DNA of 64,000 nt, from contig JANQRY010000003.1 of assembly GCA_028284345.1 (NCBI GenBank), forward strand, positions 62,001 to 126,000, written 5' to 3'. Every line of letters starts with the position of its first letter. Position 1 is the first letter of the stretch. Shown here piece by piece: positions 1 to 64,000 of this stretch. The DNA comes from Hyphococcus sp. (GTDB lineage: Bacteria > Pseudomonadota > Alphaproteobacteria > Caulobacterales > Parvularculaceae). Both the position numbers and the translations under genes were made by a program. The notes below the pieces were generated by a model. That model was not told where the DNA came from. It ran no database searches and saw only the letters and a list, made by a program, of their open reading frames with translations.

Positions 1-34
1 CCGACAGCGAGATTGCGTATCGACCGACCCGCTC

Positions 35-3000
35 TCACGGCGCCGGACCGATGGCGATGGTCCGATTGGCGGTGCGCGCAAACACGCCGGGCCGGTACAT
101 GTCTTCAACGACCACGCCCGGCGCCGCAAACTCGCCCGGCGTCACCGCCCGCACGACATAGGCGAGCGTGAAGCGGTTGCGCCCGCGCACGTCGACCGCC
201 GCAACGAAGCGATCGTCGCGCGCTTCGGCGACCCGCGGTCGCGACAGCGTTCCCGCCCATTTGTAGGGACCGCGCGATTGACCACCACTATTAGCGTCGG
301 CCGGTTCGAGAATGGTCTCTATCTCAAAGCCCGCCGGCAAAAGGTCGGCGACAATCACCGGATGCAGCCGGTTGTCCTGCGCCCGGCCGGAGATGACGAC
401 GACCAGCCGGTCGTTCTGGCGAACGGCGTTGAGATCAACCGCCCGGCCGTCTCGCGTCGCAATGCGTTTCGTGATCTCGAAGCCTTGCGCCACCGCCGGC
501 GGCGCTGACAGGGGCGCGCCGGAGACCGTCAGTGAACGGTAGATGCGGCCCTCGCCCTCATTGCGCCAGACGACGCCGTCGACAAGCTCCTCCACGGTCG
601 GCGCGAAAGACGGCGCCGCCGGCAAGTCAGCCAATGCTTCGCCGTTTTGCGACAGTTCGACCTTGCCGCCCGCCCGGAGCAACGCCTGCGCCGCGAGCAG
701 CACATAGGCTTTCTCCTGCGTGTGCATGGCGTTCGGGTCTTTCACATAAGTGAGAAACCGGTCGGTGATCGGTTCGAGCCGATCCTGCTGGCCCGCTTCC
801 GCCGCCAGCGCGACAACGCCCGCCGCATCGCGCAATGTCGACTGGTAGTAGTCGCCGCGATTGTTCCAGCCGAGCGCCGCTTGCGCTTTTTCAAAAGCGC
901 TGTTCGCCCGGGCGCGGTCGCCCATCATGGCCAGCGCCGCGCCGATATGTGCGCGGGCGAGCGGGCTCGGCGTATCGTTCAGCAACGCGTCATGGAAGTA
1001 ACGCAGATCGGAAAGGTCCGCGCGGCCGGCCCGCGCCAGCACATACATGGCGTAGGCCGCCGAACGCCGACGAAGATGTTCGGTCGTGTCGTTCGAGCCT
1101 TCGGTTTCATCCGCCCGGGTCTGGTAGCCGGCGGCGTACCAGCGGTCGAGGCGCGCGATCTGTTGCAGGGAACCATAAGCGGCTTCGAGCGCCTCGTCGG
1201 GCACGCCGTAGCCTTCGGCCTTGGCGCGATAGATGAAGTCGGTGACATAGGGTCCGAGCCAAGCGTTGGCGTATCGGTCGCCCACCCGCCACAGGCCGAA
1301 GGCGCCGTCGGGCCCCTGACGGTTGAGCAATTTGTTGACCGCCTTCTGCACGCGCGGGCGCACGACGCGTTCCGGGTCGCGATCCAGTTCGCCGCCGAGA
1401 ACATCGACAAAGAGCAACGGCATGGCCGAACTCGTCAATTGTTCCGTACACCCCCAAGGATAGCGATAAAGGGAATCAAGGAGCGGGCCCGGCTCCAGCC
1501 CGCGAATGCGCGAGAACGACACCGCCGCCGCCCCCGATCCGGGCGCGTAGCCATCAAGCACGGCGGCCGAGACTTCAAAACTCGTTCCGGGATCCAGCGG
1601 CTCGGTTTTCACTTCCGTCACCGGGAAATAGGGCGTGCGCGACTGGATGGGATAAGAGCGCGCAACTTCAAATCCGCCCGGCCCCGAGACGCTGAGATTG
1701 ACGGCACCGATCCCGACCTCGCCGGTTTCGAACGCAAACGCCGCCGTTTCCTTTTGCCCCTTGGCTAGCGTGTATGTGGCGTTGGCGGCAAAGTCGATCG
1801 GACCGTCGCCGGTGATCGATACCTCATAGTCCCCGGCTTCGCCGTCCACATTGTCGATCAGCAGCGTCGCGGTCGCCGTGTCGCCGGGCGCAACGAAGCG
1901 CGGCAGGGCGAGTTCGGCCGGCACGGGATCGCGCACCGTCAACGGTTCCGCGTGGCCGCCGACTTTTTCCGCCGTCCATGCGACCGCCATCAGGCGCAAT
2001 TCGCCGTTGAAATCCGGGACCTCAATGGGAACCGTCGTCTTGCCGCCCGCGTCGACCGTGACGAGACCGGAGAACAGTGCAACGGATTTCGTCGGCACGA
2101 CGGTCAGGCCCTCGCCGCCAAGCTGGTCGCCGCCAAACCGCGCCGGGGCGCCGAGATTGGCGTTCAAGATTCGTCCGTAGTCGTCGCGAATGGCGACGCC
2201 GAGACGTTTCTTGCCGTAATAGTGACCGGCCGGATCGGGCGATGCGAATTTTGTGAGGCGCAAAATGCCTTCATCCACCGCCGCGAGGGTGAGCTTCACC
2301 TGCGCGCCGGACGTCGCGCCTTGAATGGTAACAGGCAAGTTGAGGTTTTGCCGCGGACGGAAAACCGCCGGCGCATCGAACGACACCTCCAGTTTGCGCG
2401 ACGACATATCGAACGGCACATAGGCGACGCCCATGGCGCGGCGCGGCACGGGGCGTTCGCCCGCATCGCGCGGCGTCACCACCGTCGCGAGCACATAGAA
2501 CCCGGCGCCCCAATCTGGATCTGTGTCGATGACGATTTCTTTTGCGTCGCCGTCAACCTTCACACGCCGGACCTGATGCACCCGGTCGGTCGCAATCGCG
2601 ATGATGGCTTCGCCCTCATAGGGCGGATTGAGCACGAGCCGCGCGCGGGCGCCGGGCGCCAATTTTTCATTCTGAAGCGTCAGCGCCGCCTGATCCGGCG
2701 ATTGCGCGCCGGCCGCATAGGACCGCCAGCCCACATAGAATTTTATGTCGCTCTTTTCCTTGCCGCCGGCGCGGGTCGCCGTCAGGCGGTAGGACCCCTG
2801 ATCAAGACGCTGGGAGACAAGTTTCGCAAACGCATCGCGCCCCGTCTCGCCGCGCCCTTCAAGCACGACAATGTCGCGCCATTGCCGGCGCCATTTCCAT
2901 TGCCCGCCGTCGCGATACCAGTCGAACCAGTAATCCTGCTGGTAGAGTTTCCATTCGATGTCGCCATCGGCGACCGCCCCTTCCCAGTCGATGAGAACGG

Positions 3001-4993
3001 CGTTGATTTCCACCGTATCGTCGACGCCGAAACTGTAACGGCCGTCGGGCAGTTTCAGGCCCACATAGTAATCGTCGGGGCGCACGGGGATTCGCGCGGA
3101 CTCGCGCACGACGCGCCCGCCGGGTTCGACAACGCCGACGACCACATCGGCGCGCATGGGCGCGCCATAGCCTTTCTCCGCATCGTTCGCATTCAGGGCG
3201 ACGCTCGCTTTGCCGTCGGCGTCGGTCGTCGTGTTGGGTAATTTGATAAAGCGTTCGGTGAAGCGCTTGTCGGTCGGTCCGAAGCGATAGGCGGAAAAGT
3301 CCGGGAATGGATTGGGATCAAGGCGCAGCCGCGCTTCGGCTTCCACGGGCAAGGCGCTCGCCGGCGCGCCGTAAAGATACCGGCTTTCAATTGAGACGGA
3401 CCGGGTTTCGCCGGGCCGGATCGGCGTTTTTTCGTCCATGTCGATGGCGACTTCGAGCCGCTGCGGCACGAAATCTTCCACCGAGAATTGTTCGTAAGCG
3501 ACATTCGCCTTCTCGCCGTCGGCATTGACGACAACGCTCCAGCGTCCGCGGGGCGCCGAATCGGGCACCGCGACATCCAGCGTGAAACCGCTGATCTCCA
3601 GCGCGTCGATGCGCCGTTTTTCCGCAACGGTGTTGTTCGGCCTGTAAACCGTAACCGTCAGCGGACGCGACTCGATCGCACGCCCGGCGCTGTCGCGCAG
3701 CATGCCGGAAACATGAACCGTCTCGCCCGGCCGGTAGATGCCGCGGTCGAACCACATATAGCCGTCGATGCGCGGCGGCGCGGCTCGCCCGGCGATGTCG
3801 CGATCGGACAGATCAAGCGGCGCGCGGGTCAGGTCCAGCGCCGCAAAGTCGTCCTGCGGACCGCTGGCCATGATCATTTTCGGCGTCAGCGGATAGTCGC
3901 CATTGATCAGGGCGCCTTCAAACCGCGCGCGCCCGTCGGCGTTGGTGACGACCTTGCCCAGAAGGTCGTTATTCGCCGCGACCAGGGTCAGTTCGACGCC
4001 GGCGATTGGCTTCGCCGTTGAAATAGAGCGAACAAAGATGTCGACGGCGTCGGCGGCGGAAAAGCTCGTCAGCGCCATGTCGGTGAAAAGGATCCACCGC
4101 CAGGCCGTCGCCGCGCGATAGTCATCGGCGCCGGCGGATTTGTCGGTAACGCGCACGAAATAGGCGCCCGGCTTCAACGTCTCCAGCGCCGCGCCAAGAC
4201 CGAAGACCGTCGACGTCGTTTCATTGCGTTCGCCCGGCGTTTCGAGTTCGCCCTCGAAGACTTTGACGCCGACATCCTCGCCATTGTTTTGTTCCCATAC
4301 ATAGGAATACTGGTTTTCCCCCGACGCATCGCCTTCGACGATATTCTTGCGGGCGAGCGAGCGGTCGGAAACCCGCCACACGTCAATACCGATCTTGTCG
4401 ACATTGACGGTTTCAATGCCGACACCGTCCGCCTCCAGCCGCGGCAGGATCACGCCGTCCCCGGCAAAGCCCACATAGGCGGGCTTGTCGCCAAAGGCGA
4501 CGGCGACCCGCTCAGCGCGCGCCAGGGTTTCGCCGTCCTTCGCCGGCAGGCCGGCGCGCAGCATCGCCGAATAATCCTTGTCGAATTCGAGGCCGGTCAG
4601 GCAAAGCGACGCGCCGTCGACCGTGAGCGCGCCTTTGGCGTCGGGGGTCAGGCGAACGAAGTCGCCATAGTTGACGTCGCCGCTCCCATCGAGATCGGCC
4701 GTAAACTGAAAACAGGCCTTGGGCAGATCTTCGCCGGTATCGAGAAACACGCGCTTGAAAGCAAAGCCGTCATAGATCTCCGCTTCCGGTCTTTCCGCAT
4801 CCTGCCCGCGCAAACGGCTAAACGCATGACCGGGTTTGCCCTCCCGCCCGCGCGGCGTCGACACGATGACGTCCTGGCTATTCGGTTTCACGGTCGAACC
4901 GGAATCGGGTGCAATGACGCGGCCGAACAGGAGCCCGAATGCAAAAGCGAAAGTCACGGCCCCGGTGAAAATGATGATAATGCGCCGATCCAT
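35..4993 (-). CDS. bacterial alpha-2-macroglobulin family protein, membrane anchored
   Basis: About 1652 aa, usual length for the family. It is predicted to sit in the periplasm and trap attacking proteases covalently. The N-terminus (residues about 5-25) is one hydrophobic anchor; no lipobox cysteine is visible, although many relatives are lipoproteins. Repeated MG-type beta domains fill the first 900 residues. The thioester motif CTEQ lies at about residue 1182 within a YPWGCTEQL context, so the covalent trap should be functional. Start: a strong GGAGGAG ribosome site lies 6 nt before the ATG at 4993 (protein begins MDRRIII); a start 16 codons upstream has no such site. The usual partner pbpC (penicillin-binding protein 1C) would lie before base 35 if present and cannot be seen. 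Family call is firm; the protease-defence role is family knowledge. Confidence 0.93.
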   Translation of the reverse strand: MDRRIIIIFTGAVTFAFAFGLLFGRVIAPDSGSTVKPNSQDVIVSTPRGREGKPGHAFSRLRGQDAERPEAEIYDGFAFKRVFLDTGEDLPKACFQFTADLDGSGDVNYGDFVRLTPDAKGALTVDGASLCLTGLEFDKDYSAMLRAGLPAKDGETLARAERVAVAFGDKPAYVGFAGDGVILPRLEADGVGIETVNVDKIGIDVWRVSDRSLARKNIVEGDASGENQYSYVWEQNNGEDVGVKVFEGELETPGERNETTSTVFGLGAALETLKPGAYFVRVTDKSAGADDYRAATAWRWILFTDMALTSFSAADAVDIFVRSISTAKPIAGVELTLVAANNDLLGKVVTNADGRARFEGALINGDYPLTPKMIMASGPQDDFAALDLTRAPLDLSDRDIAGRAAPPRIDGYMWFDRGIYRPGETVHVSGMLRDSAGRAIESRPLTVTVYRPNNTVAEKRRIDALEISGFTLDVAVPDSAPRGRWSVVVNADGEKANVAYEQFSVEDFVPQRLEVAIDMDEKTPIRPGETRSVSIESRYLYGAPASALPVEAEARLRLDPNPFPDFSAYRFGPTDKRFTERFIKLPNTTTDADGKASVALNANDAEKGYGAPMRADVVVGVVEPGGRVVRESARIPVRPDDYYVGLKLPDGRYSFGVDDTVEINAVLIDWEGAVADGDIEWKLYQQDYWFDWYRDGGQWKWRRQWRDIVVLEGRGETGRDAFAKLVSQRLDQGSYRLTATRAGGKEKSDIKFYVGWRSYAAGAQSPDQAALTLQNEKLAPGARARLVLNPPYEGEAIIAIATDRVHQVRRVKVDGDAKEIVIDTDPDWGAGFYVLATVVTPRDAGERPVPRRAMGVAYVPFDMSSRKLEVSFDAPAVFRPRQNLNLPVTIQGATSGAQVKLTLAAVDEGILRLTKFASPDPAGHYYGKKRLGVAIRDDYGRILNANLGAPARFGGDQLGGEGLTVVPTKSVALFSGLVTVDAGGKTTVPIEVPDFNGELRLMAVAWTAEKVGGHAEPLTVRDPVPAELALPRFVAPGDTATATLLIDNVDGEAGDYEVSITGDGPIDFAANATYTLAKGQKETAAFAFETGEVGIGAVNLSVSGPGGFEVARSYPIQSRTPYFPVTEVKTEPLDPGTSFEVSAAVLDGYAPGSGAAAVSFSRIRGLEPGPLLDSLYRYPWGCTEQLTSSAMPLLFVDVLGGELDRDPERVVRPRVQKAVNKLLNRQGPDGAFGLWRVGDRYANAWLGPYVTDFIYRAKAEGYGVPDEALEAAYGSLQQIARLDRWYAAGYQTRADETEGSNDTTEHLRRRSAAYAMYVLARAGRADLSDLRYFHDALLNDTPSPLARAHIGAALAMMGDRARANSAFEKAQAALGWNNRGDYYQSTLRDAAGVVALAAEAGQQDRLEPITDRFLTYVKDPNAMHTQEKAYVLLAAQALLRAGGKVELSQNGEALADLPAAPSFAPTVEELVDGVVWRNEGEGRIYRSLTVSGAPLSAPPAVAQGFEITKRIATRDGRAVDLNAVRQNDRLVVVISGRAQDNRLHPVIVADLLPAGFEIETILEPADANSGGQSRGPYKWAGTLSRPRVAEARDDRFVAAVDVRGRNRFTLAYVVRAVTPGEFAAPGVVVEDMYRPGVFARTANRTIAIGPAP

Positions 4994-5178
4994 GAGCATC
5001 TCCTCCCTCGCACCCAAGCGGCGGTCGCTGGCGCGCTCCATGCCTCTTTGCGGGCAATTATGGCCGTTCGGCAGCGCTCGCGAAACAATTCCGGGGAATT
5101 TTCAGGAAATTAAGGGGGCGGCGGCGCTACGGGTTTTGACGCACCGCCGAATTGGCTAAGGTCCGCCCGCCGCGAGCC

Positions 5179-5255
5179 GTCCCCGTAGCTCAGCAGGATA
5201 GAGCATCAGATTCCTAATCTGAGGGCCAGAGGTTCGAATCCTCTCGGGGACGCCA
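5179..5255 (+). tRNA. tRNA-Arg (anticodon CCU)
   Basis: A 77-nt cloverleaf. The acceptor arms GTCCCCG and CGGGGAC pair fully. The D arm is GCTC/GAGC. The anticodon stem TCAGA/TCTGA encloses a loop with CCT, which reads AGG arginine codons. The T arm AGAGG/CCTCT holds TTCGAAT. CCA is encoded. tRNA-Arg genes are common integration sites, but no integrase or repeated tRNA 3' end was found nearby. Confidence 0.97.
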
Positions 5256-5699
5256 GCCCTTTTGCAAAAGATGGAGTCAATTCGCCCCTGTCCGCGAACA
5301 TGATCGTTTGATGCAGCAATGCCGACTCTATCGACCGCCTCGGCTTCAATGCGCTCCGCCGGCAGGCGCCGCTTGCGATCCAGATCAGCAATTTGCCGAT
5401 TTGGCGTTTTGAGATGGGCCGAGAGCATTACGCCCATCGACATTTCGCCCGCACCGACAGGCCTGTAGAGTTCGGAGACTTGGCGCTCGGCCTGAGAGCG
5501 CTCTCCATGGAGCTAACTCCGTCATGCCGTGAACGCCGCGGCTAAAGACAGACTATTGTTTTAACTGATTTTTTCTCCTTGTTCGCTTGACGTTGCGTGA
5601 TTGAGCGCCTGACTTGAATTGCAAATGACTTGCAATTGCATATTGGGACCTTTACGAACGGTGCGGTAGTCGTTCCGGCCTCAGGACATCGATGAAGTC
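5256..5699. other. non-coding stretch after tRNA-Arg
   Basis: About 440 bases without a convincing gene. Open frames here have no recognisable protein features. The only notable element is the TTGCAA-rich site at 5619-5640, listed separately. The stretch may be eroded sequence, because the segment just downstream (5700-5915) is a receptor-gene remnant. Confidence 0.5.
5619..5640. promoter_or_regulatory. candidate iron-regulator (Fur-like) operator
   Basis: TTGCAA occurs twice, spaced by ATGAC, and is followed by TTGCA. This resembles Fur-type boxes seen before TonB receptor genes in Alphaproteobacteria, but it is not a close match to the enterobacterial consensus. It lies about 280 bp before the PepSY gene, with a receptor remnant between, so it could be the orphaned promoter of the lost receptor gene. 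Confidence 0.35.
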
Positions 5700-5915
5700 G
5701 TGAAAAGTCGCTTGGAAGCCAGCGCGCCGCGCATCTTCCCGATCACGTCACTTTTTGGCCTGAACGGACGCGCGCTGACAGGCGTTTTGACGCAAAAAAG
5801 CAATGCGACCGCGACGCCGGTCGGCGAAGTCATCTTGTACGGCGTACCCGGAGCAAATTATCGTATTCAAGGCGCGCCGCGAACTTTTTCTATTCGACGA
5901 TCGATGGACAATTAG
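5700..5915 (+). pseudogene. remnant of the 3' end of a TonB-dependent receptor gene
   Basis: The reading frame ends in the pattern ALTGVLTQ..., then GAPRTFSI, a few residues before its stop at 5915. That is how many TonB-dependent receptors finish (a glycine/tyrosine-rich strand, then PRTF and the last beta strand). No plug domain, TonB box or upstream barrel is present, and the final aromatic residue is missing because the last residues read RRSMDN. The stop lies 10 nt before the PepSY start, the spacing of a receptor-PepSY operon. I infer that most of the receptor gene was deleted and the 3' end remains. It could also be a chance reading frame. Confidence 0.45.
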
Positions 5916-5925
5916 GGGAAGACAG

Positions 5926-7056
5926 ATGCGTAGCGGGACCATTCGAGGCTGGGCGTTTGTTCATAAGTGGACAAGCCTGATCTCCACAGCATTCCTCCTG
6001 ATGCTCTGCATTACCGGCTTGCCGCTAATCTTTCACGATGAGATCGATGCAGCGCTCAATCCTGAGGAGTGGCAAGCCGCCAATCCGGAAGGCCCGCGCC
6101 TGACGCTTGACGAAATCCTGGATATCGCGCTCGCCAATCGTTCGGGCGAGGTTCCGGTCTACATGAGTTTCGATACAGAACGCCCCGTCGTGAACGTAAC
6201 GACTGCGCCAAGCGCGACGGCGTCCGTATCCGAAATGCATTTTGCGTCCTTCGACGTCACAAGCGGCGATCTCGTACCGCCGGCGGCGAAGGGGGAAACG
6301 GTGATGGACTTCATTCTCCGTTTGCATACGGATATGTTTCTCGAGCTCCCCGGCACGCTTTTTCTTGGGTTCATGGGGCTGTTGCTCGTTGCGGCGATCG
6401 TTTCCGGCGTGGTGCTCTATGCGCCGTTCATGCGGAAACTCAACTTCGGCGTCTTACGCACGGAGCAATCATCGCGCGTTAAATGGCTCGATTATCACAA
6501 CCTGCTGGGCATTGTCGCAACCGGATGGCTTCTGGTGGTGGGCCTGACGGGCGTCATCAATACGCTTGAAGCGCCCATACTCGATGCTTGGCGCGATACG
6601 GCGCTTGCAGACTTGATAGACGATCTCGCCTCAGATGAGATTGCGACCGCAACCGCATCGCTTGACGCCGCCGTGAATCACGCGCGCACCCAAGCGCCTG
6701 ATATGGAGTTGCAGTTTGTCGCCTTTCCGGGAACCGACTTCTCAACCCGGCGCCATTATGCGATTTTCTTTCACGGCGCGTCGCCCGCCACCGAAAGAAT
6801 TATCACGCCGGTGCTTGTCGACGCGACGAGCGGCGCGTCTTCCGGCTTGCGCGATATGCCGTGGTTTGTCCAGGCGTTATCATTGTCGCGCCCGTTGCAT
6901 TTCGGCGATTACGGCGGTCTCTTGCTGAAGTTGATTTGGGCGCTGCTTGATATTGCGACGATTATTATTCTCGGTACGGGGCTCTACTTATGGGTAGCAA
7001 AAAAACAGACGGGGTCGGTGAAAAGCGCCAGGCCGGTCGCGGCGAAGAGCGCATGA
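5926..7056 (+). CDS. PepSY-associated transmembrane protein
   Basis: 376 aa with four predicted membrane helices (about residues 14-35, 145-165, 190-210 and 335-362) and a large periplasmic loop between helices 1 and 2, the layout of the PepSY_TM (PiuB-like) family. Members usually accompany TonB receptors for iron chelates and are thought to act in reduction or release of iron at the inner membrane. Start ATG at 5926 follows AGGGGAA by 5 nt; the frame stays open upstream but without a better site. The gene overlaps the next small gene by ATGA at 7053-7056 and follows a receptor remnant, so it may now lack its cognate receptor. Confidence 0.85.
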   Translation: MRSGTIRGWAFVHKWTSLISTAFLLMLCITGLPLIFHDEIDAALNPEEWQAANPEGPRLTLDEILDIALANRSGEVPVYMSFDTERPVVNVTTAPSATASVSEMHFASFDVTSGDLVPPAAKGETVMDFILRLHTDMFLELPGTLFLGFMGLLLVAAIVSGVVLYAPFMRKLNFGVLRTEQSSRVKWLDYHNLLGIVATGWLLVVGLTGVINTLEAPILDAWRDTALADLIDDLASDEIATATASLDAAVNHARTQAPDMELQFVAFPGTDFSTRRHYAIFFHGASPATERIITPVLVDATSGASSGLRDMPWFVQALSLSRPLHFGDYGGLLLKLIWALLDIATIIILGTGLYLWVAKKQTGSVKSARPVAAKSA

Positions 7057-7229
7057 CGCCTCAACCGAAAACATTGGTCCAGATCTTCAAATGGCCGGCG
7101 ATTGTAACCGGCCTCAGCCTTGCCGGGCTCGTTCTGGCGCTTCTCATTGAGGGGCCCGCTGATATCGCTACTGCGCTCGCCGTCGGCGCGCCCGTTATCG
7201 TCATTGCGTGGGCGCTGTTGCAAAAGTAA
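7053..7229 (+). CDS. small two-helix membrane protein
   Basis: 58 aa with two hydrophobic segments (about residues 11-30 and 37-56). Its ATG overlaps the stop of the PepSY gene (ATGA), which points to translational coupling and a shared role. Small membrane proteins often follow PepSY_TM genes, but I recognise no named family. Function unknown; probably an accessory subunit of the PepSY protein. Confidence 0.65.
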   Translation: MTPQPKTLVQIFKWPAIVTGLSLAGLVLALLIEGPADIATALAVGAPVIVIAWALLQK

Positions 7230-7387
7230 CGGCGGCTTGCCGTACAGCTTGCAGCCTGTCAGCGATGAGCCAATAGCGGTCATTTGGACGGCGGCGGCGA
7301 AATCCGATTCTAAACGACTGCTGGGGACCCGGTTTTGACGCCGCGGCGCGATCCCGTATGAGGGTATCGTCGTAGGAGCGTAACGCT
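7230..7387. other. intergenic stretch, possible dispersed repeat
   Basis: No gene seen. On the minus strand about 7236-7330 reads a peptide containing NDRYWLIADR, which resembles short conserved frames that recur in many alphaproteobacterial intergenic regions, so this may be a copy of a dispersed repeat. Only one copy is visible in this window. Confidence 0.25.
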
Positions 7388-7444
7388 ATGTTGGAACTGA
7401 CCGAGTTTCTTGGCCCCGCAGAAGGCCTGAGGCCTCGCCCGTGA
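7388..7444 (+). CDS. 18-codon leader ORF ahead of the methyltransferase gene
   Basis: ATG at 7388 follows GGAG by about 8 nt. The frame encodes 18 residues (MLELTEFL...) and stops with TGA at 7442-7444, overlapping the GTG start of the next gene (GTGA). It could be a translated leader peptide that couples ribosomes onto the downstream gene, or the original N-terminus of that protein separated by an old frameshift. No function is known. Confidence 0.3.
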   Translation: MLELTEFLGPAEGLRPRP

Positions 7445-8211
7445 CCGAGCGGAAGCATTCGGCGCTTTTTCGCTATATCGAACGCTTGCAAGGCGAACGC
7501 CCTTGGGGCGCGATGCTCGACGCTGGAACAGGCGTCAATTCCATCCGCTGGGTTGCGGGGCTCGCGACGGAACGGTGGACGGCCGTGACGTGCTCGGCCG
7601 GTGAAGCCGACCGCGCGCGCGATGCAATCAAAGACGCGCAACGGCCGCAAGACCGGATCGTCTTGGGCAACTGGGCCGACGCCGGATTGCTGAAAGGCGA
7701 GCTGTATGACACCGTGCTGGCGGGTTACCTGCTGGGTGCGATCGAGGGATTTTCACCGTATTTCCAGTCCTATCTTTTCGCGCGCCTGCGGCCGGTGACG
7801 CGCGGCGCGCTCTACGTGACGGGCCTTGAGCCCTATGTGCCCACCGCCCGTCCGGAAACGAGGGCCGAACGCCTGGTCTGGGAGATCGGCCGTTTTCGCG
7901 ACGCCTGCATGTTGCTCGCCGGCAATATGCCGTACCGTGAATATCCGGCGCCATGGGTGGTCGATCATGTGCAGCGTGCAGGGTTTACGGTGCGCAACGT
8001 GAAGCACTTCGCCATTGGATACAAAGAGGGATTCGTCAACGCGCAGATCGATATGTGCGCGCCCGGGCTTGAAAAGCTGGCCGACCGCGCGCTGGCGCAG
8101 GCGCTCACTGAGCGCGGCGAAGCTTTACGCGCCGAGGCGCTTGATCTGATCGGCGAAGAAGGCGCGCTGCGTGCTTGTCGCAACTATGTTGTCGCCGCTG
8201 AACCGGTTTAA
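7441..8211 (+). CDS. class I SAM-dependent methyltransferase-like protein
   Basis: 256 aa. The glycine-rich motif I (MLDAGTGVNS, residues about 24-33) begins a Rossmann fold, followed by an acidic end of strand 2 (CSAGEADRAR) and a GNWAD motif near residue 80, as in class I methyltransferases. Substrate unknown. Start is GTG at 7441, overlapping the stop of a short leader ORF. The gene is convergent with nasS and appears independent of the nitrate operon. Confidence 0.7.
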   Translation: MTERKHSALFRYIERLQGERPWGAMLDAGTGVNSIRWVAGLATERWTAVTCSAGEADRARDAIKDAQRPQDRIVLGNWADAGLLKGELYDTVLAGYLLGAIEGFSPYFQSYLFARLRPVTRGALYVTGLEPYVPTARPETRAERLVWEIGRFRDACMLLAGNMPYREYPAPWVVDHVQRAGFTVRNVKHFAIGYKEGFVNAQIDMCAPGLEKLADRALAQALTERGEALRAEALDLIGEEGALRACRNYVVAAEPV

Positions 8212-8247
8212 AGCCGGCGACGGGCGTTTCGGTCAAGTTCGTTTCCC

Positions 8248-9483
8248 TTAGCCGGCCTGATGAGGCCGTATGCGCATATTGTGTCGGGCGAAGCTTTCAA
8301 GATACGCGATGGGATCGCGGGCATTGAACCTGCGTCCATCAATAAACGTCTGATGCGTCGCACCGTTGGATCGGGCCGCTTCTTTCGTCTCAAGATCGAC
8401 GTTCGTCGGGTCGCCAAGATTGAGCCTTTGCGCCGCCTCACGGTACACGTCTGGCAGATAGGCCCGGGCGGCGACGTCGGCGATATCGGTTGGCGCAATA
8501 ATCTGACCCCAGCGCACCATCTGCGTTAAAAACCAGAGCGCGTCATCGCCGCGCGGATCATTCGCGCCATGACGGTAAAAGGTCAGAAAATCTTCCGATT
8601 CAACAAGGCTGCGGCGGTCAGGAAGCGCACCGCGACCGACGAGCGCCGGGGACAAAAGATGCACGCCTTTTCCCACATATTCGTCCGATGACAGAATATA
8701 AGCGGCCTCGTTTCTGTTTTCTCTCGCGTCCAGCCAACGGAGCGCTTCGAGAAGGCTTGATACAAGCGCCAGGTGCGTGCGCGGGTTCGACAGAGCCCAG
8801 GACCGCCTGACCGCCAGCATCTTTTCCGACATATCGCCGAGAATCTCGTTCGATCGAACGATCGTCCGCCCGACGCCTTCATATTCTGCGACGGTGTTCC
8901 ATGGCTCGCCGACGCAAAAAATATCGACATTGCCGCTTTTCATGTGATCGGCCATCAAGGGCGGCGGCGCCACGATCATCCTGACATCACGGTCGGGATT
9001 GAGCCCCTCTGCCCCGAGCCAATAGCGCATCGCATAATTGTGCGACGAATAGGGAAAGACGGCGCCGACCGTGAGCGGCTCCCGCCCCTCTTCCAGCCGC
9101 CGCGACAACACTTTGCGCAACGCGCGCGCCGTTGTCGGCCGCTCTGTCATCGCCTCGCGGTCGGCCTCCGTCATTTCCTGAAAGAGGTCGTTCGAAACGG
9201 TGATGGCGTTGCCGTTAAAGTTCAAGGTAAGCGCGCTAACGAACCGCTCGTCGGCGAATGCGCCCTCCAGCCAGCTTGCGCTCACCATGGGCGCCAGCAT
9301 ATGCGCCGCATCGATTTCGCCAAGCGCCAGCTTATCGCGGATCTGCGACCAGGAATTTTCAGCGTTGAGCGTAACGTCGAGGCCGTAGCGCTCAAAAAAA
9401 CCTTTCTCCCGGGCGACCGCAAAGGGCGCCATATCCGTGAGCGGAACAAATCCGATGGCTAGCTGGCGCTGCTCAAGTCCCAT
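8248..9483 (-). CDS. nasS: NasS, cytoplasmic nitrate/nitrite sensor
   Basis: 411 aa. It is an NrtA/CmpA-type periplasmic-binding fold without a signal peptide, which separates the sensor NasS from the transporter protein NrtA encoded at 21616-23007. The two share FVPLTDMAPFAVAREKGFFE-type N-termini, GNAITVSN and CVGEPWN motifs, so they are paralogs. In known NasS-NasT systems NasS binds NasT when nitrate is absent and releases it when nitrate binds, letting NasT antiterminate the nitrate operon. The gene lies 12 nt after nasT on the same strand, at the far end of the operon it is expected to control. Confidence 0.9.
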   Translation of the reverse strand: MGLEQRQLAIGFVPLTDMAPFAVAREKGFFERYGLDVTLNAENSWSQIRDKLALGEIDAAHMLAPMVSASWLEGAFADERFVSALTLNFNGNAITVSNDLFQEMTEADREAMTERPTTARALRKVLSRRLEEGREPLTVGAVFPYSSHNYAMRYWLGAEGLNPDRDVRMIVAPPPLMADHMKSGNVDIFCVGEPWNTVAEYEGVGRTIVRSNEILGDMSEKMLAVRRSWALSNPRTHLALVSSLLEALRWLDARENRNEAAYILSSDEYVGKGVHLLSPALVGRGALPDRRSLVESEDFLTFYRHGANDPRGDDALWFLTQMVRWGQIIAPTDIADVAARAYLPDVYREAAQRLNLGDPTNVDLETKEAARSNGATHQTFIDGRRFNARDPIAYLESFARHNMRIRPHQAG

Positions 9484-9495
9484 CCGGCCCGCCCG

Positions 9496-10089
9496 TCAAT
9501 CGTCAAGCAAGGTGAGAACGGAAAGGATGCTTTCCGCCACATCCCGGATCGACTTGCCCTGCTCCATGGCCATTTTTCGCATGGCCGTATAGGCGTCGTT
9601 CTCCGTCATGTTGCGTTTGTCCATCAGCAGGCCCTTGGCCCGCTCGATCACCTTGCGCGCTTCGAGATCGGCTTTTGATTTTTCAAGGTCGCGCCAGAGG
9701 GCGTCGAACATTTTAAAACGCTCGATCGCGATCTCGACAACCGGCAAGACGCGCTTGGTCGAAAGGCCGTCGACGATATAGGCGCTGACGCCAGACCGCA
9801 CCGCTTCCTTCGCCAGCGATCCGTCGCCGTTCTCAACAAACATCACCACCGGTTTCGGGTTTTCCCGCGCGACGAGCTGCAGGTTTTCTATGGTGTCGCG
9901 GTCGGGCGACTCGCAATCGATAATGATGGCGTCCGGTTGCAGCCGGCGGATGAGCGACAGGAGTTCGGCGCCATGGGCCGCATGGGCCTGCTTGACGACG
10001 GCCGCGCCGCGCAAGCCGTCTTCGACGATTTTCGCGCGATCCGGGTCGCAATCGATCAGCAGCACGATAAGCGGCGGTACGGTAGACAA
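9496..10089 (-). CDS. nasT: NasT, ANTAR-domain antiterminator
   Basis: 197 aa. An N-terminal receiver-like domain (residues about 8-120) is joined by a coiled segment to a C-terminal ANTAR RNA-binding domain (about 130-190) with the hallmark KVIERAKGLLM and AYTAMRKMAM stretches. ANTAR proteins bind paired hexaloop hairpins in leader RNAs and block termination; a matching pair lies before nrtA at 23157-23198. The start appears to be TTG at 10089, preceded by AGGG; an in-frame stop lies just upstream, so no longer form is possible. Weak initiation may keep NasT low relative to NasS. Confidence 0.92.
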   Translation of the reverse strand: MSTVPPLIVLLIDCDPDRAKIVEDGLRGAAVVKQAHAAHGAELLSLIRRLQPDAIIIDCESPDRDTIENLQLVARENPKPVVMFVENGDGSLAKEAVRSGVSAYIVDGLSTKRVLPVVEIAIERFKMFDALWRDLEKSKADLEARKVIERAKGLLMDKRNMTENDAYTAMRKMAMEQGKSIRDVAESILSVLTLLDD

Positions 10090-10128
10090 AGCCTGCGCCC
10101 TACAATGAAGCCCTTCGCCGGAAGCATG

Positions 10129-11607
10129 TCATTGTTGCATCGCAACATCAAGCGTTTCGGGCTGCCGGACCGCGTTTGATGCGCCGGGATTGAAGTTATC
10201 TTGTTGTAATAATTTATAGTTTTTTGAAATGCCGGCAAAAACAGCGCCGACGCCCAGCAATACTGGCGCATCCGTCTCGACGGTCTTATGTTGCAACTGC
10301 GAAAGCGTCGTCGCCGTGACGTGTTCGCCGGGACGGCTCACCGCCGCGGCGATGATCACGGGCGTCTGCGGCCCCGCGCCCGCTTCCATCAGCCGCTCGG
10401 CCAGCCGCGGCGCTGTTCGCGCGCCCATATAGACCATCAGCGTGGTGTCGCCGCTCGCGCAGGCTCGCCAGTCAAGATCGGGCAATGCGCCCTGGCGGCT
10501 GTGGCCGGTGACGAATTTTACCCCTTGGGCGCAATCGCGATGGGTCAGCGACACTTTAAGCCGCGCTGCGGCCGCAATCGCCGCGGTGACGCCCGGAATG
10601 ACGTCGACCACGACGCCCGCCTTTTCAAGCATGGCGATCTCTTCGCCGGCGCGCCCGAAGATCATCGGGTCGCCCGATTTAAGGCGCACAATGTTTTTGC
10701 CCTGACGCGCGAGGCGCAGCATGGTTTCGTTGATGTCATCCTGCCGGCAGGACGCGCGCTGCCCGCGCTTGCCGACCATCATGCGCTTCGCCTCGCGCCT
10801 TGCGAGATCAAGCACCTCGTTCGAAACGAGATCGTCAAACAGGATAATGTCCGCCGACTGAAGCGCGCGCACCGCATTCAGCGTCAACAGTCCTGCATCG
10901 CCGGGGCCCGCGCCCACAAGGCTTACTTTGCCCTGCGTAACCGCTTTCCGCGCCAGCAACCGTTCAATCGCCGCTTCCGCTTCGGCAACGGGCGTAACAA
11001 AAGCCGCCTCCGCGAAGCGTCGCCAGAAATCGATCCGCGCCCGGGCGTCCGGCAGGCGTTTTTTCAGCGTGCGTCGTAAATGTCTTGCCGCTCGCCCCCA
11101 ATCCGCAATCGCCGGCGGGAGCAGCGTTTCGATCCTGCGTCGAACCGCCTGACCCAGCGCCGGCGCCGCGCCGTCCGTCGATACGCCGACAACGACGGGC
11201 GAGCGATTGACAATCGATCCGAATTGGAAATCGCAAAGATCGGGCTTGTCTATAATGTTGACCGGCGCGCCTGCGGCCCGCGCCACTGCAGCAAACGCCT
11301 CGGCGTCGCTGGCATTGTCGAAGCCGCCAATCGCCAGCGCAATCCCGTCAAAGTCGCTTTCCGTCCACAATCGCGGACAGATTGTTATCTGCTCAGGATA
11401 TTGTTCAAGGACGCGGGCGAACGCGTCGCAAACCTCCGCGGCGACGACCCGCACGATTGCGCCTGAGGCCGCAAGAAGTTCCGCCTTCCACGCCACCGCT
11501 TCGCCGGTGCCGGCGACGAGCGCCGTCTTTCCCTCCAGCTTGAAAAAGACAGGCAGGACCGAGAGCGCCGCCATGCGCGGCGCGGGGGTCATTTCCGGTT
11601 TACGCAT
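10129..11607 (-). CDS. cysG: siroheme synthase CysG (fused dehydrogenase/chelatase and uroporphyrinogen-III methyltransferase)
   Basis: 492 aa. The N-terminal part (residues about 15-215) is the precorrin-2 dehydrogenase/ferrochelatase domain; its nucleotide loop reads AGTGEAVAWKA rather than the enterobacterial GGGDVAERKA. The C-terminal part (about 228-470) is the SAM-dependent methyltransferase with VGAGPGDAGLLT, RLKSGDP and VIPGVTAA motifs. It makes siroheme, the cofactor needed by the nitrite reductase NirB of the same operon. The start overlaps the nasA stop by 8 nt; 39 nt separate its stop from nasT. Confidence 0.93.
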   Translation of the reverse strand: MRKPEMTPAPRMAALSVLPVFFKLEGKTALVAGTGEAVAWKAELLAASGAIVRVVAAEVCDAFARVLEQYPEQITICPRLWTESDFDGIALAIGGFDNASDAEAFAAVARAAGAPVNIIDKPDLCDFQFGSIVNRSPVVVGVSTDGAAPALGQAVRRRIETLLPPAIADWGRAARHLRRTLKKRLPDARARIDFWRRFAEAAFVTPVAEAEAAIERLLARKAVTQGKVSLVGAGPGDAGLLTLNAVRALQSADIILFDDLVSNEVLDLARREAKRMMVGKRGQRASCRQDDINETMLRLARQGKNIVRLKSGDPMIFGRAGEEIAMLEKAGVVVDVIPGVTAAIAAAARLKVSLTHRDCAQGVKFVTGHSRQGALPDLDWRACASGDTTLMVYMGARTAPRLAERLMEAGAGPQTPVIIAAAVSRPGEHVTATTLSQLQHKTVETDAPVLLGVGAVFAGISKNYKLLQQDNFNPGASNAVRQPETLDVAMQQ

Positions 11608-14302
11608 AGGCCGGCTCCGGCAGGAAGCGCCTGATTTCCGCGCGACAGGACCCGCAATTGACGCCAGCGCCGGTCACCGCGCCGATAGCATCAACGGACG
11701 CGCAGCCGTTTTTGACCGCGGACGCAATATCGTTGGCGCCGACATTCATGCAGGCGCAGACAATGGCGCCGCGATCGGCGGCCGCGTCGCCCGGCCGGGC
11801 GGCGAGAATTTGCGCGCGCGCGCCGCCCTCAAACGCTTTTCCGAGTTGGTCGCACGCCCAGTCGCGCGCGACCTCTACCGGCGCCGGCGAAAGATATAAC
11901 GCGCCTTTCAAGACGCCGTCCTTGAAGGCGGCAAACCGGCGAACGCCCGTCGCGCCGTTTTCGTACAGCAAGACCTCGCTCGCTGCGTCGCCGCCGTCAA
12001 TTTGCGCAAAGAACCCATCGACGATGGAACGGGCGCCGCCTTGAAGCGCACCCCCAGCCATCTCGACGCGAACGCCGGCGCCAGCGCGCGCTTTGACCCA
12101 ATAGCGCGCGTCCACCGGCGCGGTCAGCGCTGCAAGCGGCGCGGCGATGACGCCAAACCCGTACCAGGCGGCCGCGTAGCGCTTTATAGAAACGCGGGCG
12201 GATTTCAGCGCCGGTTGTCCGGAGACGGGATCGGTCATCGGCGCCGTCATCGCGTTGACGCGCGCCTCTCGCGCGAACCCATTGGTCCAGTGCATCGGCG
12301 CGAAAAGAGAGCCCGCCCGCTGCCGTTCGGTGACCAGCACGCGCGCCAGCATAGTCCGCCGTTCCGAAACGATCTCCGCGATCTCCGCGTCCCGCAGGCC
12401 TTCGCGCGCGGCGTCCGCCGGCGATATTTCCACAAACGGCTCGGCGATGTGCTGGCTCAGCCGCGCCGACCGCCCGGTTCGGGTCATGGTGTGCCACTGG
12501 TCGCGAATGCGCCCGGTATTGAGCGTATAGGGATAATCGCGGTTTCCCGTATTTTCCTCGCGTGCGCCCGCGACGACGAAATTCGCACGCCCGTCAGCGG
12601 TGAAAAACCGTCTGTCGGCAAAAAGGCGTTTCGACGGCGTCTTGCCGCCCTTGGCAATCGGCCATTGCTGCGGCGGGAACGCATCGTAGGCCGCCCGATC
12701 GATGTCTGCGACGCCGCCAAGATCGAGATCCCGCACGCCGTTGTTCTCGTGGGAACAGAGCGCGGCGTATTCCCTGAAAATTTCGTCCGTTTCCTGATAG
12801 TCGAACGCGTCCGCCCATCCCATATGCTTCGCGACATCGCAGAGTTGCCGCCAGTCGTCGCGTGCGTCACCGGGCGCGGAAAGAAAGGCGCGCTGACGCG
12901 ACATGCGGCGCTCGGAGTTCGTCACCATGCCGCTCTTTTCGCCCCACGCCGTCGACGGCAACAGGATATCGGCGCATCGGGCCGTATCGCCGGATGCGAC
13001 CACGTCGGAAACGACGACCAGTTCGCAGCGCCGCAACGCCTCGCGAACGCGGTCGGCGTCCGGCATGGAGACGACCGGATTGGTCGCCATGATCCATAGC
13101 GCCTTGACCCGGCCGTCATGGACCGCCTCGAAAAGATCGACCGCTTTCAGACCCGGTTTGTCCGCCATCGTCGGCGCATTCCAGAATTCCTGAACCAGCG
13201 CGCGATGGTCCGGCCGTTCCAACTCCATGTGACTTGCAAGCTGGTTTGCGAGCCCGCCGACTTCGCGCCCGCCCATGGCGTTCGGCTGACCCGTCACCGA
13301 AAACGGCCCCATGCCGGGCTCGCCGATGCGGCCGGTCAGGAGATGACAATTGATAATGGCGTTGACGCGATCCGTCCCGTCCGTCGCCTGATTAACTCCC
13401 TGGGAATAAACGGTGACAGTTTCTTGAGTCTTGGCGAAAATGTCGAAAAACGCGGCGAGTTCCGATGGCGACAGCCCGGTCTCCGCCGCGCAGCGCGCCA
13501 GATCGTAGTCCGCCGCCGCGGCGAGCGCAGCGTCGGCGTTGTTTGTGTGCGCCCTAACAAAATCGTCGTCCCGCGCGCCGTTGTCATCAAGCGCTTTCAG
13601 CAACCCCTGAAACAGCGCAACGTCGCTCCCCAGCTTTAACGCCAGATGCATATCCGCGATGGCGAATGTGGCCGTCTCGCGCGGATCGACGACGACGACC
13701 TTCATGTCGGGGCGCGCGTCCTTCGCCGCCGCGAGGCGCTGATAAAGAACCGGGTGGCACCAGGCGAGGTTTGATCCGACAAGGACGACAAGGTCGGCTT
13801 CCTCAAGATCCTCATAGCAGCCCGGCACGGTGTCGGAGCCGAAGGCGCGCTTATGGCCGGCGACGGACGACGCCATGCAAAGCCGCGAATTGGTGTCGAT
13901 GTTCGCCGAGCCGATAAAGCCTTTCATCAGCTTGTTGGCGACGTAGTAGTCTTCCGTCAGAAGCTGACCGGATACATAAAACGCGACCGCATCAGGCCCA
14001 TGATCGCGGATCGTCTGCTGAAATTTCGCCGCAATCGCGCCGGTCGCTTCGTCCCAACTTGCGCGCCGCCCCCTTATCGAGGGGTAGAGCAGCCTGTCCT
14101 CTTCCCCCAACGTTTCGCCAAGCGCAGCGCCTTTTGAGCAAAGCCGGCCGAAATTTGCGGGATGGTCCGGATCGCCCTTCACCGTCACCGCATCGCCGAT
14201 CTTCTCAATGAGAACACCGCAACCGACGCCGCAATAGGGACAGGTCGTGCGAACGGTCTCGCTCCCGTCATCATCGAAACTATCGGCGGCGTCGAAACTC
14301 AA
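11600..14302 (-). CDS. nasA: assimilatory nitrate reductase catalytic subunit NasA
   Basis: 900 aa, cytoplasmic molybdenum-bisMGD enzyme reducing nitrate to nitrite. N-terminal [4Fe-4S] ligands are Cys21, 24, 28 and 55 (TCPYCGVGCG and RLCSKG). The molybdopterin oxidoreductase core follows, then the dinucleotide-binding domain around residues 590-700. A C-terminal BFD-like [2Fe-2S] domain has Cys849, 851, 883 and 886, typical of NasA forms that take electrons through this domain. It follows nirD by 12 nt and overlaps cysG, so it lies in the nrtA-nasS operon. Confidence 0.95.
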   Translation of the reverse strand: MSFDAADSFDDDGSETVRTTCPYCGVGCGVLIEKIGDAVTVKGDPDHPANFGRLCSKGAALGETLGEEDRLLYPSIRGRRASWDEATGAIAAKFQQTIRDHGPDAVAFYVSGQLLTEDYYVANKLMKGFIGSANIDTNSRLCMASSVAGHKRAFGSDTVPGCYEDLEEADLVVLVGSNLAWCHPVLYQRLAAAKDARPDMKVVVVDPRETATFAIADMHLALKLGSDVALFQGLLKALDDNGARDDDFVRAHTNNADAALAAAADYDLARCAAETGLSPSELAAFFDIFAKTQETVTVYSQGVNQATDGTDRVNAIINCHLLTGRIGEPGMGPFSVTGQPNAMGGREVGGLANQLASHMELERPDHRALVQEFWNAPTMADKPGLKAVDLFEAVHDGRVKALWIMATNPVVSMPDADRVREALRRCELVVVSDVVASGDTARCADILLPSTAWGEKSGMVTNSERRMSRQRAFLSAPGDARDDWRQLCDVAKHMGWADAFDYQETDEIFREYAALCSHENNGVRDLDLGGVADIDRAAYDAFPPQQWPIAKGGKTPSKRLFADRRFFTADGRANFVVAGAREENTGNRDYPYTLNTGRIRDQWHTMTRTGRSARLSQHIAEPFVEISPADAAREGLRDAEIAEIVSERRTMLARVLVTERQRAGSLFAPMHWTNGFAREARVNAMTAPMTDPVSGQPALKSARVSIKRYAAAWYGFGVIAAPLAALTAPVDARYWVKARAGAGVRVEMAGGALQGGARSIVDGFFAQIDGGDAASEVLLYENGATGVRRFAAFKDGVLKGALYLSPAPVEVARDWACDQLGKAFEGGARAQILAARPGDAAADRGAIVCACMNVGANDIASAVKNGCASVDAIGAVTGAGVNCGSCRAEIRRFLPEPAYA

Positions 14303-14314
14303 CGGACTTCGCTC

Positions 14315-14680
14315 CTAGGACGCCGGCGCAAGGTCGCCCGTGCAGATCAGAATGTCGCCATTGTCGGCGACGCGAACGCGAAATGTTTTGACGGCGCCCT
14401 CATCGGCGCCCTGCGCCTCGCCGGTCTCCAGCGAAATCACCCAATTGTGGAGCGGGCAGGTTACGCAGCGATCATGCACAATCCCCTGACTCAGCGGCCC
14501 CTCCTTATGCGGACATTTGTCCTCAATCGCATAAATCTCGTCATTCACCGTCCGGAAAACGGCGATGGTCCGCTCGCGCGACAGGACGCGCCGCGATCCA
14601 AGCCGCGGAATGTCGCCAAGCTTGCCGACCGCAATCCAGTTTTCGCTCATCGCGTTCATCGCCGCCGCTCCCTCGCTCAT
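14315..14680 (-). CDS. nirD: nitrite reductase small subunit NirD
   Basis: 121 aa Rieske-type protein, the small partner of NirB in assimilatory NADH-nitrite reductase. The Rieske ligands are visible as CPHKEGPLSQG and CPLHNW. The start ATG at 14680 overlaps the nirB stop in ATGA, giving tight coupling of the two subunits. Two other in-frame ATGs lie a few codons downstream. Small NirD proteins often lack a working cluster, but here both Cys-x-His and Cys-x-x-His pairs are intact. Confidence 0.92.
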   Translation of the reverse strand: MSEGAAAMNAMSENWIAVGKLGDIPRLGSRRVLSRERTIAVFRTVNDEIYAIEDKCPHKEGPLSQGIVHDRCVTCPLHNWVISLETGEAQGADEGAVKTFRVRVADNGDILICTGDLAPAS

Positions 14681-17136
14681 TCCGCCGCCTGAAGCCCGAC
14701 GCTCGCCATCGGTCGGAATTCGTGCTTGTCCTTGCCGGAGGCACGCTCCGACCACGGATCGACCTGAGCAAATTTCTGCGAGAACACGAACCGGTCGTAA
14801 TAGGCTTTTCGCTTTTCACCGTCATCCATGATCTGTCGGCGCACCTCGTCATAACCGATGCGTTTCGCCCATTTGTATATGCGCTCAAGATAGTGGCCCT
14901 GCTCGCGATACATCTGGACGAGCGCGGCGATGTGCTCGATGGCCTCTTCTTCGGTTTTTACGAGGCCGAGCACTTCCGTGCCTTTGATGTCGAGACCGGC
15001 GGCGCCGGCGAAATGAATCTCGTAGCCGCTGTCGACGCAGACGACGCCGACATCCTTGCACGTCGCTTCGGCGCAATTGCGCGGGCAGCCCGACACCGCC
15101 ATCTTGACCTTCGCCGGCGTCCACGAGCCCCACATGAACTTTTCTATCTTCACGCCAAGACCGGTGGAGTCCTGCGTGCCGAAGCGGCACCAGTCCGTAC
15201 CGACGCAGGTTTTGACGGTGCGCAACCCTTTTGCGTAGGCGTGGCCGGAAACAAAGCCCGCCTCGCCGAGATCCGCCCAGACCGCCGGCAGGTCTTCTTT
15301 CTTGATGCCGAGCATGTCGATGCGCTGGCCGCCGGTCACTTTCACCGTCGGGATGTCAAACTTGTCGACGACGTCAGCGATCGCCCGCAGCTCTTTCGAC
15401 GATGTCTGCCCGCCCCACATGCGCGGCACCACCGAATAGGTGCCGTCCTTCTGGATGTTCGCATGCGCGCGTTCATTGATGAAGCGCGACTGATAATCGT
15501 CGGCGTATTCGTCCGGCCAGTCGCATACGAGATAGTAATTGAGCGCCGGGCGGCATTTGGCGCAGCCGCACGATGTTTTCCATTCAAGGGCATGAAGAAC
15601 TTCCGGAATGGTCTTGAGCTTTTTGACCTTGATGAGACGGCGCACATCGTCATGGGAAAGGTCTGTACACCCGCACATGGGCTTGACGGCGTTCGGGTTG
15701 AAAGCATCGCCGAGGGTCAAACTCATGAGCTGTTCGACAAGGCCGGTGCATGTCCCGCAAGAAGCGGAGGCTTTCGTATGCGCGCGAACATCATCGAGCG
15801 CCGTCAGGTTCTTTTCCGTGATCGCGGAAACGATCCTGCCCTTGCAAACGCCGTTGCAGCCGCAGATTTCTGCGTCATCGGGCAATGCTGCAACGGCCGC
15901 CATAGGGTCGAGCGCGTCTCCGCCCGCGTAAGCCGGCCCGAAGATGAGCGTATCGCGCATCTCCGTTACGTCGGTCTGGTCCTTCACCTGCTGGAAGAAC
16001 CAGCCGCCGTCCGCGGTGTCGCCATAGAGCACGACCCCGACAATCCTGTTGTCCTCAAGAACGAGGCGCTTGTAGACGCCCTGCGCCGCGTCGCGGAGAA
16101 CGATTTCTTCGCGCCCCTCGCCGTCGCTGAAGTCGCCGGCGGAATAGAGATCGACCCCGGTCACTTTCAGTTTCGTCGCGAGCGCGCTGTCGGAAAAGCC
16201 GTCATTGTCTTCGTCGAGCAGTTCTCTCGCGACGACGCCCGCCATCTGATAGAGCGGCGCGACAAGGCCATAGACCTGTCCCTCGAACTCAACGCATTCG
16301 CCGAGGGCGAGAATATCGCGGTCCGACGTGCGCATATGCCGGTCAACAAGAATGCCGCGTCCGGTTTCGATCCCAGCGTCGTTGGCGAGTTGCGCATTGG
16401 GCCGGATGCCTACCGCCATGACGACCAGGTCCGCCTCGATTTCTGTCCCGTCCTCGAGCCGGACGGCGCGTACGCCCGAACCGTCCGCAGCGGCAAGAAT
16501 TTCTTTGGTGTTCGCTTCGGTGATGATGTTAACGCCGCGGTTTTCAAGGGCGCGCCTCAAAAGATGACCCGCGGCCGCATCGAGCTGGCGCTCCATCAGC
16601 GTCGGCATGAGATGCAGGACCGTGACGTCCATGCCGCGCTCTTTAAGGCCCGCCGCCGCCTCAAGCCCCAAGAGCCCGCCGCCGATGACCACCGCCCTGC
16701 CGCCCGACTGCGCCGCAAGCAACATGGCGGTGACGTCGTCGAGGTCGCGATAGGTCAGGACGCCCGGAAGATCATGGCCCGGCACGGGGATGACGATCGG
16801 CAACGATCCTGTCGCGATCAGAAGCTTGTCGTAGTCCGCGACCACGCCGTGCTCCGACGTCACCGTCTTCTTGGCGCGGTCTATTGAAACGACTTTCTGA
16901 CCTTTGAGGAGCCTGACGCCGCAGTCTTCGTACCAGCGGTCGCCGTGAATGACGATCTCGTCAAACGTCTTTTCGCCGGCAAGCACCGGCGACAGCATGA
17001 TGCGGTCGTAATTGACGCGCGGTTCCGCGTTAAAGATGGTGACGTCATAAGCGTACGGCGCCTGTTCGAACAATTCTTCAAGGGCGCGACCGGGCGCCAT
17101 GCCGTTGCCGACCACCACGAGTTTCTTTTTCGTCAT
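14677..17136 (-). CDS. nirB: assimilatory nitrite reductase large subunit NirB
   Basis: 819 aa. It reduces nitrite to ammonium using NADH. An N-terminal FAD/NAD domain carries GNGMAPGR at residue 11 onward and a second GGGLLGLEAA nucleotide motif near 150. BFD-like cysteine clusters follow (CGCNGVCKG about 415, CGTC and CGCTD about 465-490, CGCAKC about 530). The siroheme/[4Fe-4S] site is Cys644, Cys650, Cys684 and Cys688 (CVGTDWC and CPRNC). A GGGAGG ribosome site stands 4 nt before the ATG. The gene sits between the porin gene and nirD. Confidence 0.95.
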   Translation of the reverse strand: MTKKKLVVVGNGMAPGRALEELFEQAPYAYDVTIFNAEPRVNYDRIMLSPVLAGEKTFDEIVIHGDRWYEDCGVRLLKGQKVVSIDRAKKTVTSEHGVVADYDKLLIATGSLPIVIPVPGHDLPGVLTYRDLDDVTAMLLAAQSGGRAVVIGGGLLGLEAAAGLKERGMDVTVLHLMPTLMERQLDAAAGHLLRRALENRGVNIITEANTKEILAAADGSGVRAVRLEDGTEIEADLVVMAVGIRPNAQLANDAGIETGRGILVDRHMRTSDRDILALGECVEFEGQVYGLVAPLYQMAGVVARELLDEDNDGFSDSALATKLKVTGVDLYSAGDFSDGEGREEIVLRDAAQGVYKRLVLEDNRIVGVVLYGDTADGGWFFQQVKDQTDVTEMRDTLIFGPAYAGGDALDPMAAVAALPDDAEICGCNGVCKGRIVSAITEKNLTALDDVRAHTKASASCGTCTGLVEQLMSLTLGDAFNPNAVKPMCGCTDLSHDDVRRLIKVKKLKTIPEVLHALEWKTSCGCAKCRPALNYYLVCDWPDEYADDYQSRFINERAHANIQKDGTYSVVPRMWGGQTSSKELRAIADVVDKFDIPTVKVTGGQRIDMLGIKKEDLPAVWADLGEAGFVSGHAYAKGLRTVKTCVGTDWCRFGTQDSTGLGVKIEKFMWGSWTPAKVKMAVSGCPRNCAEATCKDVGVVCVDSGYEIHFAGAAGLDIKGTEVLGLVKTEEEAIEHIAALVQMYREQGHYLERIYKWAKRIGYDEVRRQIMDDGEKRKAYYDRFVFSQKFAQVDPWSERASGKDKHEFRPMASVGLQAAE

Positions 17137-17207
17137 TTTACCTCCCGCAACGGGCTTTATGGAGTTAGCGAGGCGGGGCGCACCCCGCCCCGCCTCGCCG
17201 CCCGCCG

Positions 17208-18479
17208 CTAAAACGTGAAGCCGAGATCAACCGTCAGACGCTCCCTGTCCGTCAGGAAACCGTCCGACTGGTAGTTCGCATATTTGACCAGAAACTTGAG
17301 CCGTTTGGCGGCCTTTGGTTTGACCACCAGCACCGCGTCGAACTCATCGCCATAATCGGCGCCGCCTTCTTCCGCCGTGAAGATATGATAGAAGGCGTTG
17401 AACGCGACCAGCGCAAACGGCCCGACGCCTTTTTTGGTGACGCCGGCCTGAAAATAGATGTCCTCAAGACCGCCCGGCGGCGTTGCAAGAAACAGATCGG
17501 CGAAGCCGTTGAATTTGTGCGCCGTCGCCAGCGGCGTCACAAATCCGAAAGCTCCGTCGCCGCCCAGCACTTCATAACCGGCTTTCACAAGGAAGCCGCT
17601 TTTCTTCAGCCCCGCAGCGACCGTGTAGTAGTTGACGTTGTAACTTGCCGGGTTGTCCGCGTAAGGGGTCTGGCTGGCGAAACTGCCGTCGATGAACGCC
17701 GGTCCGCTGGCCAATGATACGCCGCCGCCGTAAGTCTGCGTCGAAAGGCGCGCTGCGACCGGCGCGATATTAGCGTTCTCGAAATCAAACAGATAGGCGA
17801 AGCCGCGAATGGAAGCGGTCACGCCTTCAATCGGGACGGTGTATTTCGTGTTGATGAGATAGCTCTCGCCTTCGAAAAACCCTTGCGGCGAGTCGTCTCC
17901 GAAAATGCGGTTCACCCGGTCGACATACGTTACATCGACTTTCAGATTTTTGATGCTGGCGTTCTCTACGCGCAGGGCGTCATAGGTCTGTTCGTTCTGG
18001 CGCCAGCCGACATTTCCGACAAACCGCGCATCGTCAAGAATAATCCGCTGGCGGCCAAGCGTGACTTTGGTGTCCGGCAGCGACGTGTTGCTCAGTTGGA
18101 ACCGGTTCAGTTCCGTTGCATTCGGATCGGCAACGACCGGAAACTGCGTATTGCCGTTCAGCGTCGAATTGAAATCGTCTTCAAGCGCGCGCACATGATC
18201 GAATTCGACAAGCAATTTCGTATCAAAGACCGCGCCGGTCTCGAACCCCGCGCGCAGGCGATAGGTGACGCCATTCGCCGTGTTCGGATTTCCTCCAAAC
18301 TCGGCATGGCTGTAGCGCAGCCGCGCATCGAACAACAGTTTTCCATCGCTAATCGCCTTGGCGATTGCCGACGCTTCGGGCGCCTCCTCGGCGACACCCA
18401 CGCCCCCGGCGCCGATGACGGCCCACGACACCGCTATTGCGGCGACCGCTTTCATCTTTATGCGTATTGACGTCTTCAT
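17208..18479 (-). CDS. outer-membrane porin, alginate-export family, of the nitrate operon
   Basis: 423 aa with a signal peptide (hydrophobic about residues 10-30) and alternating beta-strand sequence ending in phenylalanine (LTVDLGFTF), the outer-membrane insertion signature. The repeats of LGRQRIILDD and YDALRVEN type fit the alginate-export (AlgE-like) porin family, members of which occur in nitrate assimilation operons of Alphaproteobacteria. Its place between the ABC transporter and nirB suggests nitrate or nitrite entry through the outer membrane; this is inferred from context. GAGGGA lies about 8 nt before the ATG. Confidence 0.8.
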   Translation of the reverse strand: MKTSIRIKMKAVAAIAVSWAVIGAGGVGVAEEAPEASAIAKAISDGKLLFDARLRYSHAEFGGNPNTANGVTYRLRAGFETGAVFDTKLLVEFDHVRALEDDFNSTLNGNTQFPVVADPNATELNRFQLSNTSLPDTKVTLGRQRIILDDARFVGNVGWRQNEQTYDALRVENASIKNLKVDVTYVDRVNRIFGDDSPQGFFEGESYLINTKYTVPIEGVTASIRGFAYLFDFENANIAPVAARLSTQTYGGGVSLASGPAFIDGSFASQTPYADNPASYNVNYYTVAAGLKKSGFLVKAGYEVLGGDGAFGFVTPLATAHKFNGFADLFLATPPGGLEDIYFQAGVTKKGVGPFALVAFNAFYHIFTAEEGGADYGDEFDAVLVVKPKAAKRLKFLVKYANYQSDGFLTDRERLTVDLGFTF

Positions 18480-18600
18480 TTTATTATCCCTCTCGAATTA
18501 CCGGCCGCGCCCGCTTTGCAGGCGGAACCTTTGAAACAGACCCGCATCAGTGCAGTTTCTCGTCGAGGGCCGCCATTGACCCGAAACGGCGCCGCCTTCG

Positions 18601-20352
18601 TTAAGCAGCGCTCTTTTCGTGAACTTCGTACTCTTCCAAAAAGGTCAGAAGCTGTTCGCGATATTTGTAGTAATCGGGATGTTCGAGGAGCGCCTTGCGC
18701 GAGCGCGGCCGCGGAAGATCAACCTCCATGACCTTGCCGACGCGCGCATTGGGCCCGTTCGTCATCATGATGACGCGGTCTGCGACCAGAATCGCTTCGT
18801 CAACATCGTGAGTGACGCAAATCGCCGTCACCTGCGTGCGCTTCCAGACATCCATCAGCACTTCCTGAAGCTCCCACCGTGTCAGGGAATCGAGCATGCC
18901 AAACGGCTCGTCGAGCAGAAGAAGTTTCGGCGACAGCGCAAAGGCGCGTGCGATGCCGACGCGCTGCTGCATGCCGTTGGAAAGGTCGCTCGCCTTCTTT
19001 TGCATCGCATCCGCCAATCCGACGCGCCGGAGATAATACTCGACGATCTGCCGACGTTCATCGGCCGACGCATGGGGGTAAACGCGGTCGACCCCAAGCG
19101 CGACATTTTCATACGCCGTCAACCAGGGAAACAAGCTCGGCGCCTGAAAGACGACGCCGCGATCCGGCCCCGCGCCAGCGATTTCTTTGCCGTCTAGCAC
19201 GATGCCGCCCTTGGAAATCGGATTAAGCCCTGCCGCCATCGACAACACCGTCGATTTTCCGCATCCGGAGTGACCGATCAGGGACACAAACTCGCCCTTG
19301 CGCAAATCGAGGTTAAAGTCATCGACAACGGTCAGCGGACCTTTCGGCGTCGGATAGATCTTTGTCGCCTTAAAAAACTCAACATATTTGTTGAGATTTT
19401 GGGTATGGGGTTTGCCGGCCTCTTTGACCGCCTGCGGCAAGCCAGGGTCGGTCGCCGCGACAGATTCCATCAGTTCGATGATGGCGGCGGAAGTCTTCGG
19501 ACGGGCGTTCCGCGCCGCCTTGCGGCCGCCCTTTGCAGCCGACAGCGGCAGAACGTCCGGCAGCTCGCCGACCTCTGCCTCGCTTGTGCGCGTCATGCCG
19601 ATTTTCATGAGATAGTCGGTGATCTCGCCGCGCAGCCGGACAAATTCCGGATCGTGATTAACCGCCTTGCGATCGCGCGGGCGATCAAGCGAAACCCGGA
19701 AGGCGGGACCCAGCGTCGCATTAGGACCCGGGTTCAGCGGTATGATGCGGTCGGCGAGCAGCAACGCCTCGTCCACATCGTTGGTAATCAGGACGACCGT
19801 TTTCTTTTCACGCTCCCAGATGCGTTCGATTTCATCCTGAAGATTCGCCCGGGTCAACGCGTCGAGGGCGCTGAGCGGCTCGTCAAGGAGCAGCAGCTTC
19901 GGCTGAATCGCAAGCGCGCGCGCAACGTTGACGCGCTGACGCATGCCGCCGGAAAGTTCCGCCGGCCGGCGCTCGCTCGCATGGCTGAGCCCCACCATCT
20001 CAACGTAATGGGAGACGCGCTTTTCCTTTACGGCTCTCGGTTCGCCGGGAAAAATCGCATCGACCGCAAGACGCACATTGTCGTTGACCGTAAGCCACGG
20101 CATCAACGAGTAGTTTTGAAAAACAACGCCGCGATCCGGCGACGCGCCTTTCACCGGATCGCCGTTGAACGTAATGCTCCCCTCGTCCGGCTCGATAAGG
20201 CCGGCAATCAGCGAAATCAGCGTCGTCTTGCCGCTGCCCGAAAAGCCGACAATGGCGACAAACTCATTCTCTTCAATATCGATGCTGATGTCGCGAAGAA
20301 TCGTTTCGTCGCCATAGGATTTTGACACGTTTTTCAGGCTGAGGATTGACAT
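18601..20352 (-). CDS. nitrate ABC transporter ATPase, tandem NrtC-NrtD-type fusion
   Basis: 583 aa holding two complete ABC ATPase domains. Domain 1 has Walker [10 protein letters not shown] near residue 36, signature LSGGMRQR about 134 and [12 protein letters not shown]. Domain 2 has Walker [10 protein letters not shown] about residue 357, signature LSNGMQQR and [13 protein letters not shown] linker of roughly 70 residues separates them. Cyanobacterial NrtC carries one ATPase plus a binding-protein-like domain and pairs with separate NrtD; here the two ATPases are joined and the regulatory binding domain is absent. It follows nrtB by 10 nt and completes the NrtABCD importer. Confidence 0.9.
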
Positions 20353-20362
20353 GACGGTCTCC

Positions 20363-21526
20363 TCAGCGCTTGTCGGAATAGGTGAACATGGCTTGCAGCG
20401 TGTACATGATGCGGTCGAGCAGGAACCCGATCACGCCGATCGTCAGCACCGCGACCATGATGCGCGCCAGGGACACGGAGGAGCCGTTCTGGAACTCATC
20501 CCAGACAAATTTCCCGAGCCCCGGATTTTGCGCCAGCATCTCCGCGGCGATCAGCACCATCCAGCCGACGCCGAGCGACAGGCGCAACCCGGTAAAAATA
20601 AGCGGCAGCGACGACGGCACCACCAGTTTGAAAATCTTGTCCGCAGGCTTCAGTTGCAGGACTTTCGAAACATTCAGAAGATCCTTGTCGATCGACGACA
20701 CGCCGAGCGCCGTATTGATAAGCGTCGGCCAAAGCGAGCAAAGCGTCACCGTAATGGCCGAGATCAGGAACGATTTCGGCAAACCATCCGATGCGTTTAC
20801 GTAAACCGCAGAGACAACCATTGTCACAATCGGCAGCCATGCGAGCGGCGACACCGGCTTGAAAATCTGGATGAGCGGATTGAACGCCGCACTGACCGTC
20901 GGACTGAGCCCGCAGAAGATGCCGAGCGGCACGGCAATGACGGTCGCGATCAAAAATCCGAAGAAAACGGTTTGCAGCGACGTGCCGATCTGATCGATAT
21001 AGGTCGGCTTGCCGGTAAAGCTGCGCTCCTTGACCTTGTCGAGCCTGCCTTCGGCGATATAGCCCGCGTTACGCTCGTCCTGGCGTTCGTAAAACGCCCT
21101 TTCCTTCTCGCGCGTCGCGGCGTGATCATCCATCAGCGCGCCGAACTGTTCCCAGACGGCCGCGGGCCCCGGTATCTGCCCGAGGCTGGTCTTGACCTGC
21201 GACGCGCCGGCCGACCACGCCGCCATGAAGATCAGGATCGCGAGGATCGGCACGCAGACCATCCGCCACAAATCGGCGAATTGCTTCTTCGGGTCCTCGC
21301 CCATGGCCAGCCGAAAAACCGGATTGATAAAGCCAAGACCGACAACCGAGAGAACATTCATCAATTTCTGCATGGCGAGCGAAGCATCGCCGCCCTTTGA
21401 ACCACCATCGCCGGACGGCGCCTCGGCGTCGTTCGCAGGCGGGGATTGGTCCGTTGCGGCGGTGGCGGTTTCGTCCGGCGCTTCCGACGATGCGTCGGAG
21501 AAGTCCTGTAAGGTGGTCGCGCTCAT
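20363..21526 (-). CDS. nrtB: nitrate ABC transporter permease NrtB
   Basis: 387 aa inner-membrane permease. After a polar, low-complexity N-terminus (about 60 residues) and a first membrane helix ([13 protein letters not shown]), it has a periplasmic loop of about 100 residues, then the binding-protein-dependent permease core with the EAA-type loop around [25 protein letters not shown]. The start ATG at 21526 is preceded by GGAG at 11 nt; open frame continues upstream but without better signals. It lies between nrtA and nrtCD. Confidence 0.9.
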
Positions 21527-21615
21527 GCCTTGTGTCACTCCCGTGCTCGGTTTTGGCGGCGGTTGGATCTCGCGCGCCGGGCGGCGATTGCCGGCCCGGC
21601 GCAATGTTGAAAAAA

Positions 21616-23007
21616 TCAGTTGGTCACGATGTCGCCCGCGTCGGTCACCGTTTCGCCAGCCTTAAGGCCAATCGGAAACTCCGCGAGATAGTCATTGGGT
21701 TTGCGTCCGTCGAAGGTGACGCCGTCGATGAATTCGGACTGCGGCGGCTTGAACCCGTCTGTATCGGCGGGAAAGTCTTCCGCACTCGCCTTTCCTTCAT
21801 CGATCAGCATTTGGGCCGCCTGCATATAGATGTCCGGCCGATAAACTTTCTTCGCGACATCCATGTACCAGTTGTCAGGTTTTGATTCGGTGATCTGTCC
21901 CCAGCGGCGCATCTGCGTCAGATACCAGACGGCGTCCGAATAGAAGGGATAGGTCGCGTAGTAGCGAAAGAAGACGTTAAAGTCGGGCACTTCGCGAACG
22001 TCGCCCTTTTCATATTCAAACGTTCCGGTCATGGAGGCGGCGATTACTTCGTAGTCGGCGCCCACATATTCCGACCGCGACAGGATTTTGACCGCATCAG
22101 GACGATTTGCATTGTCATTTTCATCAAGCCAGATGGCGGCGCGAATAAGCGCCTTGACGACGGCGAGATGGGTGTTCGGATTTTCTTGCGCCCAGGCCGC
22201 CGACACGCCGAAGACTTTCTCCGGATTGTTTTTCCAGATTTCGTAATCGGTGATGACCGGCACGCCGATGCCTTTAAAGACGGCCTGCTGGTTCCACGGC
22301 TCGCCGACGCAATAGCCGTAAATCGTTCCCGCTTCGAGGGTCGCCGGCATTTGCGGCGGCGGCGTTACGGACAACAGCGCATCGGCCTGAATTTGGCCGC
22401 TGGTGTCGGTCTTGCCGTAATATCCGGGATGAATGCCGCCGGCGGCGAGCCAGTAGCGCAACTCGTAATTATGCGTTGAAACCGGGAACACCATGCCCAT
22501 TTTGAAGGGCTTGCCGTCGTCCCTGTAGCTCTCAACGACAGGCTTCAGATAATCCGCCTTGATCGGATGAATCGGCTTGCCGTCATCACGCTTGGGCACA
22601 TGCGGCTTCATCTCTTCCCAGACCTCGTTCGACACGGTGATGCCGTTGCCGTTGAGGTCCATGGAAAAGGCGGTGATAATGTCGGCCTTGGTGCCGAACC
22701 CGATGGTCGCGCCAAGGGGCTGGCCGGCGAGCATATGCGCGCCGTCAAGTTCGCCGTCGATGACCCGGTCAAGCAGAACTTTCCAGTTTGCCTGCGGCTC
22801 AAGGGTAACGAACAGCCCTTCGTCTTCGAAATAACCGAGTTCATAAGCGACCGCGAGCGGCGCCATATCGGTCAGCTTGATAAAACCAAAGGTCAGCTCG
22901 TCTTTCTCAACGTCCAGCTCTTCTGCGCCAACGGGCGCGAATGTCGGCTGAAAGACAATCGCAGCAGCGGCGGCGGCGATCATTGATAGTTTTTGAAAGC
23001 GTTTCAT
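21616..23007 (-). CDS. nrtA: nitrate ABC transporter substrate-binding protein NrtA
   Basis: 463 aa with a clear signal peptide ([19 protein letters not shown], cleavage near VGA-EE). It has the NrtA/CmpA binding-protein fold with [37 protein letters not shown] and CVGEPWNQQ motifs. It captures nitrate/nitrite in the periplasm for NrtB/NrtCD. Start ATG at 23007 is chosen because the signal peptide begins there; open frame extends 40 codons upstream into the regulatory leader but is arginine-rich and unlike a secreted protein. First gene of the nitrate operon. Confidence 0.93.
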
Positions 23008-23130
23008 TTCAGGGTTTGCTCCAATTTCAGACGCACGGGGGGTGCGGCGCGACATGCAGCGTCTGCGCGTTAACTCGTTTCGAAATCTGGTGAGGCGCCT
23101 CTTTCGCCAGAGACGTCGCTGGCGCAAATC

Positions 23131-23146
23131 AAGGCGCGATCGCCTT
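23131..23146 (-). terminator. candidate leader terminator hairpin before nrtA
   Basis: In the transcribed direction AAGGCG and CGCCTT form a 6-bp stem around ATCG, followed by GATTT, a weak U-tract. It lies 10 nt after the second hexaloop hairpin, where an attenuator under NasT control would be expected. A further stem at 23105-23124 (CGCCAG/CTGGCG) is an alternative. Which of them terminates is not decidable by eye. Confidence 0.4.
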
Positions 23147-23156
23147 TCATTGCTGA

Positions 23157-23198
23157 ATCAATCCCTCGCTGGATTGATCCGCGACTCATCATTGAGTC
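23157..23198 (-). promoter_or_regulatory. ANTAR-target paired hexaloop hairpins (NasT leader)
   Basis: In RNA sense the first hairpin is GACUC / GAGUC with loop AAUGAU (23183-23198). After a 2-4 nt linker comes a second, AUCAAUCC / GGAUUGAU with loop AGCGAG (23157-23178), extendable by a G-U and a G-C pair. Both loops have six bases with A at position 1 and G at position 4, the published hallmark of RNAs bound by ANTAR antiterminators. The order, close spacing and place ahead of nrtA match NasT-controlled leaders. Binding by the NasT encoded at 9496-10089 is inferred. Confidence 0.8.
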
Positions 23199-23204
23199 AT
23201 GAAG

Positions 23205-23233
23205 AGTAGATCAGAGGAAAAGCGCGCCGTCAA
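23205..23233 (-). promoter_or_regulatory. candidate promoter of the nitrate operon
   Basis: In transcribed sense TTGACG (23228-23233) and TCTACT (23205-23210) are separated by 17 nt, matching 5/6 and 4/6 of the sigma-70 consensus. Transcription would start near 23198, exactly at the first hexaloop hairpin. An imperfect inverted repeat (TTGCAATGC at 23242-23250 and GCATTGGCA at 23261-23269) centred about 57 bp upstream may bind an activator such as NtrC, though it does not match the NtrC consensus closely. Confidence 0.5.
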
Positions 23234-23369
23234 CAAAAATGTTGCAATGCACAAAACGTCGCATTGGCAGGGCTTCGGGGCCTAAAACGGCGTATTTCCA
23301 TTAACCATGGGCGGAAATTCGGACGCCCGCGGACAATTTCCTACCCTTCCCGTTGCCCGGCGCTGTTTC

Positions 23370-24065
23370 TTACGCGCTTTTGGGGTTGAAGGTTTTGAAA
23401 TTGACCATCAGGTCGTTTTCTTCGAGCCACTCATAGGCTTTTTGTTCTTTCGCCATCGTGCGCTCAACGCTCGGCCGCTTCAGCACGCGCTCATACATGT
23501 CGGCGAACCGGGGATAGGGAGAAAAGTCGAACGGCGTTCCCTGCAGACGGAACCAGGCCCATGACAGATAGGCGTCAACGACGGACCAGCGATCTCCGAG
23601 AAACCACGGGCCCTCGGCGAGCCGGTTCTCAACCTGCGTAAAATCCCGCGCGAGCCGCGCCATCGCCATTTCACGCACGCGCGCCACCCCGGCCTCTTCA
23701 TCGCAAAAGAACTGCGGCAACCGAATATGAAACACATTGGGGTGGACGCTGGCGGAGCACCAGATGACATCGGCCATGACTTTGCCGTCCGATGCGTCGC
23801 TCCGGCCGAACGGCAACAGGTCCGCGTCCGGGAACGCGCGGGCAAGATAGAGCAACATGGCCGACGTTTCCGTGATGGATACGCCGTCTACCACCATCGT
23901 CGGCACTTTTCCGTTAGGATTTAGCGCCAAATATTCGGGCGACTTGTTGTCGCCGCGCATATAGACGACCAGCTCCGTCTCGTAAGAAGCGCCCGCCTCC
24001 TCAAGACCCGCCATTGGGCCTCGCGAACACGTACCGGGATAGTAGTAGAGCTTTATGTTTGGCAT
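23370..24065 (-). CDS. glutathione S-transferase family protein
   Basis: 231 aa. An N-terminal thioredoxin-like domain (LYYYPGTCSRGPM, cis-proline in GKVPTMV, then ETSAMLLYLA for glutathione binding) is followed by an all-helical domain with WFLGDRWSVVDAY. It resembles the GST at 52169-52852 (shared PGTC, SPEYLALNP/AINP, LPQFFCD/LPQLFCD), so the two are paralogs in different operons. It ends the operon begun by the TonB receptor at 28588. In a ring-cleavage setting a GST could isomerise a maleyl-type product, open an epoxide or split an ether; the reaction is not determinable. Confidence 0.85.
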   Translation of the reverse strand: MPNIKLYYYPGTCSRGPMAGLEEAGASYETELVVYMRGDNKSPEYLALNPNGKVPTMVVDGVSITETSAMLLYLARAFPDADLLPFGRSDASDGKVMADVIWCSASVHPNVFHIRLPQFFCDEEAGVARVREMAMARLARDFTQVENRLAEGPWFLGDRWSVVDAYLSWAWFRLQGTPFDFSPYPRFADMYERVLKRPSVERTMAKEQKAYEWLEENDLMVNFKTFNPKSA

Positions 24066-24117
24066 AGGATCATCTTACCTTGACGAGACGAACGCCCGAA
24101 ACGCGGCGGCCTGCTGT

Positions 24118-24930
24118 TCAGGAAAACGTCGCAAGAATTTTCTTAACGTCCGGCCAGTACTTGGTCCCGATTTCGCCGAACGTCTTGCGCATCTCCGGCG
24201 GAAGCCAATCTGTGATTCCGATGTCGAACGCCGGGCGCGCCCGGATGCGCTTGAGCCAGTCTGCGATCGTGGCGCGGTCCTTTTCCCACCACTCATCCAT
24301 GTTCAGCATCGAGAGCCAGGCGATAGAAGGCGCAAGGCCGATATCCGCCAGCGAAAATGTGTCGCCGGCCAGCCATTCATGCTGCGACAACGACTCATGC
24401 ATCTTTGTGAGATAGGAGTCGAAGAGCTTGTAATTCTCAGCAAGACCGGGCGCGTCAAATCCAAGCCGCACCAGTTCCGCCCTGCGATGGCGCCAGCGCG
24501 GCGTAATGGATTGGTCCGGCGTGCCGCTCAGAAATGCGTCAACCTGTTCTTTTTCATCCTTGTTGATCAGATGACGAAGACAGGAGGAGAAATTCACCTC
24601 CGCAAACGAAGGATGAATGTATTCGTCGAGCGCTTTTAACCAGATCTGCATCTGGGCGCGCTCATAGGGCGATTTCGGCGTCAGCGGCGGCTCCGGAAAA
24701 ACATAGTCGAGATAGTCGTTGATGACGGTTGATTCGACGATCACTTTGTCGTCGTGAATGAGGGTCGGCACGACGCCTTTGGGATTGAGCTTTCGATATT
24801 CCGGATCAAATTGATCGCCCTTCAGAATGTCGAGGTAGACGCCGTCCCATTCCAGACCCTTTTCCTCAAGGCAAAACCGCACCTTCGCAGCGCAGGTCGC
24901 GCCCCCGTGATGATAAAGCGTTAAGGACAT
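24118..24930 (-). CDS. glutathione S-transferase family protein, LigF-like
   Basis: 270 aa. N-terminal thioredoxin fold with LYHHGGATCAAKVRF, NPKGVVPTLIHDD and VESTVINDYLDYVF; helical domain with AQMQIWLKALDEY and WLAGDTFSLADIGLAPS. The ESTVI-EYLD and RAQMRIW-type stretches recall beta-etherase-like GSTs (LigF relatives), but assignment to ether cleavage would be premature. It lies between a small four-cysteine protein and a second GST in the operon downstream of a TonB receptor, so it probably serves the same catabolic pathway. Confidence 0.8.
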   Translation of the reverse strand: MSLTLYHHGGATCAAKVRFCLEEKGLEWDGVYLDILKGDQFDPEYRKLNPKGVVPTLIHDDKVIVESTVINDYLDYVFPEPPLTPKSPYERAQMQIWLKALDEYIHPSFAEVNFSSCLRHLINKDEKEQVDAFLSGTPDQSITPRWRHRRAELVRLGFDAPGLAENYKLFDSYLTKMHESLSQHEWLAGDTFSLADIGLAPSIAWLSMLNMDEWWEKDRATIADWLKRIRARPAFDIGITDWLPPEMRKTFGEIGTKYWPDVKKILATFS

Positions 24931-24982
24931 GCCCTGCCCTCCCTGGCGGTCAGTTTTTATAGATGCTGCGGCGCGCGACCCG

Positions 24983-25258
24983 TCAGGACGCTTCGCCGGT
25001 GCAAGGTTCTATCAGCGCCTTAAGCTCGCTCGATCCGTTGGCGACGAATTCATCCCTGTTGGCGAAAGCGTAAAGCTCCTCCGCAAGCGCGGGGTCCGTT
25101 TCAACGGTCTCGACGACGCAGGCGCAAGGTTCGTCCGAAATTCCGCTCGCCTCAGTGAATGCTTCGCACCAGGCCTCGCCGTCTCCGGCCACCGCCGGCG
25201 CAACGCCGATGACAAATGAACCGATGACTGCAGCGCTAATGAGTTTCTTCATGATCAT
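24983..25258 (-). CDS. small exported four-cysteine protein, GISDEPCAC family
   Basis: 91 aa. A signal peptide of about 24 residues ends at AVA-GDG. The mature part is acidic with cysteines at 31, 45, 47 and 86. A second copy at 49800-50063 has cysteines at 30, 44, 46 and 84 and shares the core GISDEPCACxV. I do not recognise the family. The conserved spacing suggests two disulfides or a bound cofactor in the periplasm. AAAGGA precedes two possible ATGs (25258 or 25252). It sits in the operon of a TonB receptor, a TAXI-like lipoprotein and two GSTs. Confidence 0.75.
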   Translation of the reverse strand: MIMKKLISAAVIGSFVIGVAPAVAGDGEAWCEAFTEASGISDEPCACVVETVETDPALAEELYAFANRDEFVANGSSELKALIEPCTGEAS

Positions 25259-25272
25259 GGTTTCCTTTCTGG

Positions 25273-26340
25273 TTAGTCGACGTTTACGCCGCGACGCGCG
25301 TAGAATTGCAGCGCCGCCGCATGGGTTTCAGCCGCCGATAGCCCCGGCCAGCTTGCCATGGTTTCGACATTGGCCGGCAGGGCCGTAGAACCCGGCGACG
25401 ATGTTTCAATGCACGACAGAATGACGGCGACAGTATCGGCAGGCGTCGCCTCCCACGCCGCGAGGGCCTGTTTAAACGACAAAAGCGCAAGCGAACCGGA
25501 CTCATCCGGAAGCGGCGTCATCGTCATGGCGATCTCGAATTCATTTTTCTCGTTGATGGCGTTGACGACCGACGCATCGACCGGAAGCCATGTCGCTTCT
25601 GATCTTTTCAGAAGCGACGGCATCATCGGCTTGAACCCGTCATTCGTTTTGCTCATCAAACTCCATGTCGTCGCGTCAATGCGGTTCTCGTCGATCGCCG
25701 CCGACAGGTCCGGCGGGCGAATATCGACAATCTCCACGTCATCCAGAATGCCCCACCCGTCGCGCAGCAGCGCTTCCGTATAGACGCGCACGGCGCTTGG
25801 GCGCGGCGGCGCGCCAATGCGTTTGCCTTTCAAATCCTCTGGCGAGCGGATCGACGGATCGAAAACAAGAACCCCGACGGCGACGTCATAAAGCGACGAT
25901 ACAAACTTCAAATCCGCATTCGCCGCGTCATAGGCGTGCCAGTCCGGCCCGGCCTTCTTGATGGCCGGCAGGAAATCAATGGTCGTCACGATCGGCAGAT
26001 GAAACGGCTTTTCGTCAGCATCGAGAGTGTTGATCGTGTTAATGGATTGAGGCAACGCCATGGGCGTGACCTCGTTTTCCACGGCGCAGGCGGAAAGCGC
26101 CGCGCCGAGTTCCACATTGTGGTCGTGCAGCATGATGGCCGGCGGCGCCGGCGAGTAAATCGTTAGCGCCGGCGCGGCGGCGTCATTGTCCTGCCCGCCG
26201 CAAGCGACGAGCAGGAGTGCAGCGAAAAGGGAGGCTAATCGCTGCGAGACATGAACAGCGCGGACGCCAGCCGCCGTCGGAAGACAATCAACCGACGGCG
26301 GCGAAGCGATCGCTTTCAGCGAAACTGGATTAGAATTCAT
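25273..26340 (-). CDS. TAXI-like periplasmic-binding lipoprotein paired with a TonB receptor
   Basis: 355 aa. A hydrophobic stretch with lipobox LLLVACGG gives lipid Cys47. The mature part (LTIYSPAPP..., then SLYDVAVGVLVFD, SPEDLKGKRIGAP, TEALLRDGW, AAIDENRIDATTW) reads as a TAXI/phosphonate-type solute-binding fold. No TRAP or ABC permease for it lies in the window. The ATG at 26340 overlaps the 3' end of the TonB receptor gene by 11 nt, in another frame; the long polar N-region before the lipobox is odd, but no nearer start codon exists. A homolog with the same arrangement lies at 44438-45556. Likely role: receive ligand from the receptor in the periplasm (inference). Confidence 0.75.
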   Translation of the reverse strand: MNSNPVSLKAIASPPSVDCLPTAAGVRAVHVSQRLASLFAALLLVACGGQDNDAAAPALTIYSPAPPAIMLHDHNVELGAALSACAVENEVTPMALPQSINTINTLDADEKPFHLPIVTTIDFLPAIKKAGPDWHAYDAANADLKFVSSLYDVAVGVLVFDPSIRSPEDLKGKRIGAPPRPSAVRVYTEALLRDGWGILDDVEIVDIRPPDLSAAIDENRIDATTWSLMSKTNDGFKPMMPSLLKRSEATWLPVDASVVNAINEKNEFEIAMTMTPLPDESGSLALLSFKQALAAWEATPADTVAVILSCIETSSPGSTALPANVETMASWPGLSAAETHAAALQFYARRGVNVD

Positions 26341-28588
26341 AGTCCACTTTAACGCCGAACGTCCGGGGTTTCGTATACGCAGTCGTTGCGCTTTCACGGA
26401 TAAATCCGGGGGTGATGAAGATATTATTCTTTTCGACATCATCCTCGAGATTTGTGACGAAGCCCGTGACCGACAGACCGCTGTCGCCGGCGAAATACGT
26501 CACCGTGATATCGGTTTTCGTATTTGGCCCAACGCGATCGATAACCGGATCGTTGTATTCCCGCAGGAACATCTCGCTGTGCCAAGTCGTGTTAATCGCT
26601 GCAACAACACTGCCGGCGTTGCCAAGATCAAAACCGTATTGCAGCCCACCGGTAATTGTATGGTCGGCGACATACGGCAACTTGTTGCCGTTGAGGACCG
26701 TTTCGCCAGGGTCCGGGTCCGTACAACCTACCGGAACCGGGTCAGTTGGCATCGGCGTCGGTTCACGCGGGTCAAGGTTGCAATAGTCGTCGAATTCCGC
26801 GTTGACGTATGCATAGGTAAATGTCGCCAACAGATTGTCCGACAACTCATATTGGGTGTCGAGTTCGACGCCCCACAGCGTTGCCTCACCAGCGTTCGTT
26901 GTGAACTGACCGGGCGCGCCGCCGATAAACTGAAGCGACGACAACTGCAAGTCTGTATAGTCATAGTAAAAGCCGTCGATGTTGATCTGCGCCCGCCCGT
27001 CAAACGGATTGGACTTCAGACCAACTTCGTAAGCAATCACATCTTCCGGGTCATATGGCGAGCCATTGGACGTGATGTTGAAACCGCCGGCCTTGTAGCC
27101 GCTGGAAATGTTCAGATAGGCAAGCGCATTATCGGCGATGTCGTATTCGAGCCCGCCCTTCCAGGTCACCTTGGTGAACTTTTCTTCAATGTCCGTAAGA
27201 TCCGGCCGCGTTGGCGCCCCGAAGTTCAGCGAGTTGAACAAAGACCCTGTCTTTTTGTCGGCCGTGTAGCGAACGCCGCCAGTGACGCGGAAATCGTCCG
27301 TAATTGAATAGGTCGCCGAGCCGAAGCCCGCCACGGTCGACGAGTCGCCGAATTCATCGAGCAGGAAGTCCGGAAGACTGATAAAGCCGGGCCCCGGGGG
27401 CGCCACAAACCCGTTCAACCGGACGCGCCGGAAAATGTGGGTGTCTTCCGCGAAATAGTATGCGCCGATAATCCATTCGAGCGGACCGCTATTATTCGAC
27501 GACAGCCTGAATTCAAAGCTTTCGGCTTCGTTTTCCTGTTCCTTATTGAAAACGCTGAGGTTGACCGGCGAGCCGTCGAAGTCTTGCTGGACGCTCGTGT
27601 CTTGCCACAATTTCCCGGCCTGGAACCACATATCGACAAGACCGAAGGACTTTTGAACGCGGATGAAGGTCGAGAGCGTTTCCGTATCGTTCCACGAAGG
27701 AAAATCGTTATCAACGATGCGCGGATCGGTCGGATCGGGCGGTACGGTGAGGAACAGCGCCTGCGCCGGCCCCGGACCGCCCGGAACCATCGAGCGCTCA
27801 AGGAAGTGCATCGCAACGCCGGTGCCGTTGATATCGCTGTAGGTTGCGGAGAGCAGAACCTCTAGATCATTCTCCATTTCAAACAGCAATTGCCCGCGCG
27901 CCGTCAGGTCGCCGTCGCTGCCATGCGGGTCGTCGTCGGCGGAAGGACTGTTTATGTTCGTAATGTAGCCGTCTTCTTCCGTGCGAACGACGGAAAACCT
28001 GCCCGCGATATTGTCACTAAACGGAAGGTTCGCAACGCCCCGGATTTCCCAAAGATTGCGGGATCCGTAAGTGGCGCCAATTTTTCCTTCATAGTCAAAG
28101 GACGGTTCGTTGGAGATAACATTGACGACGCCGCCGGTCGCATTGCGGCCATAAAGCGTGCCCTGTGGCCCGCGCAGGACCTCGATGCGATCGACATCAT
28201 AGAAGATCGCGCTGCCGCCCGCGGGTCGCGGAAGGTAGAAATTATCAATGTAGAACGCGACGCCGGAGTCGGTAATCGAGGACGTCCCCTGGATGCCGAT
28301 GCCGCGCAAGGACACTTTGAAACCGTCCTGCTCCTGGCCGACATGAAGGCCCGGAACCAACGACTGAAAATTGGAAATGTCGTCGATGCCGCGATTTTCA
28401 AGCGAATCGCCGGCAAACGCCGAGATGGCGATCGCCGTGTCCTGAAGATTTTCTTCACGCTTCTCCGCGGTAACGACAATACTGTCAATGCCGACGCGCG
28501 ACCGATCCGCGTCATCGTCTTGTGCTAACGCTACAAGCGGCGACATCGCAATCGCGATCGCCAGTGTCGAAGCTTCATAGAGTTTCAT
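26330..28588 (-). CDS. TonB-dependent outer-membrane receptor
   Basis: 752 aa. Signal peptide (MKLYEASTLAIAIAMSPLVALA), TonB box-like DSIVVTAEKR at about residue 36, plug domain with VEVLRGPQGTLYGRNATGGVVNV-type sequence, then a 22-strand barrel finishing VKVDYEF with terminal phenylalanine. It is closely similar to the receptor at 42133-44448 throughout. Such receptors import substrates too large or scarce for porins; here the neighbours point to an organic carbon source rather than iron. GGGAGGG precedes the ATG by 4 nt. It heads an operon with a lipoprotein, a four-cysteine protein and two GSTs. Confidence 0.93.
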   Translation of the reverse strand: MKLYEASTLAIAIAMSPLVALAQDDDADRSRVGIDSIVVTAEKREENLQDTAIAISAFAGDSLENRGIDDISNFQSLVPGLHVGQEQDGFKVSLRGIGIQGTSSITDSGVAFYIDNFYLPRPAGGSAIFYDVDRIEVLRGPQGTLYGRNATGGVVNVISNEPSFDYEGKIGATYGSRNLWEIRGVANLPFSDNIAGRFSVVRTEEDGYITNINSPSADDDPHGSDGDLTARGQLLFEMENDLEVLLSATYSDINGTGVAMHFLERSMVPGGPGPAQALFLTVPPDPTDPRIVDNDFPSWNDTETLSTFIRVQKSFGLVDMWFQAGKLWQDTSVQQDFDGSPVNLSVFNKEQENEAESFEFRLSSNNSGPLEWIIGAYYFAEDTHIFRRVRLNGFVAPPGPGFISLPDFLLDEFGDSSTVAGFGSATYSITDDFRVTGGVRYTADKKTGSLFNSLNFGAPTRPDLTDIEEKFTKVTWKGGLEYDIADNALAYLNISSGYKAGGFNITSNGSPYDPEDVIAYEVGLKSNPFDGRAQINIDGFYYDYTDLQLSSLQFIGGAPGQFTTNAGEATLWGVELDTQYELSDNLLATFTYAYVNAEFDDYCNLDPREPTPMPTDPVPVGCTDPDPGETVLNGNKLPYVADHTITGGLQYGFDLGNAGSVVAAINTTWHSEMFLREYNDPVIDRVGPNTKTDITVTYFAGDSGLSVTGFVTNLEDDVEKNNIFITPGFIRESATTAYTKPRTFGVKVDYEF

Positions 28589-28709
28589 GTTTCCCTCCCG
28601 GTTATAACTTTCCTTACACGGATTTTCTTTTGCCGCCGCTTCCCCTCTCAAAACTTGACACTGCATTGTATTGGCGGCTTAACAATGCGAAATCATGAAA
28701 GGATTTGCG
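28589..28709. promoter_or_regulatory. divergent promoter with inverted repeat
   Basis: The 121-bp gap between the TonB receptor (minus) and the HbpS-like gene (plus) holds TTGACA at 28655-28660 and a perfect 7-bp inverted repeat, GCATTGT at 28663-28669 and ACAATGC at 28682-28688, with 12 bases between. The repeat lies where a plus-strand -10 would be (TTAACA at 28679-28684), so a bound regulator could repress. The regulator is unknown; the repeat differs from the two GntR-type motifs found elsewhere in the window. Confidence 0.4.
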
Positions 28710-29138
28710 ATGACTTCTAATTCGCTTACTGATCAAAACTTGACCGCCGCAGAAGCAAACGAAATTCTTGCGCGCGCCATGAAGGCCGCGGAAAAGGAAA
28801 GCGCCGACGTCGCCGTCGCGCTGGTGAATGCGTCGGGCGTTCTCGCGGGCTTTTTGCGGACCCCCGCCAGCTTCCTCGCCTCGGTTGACTATGCGCGATG
28901 GAAAGCCTGGACGGCGGCGAGCTTCAACATGCCAACGGCCGATTTCGCCGCGTTTCTTCAAACCTTGGACGACGTCACGCGCCAGGGCCTTCTCGCGCAC
29001 CCCGACGTTACGGCGCTGGGCGGCGGCTTCCCGATCCATCGAAACGGCGCGCTGGTCGGCGCCATCGGCGTTTCCGGCGGCGACGCCAGACAGGATGAAG
29101 TCATCGCCAAAGCCGGCCTTCAGGCGCTTGAGGGATAG
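28710..29138 (+). CDS. GlcG/HbpS-family protein
   Basis: 142 aa without signal peptide. LTAAEANEILARAMKAAEKE at the start, then VALVNASGVLAGFLRTP and GGGFPIHRNGALVGAIGVSGG are typical of the GlcG/HbpS family, small proteins that in some cases bind haem and in many catabolic clusters have no proven role. AAAGGA lies 7 nt before the ATG at 28710; an ATG five codons upstream lacks such a site. It is transcribed divergently from the TonB receptor operon and ends facing the SDR gene. Confidence 0.8.
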   Translation: MTSNSLTDQNLTAAEANEILARAMKAAEKESADVAVALVNASGVLAGFLRTPASFLASVDYARWKAWTAASFNMPTADFAAFLQTLDDVTRQGLLAHPDVTALGGGFPIHRNGALVGAIGVSGGDARQDEVIAKAGLQALEG

Positions 29139-29203
29139 CGCCGGCGCCCGGTCCGCATCGTGATCCTCATATCCTGAAAAAGACCGCATCTTCTCGCCTT
29201 CTT

Positions 29204-29950
29204 CTAAAACGCGCCTGGATAGAGGCCGCCATCCACAAGGATGTTTTGCCCCGTCAGGTAGCCGGCGTACGCGCTGCACAAAAACGCGCAAATGGCGCCC
29301 AGTTCAGCCGGATCGCCAATGCGCCCGGCCACCGGATTTTTCGTCAGGTGTTTGGTAATTTCCTTGGATTTGCGCAGCCGGTTGGTGTCGAACGGCCCCG
29401 GCAACAAATTGTTGACGGTGACGCCCTTGCCGGAAAGTTCCGGCACAAGGCCGAACAGGAACCCCGTCAGGCCGGAGCGCGCCGCCGTCGAAAGACCGAG
29501 CACCGGGATCGGAACGCGAACCGTCGACGACGTGATGTTGACGACGCGGCCAAACCCCCGGGACCCCATGCCGTCGACCGTCAGCCGAACCAGCTCGATC
29601 GCGCTCAGCATGTTGGCGTCGAGAGCGCTGATCCAGTCGTCGCGGTCCCAATCGCGAAAATCCCCCGGCGGCGGCCCCCCTGAATTGTTGATCAGGATGT
29701 CCGGCTCGGGAAAAACCTCGAGCATCGCCCCCCGGCAGTGGGGATCGTCGACGCTGCCGACGACCGTTTCAATCGTAACGTCCGGCGCGACGGCGCGAAT
29801 GTCCTCCGCCGCCGCCGAGACAGATTCTTGATTTCTGGAGTTTATGAGAACGTTGACGCCCTCTTGGGCAAGCGCCATGGCGCAGGCCTTGCCAAGGCCT
29901 TGGCTTGAGGCGCAAACAATTGCGTGGCGCCCTGCAATCCCAAGATCCAT
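29204..29950 (-). CDS. short-chain dehydrogenase/reductase lacking the usual Tyr-Lys pair
   Basis: 248 aa Rossmann protein with SSQGLGKACA near residue 15 for NAD(P), INNSGG near 87 and a C-terminal GQNILVDGG. The catalytic Ser is present (ITSST), but the normal YxxxK reads STAAR, that is Ser for Tyr and Arg for Lys. A subfamily of SDRs has comparable changes, so this is probably a real gene with a different chemistry or a binding role. It is divergent from the BVMO gene, with a GntR-type palindrome between them. Confidence 0.85.
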   Translation of the reverse strand: MDLGIAGRHAIVCASSQGLGKACAMALAQEGVNVLINSRNQESVSAAAEDIRAVAPDVTIETVVGSVDDPHCRGAMLEVFPEPDILINNSGGPPPGDFRDWDRDDWISALDANMLSAIELVRLTVDGMGSRGFGRVVNITSSTVRVPIPVLGLSTAARSGLTGFLFGLVPELSGKGVTVNNLLPGPFDTNRLRKSKEITKHLTKNPVAGRIGDPAELGAICAFLCSAYAGYLTGQNILVDGGLYPGAF

Positions 29951-30256
29951 TTGTTCCTCCCGTTTCCGCTGACGGCCTTATGATTGAACGCTCACCGGCC
30001 GGGCGGAAGGCGACGGCCGCGCAAACGGCATTTTTGCCTTGCGCAAAGCGCGACATATCGCCATGTCTTCCCTGTTAGCATGCTTGCATGTAAGTTGTAA
30101 ATCTGTATTTTTAGAAAATCGGCGCCACGCAATCGCCGATCAATGTTTTGACCTTGCTCGAACCGCATGCGAGGCGCGGGTTACCGGCCCGCCCCTGTAT
30201 TCGCAGGCGGATCCAGGAAACAATCGGCGACGGCGCCGTCTTAGGGAGGAATTGAA
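29951..30256. other. divergent control region between SDR and BVMO genes
   Basis: 306 bases without a gene. It contains the CATGC-TT-GCATG palindrome at 30079-30090, listed separately, in an AT-rich patch (30100-30120) likely to hold promoters. GGGAGGA precedes the BVMO start. Nothing else stands out. Confidence 0.6.
30079..30090. promoter_or_regulatory. GntR-type operator, copy 1
   Basis: CATGC-TT-GCATG, a perfect palindrome around two central bases. It lies between the divergent SDR and BVMO genes. Related sites are at 32806-32817 and 32917-32928, next to and divergent from the GntR gene 32129-32782, so that regulator is the probable ligand. Confidence 0.6.
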
Positions 30257-32074
30257 ATGTCGGATCACCAGGTGACGACGCCGAGTTTCGACGCAGAAGA
30301 ACTGCGAAAGAAATACGAAAAAGAGAAAAGCAAACGGCTGCGCCGCGACGGCGAGGGTCAATATATGGAGGCCGCCGGCGAGTTCGAGGATTTCGTCAAG
30401 GATCCTTACGTTAAAGCGCCGCTCGAACGCGATCCGGTCACGGAAGATGTTGAGGTCGCGATCATCGGCGCCGGCTTTGGCGGGCTGATCACCGCCATCA
30501 AACTGAGAAAGGCTGGCGTCAAATCGTTCCGCATGATTGACGAGGCGGGAGATTTCGGCGGCACCTGGTACTACAACCGCTACCCGGGAATCCGATGCGA
30601 TATCGAATCGCTCGTCTACCTTCCCTACCTCGAAGAAATCGGCATAAGGCCAAAGGAACACTACGCCCACGGGGCTGAAATCTACGCGCACTGCCAGACT
30701 CTCGGGCGCCATTTCGACCTTTACAAACACGCGCTGTTCGAAACCAAAGCAACCAATCTGGCGTGGGACGAAGAGCTGTCGCGCTGGATCATCAAAACCA
30801 GCCGCGGCGACGTCATTCGCGCGCGCTTTGTCACGGTGAGCCAGGGCCCGCTCTCGAAGGTGAAGCTTCCCGGCATCCCCGGAATCAAGCGTTTCAAAGG
30901 AAAGATGTTTCACTCGAGCCGCTGGGACTATGGTTACACCGGCGGCGACACCAATGGCGGGCTCGTCAACCTCGCGACAAAGAAAGTCGGCATCATTGGA
31001 ACCGGCGCAACCGCGGTGCAGATCATTCCCATCGCCGCCGACTACGCGAAAGAACTCTATGTCTTCCAGCGTACGCCGACGGCCGTTGACGTGCGCAATA
31101 ACCGGCCGATCGACCCGGATTGGTATGAGAGCTTGCCGAAAGGCTGGCAGCAAGATCGCATGAACAATTTCCTCGCGCTGTTGTCCCACAAACAGCAAGA
31201 CACCGACCTCGTTCACGATCAATGGACGGACTACTGGAAGCGCATCGCCGTGCTTGCCAAAGAAAAGAAACAAGCAGGCTCCGACGAAGACCCCCTCGCC
31301 ATTATGCAGCAGGTCGACTATCAAAAAATGGAGGAGCTTCGCGCCCGAATCGACGATGTCGTCGACGATCCGGAAACGGCGGAAAAACTGAAGCCCTGGT
31401 ACAATTACCTGTGCAAGCGTCCGCTCTTTAGCGACAACTACCTGGAAGCCTTCAACAAACCCAATGTCTTTCTTGTGGACACCGACGGCGCCGGCGTCAC
31501 GGAGATCACGGAGAAAGGCGTTGTCGCGAACGGCCGTGAATATGAACTTGATTGCCTGATTTTTGCGACTGGCTTTGACGTCGCCGCCGCAGCCTACAAG
31601 GTCGGCGGATATGACGTGGTCGGACGAGAAGGTCTCCATATCGACGACAAGTGGTCTAACAACCTCAAAACCGTGCACGGCACGCAATTACACGGCTTTC
31701 CGAACTTCCACATTGTCGGCGGCTTCCTGCAAGGGACCACGGCATTCAACTTTATGCATGCGCTCGACATTCAGGCGGAACATGCGGTCGATCTCATCGC
31801 GAAATGCATCAATGAGAACATCGCCAGCATGGAAGTGACCAGCGATGCGGAAGATCGCTGGGTCCAGCAGATGGAAGAAAACCACAATATGGGGATACAA
31901 CGCTATTTCGAAGAGTGCACGCCGGGCTTTCTCAATAATGAGGGCGACACCGAATCGAAACCGTCTTTTCTCGGCGGTAACTTTGGCGGCGGCACCACGG
32001 AATATGAGCGTATCATCCGCAATTGGCGAAAAGAATGCGTTGAGGACGACACAGCGATGACGCGGCTCGAATAG
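30257..32074 (+). CDS. Baeyer-Villiger flavin monooxygenase
   Basis: 605 aa. FAD motif GAGFGG near residue 72, GTWYYNRYPG about 100, the BVMO fingerprint FKGKMFHSSRWD (pattern FxGxxxHxxxWD, about residue 212), NADPH motif GTGATAVQ about 248 and IFATGFD near 436. An extra N-terminal segment of about 65 residues (EELRKKYEKEKSKRLR) is like that of cyclopentadecanone/steroid-type enzymes. It inserts oxygen beside a ketone to form an ester or lactone, with NADPH and O2. The neighbouring hydrolase could open that product. Single gene, probably controlled by the GntR encoded convergently at 32129. Confidence 0.92.
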   Translation: MSDHQVTTPSFDAEELRKKYEKEKSKRLRRDGEGQYMEAAGEFEDFVKDPYVKAPLERDPVTEDVEVAIIGAGFGGLITAIKLRKAGVKSFRMIDEAGDFGGTWYYNRYPGIRCDIESLVYLPYLEEIGIRPKEHYAHGAEIYAHCQTLGRHFDLYKHALFETKATNLAWDEELSRWIIKTSRGDVIRARFVTVSQGPLSKVKLPGIPGIKRFKGKMFHSSRWDYGYTGGDTNGGLVNLATKKVGIIGTGATAVQIIPIAADYAKELYVFQRTPTAVDVRNNRPIDPDWYESLPKGWQQDRMNNFLALLSHKQQDTDLVHDQWTDYWKRIAVLAKEKKQAGSDEDPLAIMQQVDYQKMEELRARIDDVVDDPETAEKLKPWYNYLCKRPLFSDNYLEAFNKPNVFLVDTDGAGVTEITEKGVVANGREYELDCLIFATGFDVAAAAYKVGGYDVVGREGLHIDDKWSNNLKTVHGTQLHGFPNFHIVGGFLQGTTAFNFMHALDIQAEHAVDLIAKCINENIASMEVTSDAEDRWVQQMEENHNMGIQRYFEECTPGFLNNEGDTESKPSFLGGNFGGGTTEYERIIRNWRKECVEDDTAMTRLE

Positions 32075-32128
32075 GGTCGCGAACCTTTCTGAAAAAGTTT
32101 TGCCGGCGCGATCTGCGAATGAGGCCTG

Positions 32129-32782
32129 CTATTCAGCGGCAATGTCGAGATTGAAGCCGGCGAGCACGGCGTCGGCGATTCCTGCAATGTGCGATTCCGC
32201 TTCGAGACGGGCGCGCTCCGGCCGCTCGTTCTGAACCGCGTCAATAATCTTGTCGTGTTCCGCCACTGCATCGGGGATAAGCGCGTTAAACCCGACAGAT
32301 TGCGTGATAAAGAAGTCGCTCATATTGAAGTTGTTCTGTTGTTTGCGGTCGAGCAACGGCGAATGCGCCATCAAGTGAATGGCGTGGTGAAACTCGCGAT
32401 TGAGGCGTGCGTATTCCTTCGCCGACGGCCGATCGGATTCCGCAAGACGACGCAGGCGCTGTTGCACCGACAAGGCGTTGTCGATGTCCTCCGTCGTGCG
32501 CCGCTGCGCCGCCAATTCCGCCAGGAGCCCTTCGGCGCGCTGAAACAGCTTGAAAAAATCACCAATTTCACTGGCGCTCGGATCGATGACCTGACAGCCG
32601 ACCTGCGGGATAATCTGAACGAAGCCTTCGACGCTGAGGCGATTGAGCGCGGACATGATCGGTTGCCGGCTGGCGCCGGTCTCTTCGCCGAGTTCCTTGA
32701 CCAGAAACCGGTCGCCGAACCTGTAATGGGCGTTCACCAGCCGATTGATGACGAGCTGATAAACCTCGTTGCTTTTGCTCAT
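32129..32782 (-). CDS. GntR family (FCD-type) transcription regulator
   Basis: 217 aa. Winged helix-turn-helix at residues about 5-70 (EETGASRQPIMSALNRLSVEGFVQIIP), then an all-helical FCD ligand domain with the metal/ligand residues in LNREFHHAIHLMA and EHDKIIDAV. Such proteins are usually repressors released by a pathway intermediate. Palindromes of the form CATGC-NN-GCATG lie 24 bp before its own start, before the hydrolase operon (32950) and before the BVMO/SDR pair, so it is likely to control all three and itself. Confidence 0.88.
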   Translation of the reverse strand: MSKSNEVYQLVINRLVNAHYRFGDRFLVKELGEETGASRQPIMSALNRLSVEGFVQIIPQVGCQVIDPSASEIGDFFKLFQRAEGLLAELAAQRRTTEDIDNALSVQQRLRRLAESDRPSAKEYARLNREFHHAIHLMAHSPLLDRKQQNNFNMSDFFITQSVGFNALIPDAVAEHDKIIDAVQNERPERARLEAESHIAGIADAVLAGFNLDIAAE

Positions 32783-32805
32783 TTCATATCCACACAAGAA
32801 TCTAG

Positions 32806-32817
32806 CATGCCAGCAAT
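32806..32817. promoter_or_regulatory. GntR-type operator, copy 2 (degenerate)
   Basis: CATGC-CA-GCAAT: the left half matches copy 1 and the right half differs at two bases. It lies 24 bp before the GntR gene start, fitting autoregulation. Confidence 0.4.
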
Positions 32818-32916
32818 TAAATACTGCGCCGCCGGGCCGCCGCAAGACAATTGATGCTCAAAACAGAGCGGACGCCCCCGGCCCGGGAAGTTTTCGCCCT
32901 TTACACTATCAGCTTA

Positions 32917-32928
32917 CATGCTAGTATG
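32917..32928. promoter_or_regulatory. GntR-type operator, copy 3
   Basis: CATGC-TA-GTATG, one half-site base off perfect symmetry. It shares the flanking CTTA with the reverse complement of copy 1. It ends 22 bp before the hydrolase ATG, so it overlaps the likely promoter or transcription start. Confidence 0.55.
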
Positions 32929-32949
32929 CATTAAAAGTCGGAGGAATGC

Positions 32950-33810
32950 ATGACCCATATCTGGCCCGAACTGGCAAAGGGCGTCGTCCGGTTAGGATAC
33001 GCTGACGCTGGCGGTGTGCGCACGCGCTACATCGAAGCCGGCGACCCGGACAGCGACGAAGCCGTAATCTTCGTCCATGGGACGGGCGGGCACCTCGAAG
33101 CGTTCACCCGCAATCTTCTGCCGCATGCGGAGCATTACAGAACGATCGCCCTCGACATGATCGGCCACGGCTACACCGAAAAACCCGACCACGATTACGA
33201 GATCAAACACTACGTTAAACATCTTGTCGACTTCTGCAACGCCGTCGGCGTCAAACACGCGCACGCCCATGGCGAGTCCCTGGGCGGCTGGATCGTCGCG
33301 CAATTCGCCATTGATCACCCTGACCTTACCGCGACGCTGACGCTGAATACGGCCGGCGGGTTAAACACCGACCCGAAGGTCATGAAAAAAGTCTACGACG
33401 TGACGATGAAGGCGGTCGCCGAAGCGAGCCCCGAAACGGTGCGCGCGCGGCTTGAATGGCTGATGAACGACCCCGCCCGCGTGACCGACGACCTCATTGA
33501 AATGCGCTACGGCATTTACACGCAGCCCGGATTCAAAAAGGCGATGGAACATATCCTGTGTTTGCAGGACATGGATATCCGCATGCGAAACGTGCTGACG
33601 GAGGAAACGCTTTCCAGTATTCAGGCGCCGACGCTCGTCATCTGGACTGACCACGATCCGACGGCGCCGGTGCAGACCGGACAGCGCTTTGTCGACGCAA
33701 TTCCGGATTCCCGAATGGTTGTCATGTCCGATTGCGCGCATTGGCCGCAATGGGAAAAAGCGGATGAATTCAATGCGCTTCATCTCAAGTTCCTTGCAGA
33801 ACACGGCTGA
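32950..33810 (+). CDS. alpha/beta hydrolase, MhpC-like C-C bond hydrolase
   Basis: 286 aa. Oxyanion motif VHGTGG near residue 44, nucleophile Ser110 in GESLGG, acid Asp236 in TDHDP and His264 in CAHWPQWE. The fold and layout are those of meta-cleavage-product hydrolases (MhpC, BphD, HsaD) that split ring-fission products to 2-hydroxypentadienoate and an acid. It is followed at 26 nt by an MhpB-type dioxygenase and then a VOC dioxygenase, which supports that role over a simple esterase. First gene of a four-gene operon ending with wrbA-like gene. Confidence 0.88.
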   Translation: MTHIWPELAKGVVRLGYADAGGVRTRYIEAGDPDSDEAVIFVHGTGGHLEAFTRNLLPHAEHYRTIALDMIGHGYTEKPDHDYEIKHYVKHLVDFCNAVGVKHAHAHGESLGGWIVAQFAIDHPDLTATLTLNTAGGLNTDPKVMKKVYDVTMKAVAEASPETVRARLEWLMNDPARVTDDLIEMRYGIYTQPGFKKAMEHILCLQDMDIRMRNVLTEETLSSIQAPTLVIWTDHDPTAPVQTGQRFVDAIPDSRMVVMSDCAHWPQWEKADEFNALHLKFLAEHG

Positions 33811-33836
33811 CCGTCTCTGCTCACGGAGTATTTTCA

Positions 33837-34787
33837 ATGACGCTTAAGCTTATATGCGCGTCCCACACGCCGCTGATGGATCATGTGGAAACCGATCCGA
33901 AGGTTGACGCAAATGTACGCGCGCATTTTAGCGACCTCGCCAAAACCGTGCGCGATTATGATCCAGAGCTCATCATCATATTCTCTCCGGATCATTTCCG
34001 CGGCGTTTTTTATGACATACTGCCGCCGTTCACGATCGGCGTGCGCGCATCAGCAATTGGCGATTACGGCATCGGTTCGGGCGCCTATAACGTCCCGGAG
34101 GATATGGCTGTCGACTGCATCCGCACGCTATTCCAGCAAGACATTGATGTGGGCATGTCTTACCGTTTTCGCGCAGATCATGGGTTTTCTCAACTTCTTG
34201 TCCTGCTCGGAGAAACGGTTGACCGTTATCCGGTTATTCCCATTCACATCAATTGCGCCGGCCCGCCGCTCCCGCCTTTCAGACGCGTTAGAAAACTGGG
34301 CGAGGCCATCGGAAAATGGGCGGCGATGCAAAATAAGCGCGTGCTGATACTCGGTTCAGGCGGCTTGTCTCATGACCCGCCGATTCCCAATCTGAAAACG
34401 GCGCCGCCGCAGGTCGCCGAGAAACTCATTGCAAACCATAATCCGTCGCCTGAAGAAATGCGTGCGCGTGAAGAACAAAACTTCGAAACCGCGCGTGCGC
34501 TTGCGCGGGGCGAAGGCGACGCCCTGCCATTGTCCCCGGAATGGGACCAAGACTTCATGGCGCATATGGCGAAAGGCGAATTCGGATATCTGGACGATGT
34601 GACCGAAGAAGAGCTCACCGGCGTTGCCGGCTGCGGCGGCCATGAAGTCCGCACATGGGTGGCGGCGTATGCGGCGTTGGCGGCGGTGGGGCCTTATCAA
34701 TCGGACACGCTTTTCTATCACGACATTGCGGAATGGAATGCGGGGATGGGCATCGCCAAAGCCGAACCCAACACGCAAGCGGCGTGA
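33837..34787 (+). CDS. class III extradiol dioxygenase, MhpB family
   Basis: 316 aa. N-terminal SHTPLMD (family hallmark S-H-x-P), FSPDHFRGVFYDILPPF, YRFRADHGFSQ and LILGSGGLSHDPP match MhpB/HpaD-type LigB-fold enzymes with non-haem iron. These cut a catechol next to one hydroxyl, in MhpB the ring of 2,3-dihydroxyphenylpropionate. The next gene encodes an unrelated VOC-type ring-cleavage dioxygenase, so this cluster carries two solutions for the same kind of step. Substrate unknown. Confidence 0.88.
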   Translation: MTLKLICASHTPLMDHVETDPKVDANVRAHFSDLAKTVRDYDPELIIIFSPDHFRGVFYDILPPFTIGVRASAIGDYGIGSGAYNVPEDMAVDCIRTLFQQDIDVGMSYRFRADHGFSQLLVLLGETVDRYPVIPIHINCAGPPLPPFRRVRKLGEAIGKWAAMQNKRVLILGSGGLSHDPPIPNLKTAPPQVAEKLIANHNPSPEEMRAREEQNFETARALARGEGDALPLSPEWDQDFMAHMAKGEFGYLDDVTEEELTGVAGCGGHEVRTWVAAYAALAAVGPYQSDTLFYHDIAEWNAGMGIAKAEPNTQAA

Positions 34788-34848
34788 CGACGACGCGCGC
34801 GAGATCCGCGCGAAACCTGAAAGCAACGGTGACTGAAGGAGGAAATCG

Positions 34849-35778
34849 GTGGTACTAGCCCTTAAGCATTTAGCTCTTGGCGTTCCGGACTTAAAGGTCG
34901 GCGCTGATTTCTACACTGCGTTCGGCCTCAACATGAAAGAAACCGGCGATCGCATCGGCTTTCGTTGCGACGACCGGGAACATGACGAGATTGTTCTCAT
35001 TGAGACCGGAAAAAACCGGAAATTTAATCACATCGCATTTGCGACCGACGCGGAAGGGTTTGCGAAAATCCAGCAAAACCTCAAAGCGCGGGACGTGGAA
35101 CTGCTCGACCCGCCGTTTCCTGACACATATGACGGTCTGTGGTTTCGCGACCCCGACGGCAACCTGGTGAATGTTCATGTCGCGCCAATCCAGGCGCGCA
35201 CGAAGGAACCAGAGCCCGAGGTCAACAGGCCCGGCGTCATGAACAGGAAAAATGCGCACGGATGTCCTCCGTTCGATATGGATCCGCGTCCGCGCCGTTT
35301 CGGTCATATGATTCTCTTTACGCCCAACATTCTTTCGCAGACGGAATTTTATACCGAAGTCCTCGGCATGAAGCTCAGCGCCCGAATTGTCGGCGACTAC
35401 GCTGCTTTTCTGCGCGCCGCCGGCGACAGCGATCACCACGTTCTCGGCTTCCTGAGTTCACCGGCGCCGGGCTTTCATCATGCAAGCTTTGAAATGAGCT
35501 CCATCGACGAAGCCGAAGTCGCCGCGCAACGCGTTTTCGGCAAGGGCTACAAGCACGCCTGGGGTCCGGGCCGCCACGGCGTCGGATCAAATTATTTCCA
35601 TTACTTCCGCGACCCGTGGAACGGCTTGACGGAATATTTCTTTGACATCGATTACGTCACTGCCGATTACGACTGGGGCGTCGATGATTTCACCAAGAAG
35701 GAAGGCATGTTCCTGTGGTCCGCCGACGGGCCGCCGCCGAAAGATTTCGGCCAGAACTACGAGGCCGACGAGCACTAA
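34849..35778 (+). CDS. VOC-type extradiol ring-cleavage dioxygenase (BphC/catechol 2,3-dioxygenase-like)
   Basis: 309 aa with two VOC domains (about 1-125 and 145-300). The metal ligands are visible in the second: His in RFGHMILF, His in FHHASFEM and Glu in LTEYFFD. Start is GTG at 34849, placed 6 nt after a strong AAGGAGG. It should open a catechol-type ring by meta cleavage; its product would suit the hydrolase two genes upstream. A second VOC dioxygenase with the same ligand pattern is at 56083-57069. Confidence 0.88.
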   Translation: MVLALKHLALGVPDLKVGADFYTAFGLNMKETGDRIGFRCDDREHDEIVLIETGKNRKFNHIAFATDAEGFAKIQQNLKARDVELLDPPFPDTYDGLWFRDPDGNLVNVHVAPIQARTKEPEPEVNRPGVMNRKNAHGCPPFDMDPRPRRFGHMILFTPNILSQTEFYTEVLGMKLSARIVGDYAAFLRAAGDSDHHVLGFLSSPAPGFHHASFEMSSIDEAEVAAQRVFGKGYKHAWGPGRHGVGSNYFHYFRDPWNGLTEYFFDIDYVTADYDWGVDDFTKKEGMFLWSADGPPPKDFGQNYEADEH

Positions 35779-35838
35779 CAGGCGTTCGGCGTCCGTCTAC
35801 GCGCCTATGCGCAAATCACCTATCTGTGGAGCAACAAT

Positions 35839-36438
35839 GTGACAAAAGTTCTCGTGCTTTATTACTCGAGTTACGGCCATGTGGAGACAATGGCCGAAGC
35901 GATCGCCGAAGGCGCGCGGTCGGAAGGCGCCGAAGCGGACGTCAAGCGCGTCCCGGAAACGGCGCCGGAGGCTGTCGTCAAGGACGCGCACTTTAAAACG
36001 GATCAGGCCGCGCCTGTGGCCGAGGTTGAGGACCTTCCCAACTACGACGCCATCATCTTCGGCGCGCCGACGCGATATGGCCGGATCCCGTCGCAGATGG
36101 CGGCCTTTCTCGATCAGACCGGCGGCCTATGGGCCCGCGGCGCGCTTAACGGCAAGATCGGCGGCGCCTTTACGTCGACGGCGACCCAGCATGGCGGTCA
36201 GGAAACGACCCTGTTTTCGCTGATCACCAACATGCTGCATCTCGGGATGACTGTTGTCGGCCTGCCCTACAGCTATCAGGCGCAGATGACGCTCGACGAG
36301 GTCGCTGGCGGCACGCCCTATGGCGCAACGACTATCGCCGGCGGCAAGGGACAGCGCCAGCCGTCGGAAATCGATCTCGGCGGCGCCCGCCATCAGGGCG
36401 CGCTCATCGCCGCGCTCGCTAAAAAGGCTGCGGGCTGA
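35839..36438 (+). CDS. wrbA: NAD(P)H:quinone oxidoreductase, WrbA type
   Basis: 199 aa flavodoxin-fold protein. FMN loop [12 protein letters not shown] near residue 8, [13 protein letters not shown] about 77, [12 protein letters not shown] about 112 and the WrbA-specific tail [15 protein letters not shown]. It reduces quinones by two electrons, which would keep catechols from redox cycling. Start GTG at 35839. Last gene of the operon; a palindromic element follows. Confidence 0.92.
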
Positions 36439-36466
36439 CAAAGAAGCGTCGTCAGGCCCGACGCGT

Positions 36467-36536
36467 AATTCGAAAAACCTCATCCTGAGGCGCAAACACG
36501 AAGTTGTTTGCCTCAAAGGATGAGGTCGTTTGAATT
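36467..36536. repeat. palindromic intergenic element, probable bidirectional terminator
   Basis: Long imperfect hairpin between convergent genes. Inner arms CCTCATCC (36478-36485) and GGATGAGG (36518-36525) pair perfectly, GAGG/CCTC and CAAAC/GTTTG pair further in, and flanking AATTC/GAATT extend the stem. Elements with CCTCATCCTGAGG...GGATGAGG cores are common dispersed repeats in Alphaproteobacteria. Only one copy is in this window. Confidence 0.65.
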
Positions 36537-36557
36537 TCGGTAAACCTTAAGGCCGCC

Positions 36558-37079
36558 TCAGCGCCGGGCGTTGCGCCAGGTATCGCGCATAAAATCGACA
36601 ATAAGCGCCGCTTCGCGTTCATCGCGCGGCGCGTAGATCAGGACCGTGTCGGGAGACACGGTCGGTTGGCCCGCGAGCGGATGCAGCTCGGCCCATCCTT
36701 TTTCCATCGCTGCGGATTTCAACGGCTCGGCGAGAATAGCATGCAGGCTGTCGTCTTCGCTGATATGCACATGGGCGATCTCGGTGCCCAATAAAAAACG
36801 GCGTTCGTCCGGCGCCGCACATTGCGGATCGAGATAAAACCCGACCGTTCCCGGCGGCGCCCGCCGGCTCGGGCCAGTCTGAATATCATCGAAACCCGCG
36901 ATGGCGTCGATCATGTATTGGCTGAGTCGTCGGCGTTCCGCTTTATCGGGAAGCTGATCAATCTGACTATGGGGCGCGCAACCCGTCGTTTTGGGCCGCG
37001 TTCCCGCCCGCGCGGGCAGCGCATCTACAAAATCGTTTATCGACACAGGCTCCTCCGATTTCGGTTCGCGATCGGTCAT
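36558..37079 (-). CDS. DUF5519 (luciferase-family) protein
   Basis: 173 aa. The second half has EIAHVHISEDDSLHAIL, GWAELHPLAG and TVLIYAPRDEREAALIV, the pattern of the DUF5519 'luciferase' family, whose function is unknown despite the name. Its ATG shares one base with the mhpD stop (TGATG), so it is translated with the lower meta-pathway genes. The first 60 residues are polar and probably disordered. Confidence 0.75.
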   Translation of the reverse strand: MTDREPKSEEPVSINDFVDALPARAGTRPKTTGCAPHSQIDQLPDKAERRRLSQYMIDAIAGFDDIQTGPSRRAPPGTVGFYLDPQCAAPDERRFLLGTEIAHVHISEDDSLHAILAEPLKSAAMEKGWAELHPLAGQPTVSPDTVLIYAPRDEREAALIVDFMRDTWRNARR

Positions 37080-37855
37080 CAGACAAACGTTGTCCTTACG
37101 CCGCCGAGGCCCTCGATTTTCAGGTCGTATGTTTTGCCGGCACGGACCTCGACGAAGGGACCAAGCGCGCCGGAAAGAATAATGTCACCGGCCATCAACG
37201 GACGGTCGGCGGCCTCCATCACGCGCGCGAGCCACAGCGCCGCGTTCAGCGGGTTCCCGAGGCAGGCCGCGCCCTGCCCCGTGGAAACGGTTTCGCCGTC
37301 TTCGGTAAGCGTCATTTCGCAATTGAGCAGATCGAATTCGCCCAACTTTTTCTTGTCGGCGCCAAGCGTGTATTTCCCTGAGGATGCGTTATCAGCGATC
37401 GTGTCGAAAATCGTGATGTTCCAGTCCTTGATGCGGCTCCCCACAACCTCGAAGGCCGCGACGGCGTAATCGATCGCGTCTTGCAGTTCATCAAGAGGCG
37501 GATCCTTGGACCGAATATCGCGCCCGAGAATAAAGGCGATCTCGCCCTCAATGCGCGGCTGGCATATCGAGGCCGCGGGGATGGTTCCACCATCCTCCAC
37601 CGCCATGTCATCGAACAGCATGCCGTAATCAGGCTGATCGACGCCAAGCTGTTCCTGCACCGCTTTCGACGTCAGGCCGATCTTGCGGCCCGTGAGCTTG
37701 CGTCCCTCTTCAAGCCAGACGCGCGTGTTCGTCTCCTGCACGGCATAGGCCGTATCGATGTCGGGCTCGGCGAAAAGATCGCGCAGGGGCGCAATCGGCG
37801 GCGCGCCGTCATAGACGGTTCTGAGCGCACGCGCCGCATCCTCAATCTTGCTCAT
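37079..37855 (-). CDS. mhpD: 2-oxopent-4-enoate (2-hydroxypentadienoate) hydratase MhpD
   Basis: 258 aa, fumarylacetoacetase-fold hydratase. GRKIGLTSKAVQEQLGVDQPDYG near residue 55, EGEIAFILG about 103, and AACLGNPLNAALWLA about 197 are typical of MhpD/BphH/TodG. It adds water to 2-hydroxypenta-2,4-dienoate to give 4-hydroxy-2-oxovalerate, the substrate of the aldolase encoded upstream. Order mhpF-mhpE-mhpD on the minus strand. Confidence 0.92.
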   Translation of the reverse strand: MSKIEDAARALRTVYDGAPPIAPLRDLFAEPDIDTAYAVQETNTRVWLEEGRKLTGRKIGLTSKAVQEQLGVDQPDYGMLFDDMAVEDGGTIPAASICQPRIEGEIAFILGRDIRSKDPPLDELQDAIDYAVAAFEVVGSRIKDWNITIFDTIADNASSGKYTLGADKKKLGEFDLLNCEMTLTEDGETVSTGQGAACLGNPLNAALWLARVMEAADRPLMAGDIILSGALGPFVEVRAGKTYDLKIEGLGGVRTTFV

Positions 37856-37871
37856 CAGGCTTGTTCCAACA

Positions 37872-38921
37872 TCATGAGGGCGCTGTCCCGCCGGCGCTTT
37901 TGTCTTTCAAAAGGTCCAGCGCGACATCGACAATCATGTCTTCCTGTCCGCCGACCATGCGACGGCGCCCCAGTTCCACGAGAATTTCGCGCGTGTCGAG
38001 ACCGTAATCCTGCGCAGCCTTTTCCGAATGAAGCAGGAAAGACGAATAGACGCCGGCGTAGCCAAGAGAGAGCGTCTCCCGGTCGACCCGCACCGGACGG
38101 TCCTGCAACGGCCTGACCAGCTCTTCAGCGGCGTCCATCAGCGCATAGAGATCGCAGCCATGGCGCCACCCTTTCCGGTCCGCCGCAGCGATGAAAACTT
38201 CAAGCGGCGCGTTGCCGGCCCCGGCGCCCATCCCTCCAAGCGACGCATCAACGCGGCGCGCGCCGTGTTGGGCGGCGACGATGGAGTTCGCAACGCCGAG
38301 CGACAGGTTGTGGTGCGCGTGAACGCCCCGCTCCGTTTCCGGTTTCAGAACCGAATCATAGGCCTTCATCCGCTCAACATAGCCGTCCATGTCGAGCGCG
38401 CCGCCGCTGTCGGTCACATAGACGCATTCGGCGCCGTAGGATTCCATCAGCTTCGCCTGCGCCGCCAATTCATCGGGCGCAACCATATGGCTCATCATCA
38501 AAAAGCCGATCGTATCCATGCCGAGATCGCGCGCGACGCCGATATGCTGTTTTGCGACGTCGGCTTCGGTGCAATGCGTGGCGATCCGCACCGACCGTAC
38601 GCCGAGTTTGTGCGCGTGTTTTAGTTCCTCGATGGTGCCGATGCCGGGCAACAACAATGTCGTGAGCGTCGCGTTTTCAACGACGTCGGCGACGGCCTCG
38701 ATCCATTCCCAATCCGTATGGGCGCCGAAGCCGTAATTGAAGCTCGATCCGTTAAGACCGTCGCCATGGGCGACTTCGATGGCGTCGACGCCCGCCTTGT
38801 CGAGCGCGCGCGCGATATCGCAAACCGCGTCGACGCCATATTGATGGCGGATCGCATGCATGCCGTCCCGCAGGGTGACGTCCTGAATGTAAAGCCTGTC
38901 TGTTTGCGGATCAAAACTCAT
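37872..38921 (-). CDS. mhpE: 4-hydroxy-2-oxovalerate aldolase MhpE
   Basis: 349 aa TIM-barrel of the HMG-CoA-lyase-like family. [15 protein letters not shown] near residue 14 holds the metal-binding Asp and catalytic Arg; [15 protein letters not shown] about 200 holds metal-binding histidines; [10 protein letters not shown] follows. It splits 4-hydroxy-2-oxovalerate into pyruvate and acetaldehyde and normally channels acetaldehyde to MhpF. Its start overlaps the mhpF stop by 4 nt (ATGA), as expected for the two-enzyme complex. Confidence 0.94.
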
Positions 38922-39871
38922 GACGCACCAACCATCGCGCCCCGGCGCTGTGCAATTTTTTCACCCGTGGCGAGCGCCGCCGACGTCATGATATCGAGAT
39001 TGCCCGCATAGGCCGGCAGATAATGCGCGGCGCCTTCAACCTCCAGAAAAACACTCGTCTTGATGCCCTCATACTGCCCGACGCCCGGTATGCGCACGGG
39101 ACGGTTGGAGCCGAACCGCTCGAACTGCACTTTCTGTTTGAGGCGGTAGCCGGGTACGTAGCGGCGGACTTTCTCAACCATGGCCTCAATCGCCTGTTCG
39201 ATTTCCGCTTCTTCCGCGCCGCTCGACAGGGTGAAGACGGTGTCGCGCATGATCATCGGCGGCTCGGCCGGATTGAGGATAATGATCGCTTTGCCGGTCT
39301 CGGCGCCACCAACCGTTTCAAGGCCCTTCGCCGTCGTTTCGGTAAATTCGTCAATGTTCGCCCGCGTGCCGGGGCCGGCGGATTTTGACGCAATCGACGC
39401 CACGATCTCGGCGTAATGAACCTTTGCAACGGAGGAAACCGCAGCGACGATCGGGATCGTCGCCTGCCCGCCGCAAGTCACCATGTTCACATTGGACGCG
39501 TCGAGATTCGCGTCCCCGTTCACCACCGGCACCACATAAGGGCCGATAGCAGCCGGCGTCAGGTCGACCATGCTTTTGCCGGCGCCGGTCACGACGGCGC
39601 TATGGGCTGCGTGAGCGGCCGCCGACGTCGCGTCAAAGACGATGCCGATCTCTGGCCAGACGTCCATGGACGCCAGCCCGTCAATGCCGTCATGCGTCGT
39701 CTCGACGCCGAGATCGCGCGCCCGCGCCAGCCCGTCCGAAGACGGATCGATGCCGACAAGCGCGCCCATTTCGAGATAATCGGAATTTCGCATGATCTTG
39801 ATCATCAGATCGGTTCCGATATTCCCGGATCCAATGATCGCGACTTTGGTTTTTTGCATGGCCTCGGACAT
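38918..39871 (-). CDS. mhpF: acetaldehyde dehydrogenase (acylating) MhpF
   Basis: 317 aa. NAD-binding [12 protein letters not shown] near residue 13, catalytic Cys in [11 protein letters not shown] about residue 130, RDTVFTL and [23 protein letters not shown] near the C-terminus. It turns acetaldehyde from MhpE into acetyl-CoA. First gene of the mhpF-mhpE-mhpD-DUF5519 operon, divergent from the IclR gene. Confidence 0.94.
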
Positions 39872-39942
39872 AAACTCCGGTCTCTTCTGATTGTCGCCAA
39901 AGAGATTACTCCCAAAGCTTGACGCGACAATTCAACGACGTC

Positions 39943-39966
39943 ACTCTATTCTCGATATTTGAGAGT
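39943..39966. promoter_or_regulatory. candidate IclR operator in the mhpF/iclR gap
   Basis: ACTCT (39943-39947) and AGAGT (39962-39966) form an inverted repeat spaced by 14 AT-rich bases, and TCTC/GAGA repeat inside it. It lies just before the AGGAGGA site of the IclR gene and about 70 bp before mhpF on the other strand. IclR regulators usually sit divergent to their target operon. The match to any published IclR consensus is weak. Confidence 0.35.
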
Positions 39967-39984
39967 AAAGGAGGAGGGCTGGAC

Positions 39985-40731
39985 ATGCCCGGCGCCGATG
40001 TTCCGACCGGAAAAGCACTGCATTTACTGCAGGATATCATCGCGCTGCAGGGCACGCCCTTCAGCGCGCGCGAATGCAGCGACCGTCTGGGGATGCCGAC
40101 GCCAAACCTTTATCGTCATCTTCAGGTGCTGATGGCGAGCGGCTATCTGGTTCGCCCGCGCCGCGGCCAATACCTGCCGCATCCGCAATTTCTGTCGTCG
40201 CTGCAAGCCTATTCGGCTCATGGCGTCCTGAAAGCAATCGCCAAACCGCTGCTGGAGGCTGCTGCGCCTAAAATCCCGGCGACGTTGCACTTTGGCGTAT
40301 TTGAGAACGACATGGTGACGTATCTCGTTAAGGTCGACTCAACGAAAGATGCGCTGTTTACCGAGGAAAGCATCCAGCTCGAAGCCTACTGCTCGGCGAT
40401 CGGCAAAGTCCTGCTGGCGGCCCTGCCCAAGCGCGACCTCGACGCTTATCTGGCGGACGCCGACTTCCCGCGCCTCACCGACAACACGCTGACAGCGCCC
40501 GAAGAGATTCGCCGCGAACTCACCCTTACAAAACGGCGCGGCTACGGGATCGACAATCGGGAGATCGATGAAGATCTCATTTGTCTCGCCGTTCCCGTCT
40601 CGACAAAGGACGGGGACGTTGTCGGCGCCGTTTCAGCGGCGTCAAGATCTGTCGATTTGATGTCGACAAGACGGAAACGGACGATCGGCGACCTGCGGAC
40701 CGTCGCGCAAAAAATTGGAAATCTGCTTTAA
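39985..40731 (+). CDS. IclR family transcription regulator
   Basis: 248 aa. N-terminal winged helix (GKALHLLQDIIALQGTPFSARECSDRLGMPTPNLYRHLQVL, residues about 8-60; cited here in parts only as motif SARECSDRLGMP) and a C-terminal IclR effector domain with YCSAIGKVLLAALP and GIDNREIDEDLICLAVPV. Start ATG at 39985 follows AGGAGGA by 9 nt; a TTG further upstream would give a longer, less likely form. It probably controls the divergent mhpFED operon. Confidence 0.88.
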   Translation: MPGADVPTGKALHLLQDIIALQGTPFSARECSDRLGMPTPNLYRHLQVLMASGYLVRPRRGQYLPHPQFLSSLQAYSAHGVLKAIAKPLLEAAAPKIPATLHFGVFENDMVTYLVKVDSTKDALFTEESIQLEAYCSAIGKVLLAALPKRDLDAYLADADFPRLTDNTLTAPEEIRRELTLTKRRGYGIDNREIDEDLICLAVPVSTKDGDVVGAVSAASRSVDLMSTRRKRTIGDLRTVAQKIGNLL

Positions 40732-40874
40732 TGACCAGCCCTTCTACAACACAACCCGCCGCAACCTTGCGGCGGTTTGAAAGCCCCATGGCGCGGCTTT
40801 TCACGATACAGTCCGCGATGCGGGAAGGCCGGCAAATCGTTGTCCGCCGCATCATTCGCCGCGGGAACGGCTGA
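40731..40874 (+). CDS. possible 47-aa coupled ORF between iclR and nrtS-like gene
   Basis: Its ATG shares one base with the IclR stop (TAATG) and its TGA shares one base with the next ATG (TGATG), so the three frames form a stop-start chain. The peptide is basic in its second half (RRIIRRGNG) and has no membrane helix or known motif. It may exist mainly to carry ribosomes to the downstream gene. Confidence 0.35.
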   Translation: MTSPSTTQPAATLRRFESPMARLFTIQSAMREGRQIVVRRIIRRGNG

Positions 40875-41131
40875 TGACGCGGAAAAAATACCCGCCGAAC
40901 CATCCCGTTTCCGCATTGCAAACGGCGCTCTCGGGGCGTTACGTGCAAAGAGCGTTCGTGGTTGCGGTGCTTGTCGGGACGATCCTCAACGCCATCAATC
41001 AGGGAGACGTCATTGTCGCCGGCGACGGCGTCGCCTGGCTCAAATTCGCCTTGACCTATTGCGTGCCGTTTTGCGTTTCAACATTTGCCAGTTGGACGGC
41101 GATTATGGAGAACGGACAACGCAACGACTGA
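40874..41131 (+). CDS. NrtS-like nitrate/nitrite transporter
   Basis: 85 aa. RYVQRAFVVAVLVGTILNAINQGD followed by LKFALTYCVPFCVSTFASW gives two membrane helices with the conserved INQGD and LTYxVPxxVS pattern of the NrtS family, small proteins shown in a cyanobacterium to move nitrate and nitrite. (The helix stretch is at residues about 22-70.) It is translationally coupled behind an IclR regulator inside an aromatic cluster, 18 kb from the nitrate operon, so its link to nitrogen is unclear. Confidence 0.7.
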   Translation: MTRKKYPPNHPVSALQTALSGRYVQRAFVVAVLVGTILNAINQGDVIVAGDGVAWLKFALTYCVPFCVSTFASWTAIMENGQRND

Positions 41132-41163
41132 CGAAACGCGACAGCGCCCGCCACGGATGGGGA

Positions 41164-42024
41164 TCAGTCCTGCGTAACGGTGTATCGGATCTTCGAATTC
41201 GGCCGACCGATCACTTTAATCGTCAACGCCGAAGAGCCGTCGTCCTCCGGCCACGCATCGCCCGCGCCGTCCTGCAGCATCCTTAGCGCCATGTCTTCAT
41301 AGGCGTCTAACAACGCCGGCTGATAGCGCTCGGCCACATAAGCCAGCGCCTTGCGTGAAACACCGGCGATGCTGTCGACGACAATGCGGGCCATGGCCGA
41401 CGCGTCCCGGGCCTGACTTGCTTGGCGCAGTTCTGGAAACCGGCTGGCGAGCGGATAAGGCGGCGACTCGCCTTCCGCCTCCCGTAACTGCCTGAAAAGC
41501 GCGATGCGTTCGAGAAGCCCGTCAATCGTTTGCACGACTCTCGGCCCGGAATATTGACACAGTAACGTCACGAGCCGTCGAAACGCCAGCTGGCGGCGGA
41601 AGATCCGGCGTCTCGTCGGCGCCGACGACTCGCCGTCGGCCCCGGCCAACCGTTCGATCAAATCGATCCGGTATTGGATGCGCTCAACGTCCTTTTCACT
41701 GAAAAGTCCGTCGCCGACCGAAATCGCCGCCGCCGCGTTGACGACCAGCATCGCGCAGACCTGTTCCATTTCAGTCGGCGAAAAGGTGGCGACCCGCCCG
41801 CGCTGGTTGGTTTCCGCCTCGATCAGGCCCTCGCGCTGCAACATCCGCAACGCCTCGCGCACCGGCCCCCGGCTGATCTCGAATTCCGTGGCCAGTTGCA
41901 CCTGCGAGAGCGGCTGCCCGCTCTTGACCGCGCCCGACAGGATCATCCGCCGGATCCGCCGATACACGGACATGACGTTTTCTCGGGGCGCGGATAGCTC
42001 AGAAGTGGAGACAGAAACACTCAT
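41164..42024 (-). CDS. GntR family transcription regulator
   Basis: 286 aa. GntR winged helix at residues about 15-85 (LSQVQLATEFEISRGPVRE, LQREGLIEAE), then a helical effector domain. The tail beyond residue 250 is longer than usual. It is divergent from the TonB receptor operon at 42133, and the gap carries alternating AAGTGT/ACACTT half-sites, a likely operator array for this protein. It is distinct from the GntR at 32129 in sequence and in the motif near its gene. Confidence 0.85.
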   Translation of the reverse strand: MSVSVSTSELSAPRENVMSVYRRIRRMILSGAVKSGQPLSQVQLATEFEISRGPVREALRMLQREGLIEAETNQRGRVATFSPTEMEQVCAMLVVNAAAAISVGDGLFSEKDVERIQYRIDLIERLAGADGESSAPTRRRIFRRQLAFRRLVTLLCQYSGPRVVQTIDGLLERIALFRQLREAEGESPPYPLASRFPELRQASQARDASAMARIVVDSIAGVSRKALAYVAERYQPALLDAYEDMALRMLQDGAGDAWPEDDGSSALTIKVIGRPNSKIRYTVTQD

Positions 42025-42072
42025 AAGGTCATCATATTGAAAAAAGTGGATGCATCAACGGAAAATATGTTG

Positions 42073-42099
42073 ACACTTTTCAATCAAGTGTGCACACTT
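42073..42099. promoter_or_regulatory. AAGTGT/ACACTT operator array before receptor operon
   Basis: Half-sites ACACTT (42073-42078), AAGTGT (42086-42091) and ACACTT (42094-42099) alternate. The last two form a perfect 14-bp palindrome AAGTGTGCACACTT; the first two form a perfect 6-bp inverted repeat over 7 bases. A weaker AAGTGG lies at about 42044. The array is in the gap between divergent GntR and TonB receptor genes, overlapping a TTGACA (42070-42075) -35-like hexamer. Confidence 0.6.
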
Positions 42100-42132
42100 T
42101 AGAAAAAGGTTAAAAAACCATAGGTGAGGGAA

Positions 42133-44448
42133 ATGACTAAAAAAACCATTCTCGCACAGGGCGCGTCCCTGTTTGCTATTGCGCTATCGCTTGGCGTTAC
42201 TTCGACCGCGGGGGCTCAGGACGACGAAAGCGCGGCGTCGCAGCGATCAAGCAGCGCGCGCGACGTCATTACGGTGACCGCGCAAAAACGCGAAACCACG
42301 CTGCAGGATACGGCGATCGCGATTTCCGCCTTTTCCGGGGGCTTGTTGGAGGATCGCGGCATCGACGATCTGTCCAATCTGCAATCCTATATTCCCAACC
42401 TGCACGTCGGTCAGGAGCAGGACGGTTTCCGCATCGCACTACGGGGCGTCGGGATTCAAGGAACGACGAGCATCACCGACCCAGGCGTCGCGTTTTATAT
42501 CGACAATTTATATATCCCGCGCCCGACAGGCGGCAGCGCGATCTTTTACGACCTCAATCGGATCGAGGTTCTGCGGGGGCCCCAAGGCACGCTTTACGGC
42601 CGAAACGCCACGGGCGGCGTCATCAACGTCATCTCGCAGGAACCTGAACACGAATTCGGCGGCAAGATCGGCTTCACCTATGGAAGCCGTGATCTCATCG
42701 AAGGGCGCGGCGTTTTAAATCTGCCGCTCACTGATGTAGCGGCCGCCCGCTTCTCCATCGTTCGGACGGAGGAAGACGGATATCTGGAAAATCTGTCAAC
42801 GCAGCCAGGAACGAGCGACTTACATGGCACCGACGGCGATTTGACGATCCGCGGCCAATTGTTGATCGAACCGAGCGACGACCTGAAAATCCTGCTTTCG
42901 TCCACCTATAGCGATCTCGACGGCACGGGCGCGCCCCTGAAATATGTCGAGCGCAATATCGGGGGGCCGCCGCCGACACGAGCGCTGCTGGGAACGCTTC
43001 CGCCAGACCTCACTGATCGGCGGCAAATTTTCAACGACAGCCCGACGTTTAACGACACGGAAACGATATCAGCGTTTGCGCGTGTCGAAAAAAGTTTCGA
43101 GTTTGTCGACGCCTTCCTGCAGGTCGGCGGTTTGTGGCAGGAAACGGACTTGCTGCAGGACGCGGACGGGTCGGACGTGCCCGTCGCCACATTCGGCAAG
43201 CAGTCTGAAAATGATGCCTACAGCGTGGAGTTTCGTCTGTCGTCGAATCACGACGGGCCGCTCGAATGGCTGGCGGGCCTCTACTATTTCACCGAAGACA
43301 CGTATATTGGCCGGGTCGTCACGCTGAACGGGTTGGTCTTCCCGCCCCCGCCGGCGCCGCCCTCAGGCGTTCTTATCAATCTGCCGAACTTTGCGCTGGA
43401 CGAGTTCGGCGAAAGCTCGACAATCGGCGGGTTTGCGTCGGCGACCTATTCGCTGTCGGATGACATCCGCGTGACGGGCGGCGTTCGGTATACCGCCGAC
43501 AAAAAAGGCGGATCGAACGAGACATTCTCGGTATTCGGCCAGCCGCTGCCCCCGCCCGTCGGGCCTCTTGAGCGAAAATTCGATCAGGTTACCTGGAAAG
43601 GCGGCCTGGAATACGACGCGGCGGAAAACGTTCTGCTCTACGCCAATGTCTCCTCCGGCTATAAAGCTGGCGGCTTCAACATTTCCGGCGGCGCGGCGCC
43701 GTACGATCCTGAAGAACTGATCGCATACGAGATCGGCATGAAGTCGAGCCCGCTTGACGGTCGCGCGCAGTTCAACGTCGATGCGTTTTACTATGATTAT
43801 AAAGACCTGCAGCTGTCGGCGGTTGTCCCGATCGGCGGCGTGCCGCAACAATTCGTAACCAACGCCGCGGCGACAACCGTCTACGGCGTAGAATTGGTCG
43901 GTCTTTACGAACTCACCGACGCGCTGCTCTTCACCGCGAGCTACTCTTATATCAATGCTGAATTTGACGAGTATTGTAATCGCGATGACCGGTTTGGAGA
44001 CCCGGGGCCGATGGACCTCAGTGAAGGCGCCTGCGCGTCTCTGGACCCGGCGCCCCCTCTTGCTCCCCTCGGCCTCGCCGATTTGAGCGGCAATATGCTG
44101 CCCTTTGTTTCGGAGCACACCCTCACGGCCGGACTGGAATACACGGCGGACTTGAATGGCGCGGGTGAAATTATCGCCGCTGTCAATACGTCGTGGCACA
44201 GCGAGTACTTTGTCCGGGAATTCAACGATCCGGTCGTTGACAGACAGGGACCCAATACAAAAACCGACATTACGGTCACCTATCTGCCGCCGAGTTCCGG
44301 ATTCTCCCTGACGGGATATGTCACGAATCTCGAAAATGAATCGGTGCTGAACAACAATCAGGTCAGCCCCGGTTTTGTCGGCACCAGCGCCGTTCAGACA
44401 TACAGCAGACCTCGCAGCTGGGGCATTCGTGTCGACTATGAATTCTAA
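42133..44448 (+). CDS. TonB-dependent outer-membrane receptor, paralog of 26330-28588
   Basis: 771 aa. Signal peptide to about residue 28 (VTSTAGA-QDD), TonB box-like DVITVTAQKRETTLQDT, plug with VLRGPQGTLYGRNATGGVINV, barrel ending IRVDYEF. It matches the other receptor almost segment for segment (GIDDLSNLQS, LHVGQEQDGF, GGSAIFYDLNRIEVLRG). Start ATG at 42133 is three codons after a GTG that is also possible. It heads an operon with a TAXI-like lipoprotein, an ABM-type protein, a flavin monooxygenase and an MFS permease, so the ligand is probably the aromatic substrate. Confidence 0.93.
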   Translation: MTKKTILAQGASLFAIALSLGVTSTAGAQDDESAASQRSSSARDVITVTAQKRETTLQDTAIAISAFSGGLLEDRGIDDLSNLQSYIPNLHVGQEQDGFRIALRGVGIQGTTSITDPGVAFYIDNLYIPRPTGGSAIFYDLNRIEVLRGPQGTLYGRNATGGVINVISQEPEHEFGGKIGFTYGSRDLIEGRGVLNLPLTDVAAARFSIVRTEEDGYLENLSTQPGTSDLHGTDGDLTIRGQLLIEPSDDLKILLSSTYSDLDGTGAPLKYVERNIGGPPPTRALLGTLPPDLTDRRQIFNDSPTFNDTETISAFARVEKSFEFVDAFLQVGGLWQETDLLQDADGSDVPVATFGKQSENDAYSVEFRLSSNHDGPLEWLAGLYYFTEDTYIGRVVTLNGLVFPPPPAPPSGVLINLPNFALDEFGESSTIGGFASATYSLSDDIRVTGGVRYTADKKGGSNETFSVFGQPLPPPVGPLERKFDQVTWKGGLEYDAAENVLLYANVSSGYKAGGFNISGGAAPYDPEELIAYEIGMKSSPLDGRAQFNVDAFYYDYKDLQLSAVVPIGGVPQQFVTNAAATTVYGVELVGLYELTDALLFTASYSYINAEFDEYCNRDDRFGDPGPMDLSEGACASLDPAPPLAPLGLADLSGNMLPFVSEHTLTAGLEYTADLNGAGEIIAAVNTSWHSEYFVREFNDPVVDRQGPNTKTDITVTYLPPSSGFSLTGYVTNLENESVLNNNQVSPGFVGTSAVQTYSRPRSWGIRVDYEF

Positions 44449-45556
44449 AATTGACGATTGGCCCTGCTTTGCGCAAACCGCATCTGAGTCTGCAAAAAGC
44501 AGGGCCCGCGTCCATTTTGGCGATTTAATTAGTATAAAGACAGTATCCTATTGTATTGCTACGGTTGTGGTCGCAGCAATAATCACCGGATGCGCCGCGT
44601 TGGAGCAATCCTCCCGCTCGAGTCACGCGACGCATCCGGCTCTATCCATTTATTCGCCCGCCGCGCCGCCAATCGTCCTGTGGTCGATAAACGAAGAGAT
44701 CGGCGAGACGTTGGAGACTTGCGGCGCCGGGCGCGATGTCGAAACAATTGCGCAAGCCCTGCCGGACTCCGTCAACGCCATCGGAAAAATGCCTGATCGC
44801 GCCGCGCATCTTCCAATCGTCACAACCATCGATTTTTCGCCAGCGGTAAAAGGAACGGGCCCCGCCTGGCACGCTTACGAACGGCCGCATGAAGAGTTGA
44901 AATTTGTCGCCAGTCTTTACGAAGTCGGCATCGGGGTCATGGTTTTCGATGAAAACATCCGCACGCCGAACGACCTGATCGGAAAAACAATCGCCTTGCC
45001 GCGCCGACCCAGCAGTTTGCGGGTTATGGCCGAAGCGTTGCTTCGCGACGGCTGGAACATTCTCGACAAGGTTGAGGTGTTGGACGATCTGGGCCCACGA
45101 GACATCGCCGCCGCCATTGCCGAAGGACGCGTTGACGCCACCACCTGGAATATGATGGTGGAAACGCCTGACGGCATGCGCCCTCTCCTGCCGGGCGCCA
45201 TGAAGGCCGGCCGCTGGCTGTCCGTCGATGAAACGCACATTGACCAAATCAACGCCAAAAACGATTTCACAACGGCCGCCGTCGTCATTGACGTCGAAAG
45301 CGCCTCGTCTGAGAGCGAAACGCTCGAAAACGCGACGCTGCTGTCTTTCCGGCAGGCGCTGGCGGCATGGTCGGCGACCGACGACAAGCAGGTTGAAGCC
45401 ATTCTTCAATGTCTCGAAACGGCGCATGGGGCGCGCGCCGAGAGCGCCGTCGTCATGAATGACTGGCCCGGTCTTGCGGAAACGACCGTCCACCCGGCGG
45501 CGCTCGAATTCTACCGCCGATCAAACCCCGACTTTTTAAAGAACGCCGAATACTAA
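44438..45556 (+). CDS. TAXI-like periplasmic-binding lipoprotein, paralog of 25273-26340
   Basis: 372 aa. Lipobox IITGC gives lipid Cys52. Mature sequence LSIYSPAAPPIVLW, LPIVTTIDFSPA, SLYEVGIGVMVFD, LRVMAEALLRDGW, GRVDATTWNMM lines up with the lipoprotein at 25273 along its length. As there, the ATG overlaps the last 11 nt of the TonB receptor gene and the polar segment before the lipobox is long (about 35 residues). No permease partner is present. Proposed role: periplasmic acceptor for the receptor's ligand (inference). Confidence 0.75.
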   Translation: MNSKIDDWPCFAQTASESAKSRARVHFGDLISIKTVSYCIATVVVAAIITGCAALEQSSRSSHATHPALSIYSPAAPPIVLWSINEEIGETLETCGAGRDVETIAQALPDSVNAIGKMPDRAAHLPIVTTIDFSPAVKGTGPAWHAYERPHEELKFVASLYEVGIGVMVFDENIRTPNDLIGKTIALPRRPSSLRVMAEALLRDGWNILDKVEVLDDLGPRDIAAAIAEGRVDATTWNMMVETPDGMRPLLPGAMKAGRWLSVDETHIDQINAKNDFTTAAVVIDVESASSESETLENATLLSFRQALAAWSATDDKQVEAILQCLETAHGARAESAVVMNDWPGLAETTVHPAALEFYRRSNPDFLKNAEY

Positions 45557-45585
45557 CGCGGCCGTTGCATCAGAAAGGACGAAAC

Positions 45586-45918
45586 ATGAATCACGAGCAG
45601 TTCGCGATTTGGGCCACGATGGAGGCTTTGCCCGGCAAAGAGGATGACGCCCGTGAATTTTTACGGGAAGCGGCGCGCCGCCTCGGAAGCGAGCCCGGAA
45701 CGACGAATTTTTACGCCCTTGAAATCGGCGACGGCAAGTTCGCCATCTTCAACATGTTTATTGACGAGGCCGCGCTGCAGGCGCACGTCAATGGCGACGT
45801 CGCGAACTGGGTTCGTGACTCTCGGGAAGGCCTTTTTGTCAGGGATTACGATATCACTCGGACGGAGGTTATCACGACCACGCTTGCTGAAATGGCGCAG
45901 GCGAAGCAGGCGGTATAA
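45586..45918 (+). CDS. antibiotic-biosynthesis-monooxygenase (ABM) domain protein
   Basis: 110 aa ferredoxin-like dimeric alpha/beta barrel: FAIWATMEALPGKEDDAREFL, GTTNFYALEIGDGKFAIFN and a final helix, typical of the ABM/quinol monooxygenase group. AAAGGA stands before the ATG at 45586. Members can oxygenate quinols or act as small stabilising enzymes; context (next gene is a flavin hydroxylase) suggests handling of a hydroxylated aromatic intermediate. Confidence 0.75.
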   Translation: MNHEQFAIWATMEALPGKEDDAREFLREAARRLGSEPGTTNFYALEIGDGKFAIFNMFIDEAALQAHVNGDVANWVRDSREGLFVRDYDITRTEVITTTLAEMAQAKQAV

Positions 45919-45951
45919 AAGGTCAGAAGCGTCGTAGCGGGAAACGGAAAC

Positions 45952-47634
45952 ATGTCAAACTCAGCTTTGGACTGCGAAGTCCTGGTCGTAGGCGCGGGTC
46001 CGACAGGACTTATCGCCGCGGACCTTCTCAAAAGATCCGGCGTTGACGTTCGCATTGTCGAAATGCGCGCCGAAGCCACGCGCGAGTCTCGCGCCTTTGC
46101 GGTACAGGCGCGCACGCTCGAACTGATGCAGTCTATGGGGCTGGCCGACCAAATGCTGGCGAACGGCGTGATGACAACCGCCGTCCAAATGCACGTTCAA
46201 GGCAAGTTTGTCGGCGGGATGAACACGGACCGCGCCAATGCGCCGGACACTCCGTTCCCCTATATCCTCATGATCGCGCAATCGGAAACCGAGCGAATTC
46301 TCATCGAAGACCTCGCCGCGCTCGGCGTCGAGGTGGAGCGCGGATTGGAAGCGACGGAGCTGCACCAGGACGCAGACGGCGCCGTCGCAACGCTGCGAGA
46401 CGACGCCGGCGCGACATCGACAATTCGATGCGCTTACATCGTCGGCGCCGACGGGTCGCGAAGCGTCGTGCGCGAGGCCGCAAATATTGATTTCAGCGGC
46501 GGCACTTATGCGCAGAACTTCCTGCTCGCCGACTGCAAGGTTGACTGGCCGCTCGACCATCATCATTTCCGCGTCTTCATGAACGGTCGGCGCACCGGTT
46601 TGTTCCTGCCGCTGGGCGGCAGCAACCTTTCCCGCGTCATGGCGACGGACCTCACCTCTGATATAGACGATAACGCCAGCACGCCGCTGCCGCTCGATCT
46701 GACAGAGCTCCAGGACGCGTTCGAAAAGTCGATTTGCTTGCCTGCGAAACTCTCCGATCCCATTTGGGTGACCCGGTATCGCGCGCATCACCGCGCCGCG
46801 GAAAAGTATCGCGCCGGGCGCTTCTTCCTCGCCGGCGACGCCGCGCATATTCACTCGCCAGCCGGCGGACAAGGCATGAACACCGGATTGCAGGACGCGG
46901 CCAATCTCGCCTGGAAGCTCGGGGCCGTCCTGCGCCGCGGCGCTGACGACGAACTGCTCGACAATTATCACGACGAGCGCAAACCGGTGGGCGAAATGTT
47001 GTTGCGCACGACCGGCAAACTCTTCACCGCCGCTGCGGGCCAGTCCGGCTGGAAAGCATCGATCCGCGATCTCGCTGCGAAAACGTTTTTGCCGATTGTA
47101 ACCCGGGCGTCAAAATTCCATCGCAAGGGGTTTGGCAACGTTTCCGAACGCAACATCAGCTACGATCTCAGCCGCTATGTCGGCGAAGGGCCGCGCTGGC
47201 CAAGCGAGGGGCCGCGCGCTGGCGAACGCGCGCCGAACGTGCGCATTAACAATGACCTGGACATGTTTGAACTCCTCAAAGGATATCAGTTCAACATCGT
47301 CGCGTTCTCTCGCCTGCCATTGAGTTCAGACGAGTCCGGCAAAGTGCGCGAACGCCTCAAAGCGCTTACGGACGAATTTTCCTTTGCCGGTTCGCATCTC
47401 ATCGCGAGAACCGCGTTCGGCTTTGATGAGAACTGTATCTTTGCCAACGGCCCGGACGTTTTCGATTGTTACGGGGTCGACAGTGCTGAGAACAACCAGG
47501 TCGTTTACCTCATTCGCCCGGACAATTATGTTGCATGGCGCATGACGGGCTTTGATTTTGACGCCTGCCGCCGCTTCCTGAAAGAATTCGGCGCGCACGC
47601 GACGTCGGCGCAACGACAAATCGCTGCGGAGTGA
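45952..47634 (+). CDS. class A flavoprotein aromatic hydroxylase, MhpA-like
   Basis: 560 aa. FAD motif GAGPTGLIAADLL near residue 13, ESRAFAVQARTLELM about 45, DG motif IVGADGSRSVVREA about 163 and GD motif FLAGDAAHIHSPAGGQGMNTG about 295, followed by a C-terminal thioredoxin-like domain (about 440-555) ending in RPDNYVAWRM, as in MhpA and phenol hydroxylases. It adds a hydroxyl to a phenolic ring using NAD(P)H and O2, which would prepare the catechol for one of the extradiol enzymes. Third gene after the TonB receptor. Confidence 0.9.
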   Translation: MSNSALDCEVLVVGAGPTGLIAADLLKRSGVDVRIVEMRAEATRESRAFAVQARTLELMQSMGLADQMLANGVMTTAVQMHVQGKFVGGMNTDRANAPDTPFPYILMIAQSETERILIEDLAALGVEVERGLEATELHQDADGAVATLRDDAGATSTIRCAYIVGADGSRSVVREAANIDFSGGTYAQNFLLADCKVDWPLDHHHFRVFMNGRRTGLFLPLGGSNLSRVMATDLTSDIDDNASTPLPLDLTELQDAFEKSICLPAKLSDPIWVTRYRAHHRAAEKYRAGRFFLAGDAAHIHSPAGGQGMNTGLQDAANLAWKLGAVLRRGADDELLDNYHDERKPVGEMLLRTTGKLFTAAAGQSGWKASIRDLAAKTFLPIVTRASKFHRKGFGNVSERNISYDLSRYVGEGPRWPSEGPRAGERAPNVRINNDLDMFELLKGYQFNIVAFSRLPLSSDESGKVRERLKALTDEFSFAGSHLIARTAFGFDENCIFANGPDVFDCYGVDSAENNQVVYLIRPDNYVAWRMTGFDFDACRRFLKEFGAHATSAQRQIAAE

Positions 47635-47661
47635 GCGGCGCTTCTCACAGTCGGGACCCGC

Positions 47662-48996
47662 ATGGCTAATCCCGCGCGGGTCAGCGCCGCCCTGGATGAC
47701 GCGCCTTTTACGGCCTATCGCAGTCTTGCGATCGGTCTTTGCATTTGCGTCGCCATAATTGACGGGTTTGATTTCGTCGCCATGGGCGTTGTCGCGCCGA
47801 TGATGATGCGCGACCTTCAATTCTCCCACGCAGAGCTTGGCGCGATCCTGGCGCTGACGCAGATCGGCGCCGCTATCGGCGCCCTTGCGCTCGGCAAGGC
47901 CGCCGACCGGTTCGGCCGCAAACGCCTTATCATCATTTCGCTGTTGCTGATCGCGCTGTTTACATGGCTGACAGCGGTCGCTTCGTCATTTGAAGAATTG
48001 CTGGTTGTTCGCTTCCTAGTCGGCCTCGCCCTCACCGGCGCCCTGCCCGCTACGCTGGCGCTGACGTCGGAACTGGCGCCGGCGCGTTTTCGCGCGACCA
48101 TCGTGTCTCTCGCCGTGGCGGGCTTTCCCATGGGCGCGGCGATCGGCAGTCTCGCCGGCGGCGTCATCGCGGAAACCTACGTCTGGCAGGCGGTCTTTTA
48201 TGTCGGCGCCGCGCTGGCGCTGGCGCTCGCTGCTGTTATTTATGTCGCCTTGCCGGAATCGCCGCGTTTTCTCGCCCTTAACGACAATCGCGGGCAACGT
48301 ATGAAGGCGGCAATGGCGCGCCTTACGCCCCGCGTCAATGTCGACACGCTTTGGCTGCCAATATCGAAGGACAAAGCGCCCCATTCGGATGTCGCGCAGG
48401 CGCGGACGCCCGCATCGATCCGCGCGCTTTTCGCCAGGGAATTTTCAACGCCGACGATCATGTTGTGGACGCTGCTATTCTGCAGCGGCGTTCTTTCCAA
48501 CGTGACGCTAGTCTGGCTGCCGACGATCTTCGACCAGGCGGGACTATCAGTCGGCTATGCGTCGCGCATTGTCGGGGCCATCAATATCGGCGCGGTTCTG
48601 GGCATGGCGTCGGCAGGACGCATTCTTGAAAGCGTCGGCCCGCGCCTTACCATTGGCGCGGCGTTTCTCGTTGCCGCCGTTGCAACCGTTCTCCTCGGAT
48701 CTGCGCACGCAGCCGGTTTCGCGCCGGCCATCGCCGCTATCATGGGGTTCTTTCTCGGCATCACTACATCGGCCGGTTACGCCTTGTCGGCGCTGATCTA
48801 TCCGAGCGCCATTCGGTCGACCGGGGTTGGCGGGGGCGCCGCGGCGCTGCGGATCGGAACCGTCGTCGCGCCCGTCATCATGCCGGCGCTTCTTGCTTTC
48901 GCGCTTTCCGTGCAATGGACGTTTGTCGCCATCGCCTTCGTCCCGTTGCTCGCCGGAATATTGGCCAGCCGGTTTACCATCGCTTACGACCGATAG
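47662..48996 (+). CDS. MFS aromatic acid:H+ symporter (AAHS family)
   Basis: 444 aa with twelve predicted membrane helices. DGFDFVAMGVVAP in helix 1, GKAADRFGRKRLI in the first loop and the equivalent loop after helix 7 are AAHS hallmarks (PcaK, BenK, MhpT types). It brings the aromatic acid across the inner membrane, complementing the TonB receptor in the same operon. Last gene of the 42133-48996 operon; an 8-bp stem lies just after it. Confidence 0.88.
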   Translation: MANPARVSAALDDAPFTAYRSLAIGLCICVAIIDGFDFVAMGVVAPMMMRDLQFSHAELGAILALTQIGAAIGALALGKAADRFGRKRLIIISLLLIALFTWLTAVASSFEELLVVRFLVGLALTGALPATLALTSELAPARFRATIVSLAVAGFPMGAAIGSLAGGVIAETYVWQAVFYVGAALALALAAVIYVALPESPRFLALNDNRGQRMKAAMARLTPRVNVDTLWLPISKDKAPHSDVAQARTPASIRALFAREFSTPTIMLWTLLFCSGVLSNVTLVWLPTIFDQAGLSVGYASRIVGAINIGAVLGMASAGRILESVGPRLTIGAAFLVAAVATVLLGSAHAAGFAPAIAAIMGFFLGITTSAGYALSALIYPSAIRSTGVGGGAAALRIGTVVAPVIMPALLAFALSVQWTFVAIAFVPLLAGILASRFTIAYDR

Positions 48997-49004
48997 GCGC
49001 CCCG

Positions 49005-49027
49005 CGCCGTCGTCCGCAGCGACGGCG
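49005..49027. terminator. bidirectional terminator-like stem between convergent genes
   Basis: CGCCGTCG (49005-49012) and CGACGGCG (49020-49027) form a perfect 8-bp stem with a 7-base loop, between the ends of the MFS gene and an SDR gene. There is no strong T-run on either side, so efficiency is uncertain. Confidence 0.5.
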
Positions 49028-49031
49028 ACCC

Positions 49032-49781
49032 TCACGTCATATAGCGGCCGCCGTCAACGAAGACCGTTTGACCGGTCATGTAGCCGCATTCCAAAATCGC
49101 GCGACAGACATGGGCGATTTCTTCGGGCCGGCCAACCCGTTTCATCGGCATCGATTCGGGGGAAGGAAAGTTAAGGCCCGTAAGCATATCGCTTTCGACG
49201 GGTCCAGGAGCGATGGCGTTCGCCGTTACGCCATACTCGCGAAGAGACAGCGCATAAAAATGCATCATGCCGATCACGCCCGCCTTTGACGCGGCGTAGG
49301 CCGACGAAACGACGCCGCCGACAGCCGCCGCGACCGACGACAGAAAGATCAGCCGGCCGAAGCCCTGATCACGCATATCGCCGATGACCGCCTGCGACGC
49401 CAGAAACGCGCTCCGCACGTTCACCGCCATCGTACGGTCGAAATCCGCGGCGGTCGCCTCGAAGACGTCAGCGGCGACGCCCACCCCGGCGTTGTTGACG
49501 AGAACGGTAACCGGTCCGAGGGCGGCCTTGGCCTCTGACGCCATGGCCTTAACATCGTCCTCGCTCGAAACATCGGCGGCGATCATCATCGCCCGCCCGC
49601 CCGACCGCTCGATCGCCTCCACCGTATCGGCGGCGCCGTCGCGGTCGGCGCGGTAGACCACGGTTACAGCGAGGCCGGCTGCCGCCAGTTCCATGGCGAT
49701 CGCCTTGCCAATGCCCCTGCTGGCGCCCGTGACGAGCGCATGACGGCCCGCCCACATGTCATTCGGCGCGCGCTCAGTCAT
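49032..49781 (-). CDS. short-chain dehydrogenase/reductase
   Basis: 249 aa. TGASRGIGKAIAMEL near residue 18, VNNAGVG about 92, catalytic SSVAA...YAASK about 150-165 and FVDGG at the C-terminus: a complete classical SDR, unlike the one at 29204. It lies 18 nt after the small four-cysteine gene and ends the minus-strand run that includes BKACE. Likely substrates are a hydroxy or oxo intermediate of the pathway. Confidence 0.9.
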   Translation of the reverse strand: MTERAPNDMWAGRHALVTGASRGIGKAIAMELAAAGLAVTVVYRADRDGAADTVEAIERSGGRAMMIAADVSSEDDVKAMASEAKAALGPVTVLVNNAGVGVAADVFEATAADFDRTMAVNVRSAFLASQAVIGDMRDQGFGRLIFLSSVAAAVGGVVSSAYAASKAGVIGMMHFYALSLREYGVTANAIAPGPVESDMLTGLNFPSPESMPMKRVGRPEEIAHVCRAILECGYMTGQTVFVDGGRYMT

Positions 49782-49799
49782 GGCGCTGCATTGCGAGCC

Positions 49800-50063
49800 C
49801 TAGCGCGACACGCAAGGGCCGATCGCCTCCTTCAACGCCCCCGGCGCAGCCTCGAAATCCGCCGGCGTTTCCAGTTCGAGATAGGCCGCGGCGAGATCAG
49901 CGTCATCCCCGATTGCGTCGACGATGCAGGCGCAAGGTTCGTCTGAAATGCCGTTGTTTTCCGCAAACCCGCTGCAATGACCGGCCACGTCGTCGCCCGC
50001 GCTCGCGGCGAGCCCTGCGCCGGCGGCGCAAACAAAGGCCGTCAACCCCACGATTAATCGCAT
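49800..50063 (-). CDS. small exported four-cysteine protein, GISDEPCAC family, copy 2
   Basis: 87 aa. Signal peptide of about 22 residues (AAGAGLAASA), mature acidic domain with cysteines 30, 44, 46 and 84. The core GISDEPCACIVDAI and the spacing match the copy at 24983-25258 (C-x13-C-x-C-x37/38-C), while the rest has diverged. It lies between BKACE and SDR genes, so the family follows the catabolic operons. No known family recognised; periplasmic location predicted. Confidence 0.75.
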   Translation of the reverse strand: MRLIVGLTAFVCAAGAGLAASAGDDVAGHCSGFAENNGISDEPCACIVDAIGDDADLAAAYLELETPADFEAAPGALKEAIGPCVSR

Positions 50064-50094
50064 ATCTATTCTCCCTGTTGTGATTGGCGAGCGT

Positions 50095-51030
50095 TCAAAA
50101 CTGAACGCGGTCGCCGCCTTTTAAACCGAGCATCTCGCGCGCGTCATCCGGACTGGCAATCTCAAAACCCAACTCTTCCGCGATACGCCGAACCTTCTCC
50201 ACCTGTTGGGCGTTGGAGGTTGCGAGCTCGCCGCGATCATAGAAAAGCGAATCCTCAAGGCCGACGCGCACATTGCCGCCCATCATCATGCCCTGCGTCG
50301 CCAGGGGCATCTGCGCGCGACCGGCGCCAAGCACGGACCATTGATAGTCGTCGCCAAACAACCGGTCCGCCGTGCGTTTCATGAAGACAAGATTGTCAAT
50401 GTCCGGACCAATGCCGCCGAGGATGCCCAAAACAAACTGAATGAAGATCGGCGGCTTGAACAGGCCGCTGTTTACGCAAAATTTCAGATTATAAAGATGC
50501 CCGACGTCGTAGCATTCATGTTCGAACTTCACCTTGTGATCGCCGCCCAGTTGGCGCGCAACCTTTGCGATATCCTCAAAGGTGTTGCGAAAAATGTAAG
50601 TGTCGGACTTTCGAATATAGTCTTCTTCCCAGTCAAATTTCCAATCGGAATATTTATCCGCTAACGGATGGAAAGAAAAATTCATGCTGCCCATATTGAG
50701 CGAACACATCTCCGGCGAGGCGTATTTCGCCGGCGCCATGCGGTCTTCGATTGACGTTTTGAGGCTACCGCCGGTGGAAATATTGACCACGGCGTTGGTC
50801 CCCTGCTTGATGATCGGCAGGAACGCGGCGAAATCATTGGGCGCAATCGAGATCGAGCCGTCGATTGGGTTGCGCGCATGGAGATGCAGAACCGCCGCGC
50901 CGGCATCGGCGGCGTCTATCGCATGGCGCGCAATATCCTCCGGTCTGTACGGGAGCGCATCCGACATGGTCGGCGTGTGGATCGCGCCCGTGACCGCGCA
51001 GGTGATGATGACTTTTCGGTTTTTGGGCAT
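50095..51030 (-). CDS. beta-keto acid cleavage enzyme (BKACE family)
   Basis: 311 aa TIM barrel. VIITCAVTGAIHTP near residue 7, AVLHLHARNP about 46 (zinc-binding histidines), NISTGGS about 84 and the C-terminal GLEDSLFYDRGELATSN match the BKACE (3-keto-5-aminohexanoate cleavage enzyme) superfamily. These enzymes react a beta-keto acid with acetyl-CoA to give acetoacetate and a new CoA ester. A role late in ring breakdown, or on a carnitine-like or keto-acid side product, is plausible. An AT-rich gap of 112 bp separates it from lysR. Confidence 0.9.
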   Translation of the reverse strand: MPKNRKVIITCAVTGAIHTPTMSDALPYRPEDIARHAIDAADAGAAVLHLHARNPIDGSISIAPNDFAAFLPIIKQGTNAVVNISTGGSLKTSIEDRMAPAKYASPEMCSLNMGSMNFSFHPLADKYSDWKFDWEEDYIRKSDTYIFRNTFEDIAKVARQLGGDHKVKFEHECYDVGHLYNLKFCVNSGLFKPPIFIQFVLGILGGIGPDIDNLVFMKRTADRLFGDDYQWSVLGAGRAQMPLATQGMMMGGNVRVGLEDSLFYDRGELATSNAQQVEKVRRIAEELGFEIASPDDAREMLGLKGGDRVQF

Positions 51031-51142
51031 GCGAGCCCTTTGCCTTCCCTCGTCCGCGCCATCATACGCGGCAAAGGTCGCGCGTCAGAAATTTGATTTC
51101 GCGATAGGATATATAATTCGGGAGTATAGCTTGCCCGGGCGA

Positions 51143-52066
51143 TTATAACTCGCCGGCGACCTCCAGCATGATCTCGCGCATCCAGACATGGCTTGGATCG
51201 TTCTCGTTCCGGGGATGCCAGAAAAGCGTTTCCTTTAACGAGGGCAGTTTGAACGGAACATTCGTCGCACCAAGCCCAAAAACGGACTTGTAGGTTTCAT
51301 ATAGGCGCGACGGCGCGATCGTTACCATAGACGTGTCGCTCAGCATGGCGAGCGCTTTCAGAAAACTCGGAACGCACGCCCGCGTCACCGGGCGTTCCTT
51401 GTTGCGGCGCAGGCTATGCTCGACAATGCTGATAAGCCCGTTGCCAAAGCGCGTCTCCACATAAGGCAATTTGCAAAACCCGGCATAGCCGACCGCCCCT
51501 TTTATCGCCTTGTTCTTGGCCGCGCTCACCAGCACGAATTCGTCATTATAGACATTCACGCTTTCAAGGCCTTCATAACCCTTCGGGCCATCGCTCATCG
51601 ATCCTTCTTCGACGGTGATGCAGAAATCGATTTGCCCTTCCTTAACGGCGACCAGTGATTCTATCGTTAGATCGATGATCTGAATGCTGACATTTTCCGA
51701 GCATTTCAATATACGGCGCACCAACGGAACGCCAAAAATTTCCGCGCAGTATCCCGACATCGCAATCGTAAAAATCCGGGCGTCCGTCGCGGGCTCGAAG
51801 GTCGGCGTGTGGTTGAGCATGCGCTCGGCCAGAACCATAAACTCCGTGAGCGGTTCTCGCAGCGCTTTCGCCTTGTGCGTCAGCTCCAACCCGCGGCCCT
51901 GGCGTTCCAGAAGCGGGTCGTCAAAATGATAGCGCAGCTTGTTCAGGGCGCCGCTCATCGCCGGCTGGGATATCAGGACGCGCTCCGCCGCGCGGGTCAC
52001 GTTTTTTTCTTTTAGGAGCGCGTCGAGAGCGAAAAGAAGATTGAGATCAAGACCTCGAAAATGCAT
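51143..52066 (-). CDS. LysR family transcription regulator
   Basis: 307 aa. Helix-turn-helix at residues about 6-65 (LDLNLLFALDALLKEKNVT, RAAERVLISQPAMSGALNKLR), then the two-lobed effector domain. The NodD/NahR-like start (RGLDLNLL) is of a group that often senses aromatics. It lies in the same direction as its neighbours, between a GST gene and BKACE, unlike the usual divergent layout; the AT-rich gap before BKACE (51031-51142) may be one of its targets. Confidence 0.88.
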   Translation of the reverse strand: MHFRGLDLNLLFALDALLKEKNVTRAAERVLISQPAMSGALNKLRYHFDDPLLERQGRGLELTHKAKALREPLTEFMVLAERMLNHTPTFEPATDARIFTIAMSGYCAEIFGVPLVRRILKCSENVSIQIIDLTIESLVAVKEGQIDFCITVEEGSMSDGPKGYEGLESVNVYNDEFVLVSAAKNKAIKGAVGYAGFCKLPYVETRFGNGLISIVEHSLRRNKERPVTRACVPSFLKALAMLSDTSMVTIAPSRLYETYKSVFGLGATNVPFKLPSLKETLFWHPRNENDPSHVWMREIMLEVAGEL

Positions 52067-52168
52067 GGCGCCTTAAGGACAGAAACGTGCTGTGCGGATT
52101 AATGTCCCTACACCAGATTCAACCCGCTGACAATGTTTCGTCCCGCGACGCGGAAGAGCGGCGCCTTG

Positions 52169-52852
52169 TTATCGCTTCTGGCCGAAGGTGGAGAAATCGA
52201 GCGTGAGCCCGTGCTCGGCCAGCCACGCCTCCGCCTCTTCCTCCCGCGCCAGCGCCCGCTGCACGCTGGGTCGCTGCACGATGCGGCGCGCATGATCGGC
52301 AAAATTCGGATAGGGCGCCGTATCAAACCCGCTGCCTTCAACGCGAAACCAGACCCAGAAAACATAGACGTCAAGGATCGACCATTTTTCGCCGAGCACC
52401 CACGGCGCATCGCTGAGGCGCTTTTCCAGAAGGGCGAAATTGGGCTTCATTGCGTCGCTGGCCAATTCCCAAACGCGCGTCTGCCCATCTTCCGTATCGC
52501 AGAAAAGCTGCGGGAGGCGCAGGCGCGTGACAATGGGATGGAGGCCCGACGCGCACCAGGAGAGATCTGAGATTATTTTCGCGTCTTCAAGCGCGCTCTC
52601 GCCAAGGGGAAGCAGTTCGGCTTCCGGGTATGTCCGCGCGAGATAGGTCAGGATCGCTGGATTTTCTGTAAGCGGACCATCGTCCGTCACGAGCGTCGGC
52701 ACTTTGCCCTTGGGATTGATGGCGAGATATTCAGGCGACTTGTGCTCCCCTTTGAGGAACTTGATCAGCGCCGTCTCAAAGGGCTGGCCGATCTCTTCCA
52801 AGGCGACCATCGGCACTCTGGCGCATGTTCCGGGCGCGAAATAAAGCTTCAT
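52169..52852 (-). CDS. glutathione S-transferase family protein, paralog of 23370-24065
   Basis: 227 aa. N-terminal LYFAPGTCARVPMVALEE, SPEYLAINPKGKVPTLV and LTENPAILTYLA; helical domain with LPQLFCDTEDG, WVLGEKWSILDVYVFWVWFR. It shares most landmarks with the GST at 23370. It closes the operon VOC dioxygenase, flavin monooxygenase, cyclase, hydrolase, GST, suggesting a glutathione-dependent step such as isomerisation of a ring-opened product. Confidence 0.85.
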   Translation of the reverse strand: MKLYFAPGTCARVPMVALEEIGQPFETALIKFLKGEHKSPEYLAINPKGKVPTLVTDDGPLTENPAILTYLARTYPEAELLPLGESALEDAKIISDLSWCASGLHPIVTRLRLPQLFCDTEDGQTRVWELASDAMKPNFALLEKRLSDAPWVLGEKWSILDVYVFWVWFRVEGSGFDTAPYPNFADHARRIVQRPSVQRALAREEEAEAWLAEHGLTLDFSTFGQKR

Positions 52853-52896
52853 CGTCGCATTTCCTTATCGCTATCGTTGCGGCGCTATCGTCATCA

Positions 52897-54063
52897 TCAC
52901 GCGCCGCGGGCGAGTTCGTCGAACGTCTCGGACACCCAGTCAGAGATGAACTCCTTGGCCGCCGCCATGTTGTCGGCGCTCACATGCTCAACGCCGCCGT
53001 CGTCCGTGGTGAAAACGCGAAGCTCGCGCTTGGCGCTGTTGACGGCCTGCGAATAGGACATATCCGACGCTTCGATCGGGATCTGCCGGTCGTTGGCCCC
53101 ATGGGTGACGAGGAACGGCGCCTTGATGCGTTCAACAACGCCGTTCAGGGTCATGTTCTCGGCAAACTCCATAAACGCTTTCATGTCCGGCTGACCGAAG
53201 ACCCACATGACGTGATCCCAGTAATGGGGCACCGGGTTCTCGCCTTCGTTCTCAAGGCGGCGTTTTTGCAGCTCGCCCCAGAAGTGATTGGCGCCCCAGG
53301 CGACGCATAGCGCGAACCTGTCCTCGAAGGCGGCGGCGCGGGGCGCGTAGTACCCGCCAAGCGACCAGCCCATAATGCCGATTGCGTTCTCGTCAACATC
53401 GTCGCGCGCAGCGAGTGTTTCATAGGCGGGCGTTCCCCAGCGCTCGCTGTCGTAAACGCCGTGCAGCCCGCGCAGCCGAAGCGCCTCGCCCACGCCTGGG
53501 TGATCGATCATCAGCGTCGAGACGCCGCGTTTGCGCAACGCCTCGCCGATGCCCGACCAATAGATCATCTCCTTGACGCTATCGAGGCCGTTTGTGTGCA
53601 CCATACACGGCGCCGGCTTGCCGTCGGCACGCTCCGCCTTCACGAAAAGCCCCGGATAGCTGGAGCCTTCATAGGGAATCTCGATGCGCTCGCAATTAAG
53701 CTCGCCGAGGCGCGCCGATTCCGTCATGGCGCGAAGCATTTTCTGGTAGGCTTCCTCGCGCGGGGCGTAATCGCGGCTCTGCATGCGTTCGGCGATCATA
53801 TAATAGACGCAGGCGCGGTGATACTTCGCGCTGGCGCTCAGATTATGACCGCGCCTCTCATTTTCCTTCGCCTGCTCGACCAGTTGATCGGCGCGCCCGC
53901 ACCAGGAATCGAAAAACGCCGCCGTACCCTTGTCGGCGCCCTCCTTCGCCGCCTCAATCACGGGCGCATTCATTTCCACGATATCGCCGATTTCAGCGCC
54001 GATCCCCATCGCGATATTGACGGAGAGATTCCAGACATAGTTGCCGACAAAGGGTTCGTACAT
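52897..54063 (-). CDS. alpha/beta hydrolase, FrsA/pseudooxynicotine-hydrolase-like
   Basis: 388 aa. A helical cap of about 135 residues precedes the alpha/beta hydrolase core with HTNGLDS oxyanion region, nucleophile Ser in MGWSLGGYY, Asp in HGANDRQ and His in GGVEHVS. The large N-terminal helical domain is like 2,6-dihydroxypseudooxynicotine hydrolase, which cleaves a C-C bond in an aromatic ketone. With the neighbouring cyclase and dioxygenase this supports breakdown of a ring-derived diketone, but the substrate is unknown. Confidence 0.82.
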   Translation of the reverse strand: MYEPFVGNYVWNLSVNIAMGIGAEIGDIVEMNAPVIEAAKEGADKGTAAFFDSWCGRADQLVEQAKENERRGHNLSASAKYHRACVYYMIAERMQSRDYAPREEAYQKMLRAMTESARLGELNCERIEIPYEGSSYPGLFVKAERADGKPAPCMVHTNGLDSVKEMIYWSGIGEALRKRGVSTLMIDHPGVGEALRLRGLHGVYDSERWGTPAYETLAARDDVDENAIGIMGWSLGGYYAPRAAAFEDRFALCVAWGANHFWGELQKRRLENEGENPVPHYWDHVMWVFGQPDMKAFMEFAENMTLNGVVERIKAPFLVTHGANDRQIPIEASDMSYSQAVNSAKRELRVFTTDDGGVEHVSADNMAAAKEFISDWVSETFDELARGA

Positions 54064-54090
54064 TTTAGCTCTGCTTTTCTAAAGGACGGT

Positions 54091-54882
54091 TCACGCGCTC
54101 GCGAGCGCGTCATCGAAGATCGCAACCGCACGGGTCCAGCCCGCGCTCGCGCCTCTGATCTTGAACGGAAAGCACGACACGTAAAATCCGTCGCCGGGCA
54201 GTGCTTCCAGATTATGCAGCTTCTCAAGGTGGCAATAGCCGATCTCGCGGCCCGCCTTGTGGCCCTCCCAGATCAGGCTCGCGTCCTTGCTCTCTTTATA
54301 TTTCTCGGCCGTGTAGATGAACGGCGCATCCCAGCTCCAAGCGTCGGTGCCTGTCAGCCGCACGCCGCGCTCCAGAAGATAGAGCGTCGCTTCGCGTCCC
54401 ATCCCGCAGCCGGCGCCGACATAATCGTCATGGCCATAGCGCGAGCCGGCGCGCGTGTTCACAACGACAATTTCCAGCGGCTTCAATTCGTGACCGATGC
54501 GCTCAAGCTCGCGCTCGACATCCTCCGCCGTCGCCACATAACCATCTTCGAGATGGCGGAAATCGAGTTTGACGCCGGGCTGAAAACACCAATCAAGCGG
54601 CACTTCATCGATGGTGATGGCGCGCTCGCCCTTGTTCATGGTGGAGGCGAAATGATAGGGCGCGTCGAGATGCGTGCCGTTATGCGTTATGAGTTCAATC
54701 TTTTCGATCGCCCAGGCTTCTTCATCGGGAAGATCGGCTTTCGTCAGCCCGGGGAAGAAATTCGTCATCTCTTCCGCTGATGCGGAATGGTCGATGTAAT
54801 GGATTTTCGGACGATACACCTCCGGATCGGACACAACGTCATTTTCAAGATATATCGAAAGATCGACTATTTTCCGGGCCAT
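54091..54882 (-). CDS. cyclase family protein (metal-dependent hydrolase, KynB-like)
   Basis: 263 aa. The metal motif THNGTHLDAPYHF lies at about residue 65, with GAGCGMGREATLYLLERGVRLTGTDAWSWD downstream (about 155-185), as in putative cyclases and kynurenine formamidase relatives. Such enzymes hydrolyse amides or lactones or close rings. It is 27 nt from the next hydrolase gene and 34 nt from the flavin monooxygenase gene, in a tight operon. Confidence 0.87.
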   Translation of the reverse strand: MARKIVDLSIYLENDVVSDPEVYRPKIHYIDHSASAEEMTNFFPGLTKADLPDEEAWAIEKIELITHNGTHLDAPYHFASTMNKGERAITIDEVPLDWCFQPGVKLDFRHLEDGYVATAEDVERELERIGHELKPLEIVVVNTRAGSRYGHDDYVGAGCGMGREATLYLLERGVRLTGTDAWSWDAPFIYTAEKYKESKDASLIWEGHKAGREIGYCHLEKLHNLEALPGDGFYVSCFPFKIRGASAGWTRAVAIFDDALASA

Positions 54883-54916
54883 TGGTCCTGTCCTGCATCC
54901 GCGCCGAGGCGCGATA

Positions 54917-56056
54917 TCAGATGGGGGCGTTAAGGGCGTCCAACGCCTGCCCCATCACGGCGCCGAAATTGGCGTCGGGAGGAAGCCGGTCCTCCCACTC
55001 CGCCATTTCCCATTCGCCTAGCTGCAAAGACGTCTTATAGACGAGATCGCTGCGCGGACGGCGACGGGCCGTGAAGGCCGTGAGCATCGCTTCCATATCG
55101 CCGTCGGCCGCGACCATGTCCGCAAGCAAGACGGCGTCTTCGATCGCCATAGACGCCCCTTGCGCCAGGTGCGGCGTTGTCCCATGCACGGCGTCGCCAA
55201 GCAAGACGACGCGGCCCTTGTGCCACGGACCGTCGACGGCGACCGGCTCCATCGGCCTGTAGACGACTTCCTTCGGATCGGTGACGATTTCCCGCAGATC
55301 GCGGACCAGCCCGCCATATTCCGCAAGCCTGTCCCGCAGCAGCACGTGAAGCTCATCATCGGGAAAGAAGGGATTGCCCGGCTCCGGCGTCACCAGGAAA
55401 ATATAGATCAAGTCGGAGGCCAGCGGCACGAGCCCGGCCTTGCTGTTTTTGCCGAAGACAACCCGCGCCCAGTCGAAACCCTCCGGCCGCGGCAAATTAT
55501 ATCGCCAAACGCCCTGCCCGGTGAACTTCTGCTTGTAAACGCCGGGAAACAGCTTTTCCCGTAGCTGCGAAGAAATGCCGTCGACGCCGACCACAAGGTC
55601 GTAACGCCCTTCGTCGCTATTGGTCAGGCGAACATCGACGCCCTCTGCATCCTGCTCGAAACTTTCAAGCGTGCAGCCTAGCTGAATATTGGCGCCAAGC
55701 GATTCCGCGCGCGCGAGCAAAATGTCGTGCAATGTTCGACGACCAATGCCGTTATTCGGCGGCAGATGCGGCGCGCCGCCGGTCGCCGATGGAAGCTCCG
55801 CCACCAGATTGTCGTTTAAATCGGTAAGCCGCCAGCCGGGAAACGCACATCCCGCGTCGACGCACGCCTCGGCGACGTCGATCTGGTCGAGGGCCCGCAA
55901 CGCGTTGTTCGGCTGGATAATGCCGACGCCGTAGACTTTCCAGTCCGATTGCAGTTCAACGACATTGACGTCCGCGCCCGCAAGCCGGAAGGCGCTTGCA
56001 GCCGTGAGGCCGCCGATGCCGCCGCCGACGATTAATATTTTCATACCATCAGCCAA
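54917..56056 (-). CDS. FAD-dependent monooxygenase, salicylate-hydroxylase-like
   Basis: 379 aa. ILIVGGGIGGLTAASAFRLAGA at the N-terminus, GRRTLHDILLA about 108, VVGVDGISSQLRE about 158 and LLGDAVHGTTPHLAQGASMAIEDA about 290 make a complete class A hydroxylase without the extra C-terminal domain of the 45952 enzyme. Start: TTG at 56056 has GGGAG 8 nt upstream; an ATG four codons in (56044) is the alternative. It would hydroxylate a phenolic acid ahead of the VOC dioxygenase encoded upstream. Confidence 0.88.
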   Translation of the reverse strand: MADGMKILIVGGGIGGLTAASAFRLAGADVNVVELQSDWKVYGVGIIQPNNALRALDQIDVAEACVDAGCAFPGWRLTDLNDNLVAELPSATGGAPHLPPNNGIGRRTLHDILLARAESLGANIQLGCTLESFEQDAEGVDVRLTNSDEGRYDLVVGVDGISSQLREKLFPGVYKQKFTGQGVWRYNLPRPEGFDWARVVFGKNSKAGLVPLASDLIYIFLVTPEPGNPFFPDDELHVLLRDRLAEYGGLVRDLREIVTDPKEVVYRPMEPVAVDGPWHKGRVVLLGDAVHGTTPHLAQGASMAIEDAVLLADMVAADGDMEAMLTAFTARRRPRSDLVYKTSLQLGEWEMAEWEDRLPPDANFGAVMGQALDALNAPI

Positions 56057-56082
56057 TGATTTCGCTCCCGTTTCGCGGCTCT

Positions 56083-57069
56083 TTAATTTTCGTCCGGTTC
56101 AAAACCGGACTTTTTGTAATATCTGACGGCCCAGTCCTGCTCTTCCATGAGGAAAGGCGGCACATTGTGGGCGAAGGTCAGGTAGCCGAAAAGCGGATTG
56201 ATCCACTCCCGCGGCACCCAGTCATCGTCGATGGCGTCGCCATCGGCGCCGTACTCGGCTTCGCCGCCCGCCGGGCAGGGAATGTAATAAAATAGAGCTG
56301 AATCGACCCGGTGCCGCCCAAGACCGAGATGCGATTTCTCCCAGCCGCAACGCGTCATGTGATTGGCGCCGATCATGATCTCATCAATATCTTCCACGGA
56401 GAAATTCGCGTGGTGGAAGCGCGTTTTCCCGTCCATCCCCTCCAGCTTGGCGTTGGCGTTCAAAAAGAAAATATTGTGATGATGACGGCTGCCGTCGCAA
56501 CGGGCATAAACGCCGAAGCCGCGTTGATAGTCCGACAAACGGAAATCGAGATACTTCTCAAAAAATCCGAAGGACTCCCAGAAGTTCGGCACGGCGAAGA
56601 CAACATGACCAATGGCTTTCGGCCGCGCGCGATCGCGCCAGCGCCGGTGGATGTTGAGACGATTAATCCGGTCGGGCGCGTTCACGGGGTCCGGCGACGA
56701 GACATTCGGCTTTTTGTTGAAGACCTTTAGTCCCATGGGAAGACCGCATGGCGTCAAAAAGCGCACCACGCCGTCATCGCTCTTCGCCAGCTCGACAACA
56801 TCGCTCAAGCGGTCGCACAAGGCGCTCAGGTTTTCCGCCGTATCGACGCCCCAGATGACCTCACGAACGCCAATGCCGTTGACGCCGGACGCGGGGATCG
56901 CCGCGTCGTCAAGGGCGCGGACCATCACCTCAGACCCATCCGCCAGGGAAAAATCCCCGCCGTCCTTATCTGAAGCCGCTGGCTTCAGCCCAAAATCATC
57001 AAAAAAACGCGTGCATGCGGCGACGTCGTCGACGCCATATAATAACGAGGCAATTCCGATAATCGCCAT
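56083..57069 (-). CDS. VOC-type extradiol ring-cleavage dioxygenase
   Basis: 328 aa with two VOC domains. The iron ligands of the second domain are visible: His in AIGHVVFAV, His in FHHANFSVED and Glu in GGEAEYGADG. Start ATG at 57069 follows AGGAGCAG. It heads the operon to 52169. Compared with the dioxygenase at 34849 it has only family-level similarity, so it probably takes a different catechol or hydroxylated intermediate. Confidence 0.85.
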   Translation of the reverse strand: MAIIGIASLLYGVDDVAACTRFFDDFGLKPAASDKDGGDFSLADGSEVMVRALDDAAIPASGVNGIGVREVIWGVDTAENLSALCDRLSDVVELAKSDDGVVRFLTPCGLPMGLKVFNKKPNVSSPDPVNAPDRINRLNIHRRWRDRARPKAIGHVVFAVPNFWESFGFFEKYLDFRLSDYQRGFGVYARCDGSRHHHNIFFLNANAKLEGMDGKTRFHHANFSVEDIDEIMIGANHMTRCGWEKSHLGLGRHRVDSALFYYIPCPAGGEAEYGADGDAIDDDWVPREWINPLFGYLTFAHNVPPFLMEEQDWAVRYYKKSGFEPDEN

Positions 57070-57423
57070 TGCGGACTGCTCCTGAAACCCTGGCGCCCGC
57101 GCGCGATGGCGTGGCGCGTTGATACCGAAAGCAAACATATCCACACGGCATCAGGTGCGAAAATCTCTTTTACCAATACCAATTATCATACTGGATTATT
57201 TTCACCGTCGATGAATAAATATCAGAGATCTGGCGCTGTATTGGCCAGGACGCCGCTGGTTCGGCGGTTGCGCTGGTCAAACAGGGCAGCCGGAACCGCC
57301 CTTGAGGACCTGGCTGAAAACCGAAAAGGACAAGTTCGGCTCGGCTTTTGACAAATAGCCGCAGTTGATAATTCTATCCAATACTTCGTTCCGGCTGCGC
57401 AGCGCTAGGGTCCGGCGCGGCGA
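57070..57423. other. intergenic region upstream of VOC operon
   Basis: 354 bases without a convincing gene. The part at 57165-57225 is AT-rich and includes tandem ACCAAT-type repeats, a likely promoter zone for the minus-strand VOC operon. The part from 57226 to 57423 shows nothing recognisable and presumably carries the end of transcription from the upstream operon. Confidence 0.5.
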
Positions 57424-58284
57424 TCAGTCCGTCCATTCAGGAAACGCCGAAACCTTCCCGACATGTTTCGGTTCATGCTGGATGATGAATGTCGCGTCGA
57501 GCGTTTCCACCAGTTTTTTCAATCGGTCTATGGACGCCAGCGTGTCGGCGCGATCGACATTGAAGACCGGCGACAGTTCTTCCTCATAGTTCCGGATACG
57601 ATGTACGGCGTCGCCGCTCAGGATGACGTTTCCCTTGTCGCGCAAACGGACGAGCAGGCTTGAATGGCCCGGCGTATGCCCGCGCGTCGAAAGCATGATC
57701 ACGCTGCCGTCGCCAAAAATATCGAGATCGCCCGACACCGACGAAACATCGCCGCCGCCGGATATCCAATGGTCAAAATCGCCTCTTCTGAAGATATGCC
57801 CCTTGGGCGTGGGCTCTGCTGCAATGACGTCCCAGTCGCCCTTGCCGATCAATAAAGTTGCATGCGGAAAATCCTTAAGCTGGCCCGTGTGGTCCGGGTG
57901 ATAATGGCTAATTCCAATTCTGGTGATGCGCGCGGGATCCAACCGGCCATCCGCCAATTGCGTCAAGACAGACGCTTTCAGCGTATCGGAAATCGGGTCT
58001 GTGTCATTCAGCGACGCGCCGAGATATTCCAGCCTCAAGCCGGTATCCCACAGCAAATACTCCTCGCCGTGCCGTATCAGGTAACAGCTCTCGACCAACG
58101 GAAATGACTGGCCGGCGTATGTCATCGTATCGGAAAACCAGGCGCCTCTGTTGACCCTGATGGTTCCGCAATCGAGACGCGAGATCGCCAGATTGTCAGG
58201 CAGCGCAGGACTCGCCGGCTGCGCCGCTGCGGCGACCTGGCCGAACAAAAAAAATATCAGGAGAGAATACTTGATCATATTCAT
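57424..58284 (-). CDS. exported metallo-beta-lactamase-fold hydrolase, AHL-lactonase-like
   Basis: 286 aa with a signal peptide (MNMIKYSLLIFFLFGQVAAAA). The zinc motif SHYHPDHTG (HxHxDH) is at about residue 125, then STRGHTPGHSS and LSGDAVH, and a C-terminal IIQHEPKH. The layout is that of N-acyl-homoserine lactonases (AttM/AiiA group), most of which are cytoplasmic; here secretion to the periplasm is predicted. A lactone or ester of an imported molecule is the likely substrate. GGAGGAA precedes the ATG. Last gene of the TonB/DJ-1 operon, 33 nt after PepSY. Confidence 0.85.
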   Translation of the reverse strand: MNMIKYSLLIFFLFGQVAAAAQPASPALPDNLAISRLDCGTIRVNRGAWFSDTMTYAGQSFPLVESCYLIRHGEEYLLWDTGLRLEYLGASLNDTDPISDTLKASVLTQLADGRLDPARITRIGISHYHPDHTGQLKDFPHATLLIGKGDWDVIAAEPTPKGHIFRRGDFDHWISGGGDVSSVSGDLDIFGDGSVIMLSTRGHTPGHSSLLVRLRDKGNVILSGDAVHRIRNYEEELSPVFNVDRADTLASIDRLKKLVETLDATFIIQHEPKHVGKVSAFPEWTD

Positions 58285-58317
58285 AGTCGCTTCCTCCATG
58301 TATCAACGGAGACCATC

Positions 58318-59361
58318 TCAACCCACGCGGGCGCGCCATCGCAGAACGTAACTAATTAATCCGGTCAGCCATAATCCGCAGGCGCCGAGGGCTGTCAGCA
58401 CAAGGAGGAATTTGTAGAGCGGCCACGCGCCCTCCCCGCCATGCAGGACGCGCGCGGCGTTCCTACGGATAACGAAAATCCCATCGCCGTCGGCGAAACG
58501 CTCTTGATAGCGTCCGTCGGCGCCCCACTCATAGGTCACCCGGCCCTCGGGGCGCAGATTGGCGATCAGCATTTTCCGCCCTCTCCCTTCATAGAAGACG
58601 ACGCTTTCGAGGCCTTCGGCGCCGGGACGCATCAGTGCGCGCGTCATCAGCAACGACGACGCCGAAGAAACGTCGGCATAGGCGTCGGTCAACGGGCTAT
58701 CCAATATCTGTACGGAAGATTTTTCAATCTCGGCGATGCGCAGTTCCGCCTCCGCCGGGGCGCCGATCAGCCACCCCGTCGCGCCATAAAACACGACAAA
58801 CGCGCCAAAGGTGAGGCCCAGGCTGACATGGGACCGCCTCATCTCGCCTCTGAGGGGGCGGCGCGGGTTTGGAAAAATTTGCAGCCGAAAGCGTTTCAGT
58901 CCCGGCGCCGCGATAATCAGACCCAGCATCACCATAAGCATGGCGATGATGCCGCACCATACGACAAACATGCGGGCGTCGGGCCCTGACAGGGTCAAGC
59001 CGGTGTGTACGCGATAGACAAACCCGTACAGCCCGGCGACCTCGTCGGCGGCGAGCCAGGCGGCCAGGCCGGGCTCAAGATCGTCAGGCGACAGCCGGCT
59101 TAGGTCCGTCGCATAGCATCCGTTTTTATCCGTCGGGAAGGCGACAAAAGCGGGGTTTGTCTCGGCGGCAATGGCGTTTAACAGCGTCGCCGCGCGCGTG
59201 ACTTGTTCATTCTCGCTTAAAGACGAACCATCCTCGGCGCAAACGGGTTCAGGCGCGCCAAGAGCCACCAGGGCGACGCCGGACAACGCGATAAGGATAA
59301 GAAAGGCGGCGCAGGCCGCGCCCAGCCAGTGATGCAGCGATTTTAAAAGCCACAAAAACAT
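58318..59361 (-). CDS. PepSY-associated transmembrane protein
   Basis: 347 aa. Four predicted helices: about 15-35 (LGAACAAFLILIALSGVAL), 130-155 (WCGIIAMLMVMLGLIIAAP), 180-200 and 318-340. A periplasmic domain lies after helix 1 and another between helices 3 and 4. It belongs to the same family as 5926-7056 though diverged. Known relatives work with siderophore receptors in reducing or releasing iron. Its place in an operon with a TonB receptor supports a ferric-ligand or similar metal role. Confidence 0.82.
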   Translation of the reverse strand: MFLWLLKSLHHWLGAACAAFLILIALSGVALVALGAPEPVCAEDGSSLSENEQVTRAATLLNAIAAETNPAFVAFPTDKNGCYATDLSRLSPDDLEPGLAAWLAADEVAGLYGFVYRVHTGLTLSGPDARMFVVWCGIIAMLMVMLGLIIAAPGLKRFRLQIFPNPRRPLRGEMRRSHVSLGLTFGAFVVFYGATGWLIGAPAEAELRIAEIEKSSVQILDSPLTDAYADVSSASSLLMTRALMRPGAEGLESVVFYEGRGRKMLIANLRPEGRVTYEWGADGRYQERFADGDGIFVIRRNAARVLHGGEGAWPLYKFLLVLTALGACGLWLTGLISYVLRWRARVG

Positions 59362-59383
59362 AAACTGATGATGCGCGCCTCAG

Positions 59384-59884
59384 TCATTGGCTTTTCAACT
59401 GGCTGCCGCGGTAAATTTCCTTGTGCGACTGATACGCGCCCTCGATTTCAAGGGTAATCGTAATCGGGCGTTCTTCGATATTTAAAAAATACCAGCCATG
59501 ATAGCCGTCAAACGGCGCTTCGAATTCCCCCGTCTTTGTCGGCGCTTCGCCTTCCTCATAAGAGTCTGGCGGGGGCGTCTCTTCGCTTCCGGCGTCCCCA
59601 TGAAAATCATAATAGACCCCGCCATTCTCCGTATCGCCGGCGACGGTCCATGTATATTTCATGGACGATCCTTCATCCAGAAGCGCCTTGTATTCGACTT
59701 CCTCCAGGTAATCGAGATTGATGGCGATCGTGTCGGATTTGGTCTGTTCGGCGGAAGGAGGCGTCTCGCTCTGCGCCGTAGCATCACTTTCAGGCGCCAC
59801 GCCAGTCCGTTCGGGTTCGCTCCCGCAGGCGGCGCCGAGCGCGAAGACTGATGCTACAAGTCCGAGCTTCAAAATATCATTCAT
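59384..59884 (-). CDS. acidic lipoprotein of the receptor/PepSY operon
   Basis: 166 aa. Lipobox ALGAAC gives lipid Cys20, followed by a low-complexity linker rich in Glu, Ser and Pro. The folded part has YKALLDEGSSMKYTW, GVYYDFHGDAG and FDGYHGWYFLN, resembling small anchor-type proteins found next to metal or PepSY genes. GGAG precedes the ATG. Function unknown; it should sit on a membrane facing the periplasm. Confidence 0.7.
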   Translation of the reverse strand: MNDILKLGLVASVFALGAACGSEPERTGVAPESDATAQSETPPSAEQTKSDTIAINLDYLEEVEYKALLDEGSSMKYTWTVAGDTENGGVYYDFHGDAGSEETPPPDSYEEGEAPTKTGEFEAPFDGYHGWYFLNIEERPITITLEIEGAYQSHKEIYRGSQLKSQ

Positions 59885-59929
59885 AAAAGGCGCTCCTAAA
59901 CATAAAGACCGGCCGTCATCTCTGCGGCG

Positions 59930-60409
59930 CTATTCAAAGAACGGTATCAACCGCCCCGCGACGATAACCACAACCCATGTGAGGAGTGAAAAAACGGCGA
60001 TGATCTTTGCGGCGGCGCCGGCAGGCTGGTTCCCGGTGTTGGATTCTATCTTGGGCAGCAACACGCGCTCAAAATACACCGCGTTCAGCAAGGCGAAAAC
60101 GACCAGCGCCATTTTCATCTGAAAAACCGGATTGGGAAAATACCGGAACGGATCGCCAAATACGAACAGAACGCCGGTTATCGCGTTAATCGCAAAGCCG
60201 ATCACGGCGAATATGGCGAAGTCATGGGTTTTTCCGAGCGGCGTGTTGTTGGCGACGCCAAGCACGCGCAGGTCGACGACGATCAGGGATCCGAGCAGCA
60301 GGCACAGCCCGACAAAATGCAGAATCTCAAGCAGCGGCCAGGTCCAGTCCGGCCCCATGACGAGCTTGTTGACGATGCTGCTTTCCATCCATGTCATGAT
60401 CGCATTCAT
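59930..60409 (-). CDS. four-helix membrane protein, paralog of the next gene upstream
   Basis: 159 aa with four membrane helices. It shares with 60426-60881 the helix-1 pattern HxVGxxxLxG followed by R-x-LGVA, a DUF6644-like membrane layout and the closing AGRLI. The conserved histidine in helix 1 could bind haem or metal. The pair may form a heterodimer in the inner membrane with the PepSY protein. No experimentally known function. Confidence 0.72.
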   Translation of the reverse strand: MNAIMTWMESSIVNKLVMGPDWTWPLLEILHFVGLCLLLGSLIVVDLRVLGVANNTPLGKTHDFAIFAVIGFAINAITGVLFVFGDPFRYFPNPVFQMKMALVVFALLNAVYFERVLLPKIESNTGNQPAGAAAKIIAVFSLLTWVVVIVAGRLIPFFE

Positions 60410-60425
60410 GGCCGCGGCCTTTCCC

Positions 60426-60881
60426 TCAGATATAGGCGATGAGCCGTCCGGCGATAAGCGCGCCGACCCAGGCCAGCACCGCGGCGGCGGCGACGGTTCG
60501 ATGGCTATTCGTTACGTTCCCGGCGCCGTTGATGCAGACCCGGGCAAGATGAGTCGTCAGGGCAAGGCCAATCAAAATCAGAATGATCTTGATGCGAAAG
60601 GGCCAGCTTGGCCACATTTCGGTGGCCGCGCCGAGAAACAAGGCAATGCCGGAAAGAAAGTTCAAAACAAATCCCGCCTGCGCAAGCCGCATAAATACGC
60701 CAAGACTTGTAACGGGCACGCCGGTAGCAACGCCAAGGGCGCGGAAGCTGAACATCAACGCAACGCCGACCAGCATAGCCATGCCAACCGCGTGCGTTGC
60801 CAGAACGATCGGGTATCCCCAAGGAGATATGGCGACCCAGGCGCCAATCGGCGAGTCTTCAAGCCAAATCAGAAAATCCAT
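60426..60881 (-). CDS. four-helix membrane protein, paralog of the next gene downstream
   Basis: 151 aa with four membrane helices (about 20-48, 62-85, 90-112 and 125-148). THAVGMAMLVGVAL and FRALGVATGVP match LHFVGLCLLLGSLI and LRVLGVANNTP in the neighbour, and both end in AGRLI. The two genes are 16 nt apart, a clear tandem duplication. DUF6644-like; role unknown. Confidence 0.72.
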   Translation of the reverse strand: MDFLIWLEDSPIGAWVAISPWGYPIVLATHAVGMAMLVGVALMFSFRALGVATGVPVTSLGVFMRLAQAGFVLNFLSGIALFLGAATEMWPSWPFRIKIILILIGLALTTHLARVCINGAGNVTNSHRTVAAAAVLAWVGALIAGRLIAYI

Positions 60882-60935
60882 AGCGCGAGGCTTCCCCGAC
60901 CGTCAGATATGCTTTCCAGCGCGAACGCCCGTAAG

Positions 60936-61385
60936 CTATTTCATCATTTCCGTAATCGGCGCATACGCCATCGCGTTTGTTTTCAAAACAAACTCTGTAT
61001 TCGGAATTTCCGCCTCGCCGCGTTTCACAGCCGCGCCGAGCGCCGCCAGCGCCTCATCCGGATGGCCTGCAATCTCGTAAACAATCATGTATTTAAAATC
61101 AGGATCAGGACGGCCGCTTCTCGACTGCATCCGGAACCGCTGGCCGCGGACAAACTCAGGCAGCTTTACAATGTCGGCCATATGAGCGTCATACCAGCTG
61201 TTGAACGCCTCTTCTTTTCCGTCCACCGGATTTGCAAACACGATGAACAGGCTGTCGCCTTCCGATATATAGCCGCTGCCCGACGGCTGATCGTTGGTCG
61301 CCGCCTCTTCAGCACAAGCCGATAGAACGGGCGCGAAAAGCGCCGCCATGAAAGCGAATCCGAACGTTCTTATGAAACCAACCAT
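60936..61385 (-). CDS. exported lipoprotein with dimeric alpha/beta-barrel (EthD/DUF4286-like) domain
   Basis: 149 aa. Signal with lipobox VLSAC. The mature part contains IVFANPVDGKEEAFNSWYDAHMADIVKLPEFVRGQRF (described here by its NP-x-G-x-E-x-x-FNxWYxxHxxD pattern) as in small DUF4286/EthD-like proteins that act as enzymes or stabilising factors on reactive oxygenated molecules. An exported form is unusual. It lies between the DJ-1 genes and the membrane pair. Substrate unknown. Confidence 0.7.
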   Translation of the reverse strand: MVGFIRTFGFAFMAALFAPVLSACAEEAATNDQPSGSGYISEGDSLFIVFANPVDGKEEAFNSWYDAHMADIVKLPEFVRGQRFRMQSRSGRPDPDFKYMIVYEIAGHPDEALAALGAAVKRGEAEIPNTEFVLKTNAMAYAPITEMMK

Positions 61386-61398
61386 GATAGCCCTTCGA

Positions 61399-62241
61399 TC
61401 AGTTGAATCTTTTCGCCGCCTCTAGCGCGGCGTCGCGAACCATCCCGTCCATTCCCGTGCGGCCCGATTTGACCGCACTGGTCAGTTCTTCTCCGGCCTC
61501 CTGCGGCGTGCCGGCGGAAAATGGCGGCTGCGGAGAATATTCGATAATCAACTGCGCCCGTTTGGCCTCGTCTTCGCCGCGCAGCTCCGCCCCGATCGTG
61601 AGCGCGAAATCAATGCCCGCCGTGACACCGCCGCCGGTGTAGCGGTTGCGGTCAACGACGACCCGCTCATCGACATAAGTGGCGCCGAGAAGCGGCAATA
61701 TATCCGTCAGGGCCCAGAGCGTCGTAGCCTTGTAACCGTTGAGCAAGCCGGCGGCGGCCAGGATTAGGCTGCCGGTGCAAACGCTTGTAACGTATTTCGC
61801 CCGCTCGCCGCGGTCGGCCATAAAATCAAGAACCTGATCGTCTTTCATACAGTCGATGGTTCCGAACGTGCCCCCCGGCGCGAACAGGATATCGAGGTCT
61901 TTCGGACATTCGTCGAATGTCGTCGTCGGCGGGATCGCAATGCGGGTATCCGTGATGCAGGGCGTTCTGTCTTTCCAGACAAGATGGATTTCACACCCAA
62001 GAATATTCAGAACCGTCTGCGGGCCGATAAGGTCGAGCAACACCATTTTCGGATAAACGAGCATCGCCACTTTCGGCTTCGGACCCGGATAGCGTTGGGG
62101 CATGCGCATTTTCCCGTCCTTGTCTCTCACATGAGCATGCGCCGACGCCCCCATCGCCGTCGCCGCCAGGGCGCCGGACGTGAGGGCTTGCAAAAGAATG
62201 CGTCGTTTATGGTCGATTGCGCTTTTGTCCGCTTTCGTCAC
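61399..62241 (-). CDS. Tat-exported DJ-1/PfpI protein, isonitrile-hydratase-like (copy 2)
   Basis: 280 aa. Twin-arginine signal (KRRILLQ, hydrophobic stretch, cleavage near ASA-HAH). The DJ-1/PfpI core has LLDLIGPQ (Asp used in isonitrile hydratase), DILFAPGGTFGT, nucleophile Cys in SVCTGSLILAAAGLL and RYTGGGVTAGIDFAL. Start is GTG at 62241, 8 nt after GGAG; a TTG seven codons upstream is less likely. InhA-type enzymes hydrate isonitriles to N-formyl amines, but other GlxA-like proteins have unknown roles. Export by Tat is uncommon for this family. Confidence 0.8.
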   Translation of the reverse strand: MTKADKSAIDHKRRILLQALTSGALAATAMGASAHAHVRDKDGKMRMPQRYPGPKPKVAMLVYPKMVLLDLIGPQTVLNILGCEIHLVWKDRTPCITDTRIAIPPTTTFDECPKDLDILFAPGGTFGTIDCMKDDQVLDFMADRGERAKYVTSVCTGSLILAAAGLLNGYKATTLWALTDILPLLGATYVDERVVVDRNRYTGGGVTAGIDFALTIGAELRGEDEAKRAQLIIEYSPQPPFSAGTPQEAGEELTSAVKSGRTGMDGMVRDAALEAAKRFN

Positions 62242-62254
62242 AATACTTCTCCGT

Positions 62255-63109
62255 TCAACCAACGCGGCGCGTTGCTATCGAAATCGCACGTTCATTATAT
62301 TCCGGCAACATGCTCGCAACCAGGTTCGCGGTTTCCGGCCACGCCTTTTCCGGCACGCCGGAATTAAATTCCGGCTGCGGATCGTATTCGGCAATAAGCT
62401 GCAATGTTCTGGCGTAGTCGGGGCCGCGGAAGACGGTGGTCATATGCAACCCGAAATCTATGCCGGCGGTTACGCCCGCCCCCGTCACTCTGTTGCGGTC
62501 CTTGACGAGACGTTCGTTGACCGGGGTTGCGCCAAAGGACGGCAGGCACGCATCGCGGACTTTCCAGTGACCCGTGGCGCGGTATCCGTCGAGCAGCCCG
62601 GCCGCGCCGAGGATCAACACGCCGGTGCAAATGCTGCCGATGTATTTCGCCGATGGGCCGTGCTTCTGAAGAAAGGAGACATAGCGGTCGTCGTCCATCG
62701 CATCGAGCGTGCCAACGCCGCCGCCCGGCATGAACAAAAGATCGACGCCCTTTTCGATCTCCTCGAACGTCGCCGTCGGGACCAGCGTCACATTGCGGTC
62801 GCACAATACGGGGTCAGGCGTCGGCGACACGATGTCGACCTTGGCGCCCTTCATTGTCGCGAAGAAATACTGAGGGCCAAGGAGATCGAGCGCCGTCATC
62901 CCCGGATACGCTACAAGGGCGATTCGTTCCGATCCTTGAGGCTTGTGCCAATAATCGCCCGAAGGGTCAGGCCGTGGACCGGCCTTCGGGCTTGCAACGC
63001 CGGTCGGACAACTTTCCTCGGCCCGCGCCGCCGTTGAAACGCCGGCGGTCGATGCGCCGGCAAGGGACAATCCAGCAAACGTAACCCTGCGTCGACTTAT
63101 TGAACTCAT
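62255..63109 (-). CDS. Tat-exported DJ-1/PfpI protein, isonitrile-hydratase-like (copy 1)
   Basis: 284 aa. Signal SRRRVTFAGLSLAGAS with cleavage near ARA-EES, Tat type. Core motifs ALDLLGPQ, DLLFMPGGGVGT, nucleophile Cys in SICTGVLILGAAGLLDGYRAT and RVTGAGVTAGIDFGL parallel the next gene. The two proteins are clearly paralogs made by tandem duplication. The gene follows a TonB receptor gene, separated by a 12-bp stem hairpin at 63137-63168. Confidence 0.8.
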   Translation of the reverse strand: MSSISRRRVTFAGLSLAGASTAGVSTAARAEESCPTGVASPKAGPRPDPSGDYWHKPQGSERIALVAYPGMTALDLLGPQYFFATMKGAKVDIVSPTPDPVLCDRNVTLVPTATFEEIEKGVDLLFMPGGGVGTLDAMDDDRYVSFLQKHGPSAKYIGSICTGVLILGAAGLLDGYRATGHWKVRDACLPSFGATPVNERLVKDRNRVTGAGVTAGIDFGLHMTTVFRGPDYARTLQLIAEYDPQPEFNSGVPEKAWPETANLVASMLPEYNERAISIATRRVG

Positions 63110-63136
63110 TTACCGAAACCCTTGTTTGTATATGAA

Positions 63137-63168
63137 CAGTGCGGCGATCATCGCAAATCGCCGCACTG
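63137..63168 (-). terminator. strong hairpin between TonB receptor and DJ-1 genes
   Basis: CAGTGCGGCGAT (63137-63148) and ATCGCCGCACTG (63157-63168) pair over 12 bp with an 8-base loop. It begins about 20 nt after the receptor stop and ends 27 nt before the DJ-1 start. No T-run follows, so it may be a partial terminator or an mRNA stabiliser that makes receptor and downstream genes unequal. Confidence 0.6.
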
Positions 63169-63188
63169 ATGCAAGGTGTCAGACGGTA

Positions 63189-64000
63189 TTAGTAACGAAG
63201 TCGTGTCGTAATACCGATCGTTCGCGGCCGAAACGTCGTCTGGGCGATAAAGCCTGTATCGAAGGCGCAGCCCGCGAGCGACAAGTCCGCGTTAAAGGAG
63301 CAGTTTCGACGACCTGTGTTCGTCGCAACCGTCCGGTCGTCCTGTGAGTTCAAGACATTGTCGACAAAGAGGGACACATCCCAAGCCCCGGTGCGGAAGC
63401 CGGCTCGCATCGAGAGGTATTCCGTCGGCTCGGCAATGTAGACATCCGGGGAGAACCCGTTCGTGCCCGAGCCGAAACCACGGGGATAGTCGCCTGTGTA
63501 TTGGAAATCGGCGCGACCGTAAATTTCCAAGCCCGCCGAGACCGGCATCTCGAACTGCGCGCCCAGACGGAAGCTCAGATCAGGCACAGACGCCGCGTCC
63601 CCATCCCGAATGAAAAGGGTTTCAATGCCGCTAACTTGAAGCGTCAGTTCTTCAAAGGTCGCGTCGACGTAGGAGACAGCGCCGTTGAGCGTGACATAGT
63701 CATGGAGTTGAACGACCATTCCGACATCCACGCCTTGCGACGTCATGCTGGCGGCGTTCGCGATAAACGCTGACCGGCAGTTCAGACGGGCGTTAACCTG
63801 CGTGTCCTTCCATTCAACGCGATAGGCGCTCGCATCGATGGACACACGGCCGTCGAACGGCTGAAGCTTCGTACCGATCTCGTAACTCCAGACCGAATCC
63901 GACTCATAGGGAATAGCCGGGATATCGGGGAAGCCTAACGAAGCAAGCTCAGCGTCGCAGGCCGGGCCAATCGGCGCGGGCGCAACGCCGCCGGGACGGT
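63189..64000 (-). CDS. TonB-dependent receptor, C-terminal part (runs off the window)
   Basis: About 270 residues of the barrel end. VWSYEIGTKLQPFDGRVSIDASAYRVEWKDTQ-type strands (cited by pattern: YEIGTK then DASAYRVEW), LSFRLGAQFEMP, LSMRAGFRTGAWDVSLFVDNVLN and a final RPRTIGITTRLRY with aromatic end are typical. The 5' portion lies beyond base 64000. It is the first visible gene of the operon running to 57424. An in-frame Cys pair in the late barrel (NCSF, AGCAF) may form an extracellular-loop disulfide. Confidence 0.88.
   Translation of the reverse strand, partial: RPGGVAPAPIGPACDAELASLGFPDIPAIPYESDSVWSYEIGTKLQPFDGRVSIDASAYRVEWKDTQVNARLNCRSAFIANAASMTSQGVDVGMVVQLHDYVTLNGAVSYVDATFEELTLQVSGIETLFIRDGDAASVPDLSFRLGAQFEMPVSAGLEIYGRADFQYTGDYPRGFGSGTNGFSPDVYIAEPTEYLSMRAGFRTGAWDVSLFVDNVLNSQDDRTVATNTGRRNCSFNADLSLAGCAFDTGFIAQTTFRPRTIGITTRLRY

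Follow-up and report, generated by a model that had tools for sequence, protein, structure and literature searches.

What is the task of a row of genes in which a TonB-dependent receptor is followed by two DJ-1 proteins with Tat signals, and does the row dismantle a foreign metallophore, as a first-pass annotation proposed, or some other compound? The row occupies positions 57424 to 64000 of the window, the whole stretch of 64,000 nucleotides of Hyphococcus sp. DNA that was analysed, and comprises the following genes:

63189..64000, minus strand: TonB-dependent receptor, C-terminal part, with the remainder beyond the window end
62255..63109, minus strand: DJ1A, DJ-1/PfpI protein with a Tat signal, of the exported, TonB-receptor-linked group (Pfam DJ-1_PfpI, 7.6e-28; tree)
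61399..62262, minus strand: DJ1B, DJ-1/PfpI protein with a Tat signal, of a second clade (Pfam DJ-1_PfpI, 5.2e-28; tree)
60936..61385, minus strand: first lipoprotein, a predicted dimeric alpha/beta-barrel, EthD/ABM-like (structure model; orthologues)
60426..60881, minus strand: TM1, DUF6644-like membrane protein (alignment with DUF6644-type proteins)
59930..60409, minus strand: TM2, DUF6644 membrane protein, CopD/DUF2214-related (Pfam DUF6644, 4.3e-7)
59384..59884, minus strand: second lipoprotein, with relatives on plasmids that carry the annotation 'transmembrane anchor protein' (similarity search)
58318..59361, minus strand: PepSY_TM protein (Pfam PepSY_TM, 5.1e-20)
57424..58299, minus strand: lactonase-like hydrolase of the metallo-beta-lactamase (MBL) fold, with a signal peptide assigned by eye (Pfam Lactamase_B, 1.5e-16)

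According to the ORF positions in the window, all nine genes run head to tail on the minus strand. Read 5′ to 3′, the successive gaps are 79 bases between the receptor and DJ1A, −8 to DJ1B, 13 to the first lipoprotein, 54 to TM1, 16 to TM2, 45 to the second lipoprotein, 22 to PepSY, and 18 to the lactonase-like gene, which is the last of the operon and lies 351 bases from the next gene. The nine-gene order and tight packing described by the first-pass annotation were thus borne out by strands, order, gaps, and Pfam matches. The whole receptor gene reaches the equivalent of window position 65834 (L003:6189-8834) and would encode 881 amino acids from a TTG codon, although an internal start at L003:8750 (853 amino acids) is the likelier one. 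Lipoboxes and signal peptides of the operon proteins were assigned by eye.

Upstream of the receptor and in the same direction lie the genes of an MFS symporter, an M20 deacylase, and a PcaGH-like dioxygenase pair. The M20 protein (ArgE-type) and an aminotransferase exceeded their NCBIfam cutoffs. The dioxygenase subunits were PcaH/PcaG-like but scored below the PcaG/PcaH cutoffs (111 vs. 126 and 173 vs. 296 bits), so that the ring they would cleave is not named by sequence.

Sphingobium subterraneum has this row in identical order at 48–70% identity, comprising the intradiol pair (intradiol2 48%, intradiol1 62%), M20 (63%), MFS (70%), the receptor (48%), DJ1A (55%), DJ1B (58%), and, directly after DJ1B, the first lipoprotein (50%). 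The intradiol orthologues passed Pfam Dioxygenase_C, a divergent IclR gene showed 65% identity, and BKACE (73%), aminotransferase (57%), CoA-transferase (55%), SMP-30 (56%), and DHDPS (59%) were located 15–21 kb off. In both genomes the receptor is contiguous with catabolic genes. Genes for an aminotransferase, HPPD, FAH, and GST begin 3.7 kb behind the S. subterraneum module. In a Caulobacterales MAG (locus L114), orthologues of DJ1A (L114:8690-9544, 56–60% identity) and DJ1B (L114:9554-10366, 64%) lie beside HPPD, HgmA, and fumarylacetoacetase genes, with an exported relative of the first lipoprotein (43%) encoded on the opposite strand at 1.5 kb from DJ1B. The DJ1A–DJ1B pair with the first lipoprotein was found in these three genomes only, and in two of them it adjoins homogentisate genes; the window's own genome contained no HgmA, and a homogentisate link was rejected there. 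Eight catabolic core genes were colinear on two plasmids, one from Rhizobium leguminosarum and one from Sulfitobacter, and 18.6 kb of each gave no match to the receptor, DJ-1, M20, or MFS.

Across the taxonomic family of the window's genome, the first lipoprotein was found in that genome only (1/62 at 1e-10), as was the receptor across the order (1/249 at 1e-150, three candidates per genome scored), and a DJ1A search at 1e-75 across the family to which S. subterraneum belongs matched 1 of 298 genomes, S. subterraneum itself. Plasmid searches with the receptor, the lipoproteins, and DUF6644 yielded only matches below 60%, none of them a close copy, and for M20 relatives 3 of 249 plasmid records were inspected, which offered no useful context. 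Receptor relatives in Sphingobium yanoikuyae sit with S10 peptidases. Lone DJ-1 similarity was rejected as a guide to the operon, since 20 stretches matching DJ1A held no other operon gene (E 1e-4).

The receptor tree was built from a hand-chosen set comprising 32 receptors linked to DJ-1, 8 whose loci are catabolic or rich in enzymes, 2 of the window genome, and the orthologue from Sphingobium. The receptor grouped with its S. subterraneum orthologue (48% identity, support 100/100), among catabolic-cluster receptors, and not with those of copper-linked exported DJ-1 loci; the exceptions, all on long branches, were the catabolic L059:20227 on the DJ-1-linked side and the DJ-1-linked L154 and L178:11550 on the other.

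Because of the shared gene order in S. subterraneum, the colinear plasmid cores, the homogentisate neighbours, the receptor tree, and the M20 and aminotransferase cutoffs, we consider it rather probable, judging from sequence, that the operon serves an IclR-type catabolic cluster as its outer-membrane and periplasmic front end, the cluster acting on an N-containing, probably catechol-like ring compound. The pathway looks to be rare in bacteria. The receptor would import the ring compound, and DJ1A and DJ1B, as periplasmic thiol enzymes, would hydrate or hydrolyse it, with the alpha/beta-barrel lipoprotein perhaps taking care of an unstable intermediate. The product would then enter the cell through the MFS protein, the M20 enzyme would strip an acyl group, the intradiol dioxygenase would open the ring, and the SMP-30 lactonase, beta-keto-acid cleavage enzyme, CoA-transferase, aminotransferase, and DapA-like enzyme could complete the breakdown. 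A promoter-like site precedes the receptor, among 7 such sites in 13 kb where 5.5 are expected by chance; it could mean that the unit is separately controlled, which would count against this catabolic role.

The first-pass annotation had described both DJ-1 proteins as Tat-exported and as retaining the Cys and Asp of isonitrile hydratases, and both points held. Each protein carries an RR signal, the twin arginines were invariant in 18/18 aligned exported DJ-1 proteins, and D77, C162, and T163 (DJ1B numbering) were invariant in the same number of aligned sequences. The Asp and Cys-Thr of both align with isocyanide hydratase (PDB 3NON). In the Ralstonia isocyanide hydratase, the corresponding residues are D22, the Asp of the DLxGP motif, and C121, the nucleophilic Cys. 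The Thr after this Cys also has a role in isocyanide hydratase. Assignment to the isonitrile hydratases by clade failed, as both proteins fell outside the clade of 3NON (35 rows, support 100/99), which holds the characterised enzyme. With 47% identity and positions in different parts of the tree, DJ1A and DJ1B are not recent duplicates. DJ1A falls in the receptor- and copper-linked exported DJ-1 group, as does 3EWN, the best PDB match of both proteins (5e-65 and 2e-65); this placement speaks against a catabolic role. General models for PfpI deglycase and DJ-1 glyoxalase III matched below their cutoffs, as would suit a periplasmic stress defence in which the DJ-1 proteins act as glyoxalases, deglycases, or chaperones and share an operon with the receptor by chance. 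We regard this as very unlikely, given that among solved structures 3EWN and isocyanide hydratase are the closest, with human DJ-1 far behind, that the DJ1A–DJ1B pair is kept in three genomes, and that exported DJ-1 proteins are recurrently paired with receptors.

This pairing was assessed in set 1, 40 stretches with 42 DJ-1 proteins hand-picked from the better matches, partly for reach into the signal region, in which a same-strand TonB receptor lay within 4 kb of 15/19 RR-signal DJ-1 proteins but of only 1/23 without signal, which supports the view that receptor and exported DJ-1 belong together. The original receptor profile was built mostly from set-1 receptors; a profile without them left set 1 unchanged (15/19 vs. 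1/23) and, in set 2, which was retrieved with an alignment in which receptor-linked members were numerous, found a receptor near 22/45 RR and 11/44 non-RR proteins. The rule for export, RR followed by a hydrophobic stretch, misses some cases such as L096, whose frame starts past the signal region, and several of the 11 look miscalled.

Copper families (PCuAC, SCO1, MbnP, DUF2946, and CopD relatives within 8 kb, Pfam-checked in examples) were found near 20/34 loci with exported DJ-1 and receptor, compared with 4/52 non-exported loci. Six of the loci supplied the seeds. The one for SCO1 was assigned by visual inspection, and of the two for DUF2946, that from L101 lacked a Pfam match. The contrast was 15/29 versus 3/51 without the six seed loci (p = 4.8e-6), 16/34 versus 4/52 without DUF2946 (p = 4e-5), and 8/14 versus 1/21 in set 1 alone. 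The loci of all these counts are related by descent, so that p-values are a guide only, and one locus (L119) may count in two groups. The combination of receptor, Tat-exported isocyanide-hydratase-like DJ-1, and copper genes occurs in Pseudomonadota and in at least one Acidobacteriota locus (L154), and no paper on a module of TonB receptor and Tat-exported DJ-1 was found among the literature matches listed.

With these copper relatives, the metallophore proposal fits the wider exported DJ-1 group. Spelled out for the present genes, a foreign Cu or Fe chelate would enter through the receptor, its metal would be reduced by PepSY together with the DUF6644 pair, and its ligand would be destroyed by the DJ-1 proteins and lactonase. 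A Bordetella copper-importing receptor likewise shares one operon with a PepSY_TM protein (PMC12914433, PMC13038864). For this operon we hold the proposal to be unlikely, as the module continues a dioxygenase operon, other genomes conserve receptor, DJ1A, DJ1B, and first lipoprotein joined to dioxygenases, deacylase, and MFS, or the DJ1A–DJ1B pair next to homogentisate genes, and the receptor stands apart from those of copper-linked DJ-1 loci. The receptor groups with catabolic receptors, and PepSY, like the second lipoprotein and the lactonase, had no match (E 1e-6) in 80 kb around the S. subterraneum copy. Copper genes do lie near the cluster in S. subterraneum (copB and multicopper oxidase) and in the window's own genome (Cus-type, by eye), which leaves room for a role of metal. 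A bolder idea drawn from the sequences, and a distinctly improbable one, is that the exported DJ-1 proteins are periplasmic isonitrile hydratases, or enzymes for similar copper-binding groups, and that the cell imports a tyrosine-derived, catechol-bearing copper ligand made by other microbes, strips the metal, and eats the ligand, with exported DJ-1 more widely as a standard ligand-destroying or -releasing step of TonB copper loci. DJ-1 would then yield an N-formyl compound, to be deacylated by M20 before ring opening by the intradiol dioxygenase.

Outside the conserved row stand the two DUF6644-type proteins, the second lipoprotein, PepSY, and the MBL hydrolase, which may be lineage-specific additions for periplasmic redox or metal handling. 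TM1 had only a sub-cutoff Aldedh match in Pfam, weakly matched DUF6644-type genes in loci L056 and L061, and has one His in common with aligned DUF6644-type proteins; for TM2, DUF2214 and CopD matched below cutoff. Pfam had no family for either lipoprotein. The model of the first was a dimeric alpha/beta-barrel (mean pLDDT 58, core about 60–82; best Foldseek E 3e-3), and the poor model of the second was set aside. Of the periplasmic lactonase in the first-pass annotation, the signal peptide and Lactamase_B fold remain. The protein scored far below every AHL-lactonase cutoff (96, 80, and 69 bits vs. 390, 325, and 375), AttM and 4-pyridoxolactonase models being matched far below cutoff. Among solved structures, the chains closest to it are those of AHL lactonases, an entry named as a beta-lactamase, and 4-pyridoxolactonase. 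An MBL fold nearest to AHL lactonases would suit a quorum-quenching operon centred on this enzyme; with those scores, its last place in the operon, and no match in the Sphingobium region, that idea is barely plausible.

Read as a catabolic front end, the operon becomes a pathway open to testing, with Sphingobium subterraneum DSM 102255 as a named and deposited host. The analysis also brings out a recurrent module, linked to copper genes, in which a Tat-exported DJ-1 resembling isocyanide hydratase comes after a TonB receptor, and if such enzymes act on metal ligands, this would bear on chelate breakdown after uptake.

Among known systems, the closest enzyme of known reaction is the Pseudomonas isocyanide hydratase InhA/ICH (3NON), which has the Asp and Cys-Thr in common with DJ1A and DJ1B; by a simple rule no member of its clade carries the RR signal that both possess. 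The ThiJ/PfpI protein 3EWN, which we take to be from Pseudomonas syringae, has Cys-Ser in place of Cys-Thr. In CrtA-CrpH copper import, receptor and PepSY_TM are encoded in one operon as here (PMC12914433, PMC13038864), a likeness of gene content, whereas six genes separate the two here, and the main text of the CrtA paper (PMC12914433) does not contain 'DJ-1' or 'PfpI'. DdvT of Sphingobium sp. SYK-6 (PMC6874591) is a TonB receptor that serves a ring compound and is linked to the breakdown of that compound, as proposed here. The likeness is one of description, and the present receptor differs in being followed by two exported DJ-1 proteins and by a conserved lipoprotein, as part of a PcaGH-like intradiol cluster.

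All nine genes proposed in the first-pass annotation were confirmed on the minus strand in the same order, with spacings of -8 to 79 bases and the next gene 351 bases away. Pfam assigned both Tat-signal proteins (DJ1A and DJ1B) to DJ-1/PfpI and others to PepSY_TM, the metallo-beta-lactamase fold, and, for the second membrane protein, DUF6644, while neither lipoprotein matched a Pfam family. The predicted structure of the first lipoprotein is a dimeric, ferredoxin-like alpha/beta barrel (mean pLDDT 58, with a better core), and its best fold matches were ABM-type monooxygenases, EthD, and methylmuconolactone isomerases (best E 3e-3). DUF6644-like membrane proteins were seen paired in tandem at window 59930-60881, at L056:12068-13088 in another locus, and at 31682-32686 of the joined Sphingobium subterraneum stretch L195-L198. 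One histidine is common to the four aligned members (window and Sphingobium) and could be a heme ligand between the two subunits.

The window is part of contig C5 of a 3.4-Mb genome, and the receptor gene extends past the window end. The genes beyond it were as follows.

Genes upstream of the receptor, past the window (scores where noted)
MFS symporter; same direction as receptor; match below cutoffs
ArgE-type M20 deacylase; same direction; 590 bits, cutoff 412
Two intradiol dioxygenase subunits, PcaH/PcaG-like; same direction; below cutoffs
IclR-type regulator; beyond the intradiol pair, divergent
Beta-keto-acid cleavage enzyme (BKACE); beyond the IclR gene; below cutoffs
Class III aminotransferase; after BKACE; 641 bits, cutoff 485
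CoA-transferase; after the aminotransferase
SMP-30-like protein; after the CoA-transferase; named from its colinear relatives
DapA-like enzyme; after the SMP-30-like gene

We consider the operon probably to serve as front end to a pathway for a ring compound. In S. subterraneum, the gene order was as in the window genome (IclR / intradiol2 - intradiol1 - M20 - MFS - receptor - DJ1A - DJ1B - lipoprotein), with aminotransferase - BKACE and CoA-transferase - SMP-30 - DHDPS genes 15-21 kb from that row, a third exported DJ-1 and a DUF6644 pair about 14-16 kb before the receptor, and aminotransferase, HPPD, FAH, and GST genes starting 3.7 kb behind the module. PepSY, the second lipoprotein, and the MBL hydrolase had no match at 1e-6 in the 80 kb around the row. 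Just before the IclR gene lie copB, for copper resistance, and a multicopper oxidase gene (joined L195-L198 37808-40923).

A Caulobacterales MAG (L114) carries a tandem DJ1A'-DJ1B' pair with an exported relative of the first lipoprotein, adjoining HPPD, HgmA, fumarylacetoacetase, and GST-like genes. The fumarylacetoacetate-hydrolase family member encoded at L114:12649-13695 carries, by eye, a Tat-like signal and would be an unusual protein to find exported. The first lipoprotein was present in 2 of 15 genomes tested, both known carriers of the DJ-1 pair. The DJ-1 unit is rare, since no further copy was found of this lipoprotein in 61 other genomes of the window's family (1e-10), of the receptor in 248 other genomes of the order (1e-150, three candidates scored per genome), or of DJ1A in 297 other genomes of the S. 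subterraneum family (1e-75).

The closest solved structures to DJ1A and DJ1B were 3EWN and isocyanide hydratase. In a 133-row tree, DJ1A grouped with DJ1A' (100/99), within the receptor-linked, exported part, where 3EWN also lies (forks 80-92% bootstrap; deepest fork weak, 52), DJ1B and DJ1B' fell in one 15-row clade (100/94), and the hydratase 3NON fell in a 35-row clade (100/99) in which a simple rule, RR followed by a hydrophobic segment, found no RR signal. A second cysteine occurs in DJ1A and both its orthologues and is absent at that place in the other aligned exported members. Isonitrile chemistry is a possibility for these proteins.

DJ-1 genes were surveyed in 40 hand-picked stretches around DJ-1 search matches (42 genes) and in 80 named loci (89 genes). 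A same-strand receptor within 4 kb accompanied 15/19 genes with an RR signal versus 1/23 without in the first set (Fisher 5e-7), and 21/45 versus 11/44 in the second (p = 0.047); a second receptor profile reproduced the first contrast and gave 22/45 versus 11/44 for the second. Copper families (PCuAC, MbnP, SCO1, DUF2946, CopD) occurred within 8 kb at 20/34 loci with exported DJ-1 and receptor, 5/27 exported without receptor, and 4/52 non-exported, a count omitting 12 non-RR DJ-1 genes having a receptor. Pfam confirmed MbnP, CCP_MauG, PCuAC, CopD, DUF2946, and PepSY_TM in example loci, with one DUF2946 seed unmatched. A recurrent copper-linked module was seen at L037, L094, L108, L130, L134, L154, L158, L159, and L191, where a TonB receptor near a Tat-signal DJ-1 has relatives of PepSY, MbnP, MauG, PCuAC, SCO1, CopD, or DUF2946 no more than 8 kb away. 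Genome G591 (L095, L096) has three such DJ-1 genes, each close to a TonB receptor, in a stretch of about 27 kb; two have RR signals, one of them beside a tannase-like gene (by eye), and the third, whose frame starts after the signal region, adjoins PepSY, MbnP, and MauG genes.

For the DJ-1 group as a whole, the survey bears out the link of exported DJ-1, TonB receptor, and metal proposed in the first-pass annotation, copper being the clearest case. The conserved company of this operon is catabolic. Most DJ-1-linked receptors of the survey formed a separate group (29 rows, 98/96), one member of which, from L037, was nearest to CntO, FoxA, and FhuA in a PDB search; the receptor of this operon, like its orthologue in Sphingobium, was placed among catabolic-cluster receptors, and PDB matches of the window receptor were limited to the pesticin receptor and PhuR. 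Metallophore use by the operon, the chief rival reading, appears unlikely to us.

Elsewhere on C5, at about 142-158 kb (L201 and the end of L003), we saw by eye an exported 'PDFSGLWLQDQGILFSDPTPKHHSGSHPGY' protein, a relative of which is also near the Sphingobium cluster, YceI, another PepSY-receptor pair, and DUF6644-like, PQQ-dehydrogenase-like, and Cus-type copper efflux genes. A second catabolic region at window 30257-48996, also by eye, has a further TonB receptor in addition to BVMO- and MhpA/B/C/D/E/F-like genes and a VOC protein of extradiol type.

Returning to the probable ring-compound pathway, eight of its catabolic genes (IclR, two PcaGH-like dioxygenase subunits, BKACE, aminotransferase, CoA-transferase, SMP-30, and DapA-like; L003:11436-19151 in the window genome) have colinear counterparts on two plasmids, one from Rhizobium leguminosarum and the other from Sulfitobacter (L203, NZ_CP071629.1, and L204, NZ_CP025806.1), giving a cluster found in four genera. 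Its PcaGH-like subunits are annotated as hypothetical, and among the paper titles listed in our literature search on the cluster, none names its substrate. The 18.6 kb read of each plasmid gave no match to the receptor, DJ-1, M20, or MFS genes; amino-acid ABC or tripartite transporters lie near the clusters. The DJ-1 unit accordingly resembles an add-on for uptake across the outer membrane, plugged into a pathway that also occurs in its absence.
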